Of a stretch of 64,000 nucleotides of DNA, positions 1-64,000 are shown one piece after another. Made by a program: the position numbers and the translations under genes. The notes beneath the pieces are model-generated. The model was not told where the DNA came from. It did no database searches and saw only the letters and a program-made list of their open reading frames with translations. The DNA is from Basidiobolus meristosporus CBS 931.73. Lineage: Eukaryota > Basidiobolomycota > Basidiobolomycetes > Basidiobolales > Basidiobolaceae. The first letter of the stretch is position 1. Each line of letters begins with the position of its first letter. The stretch spans positions 124,001-188,000 of the forward strand of contig MCFE01000004.1 in NCBI GenBank assembly GCA_002104905.1. The letters run 5' to 3'.

Positions 1-327
1 GCCTGAGTCTGGCTAACAGTGGTGGACATGGTGATAGCAAATGTACATACCTCTGAGATCTTGTCATAAGAACATGCAAGGTTGCATGCTTTGACAATAA
101 GAATATTACTATGTAGCTGGTGTGGAAAGTTTGAAAGAAAATGAGAAGTAATATATGCTCATCATAAACTCCAGATAGTCTCATTTGTCTTTGGAATCTG
201 TCACAGGAATGCCGCAAAGATTCAACTTTTTGCATTTTAGTTTTCCATAAGTTGCAGTTCAAATGTGCTTTCTTGAGGGGATCTTTAAAACGGCTACAGA
301 AGAGGTTTTGGCAATTTTCCACACATT
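1..327. other. No gene recognised
   Basis: This AT-rich stretch at the window edge has no convincing reading frame, RNA gene or recognisable repeat end. It lies left of a foldback element and is probably more transposon-derived DNA. Confidence 0.4.
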
Positions 328-1401
328 AGACTTTTTCCATTGAATAGTGCCACATTGAGCCATGAGTGCCAAATGATGCCATAGTGTGCTAAGGAGGCCA
401 GGTGCACCTATACTTGGCCCCAGAGTGTGCAGCATAGCTCTGCATCTTCATGCAAAGCAGCCCCTGTGCCTCACCCATTGTGTAGGAGAAAATCCATTTT
501 TTGACCTTTTTTTTTAGGTCAATGATATACAGGATGTGTAAGTGCACAAAAGAATTGAAGACATGCATCTGGTACTCAATATGCATGGCACTCTGAATCT
601 AGCTCCTGTGCCTTATAACATGTCACAAAATTGCATGGCACTATCTTGGTCCACTAGTACCATCTGGCACTATAAGTGCTTTATATATGTTCTACTTCAG
701 GGCTGATATTTAAATATAGAGCCTGATATATCCAATCCAGACAAGCCATCAAGATTCCATCAGAAGACTGCAATAGTACCAGCAGCTTTGATTTAATGAC
801 CATCTATATGATCTTTTGATGGGATCACAATGGCATTTTGCTAATTATATAGCCAAATAAACTTGATAAAATATGGTGGAGTTTGTATGGTGTTTTGCCA
901 AGAGTGGCATGGCATTGGTGTGGTCGTAGTTTATGCTACTCATATTTAAGTGGATCTAACTAGCCAGTACATCCAATTGCCTTATACTGCAGAAAAGTTG
1001 AAGGTATTTTGACAGCTTCTTTGCAAGCCATTGAGGGCATTATGCTGCAGTATGGTGGCCTACAGCCAGTTCAGTGTAATGCTACAGTACCAATTCACCG
1101 TTTTGTGACATGCTACAAGCTGTTGGAGCTAGATTCAGAGTACCATGGGTATTGAGTATCAGATGCATGTCTTCAGTTGTTCTGTGCTCTCACACATCCT
1201 GAACAATGTTGATCCAACAAAAGGTCAAAAAATGCATTTTCTCCAGCACCAAGGGTGAAACACAGGAGCCACTTTTCATGAAGATGCAGAGCTATGTTTC
1301 ACACTCTGTGGCCAAGTATAGGCTTACCCGGTCTCCTTGGCACACTACGGCATCAATTGGCATTCATGGCTCAATGTGGCTCTATCCAACAGAACAAGTC
1401 T
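328..1401. mobile_element. Foldback (long-TIR) non-autonomous DNA transposon, copy FB-A
   Basis: The left end reads AGACTTTTTCCATTGAATAG and the right end is an inverted match ending in GAACAAGTC. The two arms, each roughly 330 bp, are inverted versions of each other. They share landmarks such as TGAGCCATGAGTGCC, the TGCATCTTCATGCAAAGCAG segment and a run before GACC. The centre (about 700-1090) is longer than in the copy at 30177-30910, so this copy either keeps more of an ancestral element or has received an insertion. I see no transposase reading frame. No clean TSD is visible, which fits an old copy. The termini match those of the Harbinger-like element at 23022-24599. Confidence 0.75.
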
Positions 1402-1919
1402 GTTATATTCCTTCTCCCTGCTGGATTCTACTCCCCTTATAGGTGTGTTCTGACTTTTGCTTGTGGGAATTCTATATTGAAGTGCTGTAGAAACTGGCTT
1501 GTGACCAAGAGAAATCTGGCATACCATGATAGAGTTTTCCTAATAAAAATAAGTTGCTTGTTGCACCCAACCCAGCTTTGCATTACTCACCTGATCACCC
1601 ACACATTAGGGCTGCTTTGCTTCTTAATTCTGTAGTTATAGGTGTCCCTATGTGTACATCTGTCCTAAGTTTTTCCCAGCTCTTCCTAGCTGTCCTCTAG
1701 GTACCAACTCATCACATCCATGATGGACCTGAAGGTAATATTCCTGATGAGATTGTGATATAGTAGTATGTGCAACTTGACTTTTCTTCCTATCTCCACT
1801 CACATCCTCTCCATAGAAAGCTCCCAAAATATGTAGTAAGGTTCAATATTCTCAACACACAAAGCAAGATTGAGTGGCAAATAGATACAGTAGTGGCAGA
1901 GATCTATAATTTCAGCTCA
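1402..1919. other. No gene recognised
   Basis: I see no supported gene or element between the foldback copy and repeat Y. Confidence 0.35.
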
Positions 1920-2611
1920 ATTTTGGTAGTATAGTCACTCAAATCCAATCCCACACTCTTTGCACAAAAGCTTCAGATGTTTCAAGTTGGTATTAGTGAT
2001 CTGCTTTGGGAAAAATGTTGCCACAATGTCCACTAATGACTGCCAATACTTCAAATGTACTCTTAGTAGAAAAGGCTTCAGAAGGCCACTAAAATGAACA
2101 TATGTCCAACTCATCCAGTCCTTGCACTTGCATTGTTGCATATGCATATGAATGCTAATTGGAGCCCATGAAAAGTACTTAGGCTAGTAAATACTTTGCA
2201 ATATCTTGCCAATTTTTTCACATTTCTCTGGTATTTCAAAGGTTTAGTTTATCTTGAAATGCCCCATGTACAACTTGGTCATCAGTAAAGGGAATATGTT
2301 GAAAGCAAATGCCTTGCTTGGAGTGAAAAGCTTTTGCTCCCACAGATACACTCTATCATAAGTTTTCTAGTTTGCAATTAATTACATATTCTGGCTGATG
2401 GTCTATAGCTAGCCAACTTTGCTGCAATTGCATACTGACTTCTGTATGTTCTCTCTGTGGAAAGATGATAGTCTTAGTGTTAGTGCTTGTGTAATAACAA
2501 TGTGTATGAGTTATTGGGAAGGTCCCCTGGATCTCACACATTTGACAGAAATACTGTTCCCAGAAAAGCTGGCTATCTTGCTGATGGCTGGGGTATCTCC
2601 AATGGAGATAT
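1920..2611 (+). repeat. Unclassified dispersed repeat Y, copy 1
   Basis: About 690 bp here is similar by eye, over several hundred bases, to the reverse complement of about 39860-40470. Shared landmarks include a CTGGATCTCACA segment, a CCCAGAAAAG segment and GATGGCTGGGGTATCTCCAATG. Frames are broken and no protein family is recognisable. The copy is cut at 2612, where Copia element C1 begins. The sequence after the far end of C1 (16616 on) does not resume Y, so one flank has been rearranged. Confidence 0.6.
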
Positions 2612-2977
2612 TGTTGAAGTTTTGGGCTATTTGCTATCATTCTGCAGCTAAAAATATACTTGACAATTCTGGACTAGTCTTGGTCACTTTGGACTAATTT
2701 ATAGCTCTAAATTTGCCACATTCCTCAGATCTATGATCTCATGATTATTCCCCTATAGTCAGGATCAAATTAGCACTAATATCAACCATTATGTACTAAC
2801 CCTGAAACTGTTATAGAATGCTCCTGAGTGATGAGAAACCCTCCTTACTTAGTGTTACAGCTGTATTACTTCTACAAAGGAATAAATACTGAGCTTCTTT
2901 AATAATAAACAACAATTCAACTATTATCACTATTTCTTGATAAATTCCTTATATCCAAATCATTTTCAATTGCAACA
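2612..2977 (+). repeat. 5' LTR of C1
   Basis: This 366-bp LTR starts TGTTGAAG and ends TTGCAACA. It contains a TATA-like AATAAATACTGAGC region and an AATAATAAACA polyadenylation-type segment. It is followed by a decayed primer-binding site (GTGTATGCGCCCC). Confidence 0.85.
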
Positions 2978-4736
2978 GTGTATGCGCCCCAATTGTCTTA
3001 ATCTATTTTAACAATGACTTCTACCAGCAAACAGAACAACACAAAAATCTTCCTGGTAAAGGAGAGGTTTGATGGAAAGAACTATAGACTTTGGAGAATC
3101 AAGATGCAGATGCACCTTGAGGAAAGGAAGCTTTGGAATATAGTAACAGGAAAAGAAGTTTGGCCTGAAGGAACAGCAGAAGAAGTGGAAAAGTTTCAAG
3201 AGATGGAGAGGAAGGCCTTTAATGCCATATATATCAATGTGCAAGATTACTTCATTGGACATATTGTCAAATAGAAGACATTTTGACTTCTGACTATGTC
3301 AAAGGAAGACTTCTCCATGAACAACTCAGACATAATGATCAAGCAGAGAAAATCAAAGACAATGCTTTATTCAGTTCAGAAAGGCACTCATGAAAGAAGG
3401 GAAAGCAACAAAACCAAAGAAAACCTGGTTGCAGCAACTATTGTAAAAAAACCAGGACACTGGGCAAGAGAATGCAAGAAGAAACAAGCAGACAAAAGAC
3501 AGAAACTAGAGCAGGCAAGCCATATAACTACTGATGTACAGTTATTTCTAACCGTACAAGAGAGTGCAAGCAAATAAAGTAATGAATGGTATATTGACTC
3601 TGGAGCCTTGCAGCATATTTGTGGCATAGAAGAGTAGTTCAGCAACTTAAAGACTATTCCCGCAAGAAAGGTCTTTTGGGGAGATAACTCAGCTCTGGAA
3701 CCCACCGCAAGTGAGTCTATAAAACTAAATATGAGCCATAGCTCAGGGGTAACAACAGCAAGACTCACTGAAGTACTGTACTTAACTGGAATTGCTAGGA
3801 ACCTACTCTCAGTCAGTAAAGCAACTGCTCAGGGACTGAAATTTGTTTTTACTAGGATGAGCTGCTTAATAATGAGTGAGAATGGACACTAAGTAGTTTT
3901 GGGAATCAGAGATCACAATATATACAAGTCACAATGCAGGATCATTGTACCTGAGTATGTCAACATTGCCTAAACTGATGCAACCAACTGGGAGACGTGG
4001 CATAGGAGGCTAGGACACATTGGGGAACAGAAAATGAGCCAATTGGTGAAAAATCAGCCTGTTTTGGGCGAAATATACTCAATTCCAATCAAATTTGATG
4101 TTTGTAAGATATGTTCATATGGCAAACAAGCTAGGCAACATTTCAAGAGCTCAGAAGGCATCAATACCACCAAAATATTGGCTATTGTACACTCAGACAT
4201 ATGTGGCCCTATGAGAACACTGTCCTTTGGAGCCAAGATATACTTATTAATGTTTATTGATGACAAAACAAGATATACATGGGTGTACTTCCTCAAAACT
4301 AAGGATGAAGCTTAAGAGACGCTTAAGCACTTCAAGAGCATGGCAGAAACACAAACTGGGTATAAATTGAAGGTGCTACAAAGTGACAGTAAGGAGAATA
4401 CTGTTCAAAGGAGTTTGAAAAATACTGCTTGTCTACTGGAATACTTCAACAGACCGCAGTTCCTCATACTTCACAGCAAAATGAAGTAGTAGAACGTGCA
4501 AATAGAGCAATAGTAGAGATGGGAAGATCCATGCTACATCATAAGCAAATGAACTACAAGTTTGGGCTGAGTCTGTTGTTACTGCAGTATACATCAAAAA
4601 AAGATGTCCAACAATAGCACTACGTGATTCTACACCTTTTGAAGCATATACAGGCAAAAAAGCAGATCTCTAGCACCTCAAGATCTTAGGCAGTAATAAC
4701 TTTTATCACATCCTTGACAAAAAACGCTCAAAGATG
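2978..4736 (+). pseudogene. C1 gag, protease and integrase remains
   Basis: This is the first part of a Copia gag-pol. It starts with the same N-terminus as C2 (ATG at 3014) and loses about 300 bp of gag near 3270. It continues through a zinc knuckle (frame broken near 3450-3480), the protease motif region (WYIDSGA near 3587), the GAG-pre-integrase segment and the integrase core (HSDICGPM near 4191). There are numerous in-frame stops and frameshifts. It breaks off inside the integrase at the Gypsy insertion, and the same reading resumes at 9657. It cannot encode a functional polyprotein. Confidence 0.85.
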
Positions 4737-5104
4737 TGTTATGATCTACCACTTGAATGTTTAAGTTAGATCAGTTTTTAGTCAAATCAATTAGTATATG
4801 TTTAGGTTATCAGTATATCAGTATTATCTATTAAATCAGTAGCATTAGTCAACAAATGAATCAGTAGATCCTTATCAGACAGAAATAGATATATTAAGTG
4901 GGATCTTATTGGGTGATGATGATACAATCAGATGAGTCATCAGCCACAACCTACATTAGGAAATACAATTAGTCAGCAATTGATCTGGCAAAATGTATAT
5001 GAGGAGCTGCTGGAGCCTCAATAAAAATCAGTTCAAGTTTTAGTGAATACAATACTAGCTAAACTCCCTATTCCTCTACAACTCTTATACCAAGACTTGT
5101 AGCA
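4737..5104 (+). repeat. 5' LTR of G1
   Basis: This 368-bp LTR runs from TGTTATGATC to TTGTAGCA. The final AGCA is AACA in the 3' LTR, a single transition. Confidence 0.9.
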
Positions 5105-5116
5105 TTGGTAGCAGCA
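5105..5116 (+). other. G1 primer-binding site (3' end of initiator tRNA-Met)
   Basis: The sequence after the LTR is TTGGTAGCAGCA. TGGTAGC pairs with a tRNA ending GCTACCA. A tRNA whose 5' end is AGC with a 3' U72 is characteristic of eukaryotic initiator tRNA-Met, which has an A1:U72 pair. The assignment is inferred because the host tRNA is not in this window. Confidence 0.6.
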
Positions 5117-5162
5117 ATAACCAGAAACCTCCCTCCTGAAGAAAGAAGAAACCACCCTCAAG

Positions 5163-6326
5163 ATGTCACACAATCAAGAATGGAAGAATTCCATGCAGCA
5201 AATCCTGGCCCAACGGCAACAGTTACTCCCGATCCTCAGCCAACAGCAACCAAGAATGACTACCATGGCACTGAACCAGCAATGCCCTGTTAAGAGCAAC
5301 TTTAGTGTGAAGGTCAGCCTGTACCATGGCAGAGTCAATGAAAACCTGGGGACTTGGCTCTTTCAGATTGAAGAAGCTTTTAAAGCTAAAGGAATTGCTC
5401 CAGAAAGCAAGTTGCATTATGCAGCTTCTTACCTGGCAGATGCAGCTTTACAGTGGTACCACAACAAGATCAGGTCAGCCACTATGATGGGATGCTCTAC
5501 AATCTCTAACTGGGATGAGTTTGTGTTGGAAATTCAGGATGCTTTTGAACCTCCACACCAACAGACACTACTAAGAAGGAAGTTAAAGACACTCAGACAG
5601 AAAGGAATGGTTCAAGAATATATCTATGAGTACAGATGTCTACTTGGACAAATTGAAAGAATGGACCCCCTGGATCAAGTTGAATACTTTATTGATGGGT
5701 TAAAAGAAAGAACTTGTAAGGAAGTGAGTTATTGAAGACCTCAGACTATTGAAAAAGCCATCAAGATTGCCATTGACTATGACTCAGCTATGTTTGGAGT
5801 TGGGAAGCCTACAATGACTAATCAGAAAGGTTACAATCATTATGAAAGAAGACAGTCAGAAGCAGTACCAATGGAAATAGATGCTATGCAGAAGAATGCT
5901 GCCTTGGAAGAATGTAAGAAGAAAGGACTTTGCTTAAATTGCCACCAGCAAGGACATATTGCAAAGTACTGCCCTCAGAGAAGAAATGGACACAAGCCAT
6001 CAAGAACCTTTAACCGTATTGAGGCCATGGAGCATAGTAACATGAAGGATGAACTTGAAGAAGACTCAGAACTCACCTTCCACATGATAGAAAAATACCT
6101 ATCCCAGATGACCTCAAACTCAGGAAAGCTATTATACCTGAATGGAGTAATAAATGGAGTACCTGCCAAGATCATTATTGACTCAGGAGCATTGCATGAA
6201 TACATGTCAGAGCAATTTGCTCTGAAAGCTGGGATCAACTCAGAACCTACCAAATCAACTTCAGTCTCAACAGCTGATGGGAACTCTCACATAATCAACC
6301 GTATTACTCAGCCAGTAAGAATGTAG
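5163..6326 (+). pseudogene. G1 gag and protease
   Basis: The reading runs in one frame from ATG 5163 and is interrupted by TGA at 5733. The first part matches a Gypsy capsid domain (GTWLFQIEEAF, LQWYHNKI, WDEFVLEIQDAF). A CCHC zinc knuckle, C-x2-C-x4-H-x4-C, lies at about 5931-5972. The aspartic protease motif IIIDSGA is near 6171-6191. TAG at 6324 then interrupts the same frame. The related minus-strand copy G3 shares the N-terminal QEWKN segment, which supports this frame and start. Function in life would be particle assembly and polyprotein cleavage; this copy cannot make the full product. Confidence 0.9.
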
Positions 6327-9278
6327 ATCAATGACTGTGAAGAAGACCTACAGGCTTATGTATTAGGGAACTGCAAGTTTGACCTTGTACTTGGAAAAAC
6401 CTGGCTATTTTGCCGTAATCCATCAATCAACTGGAGAACCCATGCTACTCAGATCCAAAAAGACAACAAGACCTATGAGCTATTACCTGCCAGGCTGGAT
6501 TTCAACTTGGTCAATTCCAGTATGTGTGAGACAAGTGAACTTAGCAAGACCCAGTTCTGTAGAGCTCTTAGAAAAGTTACTCAGATGTTCCTCATGGCGG
6601 TTTTACAGGAGGATTCCTCTACCCCAGCACCCCAGCAGGTCCAGACACTCTTGAAGAAATATTCAGATGTGTTTCCAGATGAGCTTGTAAGCCTACCACC
6701 AGTCAGAGACATGAATTATGCCATTGACACATGTGATAGCCCTCCAGTGAGCAAGACACCTTACAGAATGAGTCCATTGGAATTGGAGGAAATGAAGAGA
6801 CAAATTGATCAGCTATTGGAGCAAGGATACATCAGGCCTAGCAAGTCACCCTGGGGAGCACCAGTGCTTTTTGTGAAAAAGAAGGATGGAACACTTAGGA
6901 TGTGCAATGACTACAGTGCCCTAAACTCAGTTACCGTCAAGAATAAGTACCCCATACCTTGGATTGATGAGCTTTTGGACCAACTTAATGGAGCCACTAT
7001 TTTCAGCAAGATTCAACCAGATTAGGGTGAAGCCAGAAGACATCCTTAAGACAGCATTCAGGACCAGATATGGACATTACAAGTACTTAGTCATGAGTTT
7101 TGGCCTCACTAATGCCCCTGCAATATTCATGACACTGATGCAGACTGTCTTTCAGGAGTACTTAGACAAGTTTGTGATAATCTACCTGGATGACATATTG
7201 ATATACAGCAAGACAGAAAAGGATCACATGGTTCACACTGAAAAGGTCTTGAAGAAACTAAGAGAGAACAAGCTATATGGCAAGCTAGCCAAGTGTGAAT
7301 TCTTCAAAGAACACATTGAATACCTGGGACACGTAGTCACTAGCACAGGAGTGACCTTAGACCCTAAGAAGTTTGAAGTTATCAAGAATTTGAAGCAGCC
7401 CCATAGCATATCAGAACTCAGATCATTCCTTGGAATGGTTTCCTATTATTGGAGATTTGTCAAGTGTTTTGCAGGTATTGCAGCCCCTTTAACTGATATC
7501 CCCAAGAAAGACAATACCTACAAGTGGGACATAGCTTGTGAGACTGCCTTCCAGATGCTCAAGAATGAACTTGCTAAGCTGCCAAGCTTAAGAATACCAG
7601 ACTTCAGAAAAGAGTTCACTCTGTGCACAGATGCTTCAGATTATGCAATTGGTGGAGTGCTGAGCCAAGAACACTAGGGAAAGGACTACCCTGTTGCCTT
7701 TGAATCCAAGAAACTGAACTCAGCAGAGCAAGACTATCCAGTCCATGAGAAGGAGATGCTTGCTATAATACACTGTTTGAAGATATGGAGATGCTATATT
7801 GAAGGAGTCAAATGCACTGTGAAGACTGATCATGCCTTCCTCAAGTATATATTTACTCAGAAGGTACTCTCTAGAAGAATGACAAGATGGAGTGAATACA
7901 TTCAGCAATTTGACCTGGAGATTGTATACTGCCCTGGAAAAAACAACACGGTTGCTGATGCCTTATCAAGATTAGATCAAGTTGCACAACTCAACTTGGT
8001 GCATGAATCAGATTGGCCTAGCCTATTACCAAAGTACTTGGAGGACCAAGCCATTCCTAAAGAGGTGGATGAAGATATCAAGAAGATAATCCGTGATGAA
8101 GCCAGCAAATTTGTAGTACAGGATGAAACACTCTACCAAGTTGTTGATGGAAGCCCTATTGCCTATTGCCCTTATGTTTCTTGCCTGGATTTAATACATA
8201 AGCTACACAATGGATATGGACATCTTGGGATTGAAGGAACCTATAGCCTTGTGAAAGCCAGAGCATGGTGGCCCAGAATGAAACAGGATATTGAGAAGCT
8301 AGTGAAAACATGCCCAAACTGCCAAATTGATCAAGGCCAGCCACAAAGAATTGCCAAACTCTTCCCTTTGGAGCCTGTAAGACCATTTGAGAGATGGGGA
8401 ATTGACTTTATTGGAAGACTGCCAACTACCAGGAAATGCAACCGTGGATCCTAGTAGCAATTGACCATGCCACTAAATGGCCAGTTGCTAAAGCTGTACC
8501 AATAGCCAGTGAACAAGAAGTTGCAAGTTTCATTTACCATGAGATCCTTATGAAGTTTGGATGCCCTGTGGAGATCTTATCTGATAGAGGAGCAAACTTT
8601 ATGGCAAAGACATTAGAGGCTTACCTGGAAGTGCAGCAGATCAGACACTTGAAAACCTCGGCATATCACCCCAGAACTAATGGAGTCACTGGGTGGTTTA
8701 ATGGATTATTTGGAAAAATGCTCACAAAGTATGCAAATGGAGTTGTCAGTAGATGGGATGAGTATATAGACCAAGCACTCTTTGCATGCAGAGTCAGAGT
8801 ACACAACACCACCCAGCAATCACCATTTTACTTAGTGTATGAATGTGAACCAAGGATTCCAGGAGATCTCACACAACCAAAGCTTGCAGACACCTTAGAA
8901 GATGAACTCAGTCAGCCAAGTTGACACCAGCAAATGGAACAAAGATGTCAAGAGGCTCAGACCAAAGTATCTCAAAGTGCAGAAAAGATGAAGCAGAGAT
9001 TTGATAAGACTATAGCACCAGAAGCATTGACAGTTGGGAACTTTGTATTGCTAAGAAACAACACTCGGAAGAAGTTTGAGCCACAATGGACAGGGCCATT
9101 CAAGATCATCAGAGAATGTTCATTTGTAACTTACCAACTGGTGCACAAACAAGGCAATATCCGGGAAGACTTAGTGTATAGGGACAGACTCAAGCTTGCA
9201 AGACTTGCTGATAATATTGAACCATCAAGATATTGGTATCACAAAAAAAGAGATTCAGGAGAACCCTCTCAACTTTAG
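6327..9278 (+). pseudogene. G1 reverse transcriptase, RNase H and integrase
   Basis: The frame continues from gag. A deletion near 7015, in the segment that reads KIDLKSGYNQ in relative G2, shifts the frame. The reverse transcriptase catalytic box YLDD is intact at 7183-7194. RNase H begins near 7617 (FTLCTDASDYAIGG) and is followed by a TAG at 7675. The integrase HHCC finger lies at about 8200-8330 and the core starts at GIDFIG near 8398, with a frameshift near 8440. The third catalytic position, normally Glu in a TERFN-type motif, reads TGWFN with GGG at 8691-8693. TGA at 8922 is a further stop. The C-terminus (FEPQWTGPFKI) has no chromodomain that I can see. Confidence 0.9.
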
Positions 9279-9288
9279 TAGGGGAGAA

Positions 9289-9656
9289 TGTTATGATCTG
9301 CTGCTTGAATGTTTAAGTTAGATCAGTTTTTAGTCAAATCAATTAGTATATGTTTAGGTTATCAGTATATCAGTATTATCTATTAAATCAGTAGCATTAG
9401 TCAGCAAATGAATCAGCAGATCCTTATCAGACAGAAATAGATATATTAAGTAGGATCTTATTGGGTGATGATGATGCAATCAGATGAGTCATCAGCCACA
9501 ACCTACATTAGGAAATACAATTAGTCAGCAATTGATCTGGCAAAATGTATATGAGGAGCTGCTGGAGCCTCAATAAAAATCAGTTCAAGTTTTAGTGAAT
9601 ACAATACGAGCTAAACTCCCTATTCCTCTACAACTCTTATACCAAGACTTGTAACA
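9289..9656 (+). repeat. 3' LTR of G1 with polypurine tract
   Basis: This 368-bp LTR runs from TGTTATGATC to TTGTAACA. The polypurine tract TAGGGGAGAA lies just before it, at about 9278-9288. Confidence 0.9.
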
Positions 9657-10944
9657 GATGGAACCAAAGAGTAGGAAAGGGATCTTTCTTGGTTATTGTC
9701 AAGATACTAAAGGGTATAGAGTGTATAATGGCAAAGCTCAGAAGCTGATCAAGAGCAGGGATATTGTATTTGAGGAGAATTCAGATTGGAAAGCCACAGA
9801 AATCATTGGCCAGCTGCCCAATGATGCAATCAACATTAATGTAGAACATACATACCAAATTCAGCCAGATACAGAAGATACGTCCACCAGTTCCAGATCA
9901 GAACAGATTATCCCAGTTAGGAGATCTACCAGTATAAGAAATGTCCTTAGATCCTGGTGGCAGACATGCAATGATCATGAAGAAGCTTATCATACCTTAT
10001 GTGCCAAACCTCAGAATCTGAAGCAGGCAATGCAAAGTCCAGATGCTACTATGTGGCAACAAGCCATGCAGGAGGAGTACCAATCACTGATCAAGGCAAA
10101 AAGGTGAGAACTGGTAGACTTACCAAATGGGAGAAAGCCAATAGTATGTAGATGGGTCTACGAGATCAAGATAACCCCAAATGGTGCCATTGATAAGTAA
10201 AAGGCTAGATTTGTGGCCAAAGGCTATTCCCAGATCCAGGGACTAGACTTAAGGAAACATTTGCTCCAGTTGCCAAGTTTAACTCCATTAGGACAGTTCT
10301 AGCCCTGGCAGCTGTACACAGTCTAGATCTACACCAAATGGACATCAAAGCAGCCTTTTAAATGGTGATCTGCAAGAAACTATATATTTAGAGCAACCAG
10401 AAGGTTTTAACCATCCAAAAGACCCCCATAATATGTGCAAACTTAGAAAATTGTTGTAGAGGTTTAAGCAGGCACCTAGAGCATGGTAGGACAAGATTTA
10501 CACATATCTAGAGGAAATTGGGTTCTCTTGTAGCACTGCAGATCACACTATGTACGTGAAACAGCTCAAAAGGGGTGTGATCATCCTAGTTCATTATGTG
10601 GACAACCTAATTATAGCTACAAGTGACCAAGAGGCACTTAAACAGATGACATCAGATCTCTTCAGCAAGTTTGAGCAGAAAGATCCTGGAAAATTGAGCT
10701 ATTTTCATGGAATTGAGGTCAAATTTGACATATCTACACAGAAAATTGTGCTGAGTTAGTCTAAGTACATCAGGAACATTCTTGAATGCTTCAAATTGGA
10801 AAATTGCAGACTTGCAGCTACCCCTATGGACAATGACCTGAAATTAAGCAAATCTCAGCCAGTTATAGATGAAAATGGCTCAAATATGGACCAAAACGTT
10901 CCCTATCAATCAGTAGTTGGTAGCCTAATGTACTTGAGGGGGAG
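9657..10944 (+). pseudogene. C1 integrase end and reverse transcriptase remains
   Basis: The Copia reading resumes after the Gypsy insertion (EPKSRKGIFLGYC) and runs through the reverse transcriptase. Here the catalytic box is still recognisable as HYVDN near 10595-10610, a decayed YVDD. This matters because the same box is deleted in C2 and C3. Many stops and small deletions are present. Recognisable C1 sequence ends at TACTTGA (10937). The last seven bases before the C2 LTR, GGGGGAG, are a copy of the C2 polypurine tract. Confidence 0.85.
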
Positions 10945-11313
10945 TGTTGAAATATTGGACTATTTGGTATCATTCAGCAGCTAAAAATTTACTTAACAAT
11001 TCTAGGCTAGTCTTAGTCACTGTAGGACTCATTTACTGCCTTAACTTTGCCACTTTCTCCAGATATATGATCTTATGATTATTCCCCTATAGTCAGGATC
11101 AAATTAGCACTATTACCAAACATTATGTACTAACCCTGAAACTGTTACAGAATGCTCCTGAATATTGAGAAACCCTCCCTACTTAGTGTTGCAGCTGTAT
11201 TACTTCTACAAAGGTATAAATACTGAGCTTCTTTATTAATAAACAACAGTTCAACTATTATCACTATTTCTTGATAAGTTCCTTATATCCAAATCACTTC
11301 TTAAATTGCAACA
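10945..11313 (+). repeat. 5' LTR of C2
   Basis: This 369-bp LTR starts TGTTGAAATA and ends TTGCAACA. The TATA-like GTATAAATACTGAGC is near 11213-11228, with AATAAACAACAG downstream. Confidence 0.9.
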
Positions 11314-11325
11314 GGTTATGAGCCC
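11314..11325 (+). other. C2 primer-binding site (anticodon arm of initiator tRNA-Met)
   Basis: GGTTATGAGCCC directly follows the LTR. Its reverse complement GGGCTCATAACC is the anticodon stem-loop sequence of fungal initiator tRNA-Met (CAU anticodon). Priming from an internal half-tRNA site is established for Drosophila copia and yeast Ty5. The match is to the known yeast tRNA and is read directly here. Confidence 0.8.
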
Positions 11326-11349
11326 CGATTGCCTTAATCTATTCTAAAG

Positions 11350-14300
11350 ATGACTTCTACCAGCAAACAAAGCAATACCAACATCTTCCCTGTAAAGGAG
11401 AGGTTTGATGGGAAGAACTACAGACTTTGGAGAATCAAGATGCAGATCCACCTTGAGGAAAGAAAGCTTTGGAACATAGTAACAGGAAAGGAAGTTGAGC
11501 CCAAAGAAACAGCAGAAGATATGGAGAAGTTTCAAGAGAAGGAGAGAAAGGCCTTCAATGCAATATGCATCAATGTGCAAGACTCCTTCATTGGACAAAT
11601 CCATGCCTCAAATACTGCCAAAGCAGAATGGGAATCCTTAGAGATGATCTTTAGAGCAAAGTCAGTATCAAGCAAGCTTTATTTGAAACAAAAGTTCTTC
11701 AACATGAGAAAAAAGCCAGATGATGACATGCTACAACTCATTACCAGAATGGAGACACTTGCAGAAGAACTTTACAGTATTAATGCTGGTGTAGATGATG
11801 AAGAAAAGATACTCTGTCTGCTTTGCAGCCTACCAGACAAGTATCAGCCACTCATACTTTCTTTTGAAAGCAGAGAAGACAACTTGACTTTAGACTATGT
11901 CAAAGGAAGACTTCTCCATGAAGAACTCAGACGTAATGACCAAGCAGAGAAAATTGAAGATAATGCTTTATTCAGTTCAAAAAGGCATACAGAAAAGAAG
12001 GGAAAGCAACAAAACCGAAGAAAACCTGGCTGCTGTAACTACTGTAAGAAGCCAGGACACTGGGCAAGAGAATGCAAGAAGAAACAAGCAGACAAAAAAC
12101 AGAAACTAGAGCAGGCAAACCATATAACTACTGATGAACAGCTATTTGTCACTGTACAAGAGAGTGCAAGTAACCAAAGTAATGAATGGTATATTGACTC
12201 TGGAGCATCACAGCATATTTGTGGTATAAAGGATTGGTTCAGCAACTTAAAGACTATTCCCGTAAGAAAGGCTTATCTGGGAGATAACTCTGCATTGGAA
12301 GCTACCGCCAGTGGGTCTGTACAACTAAATATGAGTGATAACTCAGGGGCAACAACGGCAAAACTGACTGACATACTCTATGTACCTGGAATAGCTAAGA
12401 ACCTACTCTCAGTCAGTAAAGCAACTACTCAGGGACTGAAATTTGTTTTTACTAAGCTGAGCTGCTCAATATTGAGTGAGAATGGACAAAAATTAGCTTC
12501 GGGAATCAGAGATCACAATATATACAAGTTACAATGCAAGATCATTGTACCTGAGTATGTCAACATTGCTGAAACTGATGAAACCAACTGGGAGACGTGG
12601 CATAGGAGGCTAGGACACATAGGGGAACAGAAAATGAGCCAATTGGTGAGAAATCAGCTTGTTTTGGGCCTAAAATACTCAATTCGGATCAAATTGAATG
12701 TTTGTAAGGGATGTTCATATGGCAAACAAGCTAGGCAACGTTTCAAGAGCTCAGAAGGCATCAATACCACCAAAATATTGGCTATTGTACACTCAGACAT
12801 ATGTGGCCCCATGAGAACACTGTCCTTTGGAGCCAAGAGATACTTTATGACGTTTATTGATGACAAGACAAGATATACATGGGTGTACTTCCTCAAAACA
12901 AAGGATGAAGCTTTAGAGACGTTTAAGCACTTCAAGAACATGGCAGAAACACAAACTGGGTGTAAATTGAAGGTACTATGAAGTGACAATGGAGGAGAAT
13001 ACTGCTCAAAGGAGTTTGCAAAATACTGCTTGTCTACTGGTATACTTCAACAGACCACAGTTCCTCATACTCCACAGCAAAATGGAGAAGCAGAACGTGC
13101 AAATAGAACAATAGTAGAGATGGGAAGATCTATGCTACATGATAAGGGAATGGACTACAAGTTTTGGGCTGAATCTGTTGCTACCGCTGTATACATCAAG
13201 AACAGATGCCCAACAACAGCACTACGCGATTCTACACCCTTTGAAGCATATACAGGCAAAGAACCAGATCTCCAGCACCTCAGGATCTTTGGCAGTGATG
13301 TTTTTTATCACATCCCTGACAAAAAACGCTTAAAGTTGGAACCAAAGAGTAGAAAAGGGATCTTTCTTGGGTATTGTGAAGATACTTAAGGGTATAGAGT
13401 GTATGATGGCAAAATTCAGAAGCTGTTCAAGAGCAGGGACGTTGTATTTGAGGAGAATTCAGATCAGAAAGCCACAGAAATCATTGGCCAGCTGCCTGAT
13501 GATGCAATCAACACAAATGAAGAAGATACGTACCAAATCCAGCCAGAGATGGAAGATACTTCTACCAGTTCCAGATCAGAACAGTTTATCCCAGTTAGGA
13601 GATTTACCAGAATAAGAAATGCCCCTGGATCCTGGTGGCAGACATCCAATGATCATGAAGAAGCTTATCTTGCCTTATGTGCCAAACCTCAGAATCTGGA
13701 ACAGGCAATGCAAGGTCCAGATGCTACTAAGTGGCAGCAAGCCATGCAGGAGGAGTACCAATCACTGATCAAGGCAAAAACGTGGGAACTGGTAGATTTA
13801 CCAAATGGGAGAAAGCCAATAGGATGTAGATGGGTCTACAAGATCAAGATAACCTCAAATGGTGCCGTTGAAAAGTACAAGGCTAGATTGGTAGCTAAAG
13901 GCTATTCCCAGATCCAGGGACTAGACTTTAAGGAAACATTTGCTCCGGTTGCCAAGTTTAACTCTATTAGGACAGTTCTAGCCCTGGCAGCTGTACACAG
14001 TCAAGATCTACACCAAATGGACGTCAAAACAGCCTTTCTAAGTGGGGATTTGCAAGAAACTGTATATATGGAGCAACCAGAAGGATTTACCGATCCAAAA
14101 AGCCCCCATAAGGTGTGCAAACTTAGAAAATCGTTGTATGGGCTTAAGCAGGCACCCAGAGCATGGTATAACAAGATTGACACATATCTAGAGGAAATTG
14201 GGCTCATATGTAGCACTGCAGATCAGAGTATATATGTGAAACAGCTCAAGAAGGGAGTGATCAACCTAATAATAACTACAAGTGACTAGGAGCCACTTAA

Positions 14301-15306
14301 ACAGATGAAATCAGATCTCTTCAGCAAGTTTGAGATGAAAGATCTTGGAAAATTGAGCTATTTTCTTGGAATTGAGGTCAAATTTGACATACCTACGCAG
14401 AAAATTGTGCTGAATCAGTCTAAGTACATCAGGGACATTCTTAGACGCTTCAAAATGGAAAATTGCAAACCTGCAGCAACCCGTATGGACAATAGCCTGA
14501 AATTAAGCAAATCTCAGCCAGTTATAGATGAAAACGGCTCAAATATGGACCAAAACTTTCCCTATCAATCAATGGTCGGTAGCCTAATGTACTTGATGGT
14601 GTCTACACGTCCAGACATTGCAGTAGCAGTTGGAATAGTCAGTCAATTCATGCAGAATTATGGATCCAATCAAATTGCAGCAGTTAAGCGGATTTTCAGA
14701 TATCTACAAGGTACCATAAATATGGTACTGGAATACTCTGGAGCAGCAAATAGGCAAAAATTTGATGGTTATAGTGATTCAGATTGGGGTAGGGATCTGA
14801 TTGACAGATGCTTTACCACAGGCTATGTATTTCTTTATGCTGGTGCAGCTATTACTTGGAATTGCAAGAAACAACCAAATGTGGCACTATCTACAACTGA
14901 AGCCAAATATATGGCTGCATGTCAAGCAACTAAGGAGGCTATATGGCTACAAAAATTATTCAAAGACTTAGGTTTTAATTCAGGTGAACCAACATGTATT
15001 TACAAGGATAATCAAAGTTGTATTTCATTAGCTAGGAATCCTACTAATCATGCCAGAACTAAGCACATTGATATACAGCATCACTTTGTGAGGGAAGCTG
15101 TAGAAAATAACTTAGTAGAGCTGGTTTACTGCCCAACTGACAAAATGGTGGCAGACATATTGACAAAACCACTAGCTAGGCCACAGTTGGAGATCCTTAG
15201 AGAGAAATTGGGATTAAGAAATTATTTAGTTGAGGGGGAGTGTCGAAATATTGGACTATTTGGTATCATTCAGCAGCTAAAAATTTACTTAACAATTCTA
15301 GGCTAG
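11350..15306 (+). pseudogene. C2 gag-pol polyprotein with in-frame RT deletion
   Basis: One frame contains, in order: a gag domain (YRLWRIKMQ near the N-terminus), a CCHC knuckle (12034-12075), a protease (WYIDSGAS near 12187), a GAG-pre-integrase segment, an integrase (HSDICGPM near 12790, SDNGGEY near 12984, NGEAERAN near 13083), a reverse transcriptase (from about 13780) and an RNase H (about 14590-15200). Nonsense codons are TGA 12979, TAA 13387 and TAG 14287. At 14262/14263 a 21-nt in-frame deletion, relative to C1, removes the YVD of the catalytic YVDD box. The reverse transcriptase therefore cannot be active even if the stops were read through. The frame ends inside the 3' LTR, as in some Copia elements. 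Confidence 0.92.
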
Positions 15307-15609
15307 TCTTAGTCACTGTAGGACTCATTTACTGCCTTAACTTTGCCACTTTCTCCAGATATATGTTCTTATGATTATTCCCCTATAGTCAGGATCAAAT
15401 TAGCACTATTACCAAACATTATGTACTAACCCTGAAACTGTTACAGAATACTCCTGAATATTGAGAAACCCTCCCTACTTAGTGTTGCAGCTGTATTACT
15501 TCTACAAAGGTATAAATACTGAGCTTCTTTATTAATAAACAACAGTTCAACTATTATCACTATTTCTTGATAAGTTCCTTATATCCAAATCACTTCTTAA
15601 ATTGAAACA
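15241..15609 (+). repeat. 3' LTR of C2
   Basis: This 369-bp LTR starts TGTCGAAATA and ends TTGAAACA. It is preceded by the polypurine tract GAGGGGGAG (15232-15240). Confidence 0.9.
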
Positions 15610-16246
15610 GTCTACACATCCAGATATTGCAGTGGCAGTTGGAATAGTCAGTTACTTTATGCAGAATTATGGATACAATCAAACTGCAGCAGTTAAGCAA
15701 ATTTTCAGTCATCTACAAGGCACCATAAGTATGATACTGGAATTCTCTGGAGCAGCAAATAGGCAAATATTTGATGGCTATAGTGATTCAGATTGGGGTA
15801 GGGATCTGATTGACAGATGCTTTACCACAGGCTATGTATTTCTTTATGCTGGTGCAGCTATTACATGGAATTGCAAGAAACAACCAACTGTGGCCCTATC
15901 TACAACTGAAGTAGAATATATGGCTGCATGTCAAGCATCTAAGGAGGTTATATGACTACAAAAATTAAAAGACTTGGGTTTTAGTTAAAATGAACCAACA
16001 TGTATTTACAATGATAATCAAAGTTATGTTTTGTTAGCTAGACATCCTACTAATCATGCCAGAACTAAGCACATTGATATGCAGCATCACTTTGTGAGGG
16101 AAGCTGTAGTAAATAACTTAGTAGAGTTAGTGTACTGCCCAACTAACAAAATGGTGGCAGATATATTGGCAAAACCACTAACTAGGCCACAATTTGAGAA
16201 TCTCAGGGAGGAATTAGGATTAAGAAATTATTTAGTTGAGGTGGAG
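15610..16246 (+). pseudogene. C1 RNase H remains
   Basis: This piece begins at GTCTACACATCC, within five bases of where C1 stopped at 10937 when both are aligned to C2. It carries the Copia RNase H domain (SDSDWGRDL, STTEVEYMAAC, HARTKHIDMQHHFVREA) with several stops, and ends in a polypurine tract before the 3' LTR. It completes the C1 internal region. Confidence 0.85.
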
Positions 16247-16615
16247 TGTTAAAATATTGGACTATTTGGTATCATTCTGCAGCTGAAAATAAACTTAATT
16301 ATTTTGGACTAGTCTTGGTCACTGCAGGACTAATTTGCAGCTCTTACTTTGCCACTTTCTTCAGATCTATGATCCTATAATTATTCCCCCATAGTCAGGA
16401 TCAAACTAGCACTAATACTACCCATTATGTACTAACCCTGAAACTGTTGCAGAATGCTCCTGAGTGATGAGAAACCCTCCTTACTTAGTGTTACAGCTGT
16501 ATTACTTCTACAAAGGTACAAGTACTGAGCTTCTTTATTAATAAACAACAGTTCAACTATTATCACTATTTCTTGATAAGTTCCTTATATCCTAATCACT
16601 TCTTAAATTGCAACA
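16247..16615 (+). repeat. 3' LTR of C1
   Basis: This 369-bp LTR runs from TGTTAAAATA to TTGCAACA. It pairs with the LTR at 2612 by shared diagnostic bases. Confidence 0.85.
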
Positions 16616-16876
16616 GTAAACTGGCCAAGTATTATATTTTAATGTACAATAGATATCTGGGGTGAAGTACAGTTAGGGTGTCAAGATAGAAATATACTCA
16701 AGAACAGATTAGTTTATAAATGGGGGTAAGGAAGTGGTCAGATTATCATGTGACTTAATCATGTTACAGACAAATGCCATATATGGTATGAAACTACATA
16801 AGTTCCAATGAGCTGCTTTGGTAAAGTGTTTGATTGTATAATGTAAACCTGGAGCTCTCTAAAAACAGCTAGAATT
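16616..16876. other. No gene recognised
   Basis: I see nothing identifiable here, and it does not resume repeat Y. Confidence 0.35.
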
Positions 16877-17068
16877 TGTCGTAAAAATTTTGAGTCCACC
16901 TATTGCTCCCCTAAGTTGGTCACTTAGATCATTACCTACTGGTCATAGTGAATACTGACCAAGTTTCTTGTTGGGATTTACTTAGAATACTTTCACCAAA
17001 ACATCAGGTACCCAAGACATGAAAATTCTCATAATTGTCCAAACACCCCCAAGCTTTTCACATATATT
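16877..17068 (+). repeat. Copia family-2 LTR fragment
   Basis: This sequence resembles the reverse complement of 42950-43131 (GTCACTTAGATCATTACCT, CTTGTTGG-ATTTACTTAGAAT, TTGTCCAAACA). It is cut by the foldback element that follows. Confidence 0.6.
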
Positions 17069-17677
17069 TGACTTGTTCCATTGGAATGTGCCACATTGAG
17101 CCATGAGTGCCAATGATGCCATAGTGTGCTAGAGAGGCCAAGTGAGCCTATACTTGGCCACAGAGTGTGCAGCACAGCTCTGCATCTTCATGCAAAGCAG
17201 CCCCTGTGTTTCACCTATTGTGTTGGAGAAAATCCATTTTTTGACCTTTTCTTTTAGGTAAATGTTGTACAGGATGTGCAAGTGCACAAAAGGATTGAAA
17301 ATACACATCTGGTACCCAATACCCATGGAACTCTGAATATAGCTCCTGTGGCTTGTAAAATGTCACAAAAATGCATGGCACTATCTTGGTCCACTGATAC
17401 TCTCTGGCACTATAAGTGCTTTGTAATGATCTTACTAAAGGGCTAATATTTAAATATAGTGCCAGATAGTACTAGTGGACCAAGAAAGTGCCATGCATTT
17501 TTGTAACATGTTACAAGCCACAGGAGCTAGATTCAGAGTGCCATGGGTACTTAGTACCAGATGTATATCTTCAATTCTTTTGTGCACTTGCACATCCTGT
17601 ACAACATTTGCCTAAAAAAAGGTCAAAAAATGGATTTTCTCCAACACAATAGGTGAAACACAGAGGCTGCTTTGCAT
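17069..17677. mobile_element. Foldback element FB-B, right arm truncated
   Basis: The left terminus is TGACTTGTTCCATTGG, followed by the full left arm and centre. The right arm stops at CTGCTTTGCAT (about 17677), where repeat X begins. Arms and motifs match FB-A and FB-C. Confidence 0.75.
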
Positions 17678-18430
17678 TTGACACCATAAAATAACCTTAA
17701 ACAAAATTGCATCCTAGGTTTTACAAAAAATTGGTCAACATTCATCTTCAGAGCAACACAGAAGTTGCTATTGGTTGGTTCTCTGCCAATTTTCTCACGG
17801 TCTGGTCCTAAACACTCAGTCACCTCCTGCATTGGTTTATACTAACTAGCAATTGCTCTTTTTCACTCTATATACTTCCTGATTTATACAATGCTCTCAC
17901 TTTTCATGCATACAAAATGATATATGTAATTTCAATCTTCAGCTGTAACTCATTTCTGAATTGTACAGTCCTATACAAGTTCTTATACCCACACAAATAT
18001 TAAGCACAGCTTCCCCCTTGACATGTAACTCTGGTAAAGTCCACCATTCTTCAGTTATTTTTGACAACACACCCATTTTCTATGACATTGATAGGCATCC
18101 CATGGCTTGATGCTGTAGTTCATCAACTGGTTCCCATATGTCTTGGTCTTCAGCAGGGACTGCAAGGTTTAGCACCACATCTGCCAGTCTTTGCAGTAAA
18201 TCCTTGCAATATTCTAGTACATTTTCTTGAGTACAACTCTGGAAGAAGTACTGCAACCTTTAGCTGTGCCTGTCATTGCCCCAAAACTTTGCTGTGCACA
18301 TTGCAATAGTCCTTGCAGTTTTTGATACTGTTGCTGCATTGGTTAGTGGAATCTTTACTTTGTCTACAATAGGGGGCACACAGGCAGTTGTAGACTTGTT
18401 GTCTTTCTCTGCAATCTCATCTATGTTGGA
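17678..18430 (-). repeat. Unclassified dispersed repeat X, copy 1, left part
   Basis: This is a diverged match to about 36050-36760. Shared landmarks include TGGTTCCCATAT, CTTCAGCAGG, AGTCCTTGCAATA and TCTACAATA-GGGCACA. A minus-strand reading gives related peptides in both copies (V-P-IV-V-I-LT). It is fused to Gypsy G2 near 18431. I recognise no protein family. Confidence 0.6.
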
Positions 18431-20967
18431 TTCAAATGCCACTGGTTTTACCTTTCCCTCATGTTCTTGGCTTAGTGCTCCACCAATGGCATAAACTGAA
18501 GTGTCTGTGCAGAGAGTGAGCTTGTGTCTGAAGTCAGTCATTCTTGAGCATGGCTGCTTAGCAAGCTCATTGTTGAGCATTAGAAGTGCAGTCTCACAGG
18601 CTAAGTTGCACTCTGAGGTGTTGTCTATCAAGAGGATATGAGTCAAAGGGGCCACAATACTTGGAAAGGACTTGACAAGTCTCCAATAATAGGAAACCAT
18701 TCCAAGAAGTGATTTGAGCTGTGAGGTGCTATGGGGCTGCTTCAGACTCTTGAAAACTTCCACTTTCTTAGGGTCAAAGGTCACTCCTGTGCTAGTCACT
18801 ATACATCCCAGACACTTAATGTGCTCCTTGAAGAACTCACATTTTGCTGTCTTGGCAAAAAGCTTGCTCTGGCTTGTCTTCTTCTAAACCTTATCAATGT
18901 GCACCAAGTAGACCTCTTCTGTCTTGAGTTATAACAGTATTCCATCTAGGTAGATTACAATAAACTTGTCTAAGTACTCCTAGAAGACTGTTTGCATCAA
19001 GGTCAAGAATGTTGCAGAGGCATTGGTAAGGCCAAAACTCATGATCAAGTGCTTGTAATGTTCATATCTTGTCCTGCATGCTGCTTTAGGGATGTCTTCT
19101 GGTTTCACCATTATCTGATTGTATCCTGATTTGAGGTCAATCTTGGTGAATATGGTGGCACCATTGGGTTGGTTGAAAAGCTTGTTAATCCAAGGTATGG
19201 GGTACTTGTTCTTCAGAGCCACTGAGTTAGGGGCTCTGTGGTCAATGTGTACCCTAAGCATACCATCCTACTTTTTCACAGACAGCATTGGTTCTCCCCA
19301 AGGTGTCTTGCTGGGCATTGTGTGTCCTAGCTCCATTAGTTGATCATTTTGTTTTTACATCTCTTCCAATTTCAATGGACTTATCCTCTAAGGTGCCTAG
19401 CTTACAAGGGAGTTATCTCCTTTGGCAATGGCATGATTGATATCTCTGACTGGTGGTAGGATTACAAGCTCTTCTTGAGACATGTCTAACACTCCTTCAA
19501 AAGAGTCTGGACTCTCTGGGGTACTGGGGTAGAGGAATCATCCTGCAATAATACCCTGAGAAGCATCCGTGTACTTTTCCTAAGTGCTCTACACTACCTT
19601 GTCTTACTAACTTCACCTGTGTCCAACACACTGGAACTGATCAAGTTGTAGTCCAGTCTGGCAGAGAGTAGTTCATAGATCTGGTTGTCTTTTTTGATTT
19701 GGGTGGCATGGGTTCTCCAATTATTGATGGATTACCATTGAATAGCCCTGTTTTTTCAAGTACCAGGTCAAATTGCAGTTTCCATTATGTGAGAGTTCCT
19801 GCCAACTGTTGAAGCTGAAGTTGATATTGTGGGTTCCATGTTATTTCCAGCTTTTGAGATAATATTTCTGAAATATACTTACATGATGCTTATGAATCAA
19901 TCACAATGATGGCAGGTATTCATCAAGTACTCCATATAAGCAAAAAGGTTTCCCTGAATCTGGGGTCATTTGGAACAGGTACTCTTCTGTCATATGAAAG
20001 GTGAGTTTTGAGTCTTCTTCAAGTATATCTTTGACTTCACTATGTTATTAGGCTTCAATGTGGTTAATGGTTCTTGTCAACTGGTGTTTATCTCTTTGCT
20101 GAGCACAGTACTTTGAGATGTGCCCATACTGGTGGCAACTAAAACAAAGTCCTTTCTTCTTACATTCTTCTAGGCTAGGATTCTTATGCATATCATCTGT
20201 TTCCATTAGCCCTGCTTCTGATTGTCCTCTTTTGTGGTGATTGTAGCTTTTCTGATTGGGTACTGTAGGCTTTCCAACTCCAAGCATAGCTGAGTCATGG
20301 CCAATAGCAATCTTAATGGCTTCTTCAGTAGTTTGAGGTCTTTGATAATTCACTTTCTTGTACTTCCTTTCCCTCAACCCATTGATAAAGGATTCAACTT
20401 GATTTAGGGGACCCATTTGTTCAATGTGTCCAAGTTGACACCCATACTGATAAATCTATTCCTAAACCATCCTTTGTGTCTGAGTGTCTTTAGCTTCCTT
20501 ATTAGCAATTTCTGCTGATGTGGAGTCAGAAAAGCATCCTGAACTTCCAACACAAACTCATCCTAGGTTGAGGTATTAGAGCATAACAATACAGTAACAG
20601 GCCTAATGTTGTTGTAGTACCACTGTAAAGCTGCATCTGCTTAGTAAGAAGCTGCATAATGCTACTTGCATTCTGAGGCCACTCCTTGAGCCTTAAGAGC
20701 TTCTTCAATTTGAAAGAGCCATATTTGCAGGTTTTAATTGTATCTACCATACTATGGATTGACTTTCACATCAAAGTCACCTTTGACAAAGCTCTGCTGG
20801 TTCTTGGCCATGGTAATCAGTCCTTTTGTTGCTGGCTAAGGATCTGGAGAACCTACTATTGTTGGGCCGGAATTTGCTGCTTAGCATTCTTCTATTCTTG
20901 ATTTTTTACATCTTGGGAGGCTTCTTCTTTCTTCAGGAGGGGGGTTTTTGATTATTGCTGTTACCAA
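18431..20967 (-). pseudogene. G2 gag and pol remains
   Basis: Gag is at about 20048-20900 and includes a knuckle reading CFSCHQYGHISKYC. The protease region is decayed. Reverse transcriptase segments lie at 18980-19261 (KIDLKSGYNQ, FGLTNASATF). The catalytic box reads YLDG near 18945-18956, so the second Asp is lost. The RNase H start (LTLCTDTSVYAIGGALSQEH) is near 18470-18530. Many stops and frameshifts are present. Confidence 0.85.
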
Positions 20968-21869
20968 TGATACAAGTCTACATATAGGAGTTGTAGAGGA
21001 ATAGGGAGTTTAGCTAGTATTGTATTCACAACAACCTGAACTTATCATTGTCAAGGCTCTAGTGGCACTTTGTATACATTTTGCCTGATCACCTCCTGAC
21101 TAATTGTATTTTGTGATTTTAGTTGTGGCTGATGTTCATTCTATTGCATCATCTTCAATTAATTAGATCTTAACTTACAAATCTATTAATGACTGGGTCA
21201 TGATCACATGACAATCATGAACACCCATGCCAAGTTTCAGCTTCCTAGCTCAATTTCTAAGAGATTCCTTCTGGAACCTTCAACCACCTTCCAGAAAGTT
21301 CCTGACCATTCCAAACCATTGATATACAATGGAACATTCCATGGAAGCTTCCTATTGTATTTTTCATAGTCTAGTACCAAATATGGAAATATCAGGTCAC
21401 ATGACTTTGTAACATGATCAGGTGACCCAGTCCATTTCCCCATCCTGTCTCAGTGCCTTGCCTTCTATATTATTATCCCCAGCACTGCTGCTGTGCCTCA
21501 CCCCACAACCCCATTAGTATTAGCTAATATCTCTTGGCATCAGTATAGCCAAAATGTATATATAGTCCTATCTCCCCTTAAGTATTCCTCAGTCTGATAA
21601 ACACAGGTCTTGATTAAACAGCCTTGCCTTGGAAATCCGGCTTGCCTTGTTGATCCATACCTAAGTCCTTTCTTGGTCCTGCCTTGCCTAGCCCTACTCT
21701 CCTGCCTTGTGTCTATTCATAACAGACTGACAAGGATCTGATGATTCCTCTGCAGACTAAAACCACTGATTTGAAGGATTATAATTATTCACTGATAGGC
21801 TAAGCATAATACTAATTGATTTGATCTAAAACTAATATAACTTTTACATTCAAGCATCATATAATAACA
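20968..21869 (-). repeat. G2 5' LTR split by an insertion
   Basis: On the plus strand it reads TGATACAAGTC to ATAATAACA. The LTR pieces flank a 529-bp insertion at 21196-21724. Net length without the insertion and one TSD copy is 368 bp. Confidence 0.85.
21196..21724 (-). mobile_element. 529-bp insertion with GACTG TSD, probable solo LTR, carrying heat-shock elements
   Basis: GACTG occurs at 21191-21195 and 21725-21729. The empty site reconstructed from the G1 LTR (CTATTTCTGTCTGATAAGG) aligns across it. On the minus strand it starts TGTTATGAATAG but ends GACC rather than CA, so solo-LTR status is uncertain. It holds a TATATATAG box near 21558. It also contains two perfect heat-shock-element cores, TTCTGGAACCTTC (21269-21281) and TTCCAGAAAGTTC (21289-21301). 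Confidence 0.65.
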
Positions 21870-22917
21870 GTGCTCAACAACTTTGTACATCTTGAATATC
21901 TATTGTAATTTGGGCCTTGGTATAGACACCACCGTATCTCTTTTACATGCTATGATAGATTTTCTGTAGGGTTTATCTTTGAGCACTGCAGTTATTCTTG
22001 AAAGAGTTGTTGGCATTCCTCTGCTGTTACATTGGGATATGACTTAGTTATTAGCTGTGAAATTGAGCTACCCAAGTTCCTTGTGTGCAGCAGAGATATT
22101 TCATTCTCTACCTGGGATACTGATTGCTCTGCACATATCATTCACTCATCTTGACTCTGGAATATCTCATGATTTCTCTGGGTCATTAAATTTATCATCT
22201 CATCCATTGCACCTAATTGCCTCATTGATGCTTCAGTATGAGCTGACAACATATTTGCTGATATGAGTGATGGTGATGTCATGACTTCTGCTTGCTAGTC
22301 TTGAACAAAAGGTATTGCATTTGCCACATTCTCATCTGCCTGAGCATGATGGTCAGCCTGTGGCTTGCAAAGATTCTTATTTGCATACTTGACTGAGAGC
22401 CTAAGGTATCCATACTATTACCTTCAGTGTGCACACTGTTAACATGGCCTTTTTTGGATGCAGCCACGCTAGTTGCACTGAATGTCAATGCAAGCTGTTG
22501 TTCAGCCATTCTTCTGCTGATGTCAGCAGTGCCATTAGGTTGGGGCCCAGAAAGCTTCACATTATTTTTTGGCTGCATAAGTATGAAAGTGAGTCAAGCC
22601 AAAGGGGAAATTGTATTACACATTAGTGTGTGTATGGTGTCACAACTTCATAAATCATGCCTACTATTGTAGGTCTTTACTAAGTCTTACAATCATGTAT
22701 TTGCAATGTCACAAATACAAGACTATCTTGAATTTGTATGAGTAATGACAATGAGGTGTTAAATAGCATTATTCTGTTGAGTGTCAAAATATTTGCCCCT
22801 TGGAGAAGACTACTTTGATTCAACTCAATGAGAGAACAAAAAAATAGACCAGGTGGCTATTGTAGCAAGCCTTTCAGCCCTGAAGCACACAGACAGCATA
22901 TGAAGTATTACAAGGAT
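21870..22917 (-). repeat. Unclassified dispersed repeat X, copy 1, right part
   Basis: Diverged match to about 37680-38510. Landmarks include CTG-GAT-CTGATTGCTCT-CA, TGAGCTGACAACATA-TTGCT, and AAGCTGTTGT-CA-C-TTCTTCTGCT. The minus strand has an open stretch (22279-22578) with a MAEQQLALTF-type peptide of unknown function. It joins Gypsy G3 near 22918. Confidence 0.6.
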
Positions 22918-23021
22918 CACCTGTACTGCAACTTTGCTGGCTTCATCCCAGCTTATCTTCTTGATCCACCTCATTGGGAATGGCTTGGTCCTCCAAGTAC
23001 TTTGTAATAAGCTAGGCCAAT
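22918..23021 (-). pseudogene. G3 integrase-region fragment
   Basis: The minus strand reads a WPSLL and DEASK-VVQ-type segment matching G1 near 8010-8120. The sequence continues on the far side of the Harbinger-type insertion. Confidence 0.75.
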
Positions 23022-24599
23022 AGACTTGTTCAATAGTATTGTGCCAGGGCGTGTGGCATAATCTGTGGTCTTTAAGAACAATCAGGCGCAATATTGTTAC
23101 AACCAGTAGGCAGGATTGCTCTTGGACAATTTTGCACCATGCGGGAAAATCTTGCACACTATGGCACAATCTGACACAATGAGGTTGGCACAAATGATTG
23201 CGCCCACTTGTAATGTTTAAATCATGTGCGCAATTGGATACTGCTATTTTATATACTAATGTGATTGTTAAATTTTTCATATATTATGCATTATGCATCT
23301 TGGATTGCATTGACATGGATCAAATCACATCAATTGCAGATTTCCTATTTGATTATAGACTTGTGAGTAGAACATCAATAAAAACACCCAGTCATTGTTT
23401 GAGGATGATTTTTGCAACATAATGATGGGATACATGGCAATTGATGGAGATTCAATCATAATGCATGGAAAATCAGATACATAAAGTTGATTGCGCCAAG
23501 TCATATCAAATCATCTCAGCCCAATCTTTTCCAATTTTAATATGACTTACTCCTCTGAATGGTCTTTTCTCATCAATCCCATCACTACCACTGGATTTCC
23601 TTTTGACACACTAGAGGAGATCTATACCAAGTACTGTGGTCCATCTACCCCAATCTGCACATGGAGATCCCTTGTTAAGCTACTTGGCTATTACAAGATC
23701 TATTGCCCTACAAGGTTTCATCCAACCATCCATGGCAACAGAAGTCCTAGAAGCTTTCATTCTCAGCTGACAGCAATGGAGAACCACCTTGCTGAGGGTA
23801 TGAATGACTTTGAGCAAGCTTGGAGTACTAGGTTTAGAAGCTCCAATAGACTTCCATATCCTAGAGTGTTCAGCAACAGGTTCCATTTTGGGAGTATTTT
23901 GGATACCTACCCATTCAAGATTAATAGGCCTTCTAGAGGGCAGAGGCACTTTTATGCTGGCAAGTACAAGGCACACTGTGTGAAGTTTTGAGCACTGTCT
24001 GACACTGAGGGGAACATCTTCTGGTTTAGTGAGCCATTTGCTGGAAGTAGGCATGACAAAGCACTCTGGGTAGAGAATCATCCAGAATTCAGTATAGGGG
24101 AGAAATGTATGGCAGACTTAGCTTATATAGGAGAGGATTGACAGAGATTAAGATGTATTACAGCTTATAGGAAGCCAAGGAATGGTGTGCCTAGCAGGAA
24201 GCAGAAGCCCTACAATGAGATATTGAATCATTTCACAGTGAGGGTAGAGCATACATTTTGATATCTGAAGAGGTTCAGTATATTGGCAGGTAAATACAGA
24301 GGAAAGTCATATATAGGAGAAAGCAGCAGAATAGGTAAAATTGTTAAGATACTTATCAAGGCACAGTATATTCATACAAGAAGACTTTCTCTGAGAGAAA
24401 TGTGTCTGGAGCATTATGAAGAGTAAATAAAGCAAGGAAAGCGCTACTCTGAGCAACATAAGTAAGATCAAGTAAAATTGCCAGTAACTATAACCTACCA
24501 CTGGCATGATAGTAGAAATTATAGTGCCAGATGGTGTCAGATTGATCTGGCACTATAAGCAGGCTGGCACTATGTGGCACTATCCAACAGAACAAGTCA
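23022..24599 (+). mobile_element. PIF/Harbinger (ISL2EU-like) DNA transposon
   Basis: This 1578-bp element lies between AAT duplications (23019-23021 and 24600-24602). The empty site in G1 (GGCCAATCTGATT) confirms the insertion. Terminal inverted repeats are AGACTTGTTCAATAGTATTG on the left and a right end of GGCACTATCCAACAGAACAAGTCA. It contains a decayed DDE transposase. Its ends match the foldback elements FB-A, FB-B and FB-C, so it is the likely autonomous partner type. Confidence 0.85.
23320..24426 (+). pseudogene. Harbinger-type DDE transposase, inactivated
   Basis: The longest intact stretch is 23491-23991. The same frame continues past TGA 23989 and further stops near 24139 and 24257 to a TAA near 24424. 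Family motifs are visible in order: LDTYPFKINRP (first Asp region), FYAGKYKAHCVKF, GSRHDKALW, MADLAYIGED (second Asp region), and RVEHTF-YLKRFSILAGKYRG (Glu region). The order and spacing match DDE_4 endonucleases of IS5/Harbinger transposons, which cut and rejoin DNA at terminal inverted repeats. Premature stops mean no active enzyme from this copy. The N-terminal start is uncertain. Confidence 0.8.
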
Positions 24600-24988
24600 A
24601 ATATGATTTATGCACCAAGTTGAGTTGTACAACTTGTTCTAGTCTTGATAAGGCATCAGCAACCATTTTTTTCCAAGTGCAGTAGGCAGTCTGTAGGTCA
24701 AATTACGGAATGTATTCACTCCATCTTGTCATACTTCTGGATAGTACCTTCTGACCAAATATATACCTGAGTGAGCCATGATCAGTCAACAGTGTGTACT
24801 AGACTCCTTCAATGTAACATCTCAAGGTCTTCAAGCAGTGTATTATGGCAAGCATCTCCTTCTTATGCACTGGATTGCTTTGCTCTGCTGAGTTCAGTTT
24901 CTTTGACTCAAAAGCAACCTGGTAGTCCTTTCCCTCATGTTCTTAGCTCAGTTCTCCACTAATTGCATAGTCTGAGGCATCTGTGCGC
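24600..24988 (-). pseudogene. G3 RNase H to integrase linker
   Basis: On the minus strand it matches G1 7640-8010: the RNase H segment with a KKLNSAEQ-type peptide, the catalytic-domain end and the PGKNNTVADALSRLD-type segment. Stops are present. Confidence 0.75.
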
Positions 24989-26059
24989 TGTGGTGGTGTA
25001 TAGGTCCAGGGGAGAGATACGTCCAACACTTCTCAAGTGTTTTGTGTGTGGGGTGTTCACTGGGTGCAATAACCTCTGGCAAAAGCTTGCTAGGAATACT
25101 TAGGTTCTGTCTCTAATCTAATGTGAAGGGGAATAAAGCCACAAGCTTGTCAAGGGAAAACTATTGAGCTACAATCCCCAACTTAGTTGGCGTCTTAACA
25201 AAAGTATGTGCTGGGTTCAGCGTCCTTTGAGATGACAATGTACTAAAGCTTCCAAAGTCAAAACAACTGTAAACTCCACCAGCAGGGACTTGATAAGAAT
25301 GCAGCTGTGGTCAATAGTTTTAAAGACAGAAAAGTATCTTTGCCTGTACAAGAACAAACTTGGGAAAGAATGAAATAGAATAAAAGATACCTACTCTGAG
25401 TATTCCTCACAAGTAGTGCCTCCAAGGTCAGTTGGCTGTCAGCGCGGTTTCCTGGGAGTGTCTTGTGGTCTGGGGTTGGAAGTTCAGGTAGCAGCAGGTA
25501 GCAGTGATCACACTAATCAACAAGTCGGTATATTGATAAAAAGGATGATGATTTATTGTTGAGGGATAGCCTCCCTTATATACTTTTCTCACTGGCTAAG
25601 TGATTACTAATCATGGTGTTCCAGAAGGTTCCGGAGATCAATAGAAATCTTAATGACATCAGAATGACCTAAGAATGTTCTAAGTAGGTGCCGGAAGGTT
25701 CTAAGAGGCACAGCACATCCAACCAATCAGGAATCAGTAGTCTGAAACCTGTGTAACATGGGGATACCATATATGGTATGGAAATGATAGGGATGGTGAC
25801 ACGGGCTGATTATGTGTCACAGGTACTGGCGCAGGTACTTGCCTAATATAGAAGTACTTATAGCTAGTAATCTTACATAAAGTGAGGGGTAACTTATGCA
25901 ATAAGGTAAGCAGGTGCAATAGTCAACCAGCTTATGGGATAGTACTGATTGGGTAAGACAAATGGGATAAAACTAAAATAAGTGTAGTAGAGATATAGGG
26001 AAGTAGAAAATAAGGGAATGAGCAAATCTGTCAGTGGGTGTCACTGTCACCCCACTACA
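24989..26059 (-). mobile_element. Solo LTR L3 (1071-bp family)
   Basis: It runs TGTGGTGGTG to CCCACTACA and is exactly 1071 bp, the same as L1 and L2 in reverse complement. It is flanked by GCGC (24985-24988) and GCAC (26060-26063). The G1 target reads TGTGCACAG, so the left copy has one mutation. A perfect heat-shock core, TTCCAGAAGGTTC, is at 25619-25631, and TATATAC-type TATA sequence is near 25578. No internal region is present. Confidence 0.88.
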
Positions 26060-27562
26060 GCACAGAGTAAACTCTTTTCTGAAGTCTGGCATTCTTAAGC
26101 TTGGCAGCTTAGCAAGCTCATTCTTGAGCCTCTGAAAGGCAGTCACACAGACTATGTCCCACTTCATGGTGTTGTCTTTCATGGGGATATCAGTTAATGT
26201 GGCTGCAATACTTGCAAAGGACTTGACAAATCTCCTATAATAGGAGACCATTGCAAGGAATGATCTGGGCTCTGATATGCTTTGGGGCTGCTTCACATTC
26301 TTAATGACTTTAAACTTATTGGGGCCTAAGATTACTCTTGTACTAGTCATTATGTGTCCCAGGTATTCAACATGTCCCTTCAAAAACTTACACTTTGCTA
26401 GCTTGCCATTAACTAAGTGCTAGTAATGTCCATATCCGGTCCTGAATGCTGCATTACAGATGCATTCTGGTCTCATCCTAATCAGGTTGCATCCTGACAT
26501 AGGTTCAATTTTGCTGAATATGGTGGCTCCATTGAGTTGGTCAAGAAGCTCATCAATCCAGGGTATGGGGTACTTATTCTTCACAACAACTGAGTTGATG
26601 GCTCTGTAGCCAATGCACATCCTAAGTGCTCCATCCTTCTTTTTCTCAAAAGGAATGGGTGCTCCCCAAAGTGACTTGCTGGGTCCAATATATCCTTGCT
26701 TGAATAACTGATCTATTGTCTCTTGCAGATGGCTATTAAAGCAAGGTCTGTTCTTCTTACATTCTTCTGGTGTGGGATTCTTCTGCATAACATCTATTTC
26801 CATTGACACTGCATCTTATTGTCTTCTTTTGTAGTGACTGTAGCCTCTCTGATTGGCCGTTGTGGGCTTCCTAACTTCAAACATATCTGAGTCATAGTCA
26901 ATGACAATCTTGATAGCTTCTTCAATAGTCTGAGATCTCCAATAATAACTTCCTTACAAGTACTTTCCTTCAACTCATCGGTAAAGTATTCAACTTGATC
27001 CAAGGGGTCCATTTGTTGAATTTGTCAAAGTTGATATCTATACTCATAGATGTATTGTTGAACCATTCCTTTTTGTCTTAATATCTTTAGCTTCCTTCTC
27101 AGTAGTGTCTGCCGGTGTGGGGGTTCAAAAGCCTCCTGAATTTCCAACACAAACATATCCCAGGTAGAGATTATAGAGCATCCCATCATGGTGGCTGACC
27201 TGATCTTGTTGTGGTACCACTGCAAAGCTGCATCTGCTGAGTAAGAAGCTGCATAATGCAACTTGCTTTCTGGAGCAATTCTCTTAGCCATGAAAGCTTC
27301 CTCAATGTGGAAGAGCCAAGTTACCAGGTTTTAATTGACTCTACCATAGTGCCAGTTGACCTTTGCACCAAAGTTGCACTTGACAAGGATTTGCTGGTTC
27401 TGCACCGTGGTAGTCATTCCTTGTTGCTGCTGGCTAAGGATCTGCTGTAACTGCCGCTGTTGGGCCAGGATTTGCTGCATAGCATTTTTCCATTCTTGTT
27501 TTTCAGGCATCTTAAGGGGGAATTCTTCTTTCTTCAGGGGAGGATATTTCTGATTATTGCGG
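26060..27562 (-). pseudogene. G3 gag and reverse transcriptase remains
   Basis: Read leftward from 27562: a glutamine-rich N-terminus (QEWKNAMQQ), the capsid domain (LQWYHNKI, WDMFVLEIQEAF), and a decayed knuckle. The knuckle is fused directly to RT (ETIDQLFKQGYI near 26710-26740), so the protease region is deleted. A second deletion near 26400-26420 removes the segment that would carry YLDD. RNase H begins near 26080. Confidence 0.85.
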
Positions 27563-29708
27563 TGTAGTGGGGTGACAGTTACACCCACTGACAGATGTGC
27601 TCATTCCCTTATTTTCTACTTCCCTTTATCTCTACTACACTTATTTTAGTTTTATCCCATTTGTCTTACCCAATCAGTACTATCCCATAAGCCGGTTGAC
27701 TATCACACCTGCTTACTTTATTGCATAAGTTACCCCTCACTTTATGTAAGATTACTAGCCATAAGTACTTCTATATTAGGCAAGTACCTGCGCCAGTACC
27801 CGTGACACATGATCAACCTGTGTCACCATCCCTACCATTTCCATACAATATATGGTATCCCCATGTTACACAGGTTTCAGAATACTGATTCCTGATTGGT
27901 TGGATGTGCTGTGCCTCTTAGAACCTTCTGGCACCTACTTAGAACATTCTTAGGTCATTCTGATGTCATTAAGATTTCTATTGGTATCCGGAACCTTCTG
28001 GAACACCATGATTAGTAATCACTTAGTCAGTAAGAAAAGTATATAAGGGAGGCTATCCCTCAACAATAAATCATCATCCCTTTTATCAATAAACCAACTT
28101 GTTGATTAGTGTGATCACTGCTACCTGCTGCTACCTGAACTTCCAACCCTAGACCACAGGACACTCCCAGGAAACCGCTGTAGTGGGGTGACAGTGACAC
28201 CCACTGACAGATGTGCTCATTCCCTTATTTTCTACTTCCCTATATCCCTACTACACTCATTTTAGTTTTATCCCATATGTCTTACCCAATCAGTACTATC
28301 CCATAAGCCGGTTGACCATCACATCTGCTTACCTTATAGCATAAGTTACCCCTCACTTTATGTAAGATTACTAGTTACAAGTGCTTCTATATTAGGCAAG
28401 TACCCGCGCCAGTACCCGTGACACATGATCAACCCATGTCACCATCCCTACCATTTCCATACCATATATGGTATCCCCATGTTACACAGGTTTCAGAATA
28501 CTGATTCCTGATTGGTTGGATGTGCTGTGCCTCTTAGAACCTTCCGGCACCTACTTAGAACATTCTTAGGTCATTCTGATGTCATTAAGATTTCTATTGA
28601 TCTCCGGAACCTTCTGGAACACCATGATTAGTAATCACTTAGCCAGTGAGAAAAGTATATAAGGGAGGCTATCCCTCAACAATAAATCATCATCCCTTTT
28701 ATCAATATACCGACTTGTTGATTAGTGTGATCACCGCTACCTGCTGCTACCTGAACTTCCAACCCCAGACCACAGGACACTCCCAGGAAACCGCGCTGAC
28801 AGCCAACTGACCTTGGAGGCACTACTTGTGAGGAATACTCAGAGTAGGTATCTTTTATTATATTTGATTCTTTCCCAAGTTTTTTCTTGTACAGGCAAAG
28901 ATACTTTTCTGTCTTTGTAACTATTGACCACAGCTGCATTCTTATCAAGTCCCTGCTGGTGGAGTTTACAGTTGTTTTGACTTTGGAAGCTTTAGTACAT
29001 TGTCATCTCAAAAGACGCTGAACCCAGCACATACTTTTGTTAAGACGCCAACTAAGTTGGGGATTGTAGCTCAATAGTTTTCCCTTGACAAGCTTGTGGC
29101 TTTATTCCCCTTCACATTAGATTAGAGACAGAACCCAAGTATTCCTAGCAAGCTTTTGCCAGAGGTTATTGCACTCAGTGAACACCCCACACACAAAACA
29201 CTTGAGAAGTGTTGGACGTATCTCTCCCTTGGACCTATACACCACCACACCGCGCTGACAGCCAACTGACCTTGGAGGCACTACTTGTGAGGAATACTCA
29301 GAGTAGGTATCTTTTATTCTATTTCATTCTTTCCCAAGTTTGTTCTTGTACAGGCAAAGATACTTTTCTGTCTTTGTAACTATTGACCACAGCTGCATTC
29401 TTATCAAGTCCCTGCTGGTGGAGTTTACAGTTGTTTTGACTTTGGAAGCTTTAGTACATTGTCATCTCAAAGGACGCCGAACCCAGCACATACTTTTGTT
29501 AAGACGCCAACTAAGTTGGGGATTGTAGCTCAATAGTTTTCCCTTGACAAGCTTGTGGCTTTATTCCCCTTCACATTAGATTAGAGACAGAACCTAAGTA
29601 TTCCTAGCAAGCTTTTGCCAGAGGTTATCGCACCCAGTGAACACCCCACACACAAAACACTTGAGAAGTGTTGGACGTTTCTCTCCCATGGACCTATACA
29701 CCACCACA
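27563..29708 (+). mobile_element. Solo LTR L1 (1071-bp family), interrupted by L2
   Basis: It starts TGTAGTGGGGTGACAG and ends ACACCACCACA, with a perfect GCGG duplication (27559-27562 and 29709-29712). The two pieces (27563-28178 and 29254-29708) add up to exactly 1071 bp. The heat-shock core GAACCTTCTGGAA is at 27991-28003, and TATATAA at 28040-28046. Confidence 0.9.
28179..29249 (+). mobile_element. Solo LTR L2 (1071 bp) nested in L1
   Basis: This full 1071-bp copy has a perfect CCGC duplication (28175-28178 and 29250-29253). The heat-shock core GAACCTTCTGGAA is at 28607-28619, followed by TATATAAG at 28656-28663. By eye it is very similar to L1 and L3, so the insertions are recent. Confidence 0.92.
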
Positions 29709-29724
29709 GCGGCTACCAATGTTA

Positions 29725-30094
29725 TGTTGTAACTTAAGAAGGGATTTAGATATAAGGAACTTATCAATATATAGTTATAATAGTTCAACTGGTGTTTATT
29801 CATAAAGAGGATCAGTATTTATACCTTTGTAGTAGTAATACAGCTGTAACACTATGTCATGAGGGTCTCTTAACACTTAGGAGCATCCTGTAATAGCTTC
29901 AGAGTTAGTACCTAGTTATTGGTAAAAAGTGTTAATTTGATCTTCATTACAGCAGAATAATTATAGGATTGTAGGTGTGAAGAAACTGGCAAAGTTGGGA
30001 CTGCAAATAAGTCCTATAGTGACCAAGAATAGTCTAGAATTGTTAAGTAAGCTTTTATCTGCTGAATGATACCAAATAGTCCAATATTTTGAAA
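29725..30094 (-). repeat. 3' LTR of C3
   Basis: About 370 bp. On the plus strand it reads TGTTGTAACTTAAG to CCAATATTTTGAAA, and the last bases are mutated from the expected ACA. The reverse-complement polypurine tract CTCCCCCTCAAC follows. Confidence 0.85.
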
Positions 30095-33000
30095 CTCCCC
30101 CTCAACTAAATTATTTCTTAATCCTAACTCCGCTCTGAGATTCTCAAATTGTGGTCTAGCTAGTGGTTTTGTCAATGGACTTGTTCTATTGGATAGTGCC
30201 ACATTGAGCCATGGGTGCCAAATGATGCCATAGTGTGCCAGGGAGGCCAAGTGAACTTATACTTGGCCACAGAGTGTAAAACATAGCTCCGCATCTTCAT
30301 GCAAAGCAGCCCCTGTGTTTCACCTATTGTGTTGGAGAAAATCCATTTTTTGACCTTGTTTTCTGGATCAATGTTGTGCAGGGTGTGTGAGAGCACAGAA
30401 GGACTGAAGACATGCATCTAGTACTTAATACCCATGGCACTCTGAATCTAGCTCCTGTGGCCTGTATCATGTCACAAAAATGAATGGCACTATCTTGGTC
30501 CACTGGTACTATCTGGCATCATAAGTGCTTTGTATAGGTCTTACTTTTTGGCTAACATCTAAATATAGTGCCTGATAGTACCAGTGGACCAAGATAGTGC
30601 CATTCATTTATGTGACATGATTCAAGCCGCAGGAGCTAGATTCATAATGTCATGGGTATTGAGTACCAGATGCATGTCTTCCATCTGCTTGTGCTCTAAC
30701 ACATCCTGTACAACATTGATCCAAGAAAAAAGGTCAAAAAATGGATTTTCTCCAACACAATGGGTGAAACACAGGGGCTGCTTTGCATGAAGATGCGGAG
30801 CTATGTCTCACACTCTGTGGCCAGGTAGAGGCTCATTTGGCCTCTCTGGCACACTATGGCATCATTTGGCACTCATGGCTCAATGTGGCACTATCCAATG
30901 GAACAAGTCTAATATATCTGCCACCATTTTGTCAGATAGACAGTAAACTAACTCTACTAAGGTATTTTCTACAGCTTCCCTCACAAAGTGATGTAGTATA
31001 TCTATGTGCTTAGTTCTGGCATGATTAGTAGGATTCCTAGCTGATGAAATACAACTTTGATTATCTTGGTAAATACATGTTTGTTCATCTGAATTAAAGC
31101 CCAAGTCTTTGAATAATTTCTGTTGCCATATTGCCTCCTTAGTTGCTTGGCAAGCAGCTTTATATTTAGCTTCAGTTGTAGATAGGGCCATAGTTGGTTG
31201 TTTCTTGTAATTCCAAGTACTATCTGCACCAGCATAAAGAAATAAATACCCAGTGGTAGAGCATCTGTCAATCAGATCTCTACCCCAATCTGAATCACTG
31301 TAACCATCAAACTTTTGCCTATTAGCTGCTCCAGAGTATTCCAGTACCATATTTATGGTACCTTGTAGATATCTGAAAATCCACTTAGCTACTCTAATTT
31401 GCTCTGATCTATAATTCTGCATGAGTTGAATAACTGTTCCAATTGCCACTGCAATAGCAGGACATGCTGACACCATTGAGTACATAAGGTCACCCATTAT
31501 TGATTGATAGGGAAAGTTTTGGTCCATATTTGAGCCGTTTTCATCTAAAATTGGCTGAGATTTGCTCAATTTAGATTATTGTCCATAGGGATAGCTGCAG
31601 GCTTGCAATTTTCCATTTTGAAGGGTCTAAAATTGTCCCTGATGTACTTAGACTGATTCAGCATAATTTCTGCTTAGGTATGTCAAAATTCACTTTAATT
31701 CCATGGAACTAGCCCAATTTTGCAAGATCTTTCATCTCAGACTTGCTGATGAGATCTGATTGTGTCTGTTTAAGTGGCTCCTAGTCACTTGTAGTTATTA
31801 TTAGGTTGATCACTCCCTTCTTGAGCTGTTTCACCTTTATACTCTGATCTGCAGTGCTACATATGAGCCCAGTCTCCTCAAGATTTGTGTCAATATTGTT
31901 ATACCATGCTCTAGGTGCCTGCTTAAGCCCATACAACAATTTTCTAAGTCTGCACACCTTATGGGGGCCTTTTGGACTGGTAAACCCTCTGGTTGCTCCA
32001 TATATATAGTTACTTGCAAATCCCCATTAAGAGAAGCTGTTTTGATGTCTATTTGGTGTAGATCTAGACTGTGCTCAGCTGCCAGGGCTAGAACTGTACT
32101 AATGGAGTTAAACATGGCAACCAGAGCAAATGTTTCTTTAAAGTCTAGTCCCTGGATCTGAGAATAGTCTTTAGCCGCCAATCTAGCCTTGTACTTATCA
32201 ACAGTACCATTTGAGGTTATCTTGATTTTGTAGACCCATATACATCTATTGGCTTTCTCCCATTTGGTAAATCTACAAGTCTCCATGTTTTTGCTTTGAT
32301 CAGTGATTGGTACTCCTCCTGCATGGCTTGTTGCCACATAGTAGCTTCTGGACTTTGTATTGCCTGTTCCAGATTTGGAGGTTTGGCACATGACACAAGA
32401 TTAGCTTCTTCATGGTGATTACATATCTACCACCAGGTCCAAGGGGCATTTCTTATTCTAGTAGATCTCCTAACAGGAATAATCTGCTCTGATCTGGAAC
32501 TGGTAGAGTTATCTTCTGTATCTGGCTGAATCTGGTGCATATCTTCTTCATAAGTGTTGATTGCATCATCAGCTAGCTGGCCAATGATTTCTGTGGCTTT
32601 CTGATATGAATTCTCCTCAAATACAATCTCCCTGCTCTTGATCAGCTGCTGCATTCTGCCATCATATACTCTATATCCTTTAGTATCATCACAATACCCA
32701 AGAAAGATCGCCTTTTTACTCTTTGGCTTCAGCTTTGAGCATTTTTTGACAGGGATGTAATAAAGACACCACTTCCAAAGATCCTGAGGTGATGGAGATC
32801 TGGGTTTTTGTATGTGTATGGTTCAAAGGGTGTAGAATCATGTATTGCTGTTGATGGGCATCTATGCTTGATATATATCACAGTAGCAGCAGAATCAGCC
32901 CAGAACCTGTAGTCTATTCCCTTATCATGTAGCATAGATCTTCCCTCCTCTACTGCTGTTCTACTTGCACATTCTGCTACTGTATTTTGCTGCAGAGTAT

Positions 33001-34711
33001 GTGGAACAGTGGTCTGTTTAAGTATACCAGTATATGAGAACTTTATTGCAAACTCCTTTGAGCAGTATCCCCCCATTGTCACTTTGAAGTATCTTCAATT
33101 TACATCCAGTTTGTGCTTCTGCCATGTTCTTGAAGTGGTTAAACATCTCTAAAGCCTCATTCTTTGTTTTGAGGAAGTATACTCCTGTATATCTTGTCTT
33201 GTCATCAATAAACCTCATAAAGTATCTCTTGGCTCCAAAGGACAGTGTTCTCATGGGCCCACATATGTCTGAGTGTACAAAAGTCAATATTTTGGTGGTG
33301 TTGATGCCTCCTGAGCTCCTGAAGCAATGCCTAGCTTGTTTGCCAGATGAACATCCCTTACAGACTCTCAATATGATTGAAATTGAGTAACTTGAGCCCA
33401 AAACAAGCTGTTTTATCACCAATTGGCACATTCCTACTCCCCAATGTGTCCTAGCCTTGTATGTCATATCTTCCAGTTAGTTTCATCAGTTTCAGCAATG
33501 TTGGCATACTGAGGTACAGTGAACTTGCATTGTAACTTGTATACATTGCCATCTCAGATTCCCAAAGCTAATTTTTGTCCATTTTCACTTAATATTGAAC
33601 AGTTTAGCTTAGTAAAAGCAAATTTCTGTCCCTTAGCAGCTCCTTTACTGACTGAGAGTAGGTTCTTAGATATTCCAGCTTAGTACAGTATGTCAGTCAC
33701 TTTTGTTGCTGTAGCCCTTGAGATATCACTCATATTTAGTAGTATAGACCCACTGGTGGTAGCTTCCAGTGCAGAGTTGTCTCCCAGATGAACCTTTCTT
33801 ATGGGAATAGTCTTTAAGTTGCTGAACTACTCCTGTATACCACAAATATGCTGTGATGCTCCATAGTCAATATGCCAATGATTACTTTGGTTACTTGCAC
33901 TCTCTTGTACAGTTACAAATAACTGTTCATCAGTAGTTATATGGTTTGCCTGCTCCAGTTATGGTTTTTTGTCTACTTGCTACTTCTTGCATTCTCTTGC
34001 CCAGTGTCCTGGCTTCTTACAGTAGTTTCAGCAACCAGGTTTTCTTTGGTTTTGTTGCTTCCCCTACTTTTCTGTGTGCCTTTCAGAGCAGAATAAAGCA
34101 TTGTCTTCAATCTTTTCTGCTTGGTCGTTACATCTGAGTTCTTCATGGAGAAGTCTTCCATTGACATAGTCTAAAGTCAAATTGTCTTCTCTGCTTTCAA
34201 AAGAAAGTATGTGCAGTTTATACTTGTCTGGTAGGCTGCAAAGCAGGCAGAGTATCTTTTCTTCCTCATCTATACCAGCATGGATACTGTGAAGTTCTTC
34301 TTCAAGTGTCTCCATTCTGGTAATGAGTTGAAGCATGTCATCATCTGGCTTTTTCCTCATATGGAAGAACTTTTGTTTTAAATAAAGCTTGCTTGATACT
34401 GACTTTGCTCTAAAGATCTTCCCTAAGGATATCATGCTGCTTTGACAGTGTCTGAAGCATGGATTTGTTCAATGAAGGAATCTTGCACATTGATACATAT
34501 AGCATAAAGGCTGTCTCTCCTTCTCTGGAAATTTCTCCACTTCTTCTGCTGTTCCTTGGGGCTCAACTTCTTTTCCTGTTACTATATTCCAGAGCTTTCT
34601 TTCCTCAAGGCGGATCTGCTTCTTGATTGTTGAAGGTCTGTAATTCTTCCCATCCAGCCTCTCCTTTACAGGGAAGATACTTGTATTGTTCTGTTTGCTG
34701 GTAGAAGTCAT
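30095..34711 (-). pseudogene. C3 gag-pol remains with the same RT deletion as C2
   Basis: Read leftward: gag from about 34711, zinc knuckle near 34000-34040 (decayed), protease and GAG-pre-integrase near 33400-33900, integrase 33467-32730, reverse transcriptase 32390-31700, RNase H 31569-30950 and 30176-30115. At 31807/31808 the sequence GTGATC joins AACCTAATAATAACTACAAG exactly as in C2 at 14262, so the YVD of the catalytic YVDD box is missing. The nonsense TAG shortly downstream (AGTGACTAGGAGCC) is also shared with C2. Numerous private stops and frameshifts are present. Confidence 0.88.
30177..30910. mobile_element. Foldback element FB-C (734 bp) inserted in C3
   Basis: It is flanked by AAT (30174-30176 and 30911-30913). 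The empty site from C2 (reverse complement GTCAATATGTCTGCC) confirms the insertion. The left arm (30177 to about 30518) and right arm (about 30572 to 30910) are inverted copies, near 88% alike by eye, around a spacer of some 50-75 bp. Termini are GGACTTGTTCTATTGGATAG and its counterpart. No coding capacity. Confidence 0.9.
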
Positions 34712-34735
34712 CTTTAGAATAGGTTAAAGCAATCA

Positions 34736-34747
34736 GGGCCCATAACC
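34736..34747 (-). other. C3 primer-binding site
   Basis: The minus strand reads GGTTATGGGCCC after the LTR. This is the same anticodon-arm site of initiator tRNA-Met as in C2, with one base changed. Confidence 0.7.
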
Positions 34748-35116
34748 TGTTGCAACTTAAGAAGTGAATTGGATAAAAGGAGCTTATCAAGATATAGTGA
34801 TAATAGCTGAGCAGCTATTAATTCATAAAGTGGATCAGTATTTATACCTTTCTAGAAGTAATACAACTGTAACACTAAGTAAGGAGGGTTTCTTGACAAT
34901 CAGGAGTATTCTGTAACAGTTTCAGGATTACTACATAGTGTTTGGTAAAAAAGTGTCAATTTGATCTTTGCTATGAGAATAATCATAGGTTCATAGATGT
35001 GAAGAAACTGGCAAAGTTAGGGCTGCAAATAAGTCCTACAGTGACCACAATTAGTCCAGAATTGTTAAGTAAATTTTTTGGTGCTGCATGATACCAAATA
35101 GTCCAATATTTCAACA
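34748..35116 (-). repeat. 5' LTR of C3
   Basis: 369 bp. On the plus strand it reads TGTTGCAACTTAAG to CCAATATTTCAACA. Confidence 0.9.
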
Positions 35117-35484
35117 TGTTACAAGTCTTGATATAAGAGTTGTAGAGTAATAGGGAGTTTGGCTAGTATTGTATTCACTAAAGTGTGAATTGATCTTTAT
35201 TGAGGTTTCAGCAGGTCCTTGAATACATTTTGCTAGAGGTATTGCTGACTGATTGTATTTCCTAATATAGTCTGTGGCTGATGACTCAGATAATTGCATT
35301 ATCATTGCCCATGATACAATACTTAATATATCTACTTCTGTATGATAAGAATCTGCTAACTCATCTTCTTACTAATAATACTGATCAGATAGATGACATT
35401 GAAAAACTGATAGGCTAAGCATAAAACTAAATGATTTGACTAAAAACTGAATCAACTTAAACATTCAAGTGGTAGATCATAATA
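35117..35484 (-). repeat. 5' LTR of G3
   Basis: 368 bp. On the plus strand it reads TGTTACAAGTC to GATCATAATA. Its length equals that of the G1 and G2 LTRs. The last bases are mutated from AACA. Confidence 0.85.
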
Positions 35485-35861
35485 TTTAATCATTTCAGAG
35501 TGAGAGAAGAGCTTACATTTGCATATCTAAGGAGATTCAGCATATCAGCAAGTAAAAACTAACAAATGACATATATGGAGAAAACAGCACAATAGGTAAA
35601 ATAGCCAAGATACTAATTAATCCTTAGTATATTCAAACAAGAAGACATTCACTGAGAGAAATGTGTATGGGGCATTATTACAAGTAAATAAAGCAAGATA
35701 CACACTTTTCTGAGCAATGTAAATAAAATTGAATAAGATTATCAGTAACTGTATCCTGCCACTGGCATGATGGCAGTCATTATAGTACCAGAGAGCACCA
35801 TATGGTGGCAGATCAATCCAGCACTATAGACAGGCTAGGACTAAGTGGCATTTACCAACAT
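35485..35861 (+). mobile_element. Harbinger-type transposon, 3' remnant
   Basis: It matches 24217-24598 (the transposase C-terminus, GAAGACATTCACTGAGAGAAATGTG-type segment, CTGCCACTGGCATGATGG, and the terminal ACATAACAAGTTT). Only the 3' third survives, next to the G3 LTR. Confidence 0.75.
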
Positions 35862-38800
35862 AACAAGTTTACTCCTTGAATCTTTTGGTAAATACAATCT
35901 GAATATCTTAGGTAACTATTGCACTATAAGAAATAAATGTGACAATCCCCTCAGAAGGCCATCACAAAAATAAATTATCATGGCTAAGAGTTATTGGTCC
36001 CATCAGGAAATCATGCAAGGACCATTAAAAAGAATTGTACTTCACACTTTGCATAAACTCAATCAAAATATTTCATCACAATTATAGATAAGTGGCATTT
36101 AATTGATTTTCTGCCAATTCTTTTGCTTTTTGATCTGCAACACTCAATCATCTTCTGCATTTGTGTACCTTGATTGACTATTACCCTGTTTCCAACACCC
36201 CTTACTTCCTGACTCTACCAAAGCTCTTACTTCTCATACATACAAATTGGCTTTTATATTAAAGCTTCAGTTATAACCCAATTGATAGTTTTGCTGACCT
36301 ACAGATGTCTCTATAGCCAATACTAATATTAAGCACAACCCCATACTTAACAAGTAACTTCATTAAGATCCACCACTTATAAACATTTCTGTTGTAAAGT
36401 CCTTTTTCCATGACTTTGGCATGTGCCCTACAGCTCTATGTCATTGTTCACTCACTGGTTCCCATATATTCTGGCTTCAGCAGGCATTGGAAGGTCTGGT
36501 ACTTTATCTGCCAGCTTTGCAATAAGTCCTTGCAATACTCAGGTATGCTTTTTTGCACACTGTGCCTAATGAAGTGCTGTAACCTCTTGGCGTGTATATT
36601 AGTGTTCAAAAATTCCACTGTAGGCACTGTGATAATCATTTGACTACTTGATATTGCTAACTTGTCTGTTAGCAATATCTCCACTCTCTCTACAATAAAG
36701 GGCACAAAGTCAGTGGTAGACAAATTACATTTCTCTGCAAGCTCATTTACCTCATTGGAGTGTAGCTCATCTCTCTAGGCTTCCAACTCTTGTGAAAACA
36801 GCTGTTGTCTTGTTTGAGATTGTTGTTACCTAATACAGGACTCAGCCTGTTCTGGGCCAATAGTGTTAGTTGGAAAGTACTACAGCTTTTTTCTTGTGGT
36901 TCCCTGCCTTTGGATTGGGTAGACTTCTTTCTCTTTACCTTGCCTTTGTTAGAGTCCTAATTTTTACTCCTACTTTGGCGAAGTGCTTCTTGTATTGTGA
37001 TACTTTTTCTCCATGATAGATGTTGCACAGGCACATCTGTTTCTGCCTGCCTGTCCCTTACCACCACTCTGGTGGCAACCAAACTATCTTTGCTTCTTGC
37101 TTTGTGCTTTCAGCCTTGCTTGATACCCGGTCCTGCAAGAGTCATGAGCTTTTATCACTGACAGGACTGTTGCAATTTAAGCAGTGATTTGGATATAAGG
37201 AACTTATCAAGATATAGTGATAATAGTTGAACTATTGTTTATTTGTAAGGAGGATCAGAATTTATACCTTTGTAGAAGTGCTACAGCTACAACACTAAGT
37301 AAGGAGGCTTTCTTAATATTCAGGAGTATTCTGTAACAGTTTCAGGGTTAATACATAGTGTTTGGTAAAAAGTGTTATTTTGATCTTCACTATAGGGGAA
37401 TAATCATAGAATCATAGATGTGAAGAAACTGGCAAAGTTGAGGCTGCAAATAAGCCCCACAGTGACCCAGACTAGTCTAGAATTGCTAAGTAAATTTTTA
37501 GCTGCTGAATAACACCAAATAGTCCAATATCTAAACATGGACCTTGAATGCTACTTTGACAGCATGATTCTTGCATTGAGCTACATATTTATCTTGATAA
37601 ATGCTGAGCTGATGCATCTGTCATTTCTTGCTTGTCCCTTGCTGGCACTCTCCGGGCTGCCTGGAACCTCTTGCTGTGACATTGAGCCACTGAGTATCTT
37701 CTTTGCAGCCAAGATATTCTGTGTTCTACTTGGGATTCTGATTGCTCTACATCAATTATTTAATCTCTCTGTCTCTGGATTATGTCTTGATTGCTCTGGG
37801 CCATCTCATCTATCCTGTAAGCCACTGCACCTATTTGCCTCAGTTGTACTTTGGTATAAGCTGACAACATACTTGCTAATATTGGTGGTGGTATTTCATG
37901 ATAGTCATTGGCTAGCCTTCTACTAGAGGAACTACTTTTGCTACATTCACATCTGCATGACTTTTGTGATCAGCTTGTGGTTCTGCTAATTTTCTCACTT
38001 GCCTTCTTTACTGAGAGCCTGAGAAGTTTGCATACTTACCTTCAGTCAGTGCACTGTTGACATGTCTTTTTAGAATATAGCACTGCTGGGTTCACTGAAT
38101 GTTAGAGCAAGCTGTTGTCCAACTGTTCTTCTGCTAAGGTTGGCAATGCAGCTTGGCTGGGAATCAGACGCCTTTACTATATCTTTTTAGAGCATATATA
38201 TGGAAGTAAGTCATACCAAATGGGAAATTGTGTTACATATACATGTTGTATGTGATGCCACAGCTTTATTCAAAATGCTTATTATGCTGGGTCATTATTG
38301 AATCTTCCATTCATGCAAGTTCAATATCTCAGATAAAAGACTCTCTTCAAATAGCATGGGTACTGACAAAAAAGTGATTAAATAGTGGTACATTTCTGAG
38401 TGTCAAGCTGTTTGCTCCATGGAGAAGATGACTTTGTTTCAACACCACAAGAGAGGGAAATACCATCTAGTGGTTATTATAACAAGCTTTGCAGCCATGA
38501 AACATGCCAATGGCTTGCAAAGTATCGAAAGCATCACAGCCAGTGCTTTGCCGTACAAGTCATCCTTGAGCAATCATCAGTCACTACTGTATCAATAATA
38601 TCTTGCTGGCCACTTGAAACTTCTGCACCAGCACCAAGCTGTACTCATCAACTTGCACAAGCTGATTTAGGTGGGTTTGGGCTACCTTTTGGCTCACATC
38701 AGCCTTCTGAATATGGCTTTTGGAGTGATAACTATGAAGCAGAAGGCTTGCTGATGAATTAGGAGCCTATTTCCTCTCACAATAATGCCCACCATGAGCC

Positions 38801-38950
38801 TGGCACATTCCCAAGATCCAATGAGACAACACCCACAGAAAAAATGTTAAGGATAATTATGCAGTCAAGTGAGTCCAGTAACCCATTTACTGGTGAATGA
38901 TTTGTTGTTGTGACTAGAAAAGTGGCTTACTTCCACCAATAGCAGTGATG
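35862..38950 (-). repeat. Unclassified dispersed repeat X, copy 2, split by a solo Copia LTR
   Basis: Parts 36050-36760 and 37680-38510 match the two halves of X copy 1. The minus strand reads an open stretch at 36448-36723 and, beyond it, a lysine-rich segment near 36900-37140 (KIVWLPPEW, RKRKKSTQSKG). This could be a nuclear or DNA-binding protein, but I recognise no family. The outer limits are uncertain. A solo LTR interrupts it at 37168-37537. Confidence 0.5.
37168..37537 (-). mobile_element. Solo Copia LTR (C1/C2/C3 family)
   Basis: 370 bp. On the plus strand it reads TGTTGCAATTTAAGCAG to CCAATATCTAAACA. It is flanked by AGGAC (37163-37167) and TGGAC (37538-37542), a 4-of-5 match. No internal sequence is attached. 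Confidence 0.85.
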
Positions 38951-39859
38951 GGAGCTTCAAGGATTTGCTGCTACCTTGTGCCAAAATCATTGCTCAATGC
39001 AACATTCTATGTGCTTAGTACAAATGGGAAACTATCATGCAGCAGGCAATACATGACCCAGAGACTGTTCTGTTACTGGCATGTGTTAACAGTTGTATCA
39101 CATTCACATCACAAAATGTCACCAGCGCAAGGTTTCCAACATGTCAATAATCCACCACTGCAGGAGGACAAAAATTTTCATTCTGTGTGTATAAGCCAGT
39201 AATACTCAGTCTGAAGATGCTTGTATAGGCAAACATATAGTGTGATGCCAGAAAGTATTGCCCTTAGTATCAATTAAGTGCAATTCATTGAGATACTAGA
39301 TAGATATACTGGAAGTGAAATGGAGAATTAGAAGATCCACATGATGTTCACTTGTTGTTTTACTGAGTTGCAACACAAGATTGGTACTGATTGCAGAACT
39401 ACATAAATCTGACTATTTGGTCATTATTAAGCAAGTCTTAGGAGTAAAGGTGCCAAGCTTACGCACATTTAGGTAAGCTTCAGATTTTCCTAAAATCCCA
39501 AACTTCACTGATCCCTAAAAATTAACAGATATCATACAAACTAATTTTCAAGTAAATATTGAGAAATATATCACTTAATCAAGTGCTAGTTCAAAATACA
39601 TCAATAATATGGTGGACCTCTAATTATTTCAAAACAAGCATATCGCTCATACTTGATAGCAAACTTTACATCCAATAAAGTAGCAACAGTTACTTTGAGG
39701 GTATATATGATAATGCCTTTACCTTGGCACTTGATGGATTCTCATTAAACAAATACTCTGGCAGCAAATCCTGCAGGCCACTTATTCTCATCAATCACTA
39801 TCTGCCACCTATTATATGGTATCAGAGCCAAAATCTGATGGTAGTCTCACTGGTATTTG
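38951..39859. other. No gene recognised
   Basis: AT-rich DNA with only short, unconvincing open frames. Probably repeat-derived. Confidence 0.35.
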
Positions 39860-40470
39860 GGCCTAATTCACTGCCAAGCCTGGATAGCTGCCTGTATCCA
39901 TTGGTGGATGAGTTTTGTATGCCATCCCAAAGGATACAAGTAAATGACTGTTATGTTAAATTGCATATTATTATCTGCATTGGAGATACCCCAGCCATCA
40001 GCTAAACAGACCACTTTTCTGGGCACAATGGAGAGTATTGCTGTCAAACATGTGAGATCCAGGGGTTGTGCTGCATAACTCACAAACATTACTATTTTCC
40101 AAGCACCAATATTAAAGACATCATCTTTCCATAATGAGATTGTATCAAAGTCTGCATACAATTGCAGCTAAGCTGGTAAGCTGCAAGTCATTGACAGAAT
40201 ATAGAATTAATCAAAACCCGAGCTACTAAAGGTATAGGGAGTCTATTAGTGCAAAAGCTTTCCACTGGGAGCAATGCATTTGCTCTTCAACAATATCCCA
40301 TTGCTGGTGACTAAGTAGTACATGGGGCAATTCAAGCTCAGTGAGTCACTTGAAATACCAGCAAAATTTGAAAGAATTGCCAAGATATTTACAAGCATCC
40401 ACTACCTAGAGTATTTTCCCCAAGCCCAAATCATTATACATATATATAAGCAAATATACTAATACAAGTA
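39860..40470 (-). repeat. Unclassified dispersed repeat Y, copy 2
   Basis: The reverse complement matches about 2150-2611. It continues beyond the point where copy 1 is cut by C1. No protein family is recognised. Confidence 0.6.
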
Positions 40471-40849
40471 CCTGATAAATCAGATATGTACTTATGCAAG
40501 TGGCCTTCTGAGGCAATTTCCAATTAGAGTACATTGAAATCATAGGTAGTTACATGTTGACATTATTGTAATATTTATATCTGAAGCAGATTACCAATGC
40601 CAACTTGAATCATCTATAGCTTTTATGCAAGGAGTTTAGTGTTGAGATTTCAGTAGCTATAGTACAAGCATAAAGCTGGGTGCATGGATCTCTGCAGCTA
40701 CTGCACCCATCTTTACTCCATCTTGGCTAGTGTGTGGAAAATGTAGCACCTTGCTTCACCTTATGAGAGTTTCCTTTAGAGCACATGTGTGAGGACATAT
40801 AAAGGGGAGTCAAGTTGCAGGTACCACCATATCCCAATCTCTTCAAGAC
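40471..40849. other. No gene recognised
   Basis: Sequence between repeat Y and the Copia C4 remains, with no supported feature. Confidence 0.3.
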
Positions 40850-42799
40850 TATCATCCTGTATTTGGTTTGTATCCACACCATGCTTCAGATGGAGTAGTG
40901 TCACAAAGTATTCTGTAATAACTCTTATTTTGAAGTTATATAGCTGTGTTAACTGATTCTACCCAAAAATCACAGGATAATTTCTGATCATAGATCAAAG
41001 TTCTTGTCATATCAATTATTGTGCTGTTTGCATGTTCTGCTGATCCATTTTGCTGTGGGGAGTATGGCACAGTAGTCTCTTGCTTTATCCCATGAATTTT
41101 GCAGAAGTGGATGAAGAGCTTGAGGTATACTCTCCACCATTGTCAGAGCATATTTTCATGATTTTTCACCATTTTCTCTCTCCACCATGACTTTGAACTC
41201 CCTGAGCTTAGACAGAGCTTCTTCCTTTCTCTCCATGAAGTAAACCCGCGTGAATTCTGTATAATCATCAATAAAAGTGATTAAATACTTCATCCCACCT
41301 AAGGACAAATTTTGCATAGGTCCACACAGATCTGAGTGAATTAGATCTAATTTTTTCTTAGTTTTGATTAACCCAGAGCTCTTGAACAGTTGTCTGGCTT
41401 GTTTCCCATATATGCAGGCCTCACAGTGGTCCAAATTAGCTGGGGGATCAATCTTTACTCTGGAAATCAGCTGATCTTTGATCATTTTGCACAAATAATC
41501 AAAATTTATGTGTCCAAATCTCCTGTGCCAAAGCATTGCTGTTTCTTCATTTTACCTGCTTATAGTGGCTTCCAAATAAGATTGAATATAAGTCAACTTG
41601 TATAGATTCTGATCACTGATACCCAAAGCAATATGGGCACCATTTTGATCAGTCATCTTGCATCCAGAATTGCCAAAGCTGAAACTGAGTCCTTCTGCAG
41701 TGGCCTTGCTTACAGATAGTAGGTTCTTGGCTATTTCTGGTACATGGAGTACTTCTTTAAAGGTCAGTGTATGGCTTCCTTCACTGCTTCTAAGGTTTAC
41801 TAGGATAGTTCCTTCTCCCACTGCATCAGGTGTCCTATAGTCACCCATGAAAACCTTCTTAATTGGAATTTCTTGAAATTGGGTAAAAGTTCTTTTAGGT
41901 GTGCAAAGTGTTGAGATGCTCCAGAGTCAATATGCCACATCTAAGAATCCTTGTTTTTGGTCATATTTAGTGCAGATATGAATAGTCTATCTTCAGCTGT
42001 TGCAGCATTTCCATGTTCTGGCTTCTTTTGATGATTATCTCTCTTTTTGAGACACTGGTCTGTTGTGTGTCCTTTCCTTTTATATTGGTTGCAAAACAGG
42101 TTTCTGTTGCCTTTGTAGGGTCTTGGGTACCTCCTTTGCTGGTTATCATTACTTATTAAAGCATTTTCTTCTTCCATCTTATTGGCGCTTGATTTTTTTG
42201 ATTCCTCATCCAGGCACCTTCCATATAAGTAATTTAAGGTCAAATCTTTAGTTCTGGACTCTAGGGCTGATACAAGGCTCTGAAACTTGTCTGCCAGGCT
42301 ATTCAGGATGGTAACTATTATATCCTCATCAGTAGGTGGTACACCCACAGATTCCATCTCATCTTCCAGCAGGGTAATTCTGTTAATTAGGTTTTTCATT
42401 TCTTCTCCTGGCAGCATCTTTAGAGTGAAGAATTTTTGTCTCAGATACATTTTCTTAGCAGCTGAACATGACTGGTAGGTGTTGTCTAATGCCTTCCAGG
42501 CATTCTTTGCCATTTTTGCTCTTGAGCATTGAATTAGCAATTTGTCCTAAACATTGAGGCCAATGCAGTTATAGGCACTTTGTTCTTTCTTCTGGTACTT
42601 TAAGGCTTCCTCTCCCACATTTTTAGGAGGGCATTCTTCTCCCATGACAATATCCCAAAGGCCTCTCTCTTGTAGCAGCATCTTCATCTTCACCTTCCAC
42701 ACTTGGTAGTTAGATCTATCCAACTTTTCAGCAGAGGGAAAAATTCCAGTAATAGCAGTAGTAGACATTGCAGAGAGTGACAGCTTGGGGTTCATAGCC
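40850..42799 (-). pseudogene. Copia family 2 (C4) gag to integrase remains
   Basis: Read leftward from 42799: a gag domain (NYQVWKVKMKMLLQERGLWD, then a UBN2-type segment 42540-41941) with a knuckle reading CNQYKRKGHTTDQC, so the first Cys-x2-Cys is altered. The protease region follows near 41950-41850, a GAG-pre-integrase (LWHRRFGHINFDYL near 41530), then an integrase (HSDLCGPM near 41330, SDNGGEY near 41145) with a frameshift near 41150. Reverse transcriptase and RNase H are missing. Proteins are clearly related to, but distinct from, C1-C3. Confidence 0.85.
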
Positions 42800-43131
42800 T
42801 GTTGTAAGAGTCTTGAAGATATTGGAAGTGATTGGGAGAACAAGTAGATTATGTGGTTTTCACTTAATGATTTATTGAATGTAAAAGTAGTATTTATACT
42901 TTTACATGGTCTTGGCATAATAAGCGCATATAATAGGTTAAGGAAGGTCCCAAGAGCATGTGTGCAAAGTTTGGGGCTGTTTGGACAACTTATCCAATTT
43001 TCATGATCTGGGTAAATATTCTAAGTAAATTCCAACAAGGAATTTGGTCAGTATTCCCTAGGATTTGAAGGTAATGATCTAAGTGACTAAGTTAGGTGAA
43101 TATTTAGGTGGAATTACAAGTTTTTACAACA
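42800..43131 (-). repeat. 5' LTR of Copia C4
   Basis: 332 bp. On the plus strand it reads TGTTGTAAGAG to TTTTACAACA. On the minus strand it is followed by AGGCTATGAACCCC, a variant of the anticodon-arm primer site seen in C2. Confidence 0.8.
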
Positions 43132-43408
43132 ATAGGCTTATATCCAAAACCCCTAGTACACTATATTAAGACAATCAATGATGAATACAACTAGGTAAAT
43201 ATCCAGCTTTTCATGCTAGAACCAAGGACATTAATATTAGACACCACTTTGTATGGGATGCTTTAGGGAATAACCTAACTAACTTATCTTACTGTCCTAC
43301 AAAAGAAAGGACAGCCAACATGTTCATCAATTCATTAGTTAGAGACAAATTTGAATAACTTGGATCACTGTTGGACATAACATAAATAGATATCTAGCTG
43401 AGTGAGAG
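43132..43408 (+). pseudogene. Copia family 2 (C5) RNase H end
   Basis: The plus strand reads HARTKDINIRHHFVWDALGN and YCPTKERTANMFINSLV, the conserved end of Copia RNase H. It leads into an LTR of the C4 type. It faces away from C4. Confidence 0.7.
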
Positions 43409-43718
43409 TGTTGCAAACTCATGGTAACACCAAATATTCACCTTACTCAGTTGCTTTCATGATTGTATTAAATCTTAGAGAATTCTGGCCAAACACCTTG
43501 TTGGGATTACCCAAACATGAGATTTCTCAAAGCTGTCTCAACAGCCCTAAACATTGCATGCCTGAAATTGGGATCTTTCTAAGCATATACTATGTATTAG
43601 TTTTTCCAAGATTATGTGAAAGTATAAATACTACATTCACATCCAATTAATCATCATATGAAAATCATATATTGGCTTGTCCTCCCAATCACTTCCAATA
43701 TCCCCAAAACTCTTACAG
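43409..43718 (+). repeat. Copia family 2 LTR (C5)
   Basis: It starts TGTTGCAAAC, ends near CTCTTACAGCA, and resembles the reverse complement of 42800-43131. Confidence 0.7.
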
Positions 43719-44060
43719 CACAATGTGCTTATGTTGTCAAGAACATGTAAAAGTAAAAGCATCACCTTTACATCCAATAACGCATTCAGTGAAAACCGCA
43801 TAATCTACTTGTTGTCCCAATCACTTCTGGTATCTCCAAAACTCTCACAATACTTCCCAATGCAGAAGTGATACTCACTGATTTACAAGAACCTGTGAAA
43901 ACCAACATGTACAGTACGCTTATGAAAGCTCCAAGATCTTGTGTATAATGTTTAGGGGCTTTAAGATAACTGGAGAACCACACACCTTGTAAAGCAGATT
44001 TTATATTAGGATCTTGCCAAGACCTTGGATTTTTACATTCAATAAATTATCTTGATGAAT
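43719..44060 (+). repeat. Copia family 2 LTR debris
   Basis: A fragment at about 43721-43855 matches the promoter-distal half of the LTR (ACATGTAAAAGTA, GTGAAAACC-CATAATCTACTTGTT). Weaker pieces continue to about 44060, where the transposon island ends. Confidence 0.55.
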
Positions 44061-45160
44061 CTACATATCACCAAGTAATCTAAGACACTCCTAAGCTCCT
44101 GCTGCTACTTTGAGCAAATCCGACAACAGAACATGTTGCAAAGGCTTTTTGGTAACTGGCAAATTTGCTTGCTAATACTCAATTGAAAAGTCATAGCGGC
44201 ACTTTAAAAATACCAGTATTGCAACTATAAATATCAACCAGGATTCAGTCGAAATTACAAAATTCATTTACTTTTGGTAACTCTGTCCTGCTGTCGTGAT
44301 TGGAGTAAGGAGATATTCGCGCATTATTTGAGGCCAGTAAAATGGAAATATATGTGAGAGATCAGTAAAGCAAACCACCGATGAAGCCTCAATTTATGTG
44401 GGTATATGGCGATAATTTCAAGGCAGAGGCTTGATTGTCTGCTATCAGTTTGCTACTGTGTCAGGAGGAATAGTCGTAAACGTCCCACACTCTCAAAGTG
44501 GAGCCATTTCATGAAAACGGCTGTATAAGAAGTACGGTATCATGGCATAGTTCAAAAGAACATAAGAACGATATAGGCTAGTAGATTCAACACTGTTACC
44601 TGACATGCGCCAAAACATGGGGAGCATCGTACTATGCTTGAGTCTGGTGGTAATCGCCATGCATCCAACTTTGCATATGAAGGAACACTTTAGGGGTACG
44701 CCATCTTCGCATTGGATTCATTCATCAATGTGAATCTAGCCTGCCTGTTCTTATAGTTACCCGCACACATGCTCAGCTCTTACCACCTTGCCTTAGCCTG
44801 CACCGACTCCCCATATTACCCCTGATCTCGCGCACTTGCTTCCTTAGATTACATATGCCGGAGATTATTGGAGGCCTATAATAAAGCACACGCACCCTAG
44901 TTCTTTGATTTTTTTCTCGTAACTACTGTTAGGAGTGGATTTTTACAACGTGGAACTACTCGGTCTCCCCACCAACACCAACTTCATGGCTTCTGGCCAG
45001 ACGAATCAATGATCGATTCTTATTTAGACTAAATCGAAGACACCATCACATTCTCCAGAACAATCAGGTTAGTCCCGGTCAAGAACCATACCAAGCCCAC
45101 CTCTGACCCCCGTTCAACTAATTTTGTAGTGTTGCCCGCTATTTAAGTAATTCCCTCTCA
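44061..45160. other. Intergenic transition zone
   Basis: No supported gene. Base composition rises in G+C after about 44280 as the sequence leaves the transposon island. It presumably contains the promoter of the following gene. Confidence 0.4.
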
Positions 45161-46616
45161 ATGAAACCTTCATACGTGGCCTGGACAATTTGCAGAGCAT
45201 CTCTACCTTTGATCCTTTCACTTAAATCTTTCCTGCCAACGTCTTCTGCATCCGCCACAACCACCACCACCACTTCTTGGCAAACATCTACGACTGCTGG
45301 ATCAACATCGTTTACTTCCCAGTCGACTATAGCTTGGGATACAGAGAATATTTCCCAGACCATATCGGTGATACCACGAGATGGTATGTACTTTTACTGC
45401 CCGTCATATGGAAACCAAGTACAGGCCTAAACTTGCATTTTCTGAGCAGTGCTGGAGGAGAACTGTGGGCCGGATATCTACTGTCTACCGAAGGCTGATG
45501 ATACATGGGTCATGGGGAAACTCCCCAGTGGTATGATTCGATGGAACCATAACCACCCTCTGTTCAAGGTGCAGGGCTATGTGGATGTTCGCCTTTTCGA
45601 GATGACCGACACCCGTAAGCCTGTCAAGGAGTGGATCAACATACACAACAACGACGGTTTGCTGACCGTCAGCCTAACCAAGGATACGGACTGGTTTGCA
45701 CTGACCCATGGCAACCGTGAGAACACCAGCATCATGAGACAGTTTCGATTCTTGATCACTCCGCATGGCGACTGGGCAGAACATCAACCTTGGGGACCAA
45801 TTTTCAACATAGAAGGTATGCACACTTGCTTTGCGACCATACTCTGTGCTTGTTGATAACCTGATCCTCCGTTAGAGCCCCCATCATTCGCCATCCAACC
45901 ATCCAATACCCATGCTACCGAGTCGGGGAAGCTAGCAAGAGATGCGCTTACCCCTTATGGCGCCAAGCCTACGTCTACGAATATCGAGGTAATGATCAGT
46001 AATGCTGATCCCTCGCCCAATCAGGATAGGATACCCCCTTGGGTAGTTGTCGGTATTGGTGCCAGCTGCCTAGTTACAGTGCTTGTTAGTGCCATATATC
46101 CTTTTGAAATCTTTACGGTAGATGGTGTGAGCCGAGAGTTTCATTTGATTGATTATCTATTCCTTAATTCGAGGGCATACATTGATCTTTGTAGTACGTC
46201 GTCGCCACCCCCCGAAAACCATCAGCCTAACGTTTGATGATGTCGGTACATTACCAACCCATGGCCCAGACTCGTCAGATGAGAAGAAAAATCTAGAGGC
46301 CGATGGCGGATCCCATCAATTAATCGGAACTGATTCCGATCAGACTCCCAATTCGTTGCGGCTAACCGTGAAAGACGCCCGAATGATCGCCGATACCTAT
46401 AGGCAGCTACTAAGAAAACCTAGCTGGAGTGGCAGGGACATCGAGACCCCCCAACGAACAAAATCGTATTACAGCGATGAACTGATGAAGCGGGAGTTAG
46501 CAGCCGAAGGAACTGGTGTGAAGCACGTTACGTGGACAACATTGTCGGCGCCGGAAACAGTTCCCGAAGACCAGGAATGGTCCAGAAACAGTATATTCGT
46601 TGAGTCATCTGCTTAG
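45161..46616 (+). CDS. Putative single-pass membrane protein with Ig-like ectodomain (Psg1-like?)
   Basis: Proposed exons are 45161-45383, 45450-45815, 45876 to about 46088 and 46195-46616, all in frame (about 407 aa). Donors GTATGT and GTATGC are clear at the first two introns. The third donor is uncertain (46089 or 46125, the latter giving 419 aa). Residues 1-31 look like a signal peptide ending SSASA, followed by a Thr/Ser-rich stretch. The middle domain (GKLPSGMIRWNHNHPLF, VNIH-type strand, FRFLITPHG, WGPIFNIEG) resembles beta-sandwich ectodomains of fungal ER/surface proteins such as Psg1. A hydrophobic span WVVVGIGASCLVTVLV follows, then an RRRH stop-transfer and a Ser/Thr-rich cytosolic tail. 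The family assignment is tentative; membrane topology is better supported. Confidence 0.6.
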
Positions 46617-46850
46617 CGGAAATGTGTCGGCCTCTGCGCTATTCCCTTGTTTTCTTCTAAACCGGCTTTATTTAAGAAAATGATCATATACAATGATTAA
46701 AGATAGATTGCTTGTATCCCGCTGTAAATAGTCGACTTGATAAAAAGATTTTGGGAACCTCAGTAGGAAGGCAGACAATGGTTAAATCATCATTATATGA
46801 TTTCTGTCAATGACACATCCATTGGGTTTCTTCATAGGTTCCAATGTTGT

Positions 46851-46920
46851 TCGCGCCTCGGGAATCGAACCCCTGACCCAGAGCATTGCTCCGAAATCAC
46901 TGACCACTCAGCTAGCACGC
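46851..46920 (-). other. tRNA-derived sequence (tRNA pseudogene or SINE head)
   Basis: The minus strand has an A box, TAGCTGAGTGG, and a perfect B box, GGTTCGATTCC, at tRNA-like spacing. The D arm can form (GCTG with CAGT), but the anticodon and acceptor stems do not pair, so it is not a functional tRNA. A SINE body could extend toward 46750. Confidence 0.6.
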
Positions 46921-47948
46921 TTTTACGTTTTAAGATGGATATCATGGAATTTTATCTATTTACACTTTACATCTCGAATACCAATAGGTTATCAATTTTG
47001 AAAAAAAAAATGAACGTTTTGAACCGTGATTGTGTACTACACACTCTCTCCACATGATTGACACTTGACAGTGTAACAGAACCTGTAGGATGTTCCTTGC
47101 CTACTCCAATGTTATCTGTGTAGATTGGACTGCCAATACTGATAACACAATCAAAGTTTCGGAAATTTCTCGGCCTATGGATAGGATGCGTGTAGTGGTG
47201 GGTGTTTAGATATCTGGAAACAGACCAGTCGATCGAGGGTGATCCATACACTCTGACTCACAACTCTATCTACGGTGTAAACTTCCAATGACAGATTAGC
47301 CAAATTCTGGCATGCGGTCATAGATCGGCTTATCGTTTACCAGACAGCTACGGATACTCTGATATCTTATCATCGTGTCTCGCTTGCACTTGACTTTGAC
47401 AGGAACCGTGCCTAGAATTTGATACCTTCCCCGCTAAACATAGAGTGTACACACTGAATACTGCAGGTGGATACTCGCCTCGATGACCGGAATACTGCGG
47501 TATGTTAGGAATTACGGCCATTGGATTGAAGGAAATTAATATCAACTATAACCATATACAAATTCTTTATCATTCTATGGGTGTCGACTTTAATTGAGCC
47601 TAATCCTTTATTCTAAGTAACATCAATCTTTCCTATTTTGGAGATAAACGATGAATTTTTCCACGGTCAGATAACAATATTGCAAGGTTGAGAGAGAAAG
47701 AGCTCTGATTGGTGAAGCCAAGATCAGGTTTCAAGGGAGGGGATTAAGATTCCAACTTTGCTCAATTCCTGGTTCAAGATTACGACGGGACAATTATGCT
47801 GTCAGTCAAACCCCAAGTCTTATTGGCTGCATGATCATGTGAGGTTCCTGTTTATGGTCTCTGGTGAAAGGAAGCCGGCCAAATCCATAATGGAAACATA
47901 CCGGAGTTCCGGTCACTTTTTGTTGACTAATTAAGGCCAGGCTTCGTT
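46921..47948. other. Intergenic, no gene recognised
   Basis: Only short unconvincing open frames. A palindrome, ACCGGAGTTCCGGT, lies at 47900-47913, about 36 bp before the TATA box of the next gene. Confidence 0.4.
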
Positions 47949-47955
47949 TATAAAA
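47949..47955 (+). promoter_or_regulatory. TATA box of LRLTPE gene 1
   Basis: TATAAAA is 74 nt upstream of the ATG at 48023. Comparable boxes precede all seven genes of the cluster. Confidence 0.7.
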
Positions 47956-48022
47956 ACTGCCTTTGCCAGCAGTAGAATAGCAAACCATCAGCGTCACCAG
48001 CATTCCCTACTAGCCTTACAAG

Positions 48023-48208
48023 ATGAGAATCAACGAAGTGTCCAGCATCGAAACCATTACTTTCCTTCGCCTCACTCCCGAAGAATGCGACCAGGCCACT
48101 ACAGGATTGGAGACCGAGGACCAAGCCCCGCTTGCCGAACCAGTATTCAATGGCTTCAAGTTCATGCGGTTGACCCCTGAGCCCATCGAAGGAGCCCCCA
48201 AATGTTAG
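48023..48208 (+). CDS. LRLTPE-family small protein 1
   Basis: A 61-aa intronless gene of a family I do not recognise. FLRLTPE is at residues 14-20 and FMRLTPE at 47-53, exactly 33 residues apart. The linker is acidic and Pro-rich, and there is no signal peptide or membrane segment. It is most similar to gene 6 (ECDQ versus DCDQ after the first motif; the PL-EP-NGF-FMRLTPEPIE block around the second), so these two are a recent duplicate pair in opposite orientation. Codons for the repeated motif differ (CTTCGCCTCACTCCC versus ATGCGGTTGACCCCT), showing selection on the peptide. It starts at the first ATG after a TATA box (ACAAGATG context). Function unknown. Confidence 0.8.
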   Translation: MRINEVSSIETITFLRLTPEECDQATTGLETEDQAPLAEPVFNGFKFMRLTPEPIEGAPKC

Positions 48209-48489
48209 CTTGGCCATTTTAAAGCACAGAGTGTGTTTGGGACGGCTCCGCTAACATTCCTCCTTTTGTACTATAATAATCATTTTCGTTGAAAATGAAC
48301 ACTGCAGTCAGGAGCAAACTTATGTAATTGGGATTCCCATACGTGAGGCTATAAATAATTCAACCAATTTTTGTGAATAAACCAAATCTATACCATAATT
48401 ATTATACAGTTCGTTAGGCTCCCGTTAATTCAAGAGCTCATAAAATATATTTATACGATGGATATTCGAGTACACGGTTGGCATGGCAA

Positions 48490-48702
48490 CTACATATCAA
48501 CGGAGGAGCGTCGCGGTGTAAAGTCTGAGATATTGCTATGATCAAACTCTGGGGTCAAGCGAAGGAATACCAGCTTGGTAAGTACACCATCGTTTATTTT
48601 CTCGGTGGTTTCGGGCAACATTGGGACGTAGGTATCATTTGGTTCCTCTGCAACCAGGCGAAGGAAGGTAGTCGGTTGATTCTTATGAATTAGCTCTTGC
48701 AT
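48490..48702 (-). CDS. LRLTPE-family small protein 2
   Basis: 70 aa, minus strand. The first motif is degenerate (FLRLVAE, residues 13-19) and the second is FLRLTPE (46-52), 33 apart. The N-terminus MQELIHKNQPTTF matches gene 3 (MQSLIHNNQPMAF) and gene 7 (MQNLIQNDQAFQF). The tail RRSSVDM is close to RRSSIEM of gene 3 and fits an RRxS kinase-site pattern. A TATAAAA box on the minus strand (48756-48762) lies 54 nt before the ATG. No intron, no signal peptide. Function unknown. Confidence 0.8.
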   Translation of the reverse strand: MQELIHKNQPTTFLRLVAEEPNDTYVPMLPETTEKINDGVLTKLVFLRLTPEFDHSNISDFTPRRSSVDM

Positions 48703-49504
48703 CTTGTCTTATGTAGCTGATATGGATTGATGGTTGGGGATGAGCACCAGCAAGGTTTTATACAGCTGTGCTATGCACCGGTCAAGATAAGAACCCGAGT
48801 GGATAGAGTACTGTTGACTTGGAAAGACTCAAAACCAGAATGCTTATCTGTAGGGGGAGTTCGTCCAAAGCTCAAGACTCACACCCCGTAATACCAGTAG
48901 CTATTTGGTGGGTTCGGCGTGGATATGACTCGACCTGCAACGCCACGAGTGGTGGATGCAATGAATCAGTCATGAATCCAGTATATGGAAAGGGCCGATT
49001 ATCTTCAATCTCAAATTTAAAGCGAGAAGTCGCATTAGGGTTCATCAGCAATAGAGACTGATCCCAGTGGTGGTTGAAACGCTCAAAATCATCCCATCTT
49101 TCACATCCGTCCACATTACCAAGCATCATTACCACTCGGGAGGGAGGTTTTAGAATCACCAGATAACTAGTTTTTCTCATTATGAGATGGGTCATGTACA
49201 AATAGGAAATTCCAGTATTTTCAGGATGAGATATCAGAAAAAAGGGTCTAGTAGCACATCTGGATTTCCCAGTAAACCATAAACGTAAAGTGAGATTCAC
49301 TTCAGTAAATTAGGCTAATTCGTTTTCAGTTCAAGATAATATTTTTCACCCCAGTTGGGAATAGTATCTTTTTTCCGGTTTTTCATCGGTATGTAAAATA
49401 TCGTAGATCAATCAGGTTACGATGTTCACAAAGTTTCTTACAGATTTATTGAAGTTTACAAGCAATGGACCTTCGGCATAGAAAAATGATGCGTTTCAAG
49501 TTAT
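48703..49504. other. Intergenic between LRLTPE genes 2 and 3
   Basis: The first part (to about 48770) is the promoter of gene 2. The rest has no gene that I can support; an open minus-strand stretch at 48872-49300 shows no family features. Confidence 0.4.
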
Positions 49505-49726
49505 TTACATTTCAATCGAGGATCTTCGGGAGGTCTTCTGTGATTCGGTTGTCATATCAAACTCGGGGGTTAACCTCATGAAGACCTTATCTTCGTGTTG
49601 CTTGGTCTCTGCGAAGCTCTTGGAGTCAATCAGCTCTAGCAGTACAGGAAGCTCTACAGGGACTGGTTCTTCAGGACTTAACCGGAGGAAAGCCATAGGT
49701 TGGTTGTTGTGGATCAAGCTTTGCAT
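49505..49726 (-). CDS. LRLTPE-family small protein 3
   Basis: 73 aa, the longest member. FLRLSPE is at residues 13-19 and FMRLTPE at 49-55, spacing 36. The linker is Pro/Val/Leu-rich then charged. The C-terminus RRSSIEM is shared with gene 7 (WRSSIEM) and close to gene 2. A TTTAAATA box on the minus strand (49791-49798) lies about 65 nt upstream of the ATG. Same strand as gene 2 with about 800 bp between them, so probably separate transcripts. Function unknown. Confidence 0.8.
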   Translation of the reverse strand: MQSLIHNNQPMAFLRLSPEEPVPVELPVLLELIDSKSFAETKQHEDKVFMRLTPEFDMTTESQKTSRRSSIEM

Positions 49727-49829
49727 GCTGGGCGGTAGAAGTCTGGACGGAGAGGTAGACTGGATGAATCTCCAGGGTAGCTGGGAGGAGTATTTAAAGA
49801 CTTTGCGATCATCTACGTTTCATTTATAA

Positions 49830-50534
49830 TACAACTTGCATGATGCTGGTTTAGATTAAAAAATAACATGAAGAATACTGGGAAATCAATGGCGCGATTG
49901 ATGAAGCATACAGCCACAGATCATGGAGGAAGCAATTTTGAAACGAATCACATCAGCTTCCCATGATGATTAGCATTCAATGTAAGCATCATTCGTTCGT
50001 GGGAACTGGTAAACTCAGCACTTTCCTCTAGAGGCATCTTGCTGTTCCGTTAGAAACATATTTCCTCTAGGGGAAAACCGGCAGATCTAACACGCACCTT
50101 CCTCTAGAGGATGACGGTTTCGTAGCTTTGATGATTAATGTCCCTCAAAGTGTGGAATGGCACCCAACAACCCGCATTAATTTAGTGGAATTATAATTAG
50201 TAATTTCATTGATTGTAACCAGGGCTGTCAAGCCTAATTACACGCGAAGTCACTATATCATTCCCCATAAATAGCCATCAATACCTGTTCCCGAGACCAA
50301 CACGGATTTAACTCTGAGATCACAGCAGCGTGAGAACACCACCTGCCTGTATCAGACTGAAACTTCGATTTCCTCTAGAGGCAACCAGAGTTGTGGATTC
50401 TTTGTATTTCCACCTTGCTGAAACAGAGTTCCTAATTCGTCCGTGTCAATTGAAGCAACGAAGAAAGAGAGTCGCCCATTTCGTACACTCCGATGTCAAA
50501 TAAAGCTAAGCCTTCTCCTCGCCCATTTTGAAGG
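49830..50534. promoter_or_regulatory. Intergenic region with four CCTCTAGAGG-type palindromes
   Basis: The 10-bp palindrome CCTCTAGAGG occurs at 50025-50034, 50101-50110 and 50372-50381, each preceded by TT. A near copy, CCTCTAGGGG, lies at 50064-50073 within TTTCCTCTAGGGGAAA. Four copies in about 360 bp upstream of gene 4 are far more than chance would give. They look like binding sites for a dimeric regulator, which is inference. Confidence 0.6.
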
Positions 50535-50588
50535 TATAAATCCCCCGAGCTCCTGCCTAACTATCAACCATCAAGTCCAGCCAACGTC

Positions 50589-50756
50589 ATGCAATACCTG
50601 CTAAGCTCGGAGACTGTCGGGGTTTTCACCTTCCTTAGACTCACCCCCAATGAGGTTCCATCTGTGCCCAGCATACCGAACACCTTTTCGACGCCGTTGG
50701 ACACCCCTGATGGCTTGACCTTTATGCGATTAACACCTATGGAGACTGAGGATTGA
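50589..50756 (+). CDS. LRLTPE-family small protein 4
   Basis: 55 aa, the shortest member. FLRLTPN is at residues 15-21 and FMRLTPM at 45-51, spacing 30. Both motifs end in a substituted residue, so it is the most divergent copy. The linker is rich in Pro, Ser and Thr. TATAAAT at 50535-50541 is 54 nt before the ATG. It is downstream of the CCTCTAGAGG cluster. It lacks the RRSS tail. No intron or signal peptide. Function unknown. Confidence 0.75.
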   Translation: MQYLLSSETVGVFTFLRLTPNEVPSVPSIPNTFSTPLDTPDGLTFMRLTPMETED

Positions 50757-51157
50757 GATCTTGGCATCACTTTGCATGTAAATAATCATTGTCATCACAA
50801 AGCCTCCTGAATATCGAGTTGAAGAATAAAGTGACGTTTGCCATTTTCCTGAATGCACTTGCTTCTAATATGCACTGAGGTGTATAGAACTGTTCCAAGC
50901 GTTCTATGAGCTACTCTACACCAAGGTATCAAGAGATTACTTCACGTGAAAAAGGGTTTGCCAAGGCTCACCTATCCCTAACTCGTATCTCAAACAATTA
51001 AGATAAGCCTGCATCCGGCTACATAACTATGCAAGATCCTAAATGAATATTGCTATTATCTACCCTTCTTGCTTGAATCCTTTGAAACAGCTTACTCGGA
51101 GACAAGATATAGTTGCATCGGAGTGGAGTAAGTAACGGAATAGAGAGTGTTCTCAAG
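50757..51157. other. Intergenic between LRLTPE genes 4 and 5
   Basis: Contains the 3' flank of gene 4 (an AATAAA at about 50826) and the upstream region of gene 5. No other feature seen. Confidence 0.4.
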
Positions 51158-51214
51158 TATTTATAGATCGACCTCTCTACAACCCTACTAACACAACAAT
51201 TTGCTTTCGTTACC

Positions 51215-51406
51215 ATGCACATCCAACCGAACAACGAACAGCCTTTGACCTTCCTTCGTCTTACTCCTGAGGAATCTTCCGAGTCTTTGGTTTCCGTTGC
51301 CCCCACCCAGGACCATGATGTCAATCTGGAGCCGGTCAGTAATCATGGCTTCTTGCGTTTAACCCCGGAGCATGAGACACTTACGGACAACCACTCCAGC
51401 GCCTGA
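51215..51406 (+). CDS. LRLTPE-family small protein 5
   Basis: 63 aa. FLRLTPE is at residues 13-19 and again at 46-52, exactly 33 apart and both perfect. The start MHIQPNNEQPLTF keeps the NNQP-type N-terminus of genes 2 and 3. The linker end (LEPVSNHGF) recalls genes 1 and 6. The second motif is followed by HE as in gene 7. TATTTATAG at 51158-51166 is about 57 nt upstream of the ATG (ACCATG context). No RRSS tail. Function unknown. Confidence 0.8.
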   Translation: MHIQPNNEQPLTFLRLTPEESSESLVSVAPTQDHDVNLEPVSNHGFLRLTPEHETLTDNHSSA

Positions 51407-51609
51407 GTGGACCGTTTTAGCAACACAATCAGTCAGATTATATGTATGTATTGAGGTAAAGATTCAAGATAATCCGTGAATAAATAGGATAATTTGTTTA
51501 TTGTGTAATGGATCAAGTCAGATATGTATAGACTCATTGTTGCGATATGAGTGTGCTTTGAGGAAATGAATGTATTGTACAAGATGAGCGAGTGAAGGCG
51601 AAAAAGCAA

Positions 51610-51798
51610 CTACATCTCGCCCAGTGAGCATCCAAGGCTGACTTGTCCTGCGGACTCGATAGGCTCAGGGGTTAACCGCATGAAGGTGAATCCGTTGTAG
51701 ATGGGCTCAGAAAGAGGCACTTGGACTAAGGCATCAGATCCGAAGGAGACCTGGTCACAATCTTCAGGAGTAAGACGAAGGAAGGTCATGGTTTGCAT
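51610..51798 (-). CDS. LRLTPE-family small protein 6
   Basis: 62 aa if translation starts at MQTMTF. FLRLTPE is at residues 6-12 and FMRLTPE at 39-45, 33 apart. The open frame extends upstream to 51909, but that extension overlaps a TATA box (TCTATAAAA on the minus strand, 51865-51873), and the shorter start matches the MQ starts and 5' leader lengths of the other genes. It is a close duplicate of gene 1 (DCDQ, PLSEPIYNGF, PEPIE) but in opposite orientation. The C-terminus ends in GEM, like the EM/DM ends of genes 2, 3 and 7. Function unknown. Confidence 0.8.
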   Translation of the reverse strand: MQTMTFLRLTPEDCDQVSFGSDALVQVPLSEPIYNGFTFMRLTPEPIESAGQVSLGCSLGEM

Positions 51799-51909
51799 TT
51801 TCGGTAGGCTAGCGGCTGGGTAGAGCTTCGGGGGTGATGATTCCTCAAACCAGGGAAAACGGCGTTTTATAGATGGCCAGCAAAGCTGTAATTGGCATAT
51901 GATGGTCAT

Positions 51910-52381
51910 CGGAATTCCAATGAGTTACTATATCAAGTGGGGAAGATAAAGTAGGCTATGTCACTTTGCTCCACATGATCTTTGCTGACTAACATGGCAT
52001 GTCAAGGAACAACGGTTCTGAGCATCGCCGCAATTGAATTCCAATCCCAATTTGGATCTGTCAGGAATATGACCAATTCTGTATATCATACATACCTAAT
52101 TAGTCTGGTTGAGTAGTGTTCCGTGTAACCGAATGCTCATCAATCTCTGTGATAAGCCCCAATGCCATGTATAGATGACAGTTCATTATGACCCAACCCT
52201 CGACCCAACCCTCACTCTACCTAGTATCAGCATTATGACCCAACCTTCACTTCGCCTAGTATCAGGATCGCACGGAAAAACTCAAGCTCGTCACGCACCG
52301 ATCGGCTTTGCACGATTATCTACCATCCATGGCCCTTTTACCCTGAGGCCCGGCTATTTCGGAGCTGGTAGCTTACACTAG
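51910..52381. other. Intergenic between LRLTPE genes 6 and 7
   Basis: No supported gene. A short direct repeat (ACCCAACCCTC and related, about 52191-52250) is present. It serves as the upstream region of gene 7. Confidence 0.4.
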
Positions 52382-52430
52382 TATTTAAACAAGGTCCATG
52401 GAGTGAAGAAAAGGCACCGATCATCACAAC

Positions 52431-52637
52431 ATGCAAAATCTCATTCAAAACGACCAAGCTTTCCAATTCTTGCGTCTCACTCCGGACGAAGCCCCTGTTG
52501 AAGTCACATCAGCACGGGAGAACATCATCGCAGCCTGGGAATCGCCGCTGTACTCGGAGGGAGCCTTCTTGCGATTGACACCAGAGCACGAAGATGTCTC
52601 GGACTATTCATCTTGGCGAAGCTCAATCGAAATGTAG
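52431..52637 (+). CDS. LRLTPE-family small protein 7
   Basis: 68 aa. FLRLTPD is at residues 13-19 and FLRLTPE at 46-52, 33 apart. The N-terminus MQNLIQNDQ and C-terminus RSSIEM place it with genes 2 and 3. TATTTAAA at 52382-52389 lies 49 nt before the ATG. An AATAAA-type signal (CAATAAAT) is near 52673. It is the last member of the cluster and the nearest to the RhoGAP gene. Function unknown. Confidence 0.8.
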   Translation: MQNLIQNDQAFQFLRLTPDEAPVEVTSARENIIAAWESPLYSEGAFLRLTPEHEDVSDYSSWRSSIEM

Positions 52638-52763
52638 TTTACCAACCAGGGACCATGCATGTTATATCAAGCAATAAATTTTTGTATTCTATTCCTTAAA
52701 CCTTATACACGCAATGCAGTTAGGATTAGTTAGTTAGCAGATCGTTATTGATCAAATACCTGG

Positions 52764-52873
52764 GCATTCAAATCCATTATCACATATGAGCATTCACATC
52801 CATTATCAAATATGAGCAGAGTTTGACTTATTCTCAAACATGAGCATAGAGATTGACTAATTATCAAACATGA
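52764..52873. repeat. Four-unit degenerate tandem repeat (26-30 bp)
   Basis: Units begin GCA and end ATGA. The first two (52764-52789 and 52790-52815) are near-identical, and units 3 and 4 diverge and lengthen (28 and 30 bp). Intergenic. Confidence 0.7.
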
Positions 52874-53460
52874 CAAACATAGTGGTTGACCAATATTACC
52901 CTAACCATCTTGAAGCTTCTGTATACTCCAAGTAGGATTGATTTGTCCCAGCACTACGATTGACAATGAGTAAAATTCGCGTGTATTATAGAGGTTCATC
53001 ACTTATATTTGTATGACATTATTGAACAAAGTAAACAAAGATACCAAATTGTATAGGTTGTGAAACGTTTTCGTTAACTGCACTACGAGATATTGTCTTC
53101 ACTGATCAATTGAAATAACCTTATTTCTCCAATGATCTATCTCCCCTATCCCTTTCAGCCAATCATCACATAGTGCTTCCAGGTTAGACTTGCATTATTC
53201 GCGCACCTATTTGGCCTCAGCCTTGTTAACTTACTACGTTACTTTTCTACGTTTTGTTAATACTGTGCATTTGATATTGCTACCCTGTATTGTTCTATAG
53301 CTGTGTCTGTGGTTCAATTTTATCAACTCCGTGATTTCAGCCAACAGTTTCTCTGCTTGTATATTCCGTGTACAAGTCCAATTATACAAGAAGCTTGTTA
53401 GCTTACGCGTTTCTTGCTGGTTGTTTTCAGAGCATAGCCTCCGCTGAAGCAGCATAAGAG
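52874..53460. other. Upstream region of the RhoGAP gene
   Basis: No gene seen. T-rich stretches are compatible with a fungal promoter. Confidence 0.4.
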
Positions 53461-56400
53461 ATGGCCTCAGATGCTCTGCAACAAATTCAGATTGACTCTG
53501 AAATACCGCCTGATATGACTATACAGTCATATCTGCGTCAGGTGATAGCTCAAAGAAATGCACTCAGGGTCCAGAACGGCCAGTTGTGGAAGATCGTTGA
53601 AAAGCAGCGTCTTATAATTCATCAACTAAAAGTCCTTTCCGCGAAAAACAGCGAACTATTGAAGAACCAACTACCAGAGAAATCTCTTTCAAAAGATTCG
53701 GTGGACGAGACTTTATGTCAGACTGATGCCGCGATTACTTCTTTGAGAAAGGAATACGACATCAAGGCAAGTCAAGCTGACTTCAGTTCCTTAGATTCCC
53801 CAACTTCTATGGAAGCCTCAATACTCACCCTACCGAAGGGTCCGGAAGATGATAACGGTGGGGATTTCAATGATGACAGCCTGAGGAATATTGAAGCAGC
53901 CGAGCTTGAGGTCGCGACCCTCAATCCTGGCAAGAAAAGACCAATAATACCACAGGCAACTGACGTTACCTCTGGAGTAGTTCCTCCAATTTCTGGTACA
54001 GATGTTGAGCACGCACCCGAATCCGCTTTGACAACTACTCAAATTACCGAAAGTGAAATAAACAACGAAGGCCCAATTGTCATTGATAAACAACCAAACG
54101 CTCCAGATAACGAGGAAACAGAGGGGGTAAATTTGAAGATATATATTTATGTTTGATGTACAAGGTATTCATATTACACTTCTCCATTAGACCTCTTCTG
54201 AAGCCAACATCTTGAGCTCGGAGACAGGCCTCGTATCAAACGACTCGGAGGCGGAACCACCATTTTCAAATCAGAAATCTTCGGAAGTAGAATTAGCCCA
54301 GATGAATGAACTAAACACATCCGAGAGTAGCCTTCCTTCTACTTCAGACCAGGGGCTTTCTGGAGCGGAGAGTGAAAGCCTGGATATAGGACAGGATTTT
54401 GACAAAGATGAGGAATACAGGGCACACGATGGATCCAATTTTACCAAGGTTGAAAAGCCTACCGAAGATTACTCTACTCCTGACCCATCAACTGACTCTG
54501 TTACTACGAAAATGGCGAACGACCCTACTCGAGAAGCCTCTGCACCCAACACCCGAAAGAACTCTGAGCCCTTGGTCGATCTAACTGGATTAAGGTCTTT
54601 AATTGGAGTAGACGTCAAAGTGAATGGCTCTACCGTAAAGGTCAACTCAAAGGGAAAGGAGGTACTCGTGTTTTTAATATCCATTTTGAAGAAGGAGTCG
54701 CAGGAAGAAGCGGAATTGTGGACGATCGAAAAGTTGTATTCCGATTTTTTGGCTTTGGATGCCAAGGTAAATTTGGCTGTAGCGATACAAGCTTATTGAA
54801 CGGGGTCTTAACTGTTTACCATGTGTAGCTTAAAGCAACTCAACCTCGAAATATCGTAAATCAAATCGGAAAGCTCCCTGATAAGAATCTTTTCGCTACT
54901 CATGCACCATCCAAGGTTGACCAAAGAAAGCTGGCACTTCAACAGTACCTTCAGCACCTGCTTGTCCTGAATATGGTGGATACACGAGATGTATGTGAAT
55001 TTTTCTCCACCAATCTCACCCAGCGCTCCAGGAGCCAAGAAAAGGCCTATGGCATTAAGGAAGGCTATCTGACAAAGAAGGGAAAGAACTTTGGCGGATG
55101 GAAACGTAGATATTACTCATTGAAGAGCCCTATCCTAAATTACTGTGAAAATAAGGATGGGAGCATTCTAGGGTCGATCAGAGTTTCAAACTGTCAGATC
55201 TCTAAACAGTCCGCTAGTATTGATCTGGGCGATGACTCTTATCGCCACGCTTTTATGATAGTCGAACCAAAAAAAAGCGGAATAGGGGTGCATCGCCATA
55301 TATTCTGCGCTGATAGTGATGCAGAGCGAGATGAGTGGGTAGCTGCTTTGTTGGTGTACACTGCACCTGGAAAGCATCCATCCGCATCGCCCTCCTTAAC
55401 CGCGTCCTCAACTCAAGATTCTTACGGAGAAGGTGGGAATAAAGCGAAGGAGAAGCTCAAAAAATTCATAAGGGCCGATTCTGTCAAACAACCGCAAACA
55501 TCAGCGCCATCAAAACAAACAGCACACACTTCTCAGTCTGCCCCTGCACCCATTCAAAAATCGGTATCGATTGTTGGGACAGATGTAAGTCGAAATACCA
55601 GTGAAATAGTGAAGGCACACCGAAAAAGCGCTTCTCTAAAGGATCCACCGACAAGCTCTTTAAACATGCCCTCGTCCACAAAAGAGAGCTGCGCGACAGA
55701 TCAGCAACACGTCACCTCTACCTCTAAAGCTGGAGGATTGCCACAATCAGCTTTCCTCAAAAAACCCTTTGCTGGAAATCTGAAAAGTAATGCCCAGGTC
55801 AAGATGCAAAAGGAGAAGGAGCCCAAGAAGGGAGGTAGAATGACTTTCCATTGGGGAAAGAAAATCTTCTCTAGTAGTAGCGGCAGTAGTGGTAAGTGAT
55901 ATGGAATTTATGTGCGGTAGAAGGACGAAATGATCTGAAAAAGGATTTGCGTGTAATAGAAGGCAAGAGCAAGGCGCCATACGTCCCCGTTTTCGGGGTC
56001 CCATTGGAAAAAGCAGTTGAAGTATCTCGAGTCAAGGATGGTTATGAGTTGCCCGCAGTCGTATACCGTTGCATTGAGTATTTAGACGCAAAATTAGGTA
56101 TATGAAGCATACAACCACTCCATGGATTCGAGTTTTAACGTGATTACTCCAGCTCATAAGGAAGAAGGGATATATCGCTTATCCGGAAGCTCTGCTGCTA
56201 TCAAGGTGCTGCGAGAAAAATTCGATCAAGGTATCTCCTGAGATTGCTTATTAAATCTGCTCAAGAACTGATAGCTTTACTAGATATGGATGTGAACCTG
56301 CTTGGCTCTGGTGTATATTATGATGTGCATGCAATTGCTGGGTTATTGAAACTGTATCTGCGTGAGTTGCCAACCAGTGTGCTAACACACGAGATGCATC

Positions 56401-57435
56401 AAGATTTCTTACATGTGATCGGTATGTAGATACGCCTGCTTAGAATATCCATCACATATTCTTAACCCTGCGTTATAGATCTGCTCAACCGCAAAGAGCG
56501 AGTCAACGAGCTTGGTCGACTGGTATCCACCTTACCCTTGGCCAACTATACACTTCTACGCTGCCTGATTGCCCACTTGATTCGGATTGTACAGCACGCA
56601 GACGTCAACAAAATGACAGTTCGAAACGTTGGGATAGTTTTTTCTCCAACGTTGGGCATCCCGGCCGGGGTGTTCAACCTCTTGATGACTGAGTTTGAGT
56701 ATATTTTTTCGGTAAATGACCAAGGCTTCGCTGCACCCAGAACCATCGATGACAGCGATCAAGAGGACAATCTCGAAGAGCCCTCCACAATCCCCCAAGA
56801 AGCCCAAGCACAGGAAGACACGCTGGTAAACGATGCGGTCGTGGATTCCTCGAATAGCTTTGATCAGCCGGCCGAGCCCAACCGGCACGAAGACGAGGCC
56901 CAAAGCTTTGATGAATCGCAGTTTGCAGCCTCGATATCCAAATTCAAAAACCCCCAGTTTCGATCCATCTTACGTGACAGAGCTGGAAGAAACAATCGCA
57001 ACAGTATCATATATGCTGGTGCGGCACCAGAAAGCATGGTCAAGATGGAAGTTGGTTTACATGGTATGTACTCAATCTAATAATCACCATGTCACACGCA
57101 TCTAATCTAGCCGATGTGTAGTACGACCAACCAGTGGCGAATATGAAGAGGATGTTTATGATTTAGTCTATCCTTCTGGCGGTTCAAGCGGGGATAATGA
57201 GATGGAATTTCCATTAGACTCCATGGAGGATGAGGGTGAGGGTGAGGGTGAGGGTGAGGGAGAAGAGACTTCAAATGAGAAAGCGAAGCACGGTGAGAAT
57301 GAGTGCGAAGACCCAGATCAAGCTGTAGAGGAAGCCGAGGATGGTCAAAGCAAGTCGAGTATACCGGAAGTTACCACTGACAACGAAGCAAACAACACAT
57401 CCAACGGTACGAATAAGCCACCCGACACAGTTTAA
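53461..57435 (+). CDS. PX-PH-RhoGAP protein, Bem3-like Rho/Cdc42 GTPase-activating protein
   Basis: Predicted exons: 53461-54126, 54191-54766, 54829-55891, 55960-56097, 56153-56230, 56275-56421, 56479-57063, 57122-57435. They join in frame to 1188 aa, with introns of 44-68 nt. Residues 1-60 look coiled-coil (LRQVIAQRNALRVQNGQLW). A low-complexity acidic region follows, then a PX domain (about 360-465), a PH domain (about 490-592, EGYLTKKGKNFGGWKRRYYSL), a basic Ser-rich linker, and a RhoGAP domain (about 780-967). The arginine finger sits in EEGIYRLSGSS. The order PX, PH, RhoGAP is that of fungal Bem3, which binds phosphoinositides and switches off Cdc42 at growth sites. The acidic tail includes an EG repeat. 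Start choice: ATG in AGAGATGG just after upstream stops. Confidence 0.9.
57229..57261 (+). repeat. In-frame GGTGAG microsatellite
   Basis: About five hexamer units encode alternating Glu-Gly within the acidic tail of the RhoGAP protein. Confidence 0.85.
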
Positions 57436-58103
57436 TCCATACTCCACCCTTATTCCCAGGTAGCTCGTATGCCAGGCAACCAGGATAATTATGAGCCACA
57501 CTTTTACCCTTCGTCCTTCGCCCTTCACCCCGTCTCATTCCTCCATTGCTCCATCACCAATCCTATCTCCATTCTTCCACCTCCCATTTTATCGTTTTCC
57601 GTACAGCTTTAATTTACGTAGGAATAGGATTCTAGTCTATATTAACCAAATTAATTCATTTTTGTAAGCACGTGACGTATAGATAAAGAGCCAAATGTTT
57701 GATGGAATTGATCTGGGGTATTTACTATACATTATTACATTAAACGAGTATTTCAAATCCATGATTAAATGGAGTTGAGGAAAATTTGGTGTGGATGAGG
57801 GGAGATGAGAGGAGATAGAAAAAAACCCCGTCCCATGGATGATTAACCTTGGGGAATTGAGAAATGAGATGGGGTTAAGAATTGTTGAGATTGCTATTCG
57901 AAAGTTAGCAATTCTCGTGAGTCGGAAACCCTCTCCCAGAGTTCTTTGTTGGGTAAGTCTCAGTGATTTCTCTTACGTACAGTAGATTGCCTCCTGTTTA
58001 GAGCCAAGCTAACATTTCTTCCCTGTCGAATCTCACTTCCTTCCACACTTCTCTTCTCGACGAAAATCTCTGTTTTTCGCCCCATTTTTCACCTTTAGTT
58101 GAA
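57436..58103. other. Intergenic between the RhoGAP and NDUFA8 genes
   Basis: Terminator of one gene and promoter of the next. Nothing else recognised. Confidence 0.4.
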
Positions 58104-58699
58104 ATGGCTGCCCCCGGAAATCCCGACCTTTGCACTATTAACTCAGTTGAGCCCGCACCTATGCCTTCCGAGGTACCTTCTGTACCTGAGGTTGGTGCGA
58201 CCTCCGCTCCTTTGACTTCTGCCGCTTTCTTCATCGGAGCCTATTGTAAGGATTACAACGAAGATTTCATGCTTTGTAAGGCTGAAAACAACGATCCCAA
58301 GCACTGCCTTAAGGAAGGAAGAAAGGTCACCCGTTGTGTTGTCGATCTGTAAGTACACTTCTACGCCCTCTCCGAACTCGAACCCTTTCGCTGAACACCT
58401 CTTTCCCCACAGTCTCAAGAAGATGAAGGAGAACTGTGGAAAAGAATTCGAGAACCACTACACTTGCTTAGACAACAACGATTTCGAGTATTACGCCTGC
58501 CGTAGGCAAGAGGGCAAGTTGAATGAATGCGTATTCAACAAGCTTGTAAGTAGACGAGTCTATTTTCTAATCCACCAATCCAGGCTTTGTTCGAACCATC
58601 GTAACTAACATGGCACTCTAGGGACTCGAAAAGATCATCAATGGTACCCCCGAAGGAGAAACCCCTATTCACTTGAAAGCCAACCCAATTTATAACTGA
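58104..58699 (+). CDS. NDUFA8: NADH:ubiquinone oxidoreductase (complex I) CHCH subunit, NDUFA8 homologue
   Basis: Exons 58104-58348, 58413-58545 and 58622-58699 encode 151 aa, with clean GTAAGT donors. Four C-x9-C motifs are visible (CKDYNEDFMLC, CLKEGRKVTRC, CGKEFENHYTC, CRRQEGKLNEC), the twin-CHCH arrangement of NDUFA8, an accessory subunit on the intermembrane-space side of mitochondrial complex I. Such proteins are imported and oxidised by the Mia40 disulfide relay. There is no cleavable presequence, as expected. The C-terminal sequence after the last CHCH is short. Start: first ATG, in GAAATGGC. Confidence 0.93.
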
Positions 58700-59127
58700 G
58701 AAAGATAAACTTAGACTTTGGTTACATCTTCTCTTTGTATTAAAAAAAGCACTTTCCATGACATGACATGACATTAACCTCCCTATATCACATTGAACAA
58801 TAAAGATTTCAACTATCTTTCAAGAAATTTTTGTTGAGATGCGGACTTGAAAGTTGATTGGCAACTCTATAGTACAGCTTGGAATTCACATGGGAGTTGG
58901 GTTTGATTTTCCACTTCCCATCTATGTAGATTGTTGATTGGTGAGAAATCATTGAATTTTCTGAACTGGATATTCGTTTCTCGAAAGAATCACCTAGTGT
59001 TGTAGATACATACAAGTATTGATATTGGCGTACGTTGGTATTTCTCAACGCCCAACAACCCATAACCAGCCTTTACTTTCCACACGTACAGCTTCTCCAT
59101 CACACTGACTCCCTTTTCGGCTCCAGA

Positions 59128-60992
59128 ATGATTACCGAGTCCAAGCTCACGCTGAACACGCTGAACCCCAACAAGCGGAGGGTGATGTCGATCAGACTCT
59201 CCGAAGAATTGTTGGAGCTCCTGAGCCAAGGCAAAGAGAAATCCATCAAGATCCAGTTCGGCACAGATCAGGTAGATTCCAGTCTTTGGGTCGTTTTTGT
59301 TGCTTTTCGTTAACGGCTGGCCCTCCTGGTAAAGAAAATTCGGGTGGGAAACGCCTCCTTCGACTACAACAAAGTAGATGAAACGCAACCGGTGGAAATT
59401 TACCAGAAGAATCCATCCTCAGAAAACCTAGAGGTGATCGGTTACCTGACTCATAAACTGACCGTGAGGAGAGAAATGGGGGACAAAACAAAAGAAAGAG
59501 CGGCCAGCCGGATGGACTCGAGAAAGTAAGTGATTGGTCGTTGAGCGATCCCTGCTGCTCCTACTAACCTAATCTCCTTAGGAGCGTACTCCTCAACAAA
59601 GACAACAAAGAAGGTATCGATCAACGTTAACCCTTGTGGTGTCAAATGGTATTTTATATTCACTGTCATTTTGCAAAGTTGAACCGCAGAAAATGCGAAG
59701 ACCACCCCAGCTGAAGAGCGCCCCCATCACCACTAGACGCCTAGCCCCCACATCCACAACCCAATCATTGGCTTCCTTGGTCACTTCGAAAGATGGTGGA
59801 AAGCCCGGTAGCAGTATCCCGTTACGTACGCGAATTCTGCAGCTACTCGCCATCAATCCAATGAGTCAGGGGAATTTGGCTATGACCATGAAAGTCCCCA
59901 AGGATGAGTTGATCAAGACATTGAATTCAGTGAGTCCCCTTTGCAAATTAACTGGATGATCATCACTCCGGCTGACTGTAATTGCGCTTAGGTCGCGACG
60001 GTGACAGGGGATATTTGGTCCTTGAAAGATGACTCATTCAAGGAAGTCAAAATCAAAGATTGGGAAGCTTATTCATCTAAAGAGAAGGAAACGGTCTCGT
60101 TAAATGCATTAAAGGCATTCGACAGCCTCAATTTACCATCGGACGCACCTGAGAGAAGCGGCCTGATACTGCCACCCAAGCCAGAATCAGAGCCTACACC
60201 CGACCGTGATAAGCCCAAGGGAGCGGCAGAAATGAATGAAGAAATCCAGCAAAAGGACTATTCCCGCAGAAGAATCGCCGAGACGCCCAAAGAGGCACCA
60301 TCCGATGCGCGTAGCACGACAAGAGGCACATCTTCCAAACCCAGCAGCCTGGCTAGGTCGAGCTCCAACGTGAAGGAAACCTCGGCCGAGAACACACCTA
60401 CACCGACGACACGAAAACCTCGAGCACCCAGAGACCCCTCTTCTCTTGGGGGATATAGAATTCCCAAGAAGACTGACTCGCGAAACGCTGAATCTGGAGA
60501 GATATCGGAAAAAGAGCCGCTGCCTGCCAGCAAGAACAGAAGCAATGGATCTGCAGTAGAGACCAATAATTCACATGCGGCCAGCACTGGGACAGCTCGA
60601 TCTGACCACGGTATGATCCAATTTGTTCACTCACCCACTCACCAATACGGTATTTACCTGTTGATGCAGCCAGTCGAAAGCATCCGGTGCGCGTGTACGT
60701 GGTCAAGACCTCCATTGAGTATCACGACCTAGTGGCGCTGTTCCAAGTCAAGAACATGGAATACCAGAGCTTGAACGAGAAGATCCACGCCAAAAAACCC
60801 CAACTCGAGCGCTTGGCCGAGCAGGCGCGTAAGAGTGTCGACTCGGAGAAGCAGGAGCTTGCGGCCGACATCATGAAGCTCCGCTGCAAAGAGATCTCCC
60901 GTTGGGCGGATGAGTTTACTGAGCTACACTACGACCTAGAGGCTATCTCGAAAGAACTATCCAGAGCTAGTGAGCAAGGCCTTGCTGACTAG
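59128..60992 (+). CDS. RNA polymerase II elongation factor ELL homologue
   Basis: Exons 59128-59271, 59335-59525, 59582-59613, 59679-59929, 59992-60610 and 60670-60992 encode 519 aa in frame. An in-frame upstream ATG at 59035 would add 31 aa. The N-terminal part contains an ELL winged-helix-like segment (RTRILQLLAINPMSQGNLAMTM, and further WSLKDDSFKEVKIKDWEAYS). A long Ser/Thr/Pro-rich linker follows. The C-terminus is an occludin/ELL-type helical domain (MEYQSLNEKIHAK, PQLERLAEQ, DIMKLRCKEISRW). ELL binds RNA polymerase II and suppresses pausing, in metazoans within super- and little-elongation complexes. The 32-nt third exon is short but is needed to keep frame. Confidence 0.8.
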
Positions 60993-62406
60993 TCCCTCCC
61001 CTTTGTGCATTGTTTCCTAGGCCACCCATTTGTTCCAAACCGTTAGCGATCTCTACATTAGACAGACCATACAACCTGCCTCGCCATTCGCCCAGCAATC
61101 ATCCGTTTTGAGCTTAACGCTATTCTGTCTGTAATTATGAGGCAGGTTGTGGTTCATCAGAGAGTTGGCTCAGGCATCTTCCCATATAGGCAAATTAAGG
61201 CTATTCCCGCATAATGTAGCTTAATCAGATCGAAGACCCCCTGTATATTTGTATTGAAGGGACAATAAAACAGAAACAATACCCAAATCAATAGATGGAA
61301 CCTGATGTGCACAGGTAATGACCCTATCGTCGCATCTTGATAAAAGATTTCTATTGCGTGGATTGGCGATTGGGCCTGGAGTACTGCATGTTCTGGATAT
61401 TCAACAAAGCAAGGAATGGCCCTTGTATCACACGAACCCCATGTTACTTGCAATATACTGGAGTTACATCTGAGAGGTTCGAGAGTACCCCTACGTAGTC
61501 TAGGTGCCGCTCCAGCATCATCCAGCGCGGTGATTGTTTCATGGCCATACATATATTCAACCCATCACACGTATGGTGCAACACTTGGATCTTTTCCCCA
61601 ACAGCCGCTCATTCTCATCTGCCATGGTAAATGCGTCGTTCCCATGAGCTAGCAGCCCGCCTAATTGGCCGCGCCGTGTGGTGATTTTGCTTGGTCGATA
61701 GCAAGTCACATCAGAACTGGAAATGCGAACCAGCGAGGTAACAACCAAATACATAGCTGGTGCACAACCACGCCAAATAAGGAACCCGCGTAAATTATGC
61801 CAAAGTGCCATTTCTCGAAGGCCAATTCCATCTTATTATGCAAGAGTTGGCAAGTGAGTGCCATATATATACACATCACGCCCAATTTAGTTAGAAATGA
61901 TAGAGTTAATACATGAGATATTAATCACTTAGCACACCTCTGCCCTCTCTGTTTACCATTATACGCACCAATTTACCGTTTGCGGCCAATCAACCTCGAG
62001 TGTTTTAAACCATATTTGTTACCGCATTCAAGCTTAGGTCAATTCAAATTTTATCATACATGATCTCTCAACTGAACCCTAAACCTTGAATCCAATTACT
62101 ATTCATCCTTGCGCTTGGAGGGTTCCCGTCAAGCCCAAACTTCCTTTAGCCTCGCTCTAACCCTAAGATAGACATCTGGCTCAAGTGTATCCGCCACTTC
62201 ACCCTTGCTCTACTAAAACCCTACTGCCTAAACCTCCTGAAGTCTGGTCTCCATCGCTTTACAAGAAACTTCATTCTTGTATATTAACAGTATCCCAAAT
62301 ATCCCCAGTTTTGGTTACTTCATATTTTCTTCATCCACAAAGTCTCTTGCTCTTTTCGAAGACATCGCATCCAGAGAGTTCTATCTGACACAGCTCACAA
62401 GTCCTC
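60993..62406. other. Intergenic, no gene recognised
   Basis: About 1.4 kb. A 131-codon minus-strand open stretch (61157-61552) shows no family features and is not called. A stop at 62386-62388 in frame precedes the next start. Confidence 0.4.
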
Positions 62407-64000
62407 ATGACTGTTCAACCGTTTCCACCACCAGCTGGAAGAAGACAGTCGGATGCACTGAAGAACCGGTATAGCCAAAGCCACCGAGAGGCCATGGTGT
62501 TCTCCTCTGGCACGGAGGGTTCTTTATTAAACTACGTTGGCTATTCGCAGGACAACGTTACCCAATCTTGGGATTCACTGTCGAACCAAGTAAAGTTGTC
62601 GGTTCTCAACTTGGAAAAATCCAGCTATATCCTACAGGCACATAAAATTCACTCCAGCATATACAACCTCTTGAACGCGACGGATTTACTTTATTGGAAC
62701 TCACCGGTATTTAAAATTGGTGGCTTGAGTGGCGTTTTGCACCAGTTGGTCGGGGAGATGAATTGGCTTATTATCCTGTGTAAACTGGCCGAAAGTGCTT
62801 GGCCACCCAAAGACATCATCCCTACTTTAAGGGTCTTATCGAAAGACCTCTTACAGACGCTCAAGGATTTCATATCCAAGGCCAAAGAGAATGAGGTTCA
62901 AGTTAGACCACCGCATGTAGCACATCCGTTCTATCAGTTGAACAATAACTCGAGTGACTCCATCTTTAGACGCAAAGTGGAGCTGCAACCGGCGAATTAT
63001 GATGAGACCAACTTCATTTATCTGTTCGAGCAATTTTCCCAGAGTTTGCTCTCGGAAATCACATCCATAAAGGAGACCGAGGTCACCAGTTCAGAGGAGC
63101 TGGTGGCCAGCATTCTCCTTTGCATTGATTCTATCGGAACGTTTTTGTGCTTGGTCGAGATCCTCAATTTACCCAACCCTGGTGACCCGGTTCTCACAAG
63201 AGTGTCGGAGGAGGCATTCCTTGCACACCACAACTACATCCAGAAGAAAATAATCCTCTATGCGGATATCAACGAGCTGGTTACTAGCGCTAGAGCGGTA
63301 TTATTTAGTTTTGTGCAAGATAACGCTCGGCTGGATTTGGATGAGTATGTATCGAGCGTGATCAGCTCGACACGCGAAGCAGTCCAGGCGGTGAAACACT
63401 TGCTAGGTCATAAGGAGATCGTCAAGTCTGTCAATCTGTTTGAGGTAAGAGATGACTCCGATGATCCTGCAACGGAAAACGAATTAGATCTGTTCAAGCG
63501 TAGAGTCGATAGTTTGAAAGAATTCCGAGAGGAAAACGAGTTTTTCTCTAGTAGTTCAGACTCAGATTTCGATCGTCCCAAGGAGATTGAGCGAGAGAAA
63601 TTGACTGTCAACGAAGGTGTTGACGACGCCCTCGGTCGCACTTCTTTCTCCTCCACAAGCTCTGCCTGGAGTTGTAACACTCAGGAGGAAGCTGGGGAGA
63701 TGGCCAAGGAAAGGCGAAATGCCTCGGCGGGCGATCAGTTGGATGAGAAGACGCGATTATCTACGTCTTCTGAACAATCCAGGTCCAGCTTCCAGTCCAC
63801 CAGTAGTAGACATACCAACGGTGATACTAGAAGTAGCTACGACTCCAATAGATCATCCAGCTCAATCATGACCCAATTAGTTCTGGACGGCCCAGTTGGT
63901 AATGGCCCTAAGCTGCCTAAGGGCGTACATGATTCTGTCAAATCCAAATCTAGAAAAAGATCCGTGTTTGATCTATCTAGGTCCAGTACACACAACAACA
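62407..64000 (+). CDS. N-terminal part of a probable fungal RasGEF (Cdc25/Ste6-like), runs off the window
   Basis: An uninterrupted frame of 531 codons from ATG 62407 to the window edge. Residues about 30-340 are mostly helical. They contain a segment (CKLAESAWPPKDIIPTL, then LLQTLKDFISKAKE) that resembles the ASGVWPPPDA / VRHFV-type region in the N-terminal half of fungal Cdc25-family Ras exchange factors. Downstream is a Ser-rich, charged stretch with KSRKRSVFDLSR, as often precedes the REM and catalytic domains. Those domains would lie beyond 64000. An SH3-bearing exon upstream cannot be excluded. The family is an inference from remembered motif similarity; the coding call is firm. Confidence 0.6.
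   Translation, partial: MTVQPFPPPAGRRQSDALKNRYSQSHREAMVFSSGTEGSLLNYVGYSQDNVTQSWDSLSNQVKLSVLNLEKSSYILQAHKIHSSIYNLLNATDLLYWNSPVFKIGGLSGVLHQLVGEMNWLIILCKLAESAWPPKDIIPTLRVLSKDLLQTLKDFISKAKENEVQVRPPHVAHPFYQLNNNSSDSIFRRKVELQPANYDETNFIYLFEQFSQSLLSEITSIKETEVTSSEELVASILLCIDSIGTFLCLVEILNLPNPGDPVLTRVSEEAFLAHHNYIQKKIILYADINELVTSARAVLFSFVQDNARLDLDEYVSSVISSTREAVQAVKHLLGHKEIVKSVNLFEVRDDSDDPATENELDLFKRRVDSLKEFREENEFFSSSSDSDFDRPKEIEREKLTVNEGVDDALGRTSFSSTSSAWSCNTQEEAGEMAKERRNASAGDQLDEKTRLSTSSEQSRSSFQSTSSRHTNGDTRSSYDSNRSSSSIMTQLVLDGPVGNGPKLPKGVHDSVKSKSRKRSVFDLSRSSTHNN

Follow-up and report, generated by a model that had tools for sequence, protein, structure and literature searches.

Within the window, the stretch of 64,000 nucleotides of the Basidiobolus meristosporus genome analysed here, 4.6 kb hold seven short frames (g1 to g7) whose products each carry two motifs of the F(L/M)RLTPE type. 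Their sequences suggest, with a probability that we put at roughly 45%, disordered bivalent docking proteins for an intracellular partner with two sites; five of the 11 proteins now known in two species may also carry a kinase site in their tail. All 11 (seven from the window and four from Basidiobolus ranarum) are 55–74 residues long and contain two FxRL-type motifs 30–37 residues apart. Lineage-specific small genes are usually hard to separate from noise; here the seven paralogues, selection at the codon level, the promoter architecture and the B. ranarum counterparts agree, and conservation singles out the exact residues to test.

The seven genes and their surroundings

Each of the seven is a single open frame from ATG to stop, and the frames and motif spacings reported in the earlier note were reproduced. 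On the forward strand lie g1 (48023–48208; 61 aa; motif starts at residues 14 and 47), g4 (50589–50756; 55 aa; 15 and 45), g5 (51215–51406; 63 aa; 13 and 46) and g7 (52431–52637; 68 aa; 13 and 46; C-terminal WRSSIEM). The reverse strand carries g2 (48490–48702; 70 aa; 13, as FLRLVAE, and 46; C-terminal RRSSVDM), g3 (49505–49726; 73 aa; 13, as FLRLSPE, and 49; C-terminal RRSSIEM) and g6 (51610–51798; 62 aa; 6 and 39). The spacing is 33 residues in five genes, 36 in g3 and 30 in g4, and g1 and g6 are each other's nearest paralogues. In g6 a further in-frame ATG is present upstream (51909), and the TATA-type box of this gene sits between the two ATGs.

A TATA-type box was found at -49 to -74 from the ATG in all seven genes, against a background of 2.3% per 45 bases, the classes of box having been chosen post hoc, after the promoters had been read; an earlier tally with other classes, from -90 to -51, had given only four of the seven. 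The boxes are TATAAA in g1 (47949–47954, forward strand, -74), g2 (48757–48762, reverse, -60), g4 (50535–50540, forward, -54) and g6 (51866–51871, reverse, -73), TTTAAATA in g3 (49791–49798, reverse, -72, with another TATAAA at -102), TATTTATA in g5 (51158–51165, forward, -57) and TATTTAAA in g7 (52382–52389, forward, -49). Downstream, AATAAA occurs within 250 bases past the stop in six of the seven genes, as a raw count. Between the divergent genes g3 and g4 (50023–50381, unstranded) lie three TTCCTCTAGAGG sites (50023, 50099 and 50370) and a variant, TTCCTCTAGGGG (50062), which are candidate regulator sites; 11 exact TTCCTCTAGAGG sites exist genome-wide, three of them here, and a reversed-pattern control gave 19. 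In the 450 bases upstream, CATCAATC or its complement is present in five of the seven genes (an 8-mer was equally frequent in 7 of 200 random sets) and ATTGATG in six (reached in 10 of 200), enrichments that we rate as borderline because g6 and g7, and to a small extent g3 and g4, have upstream regions that overlap. Heat-shock, stress, cAMP and GATA words over the same 450 bases were scattered, none being common to all seven genes.

Taken from their sequences, the seven frames look like genuine genes. Since only one of the seven proteins of this contig (g1, as P0001) was among the protein-database matches listed, from a limited word set, there are hints that the existing annotation misses most of them. 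RNA-seq reads of B. meristosporus CBS 931.73 exist, and PMC7466969, which describes how they were used, also names the genomes of B. meristosporus B9252 and B. heterosporus B8920. Among ten flanking or intervening frames scanned, one PH and one RhoGAP frame matched Pfam above the cut-off; no protease or modifying enzyme was among these matches, a scan in which intron-containing genes may be missed. Neither an Rfam scan at the gathering threshold nor a tRNA scan found a match.

Conservation, selection and relatives

Chance occurrence of the motif cluster was rejected on a reversed-pattern control and on in-frame reading of the matches elsewhere. The degenerate pattern F-[L/I/M/F]-[R/S]-[L/F]-T-P-[K/N/E/D] has 18 matches across the 89-Mb genome, of which 11 fall within the 4.6-kb cluster; the seven outside compare with 11 for the control and, read in frame, belong to four frames with FLSLTPE, which we take to be catalase-like, and three short frames (27, 9 and 61 aa). 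That the peptide rather than the DNA is conserved, as proposed earlier, was borne out by the 14 motif copies of six codons each, in which pooled pairwise pS was 0.78 and pN 0.15. For g1 and g6, dN was 0.23 and dS 1.55, giving a dN/dS of about 0.15, not near 1; this pair, the sole one with dS not near saturation, is under purifying selection (of the five pairs tried, three were saturated and a fourth had a dS of 2.15). The DNA likeness between both motifs of one gene is 0.54, compared with 0.63 for the same motif across genes, and the duplication of the motif seems to be older than the duplications of the genes. Recent copying of one DNA unit was ruled out on these values and on the differing motif codons.

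Four hypothetical proteins of B. ranarum (K7432_015915 to K7432_015918) are one-to-one counterparts of g2, g3, g4 and g5, with consecutive locus tags in the gene order of the window on one 3,658-base contig. Identical residues number 38 of 70 between g2 and P0003, 51 of 73 between g3 and P0002, 32 of 55 between g4 and P0004 (in which the spacing is 33) and 34 of 57 aligned residues between g5 and P0005. Counterparts of g1, g6 and g7 were not among the B. ranarum matches listed, which come from this short contig, and these three genes may have been gained later. Judged by the sequence comparison, g2 to g5, at least, are older than the split from B. ranarum, so that the earlier description of the family as expanding is not supported, nor does the dS of g1 and g6 favour it.

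Among the matches listed, clear relatives of the family are found only in this other Basidiobolus species, in keeping with the early-diverging fungal source that the earlier note supposed. No paralogue was found elsewhere in the B. meristosporus genome, all seven single-protein searches returning cluster members only (3–6 candidates scored each), a search that a very distant paralogue could escape; homologues beyond the locus are those of B. ranarum. Protein-database searches with g7 alone and with g6 alone gave no match, yet g1, 62% identical to g6, was not returned either, and these nulls therefore carry no weight. Two further proteins were left out of the family: P0006 (69 aa, E 6e-6), which we take as convergent because its motif lies within a tandem repeat of three 15-residue units, and P0007 (44 aa, one motif, E 0.24). 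In agreement with the earlier view that no known family has this repeat, none of the seven members matched a Pfam-A family up to E 10 (HMMER filters drop most matches above about 0.1). The search of solved structures gave two matches up to E 10, a designed beta-trefoil (E 0.0097, though no individual stretch passed) and a triosephosphate isomerase (E 0.46), both taken as chance. The motif strings had no match in the literature searched, and no such family appeared in the literature on Basidiobolus small proteins or tandem or lineage-specific genes, as judged by the title or start of the abstract of the top-listed records.

Alignment of the 11 proteins gave nine invariant columns and one nearly invariant. 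The two motifs are unequal, with consensus FLRLxxx[DE] for motif 1 and [FY][LM]RLTP for motif 2; F, L, R and L of motif 1 and R, L, T and P of motif 2 are invariant across both species, and position 1 of motif 2 is F in ten proteins and Y in one. T and P vary in motif 1, as g2 has FLRLVAE and g3 FLRLSPE. A spacing of 33 residues is kept in eight of the 11, and the full range is 30–37. The linkers had been called unrelated; they do evolve fast, but g1 and g6 are 62% identical over residues 8–59 of g1, and g2, g3 and g7 have in common an MQxLI start and an RSS[IV][DE]M end. Over the four species pairs, identity was 26/32 in motif 1, 23/24 in motif 2, 43/98 (44%) in the linker, 30/53 in the tail and 33/48 in the N-terminus; between species the N-terminus comes close to motif 1 in conservation, so constraint is not confined to the motifs.

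Proposed function and alternatives

The products are probably small, intrinsically disordered intracellular proteins. Mean hydropathy lies between -0.71 and 0.09 and net charge between -8 and 0 in the 11 proteins, and the earlier statement that there is no membrane span or cysteine pattern stands, with a peak 19-residue mean hydropathy of 0.19–1.19 (0.27–0.85 in the seven) and 0–2 unpatterned cysteines in each. By hydropathy the seven have no hydrophobic N-terminal signal, with N-termini such as MQSLIHNNQP. Docking motifs in disordered proteins typically show up as short conserved stretches within a chain that otherwise evolves fast, and the docking reading is favoured because the motifs are conserved between species while the linker diverges. 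Each motif would form a short strand-like docking element lying in a groove on the partner, and a partner with two sites, either a dimer or a tandem domain, would read both motifs jointly, with the linker as the tether between them. Kinases might regulate both the TP of motif 2 and the tail that reads RRSS[IV][DE]M in g2, g3 and two of the counterparts and WRSSIEM in g7, and paralogues with distinct tails and promoters could exert the same docking function under different conditions. Like other microproteins, they would compete for, bridge or recruit the partner. As a counterweight, if the partner were a common eukaryotic protein, the docking motif would be expected in other proteins too, and the strict pattern found no further motif-bearing protein in the genome.

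A small obligate fold, in which F(L/M)RLT strands, from a single chain or from two, form a sheet together and the near-constant spacing reflects a structural loop, is unlikely in our estimation, even if several features suit it: the motif resembles a strand followed by the start of a turn or helix, for which TPEE after a strand is a familiar pattern, the 33-residue spacing persists in most members although linker identity between the species is only 44%, and each motif has its own pattern of conservation. So few invariant columns, a spacing that varies by up to seven residues, and the charge and low hydropathy of the chains argue against it. Tandem Atg8-interacting (LIR/AIM) motifs, in which F-x-x-L cores with acidic residues would make the proteins autophagy adaptors or competitors, appear improbable on their sequences. 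The LIR/AIM core is [WFY]xx[LIV]; all 22 motifs match this weakly specific pattern, F to Y is the one aromatic change observed, and all 11 proteins have an acidic residue at position 8 of motif 1. FxxL is common by chance, however, and a plain AIM requires neither the R that is invariant at position 3 in 22/22 motifs nor the T-P of 11/11 second motifs; nor is there a cargo domain within 55–74 residues.

The earlier note had also offered peptide precursors, for which no positive evidence was found. In ribosomally made precursors the conserved motifs would be recognition sequences and the variable linker the released core, and the clustered genes, with a variable part flanked by conserved ones, would suit this. 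A C-terminal CaaX is the criterion for fungal lipopeptide pheromone precursors; it is absent here, with no C at -4 in any of the seven (last residues C, M, M, D, A, M, M), and the lack of a hydrophobic N-terminus, of any dibasic pair in the seven linkers (by eye) and of a processing enzyme among the Pfam-matched neighbours makes the idea scarcely credible. Amyloid signalling or self-assembly of the HET-s type, in which a solenoid of two rungs, built from two stacked pseudo-repeats, is templated from one protein to another, would account for two repeats around a non-conserved loop that differ by position (r1/r2 as motif 1/2). According to PMC4518210, HET-s-related sequences repeat a 21-residue motif around a loop of 6–18 residues in 154 of 155 sequences; the resulting offset is about 27–39, against 30–37 here. 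The conserved block in Basidiobolus is 7–8 residues rather than 21 and has no invariant glycine, the proteins have no further domain by Pfam, and none of the seven strict-pattern matches beyond the cluster is NLR-like, these being catalase-like or short frames; we regard this origin as very improbable.

Returning to bivalent docking, we might venture further, and more doubtfully, that the cluster is a Basidiobolus-specific module in which seven disordered microproteins, each under its own control, have a single bivalent code in common (motifs about 33 residues apart) and would together tune one conserved two-site partner, and that the class of interaction motif is new. The discovery of a two-site partner would define a new docking code.

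Comparison with known systems

The closest likeness is to the four B. ranarum proteins, which have two motifs at a spacing of 33–37 and keep an RRSSVEM tail in the g2 and g3 counterparts; they differ in that four members were found, on a short contig, named hypothetical and without assigned function. The disordered regulatory microproteins Sml1, Hug1 and IA3 of yeast are likewise small, charged and presumed intracellular, but we claim no sequence relation to them, and we know of no such microproteins encoded by an array of seven genes, each product with two motifs. HET-s-related amyloid motifs (HRAM; PMC4518210) share two repeats, a variable loop and segregation of the repeats by position; their repeat of 21 residues, with a conserved glycine and a hydrophobic pattern, contrasts with the short Basidiobolus block, and their effector domain is absent from the two-motif proteins, for which the strict pattern found no NLR partner. 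LIR/AIM motifs, including tandem ones (as in the EPG5 paper, PMC7935953), resemble those of Basidiobolus in the aromatic-x-x-aliphatic core, the acidic residue after motif 1 and the tandem layout, whereas the Basidiobolus motifs have no W form and are set apart by their invariant R and, in motif 2, an invariant T-P.

Seven frames and their surroundings

Re-reading of the window recovered all seven of the short intronless frames claimed in the earlier note, namely g1 (48023–48208, +), g2 (48490–48702, −), g3 (49505–49726, −), g4 (50589–50756, +), g5 (51215–51406, +), g6 (51610–51798, −) and g7 (52431–52637, +). Several lines of sequence evidence indicate that g1–g7 are real and that the family they form is old. 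Among the five pairs tried with the Nei–Gojobori method, g1/g6 (53 codons) gave a dN of 0.23 and a dS of 1.55 (ratio ~0.15) and g2/g7 a dN of 0.58 and a dS of 2.15, while dS was saturated for g2/g3, g3/g7 and g5/g7. A TATA-type box is found within −85 to −41 in 7/7 genes (at −74, −60, −72, −54, −57, −73 and −49, from g1 to g7), compared with 2.3% of random 45-mers from the 43–64 kb part of the window, its classes (TATAAA, TATTTAAA, TATTTATA and TTTAAATA) having been fixed after the promoters had been read; an earlier count with other classes, over −90 to −51, gave 4/7 against 6.9% of random 40-mers. Counted without a control, the word CATC lies 30–40 bases downstream of the box in six of the seven genes, possibly near the transcription start site, and AATAAA occurs ≤250 bases past the stop in six, g2 having only AATAAT.

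Between the divergent g3 and g4 (50023–50381), TTCCTCTAGAGG is present as three exact sites and one variant within 359 bases. It is not enriched genome-wide (11 exact sites in 89 Mb, including these three, versus 19 for the reversed control), and stands out by its clustering in this promoter rather than by its number. As the flanks of the four sites are, by eye, unlike each other, TTCCTCTAGAGG may be a regulator binding site for g3 and g4. We also observed CATCAATC, on either strand, in five of the seven 450-base upstream stretches, a frequency matched by 7/200 random sets and graded borderline because some stretches overlap.

In the first 43 kb, upstream of the cluster, Gypsy-like and copia-like retroelement frames were recognized by eye (5163–15306 and 30880–42513); the downstream side holds one frame with a PH domain and one with a RhoGAP domain, probably parts of a single gene. 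A scan of 10 frames in and near the cluster detected no protease or peptide-modifying family, although intron-split frames may escape such a scan. A 145-codon open stretch between g2 and g3 (48872–49309, −; 107 residues from ATG) has no Pfam match and occurs only once in the genome. At 60606–60989 (+), the occludin/ELL homology domain was matched weakly (E 0.0099), the 17.1 bits falling short of the curated cut-off of 31.2.

Distribution of the family

The motif pattern was found at 18 places in the genome (89.0 Mb in 1,311 contigs, the window being bases 124,001–188,000 of contig C646), 11 inside the cluster and seven outside it, while the reversed pattern, as control, gave 11. Read in frame, four of the outside places fall in catalase-like frames and three in short ones. 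The catalase-like frames (loci L019, L020 and L021), named by eye, include two on one contig, 2.6 kb apart, and one that diverges from the others beyond ~290 residues and stops early. Seven single-protein genome searches, with 3–6 first-look candidates scored in each, retrieved no paralogues outside the cluster.

The family is undescribed in the Pfam, solved-structure and literature sources searched. When a profile of g1–g7 was compared with the protein database, the best 8,000 candidates by shared words yielded g1 itself (P0001, the only one of the seven returned as a product of this contig), five proteins at E < 1e-5 and one at E 0.24. Four are Basidiobolus ranarum hypothetical proteins on one 3,658-base contig, paired by alignment score as P0002 (K7432_015916) with g3, P0003 (K7432_015915) with g2, P0004 (K7432_015917) with g4 and P0005 (K7432_015918) with g5; the tag order 015915–015918 thus follows the window order g2–g5, as judged from names and proteins, not DNA. 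Counterparts of g1, g6 and g7 were not seen among these candidates. P0006 was left out of the 11-protein family set because of its 15-residue tandem repeat. The match at E 0.24, P0007 (44 residues, JGI source), starts MQSILDQGDPIAFLRLTPDE, resembling the g3 start MQSLIHNNQPMAFLRLSPEE, with a single motif, at residue 13 like the first of g3; it may be a real relative or chance, and is a lead only. Clear relatives appear so far to be confined to one genus, an absence elsewhere that is weakly tested, since g7 and g6 as single protein-database queries gave no match but missed g1 as well.

Two unequal motifs and a tail shared by five proteins

Motif starts are 33, 33, 36, 30, 33, 33 and 33 residues apart in g1–g7, and 37, 33, 33 and 33 in P0002–P0005. 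The two motifs had been treated as equal in the earlier note, a view that does not hold. Across the 11 proteins, motif 1 reads F11 L11 R11 L11 (T8 S2 V1)(P9 A1 E1)(E7 D2 N1 V1)(E8 D3) and motif 2 (F10 Y1)(M6 L5) R11 L11 T11 P11 (E9 M1 Q1), free thereafter; position 8 is acidic in 11/11 first motifs versus 3/11 second motifs (Fisher P 0.001, a guide only as the proteins are related). Over 33 bases around the motif in g1–g7, the same motif is 0.63 identical between genes, compared with 0.54 for the two motifs within one gene and 0.50 for the remaining comparisons; 2/128 motif-label swaps reach the observed difference, both equivalent to the true labelling. The excess of same-motif over within-gene identity suggests that motif duplication probably took place within one ancestral gene and preceded gene multiplication, the copies then probably taking different roles.

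Identity over the four species pairs was 26/32 in motif 1 and 23/24 in motif 2, with 33/48 in the N-terminus, 43/98 in the linker and 30/53 in the tail. The tail carries RRSS[IV][DE]M in g2, g3, P0002 and P0003 and WRSSIEM in g7 (together 5/11 proteins). The protein kinase A consensus is R-R-x-S-hydrophobic, the second R of which is missing in g7, and the RRSS[IV][DE]M tail is a possible phosphosite.

Proposed mode of action and known systems

The 11 proteins, 55–74 residues long, combine short conserved motifs with a charged chain that evolves fast, and in this they look like disordered proteins bearing docking motifs. A pair of motifs with separate patterns of conservation, set 30–37 residues apart, suggests either a two-site partner or a strand-pairing fold. 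In the former case the chain would be disordered and carry two docking motifs, both of which would be engaged by a partner with two sites. We consider such bivalent docking the likeliest reading, at a probability of about 0.45, although we infer every step from sequence to partner. A small strand-pairing fold, which the separately conserved motifs and their distance would also fit, ranks second and seems rather unlikely.

Among known systems, Atg8-binding motifs match the FxxL core of the family, but its invariant R and T-P go beyond such motifs. HET-s type proteins have two 21-residue repeats that differ according to position, with a loop of 6–18 residues in 154/155 sequences (PMC4518210). 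With their two repeats, loop and position-specific differences, g1–g7 show a formal parallel to this design, but they lack a repeat of 21 residues and the conserved glycine that goes with it.
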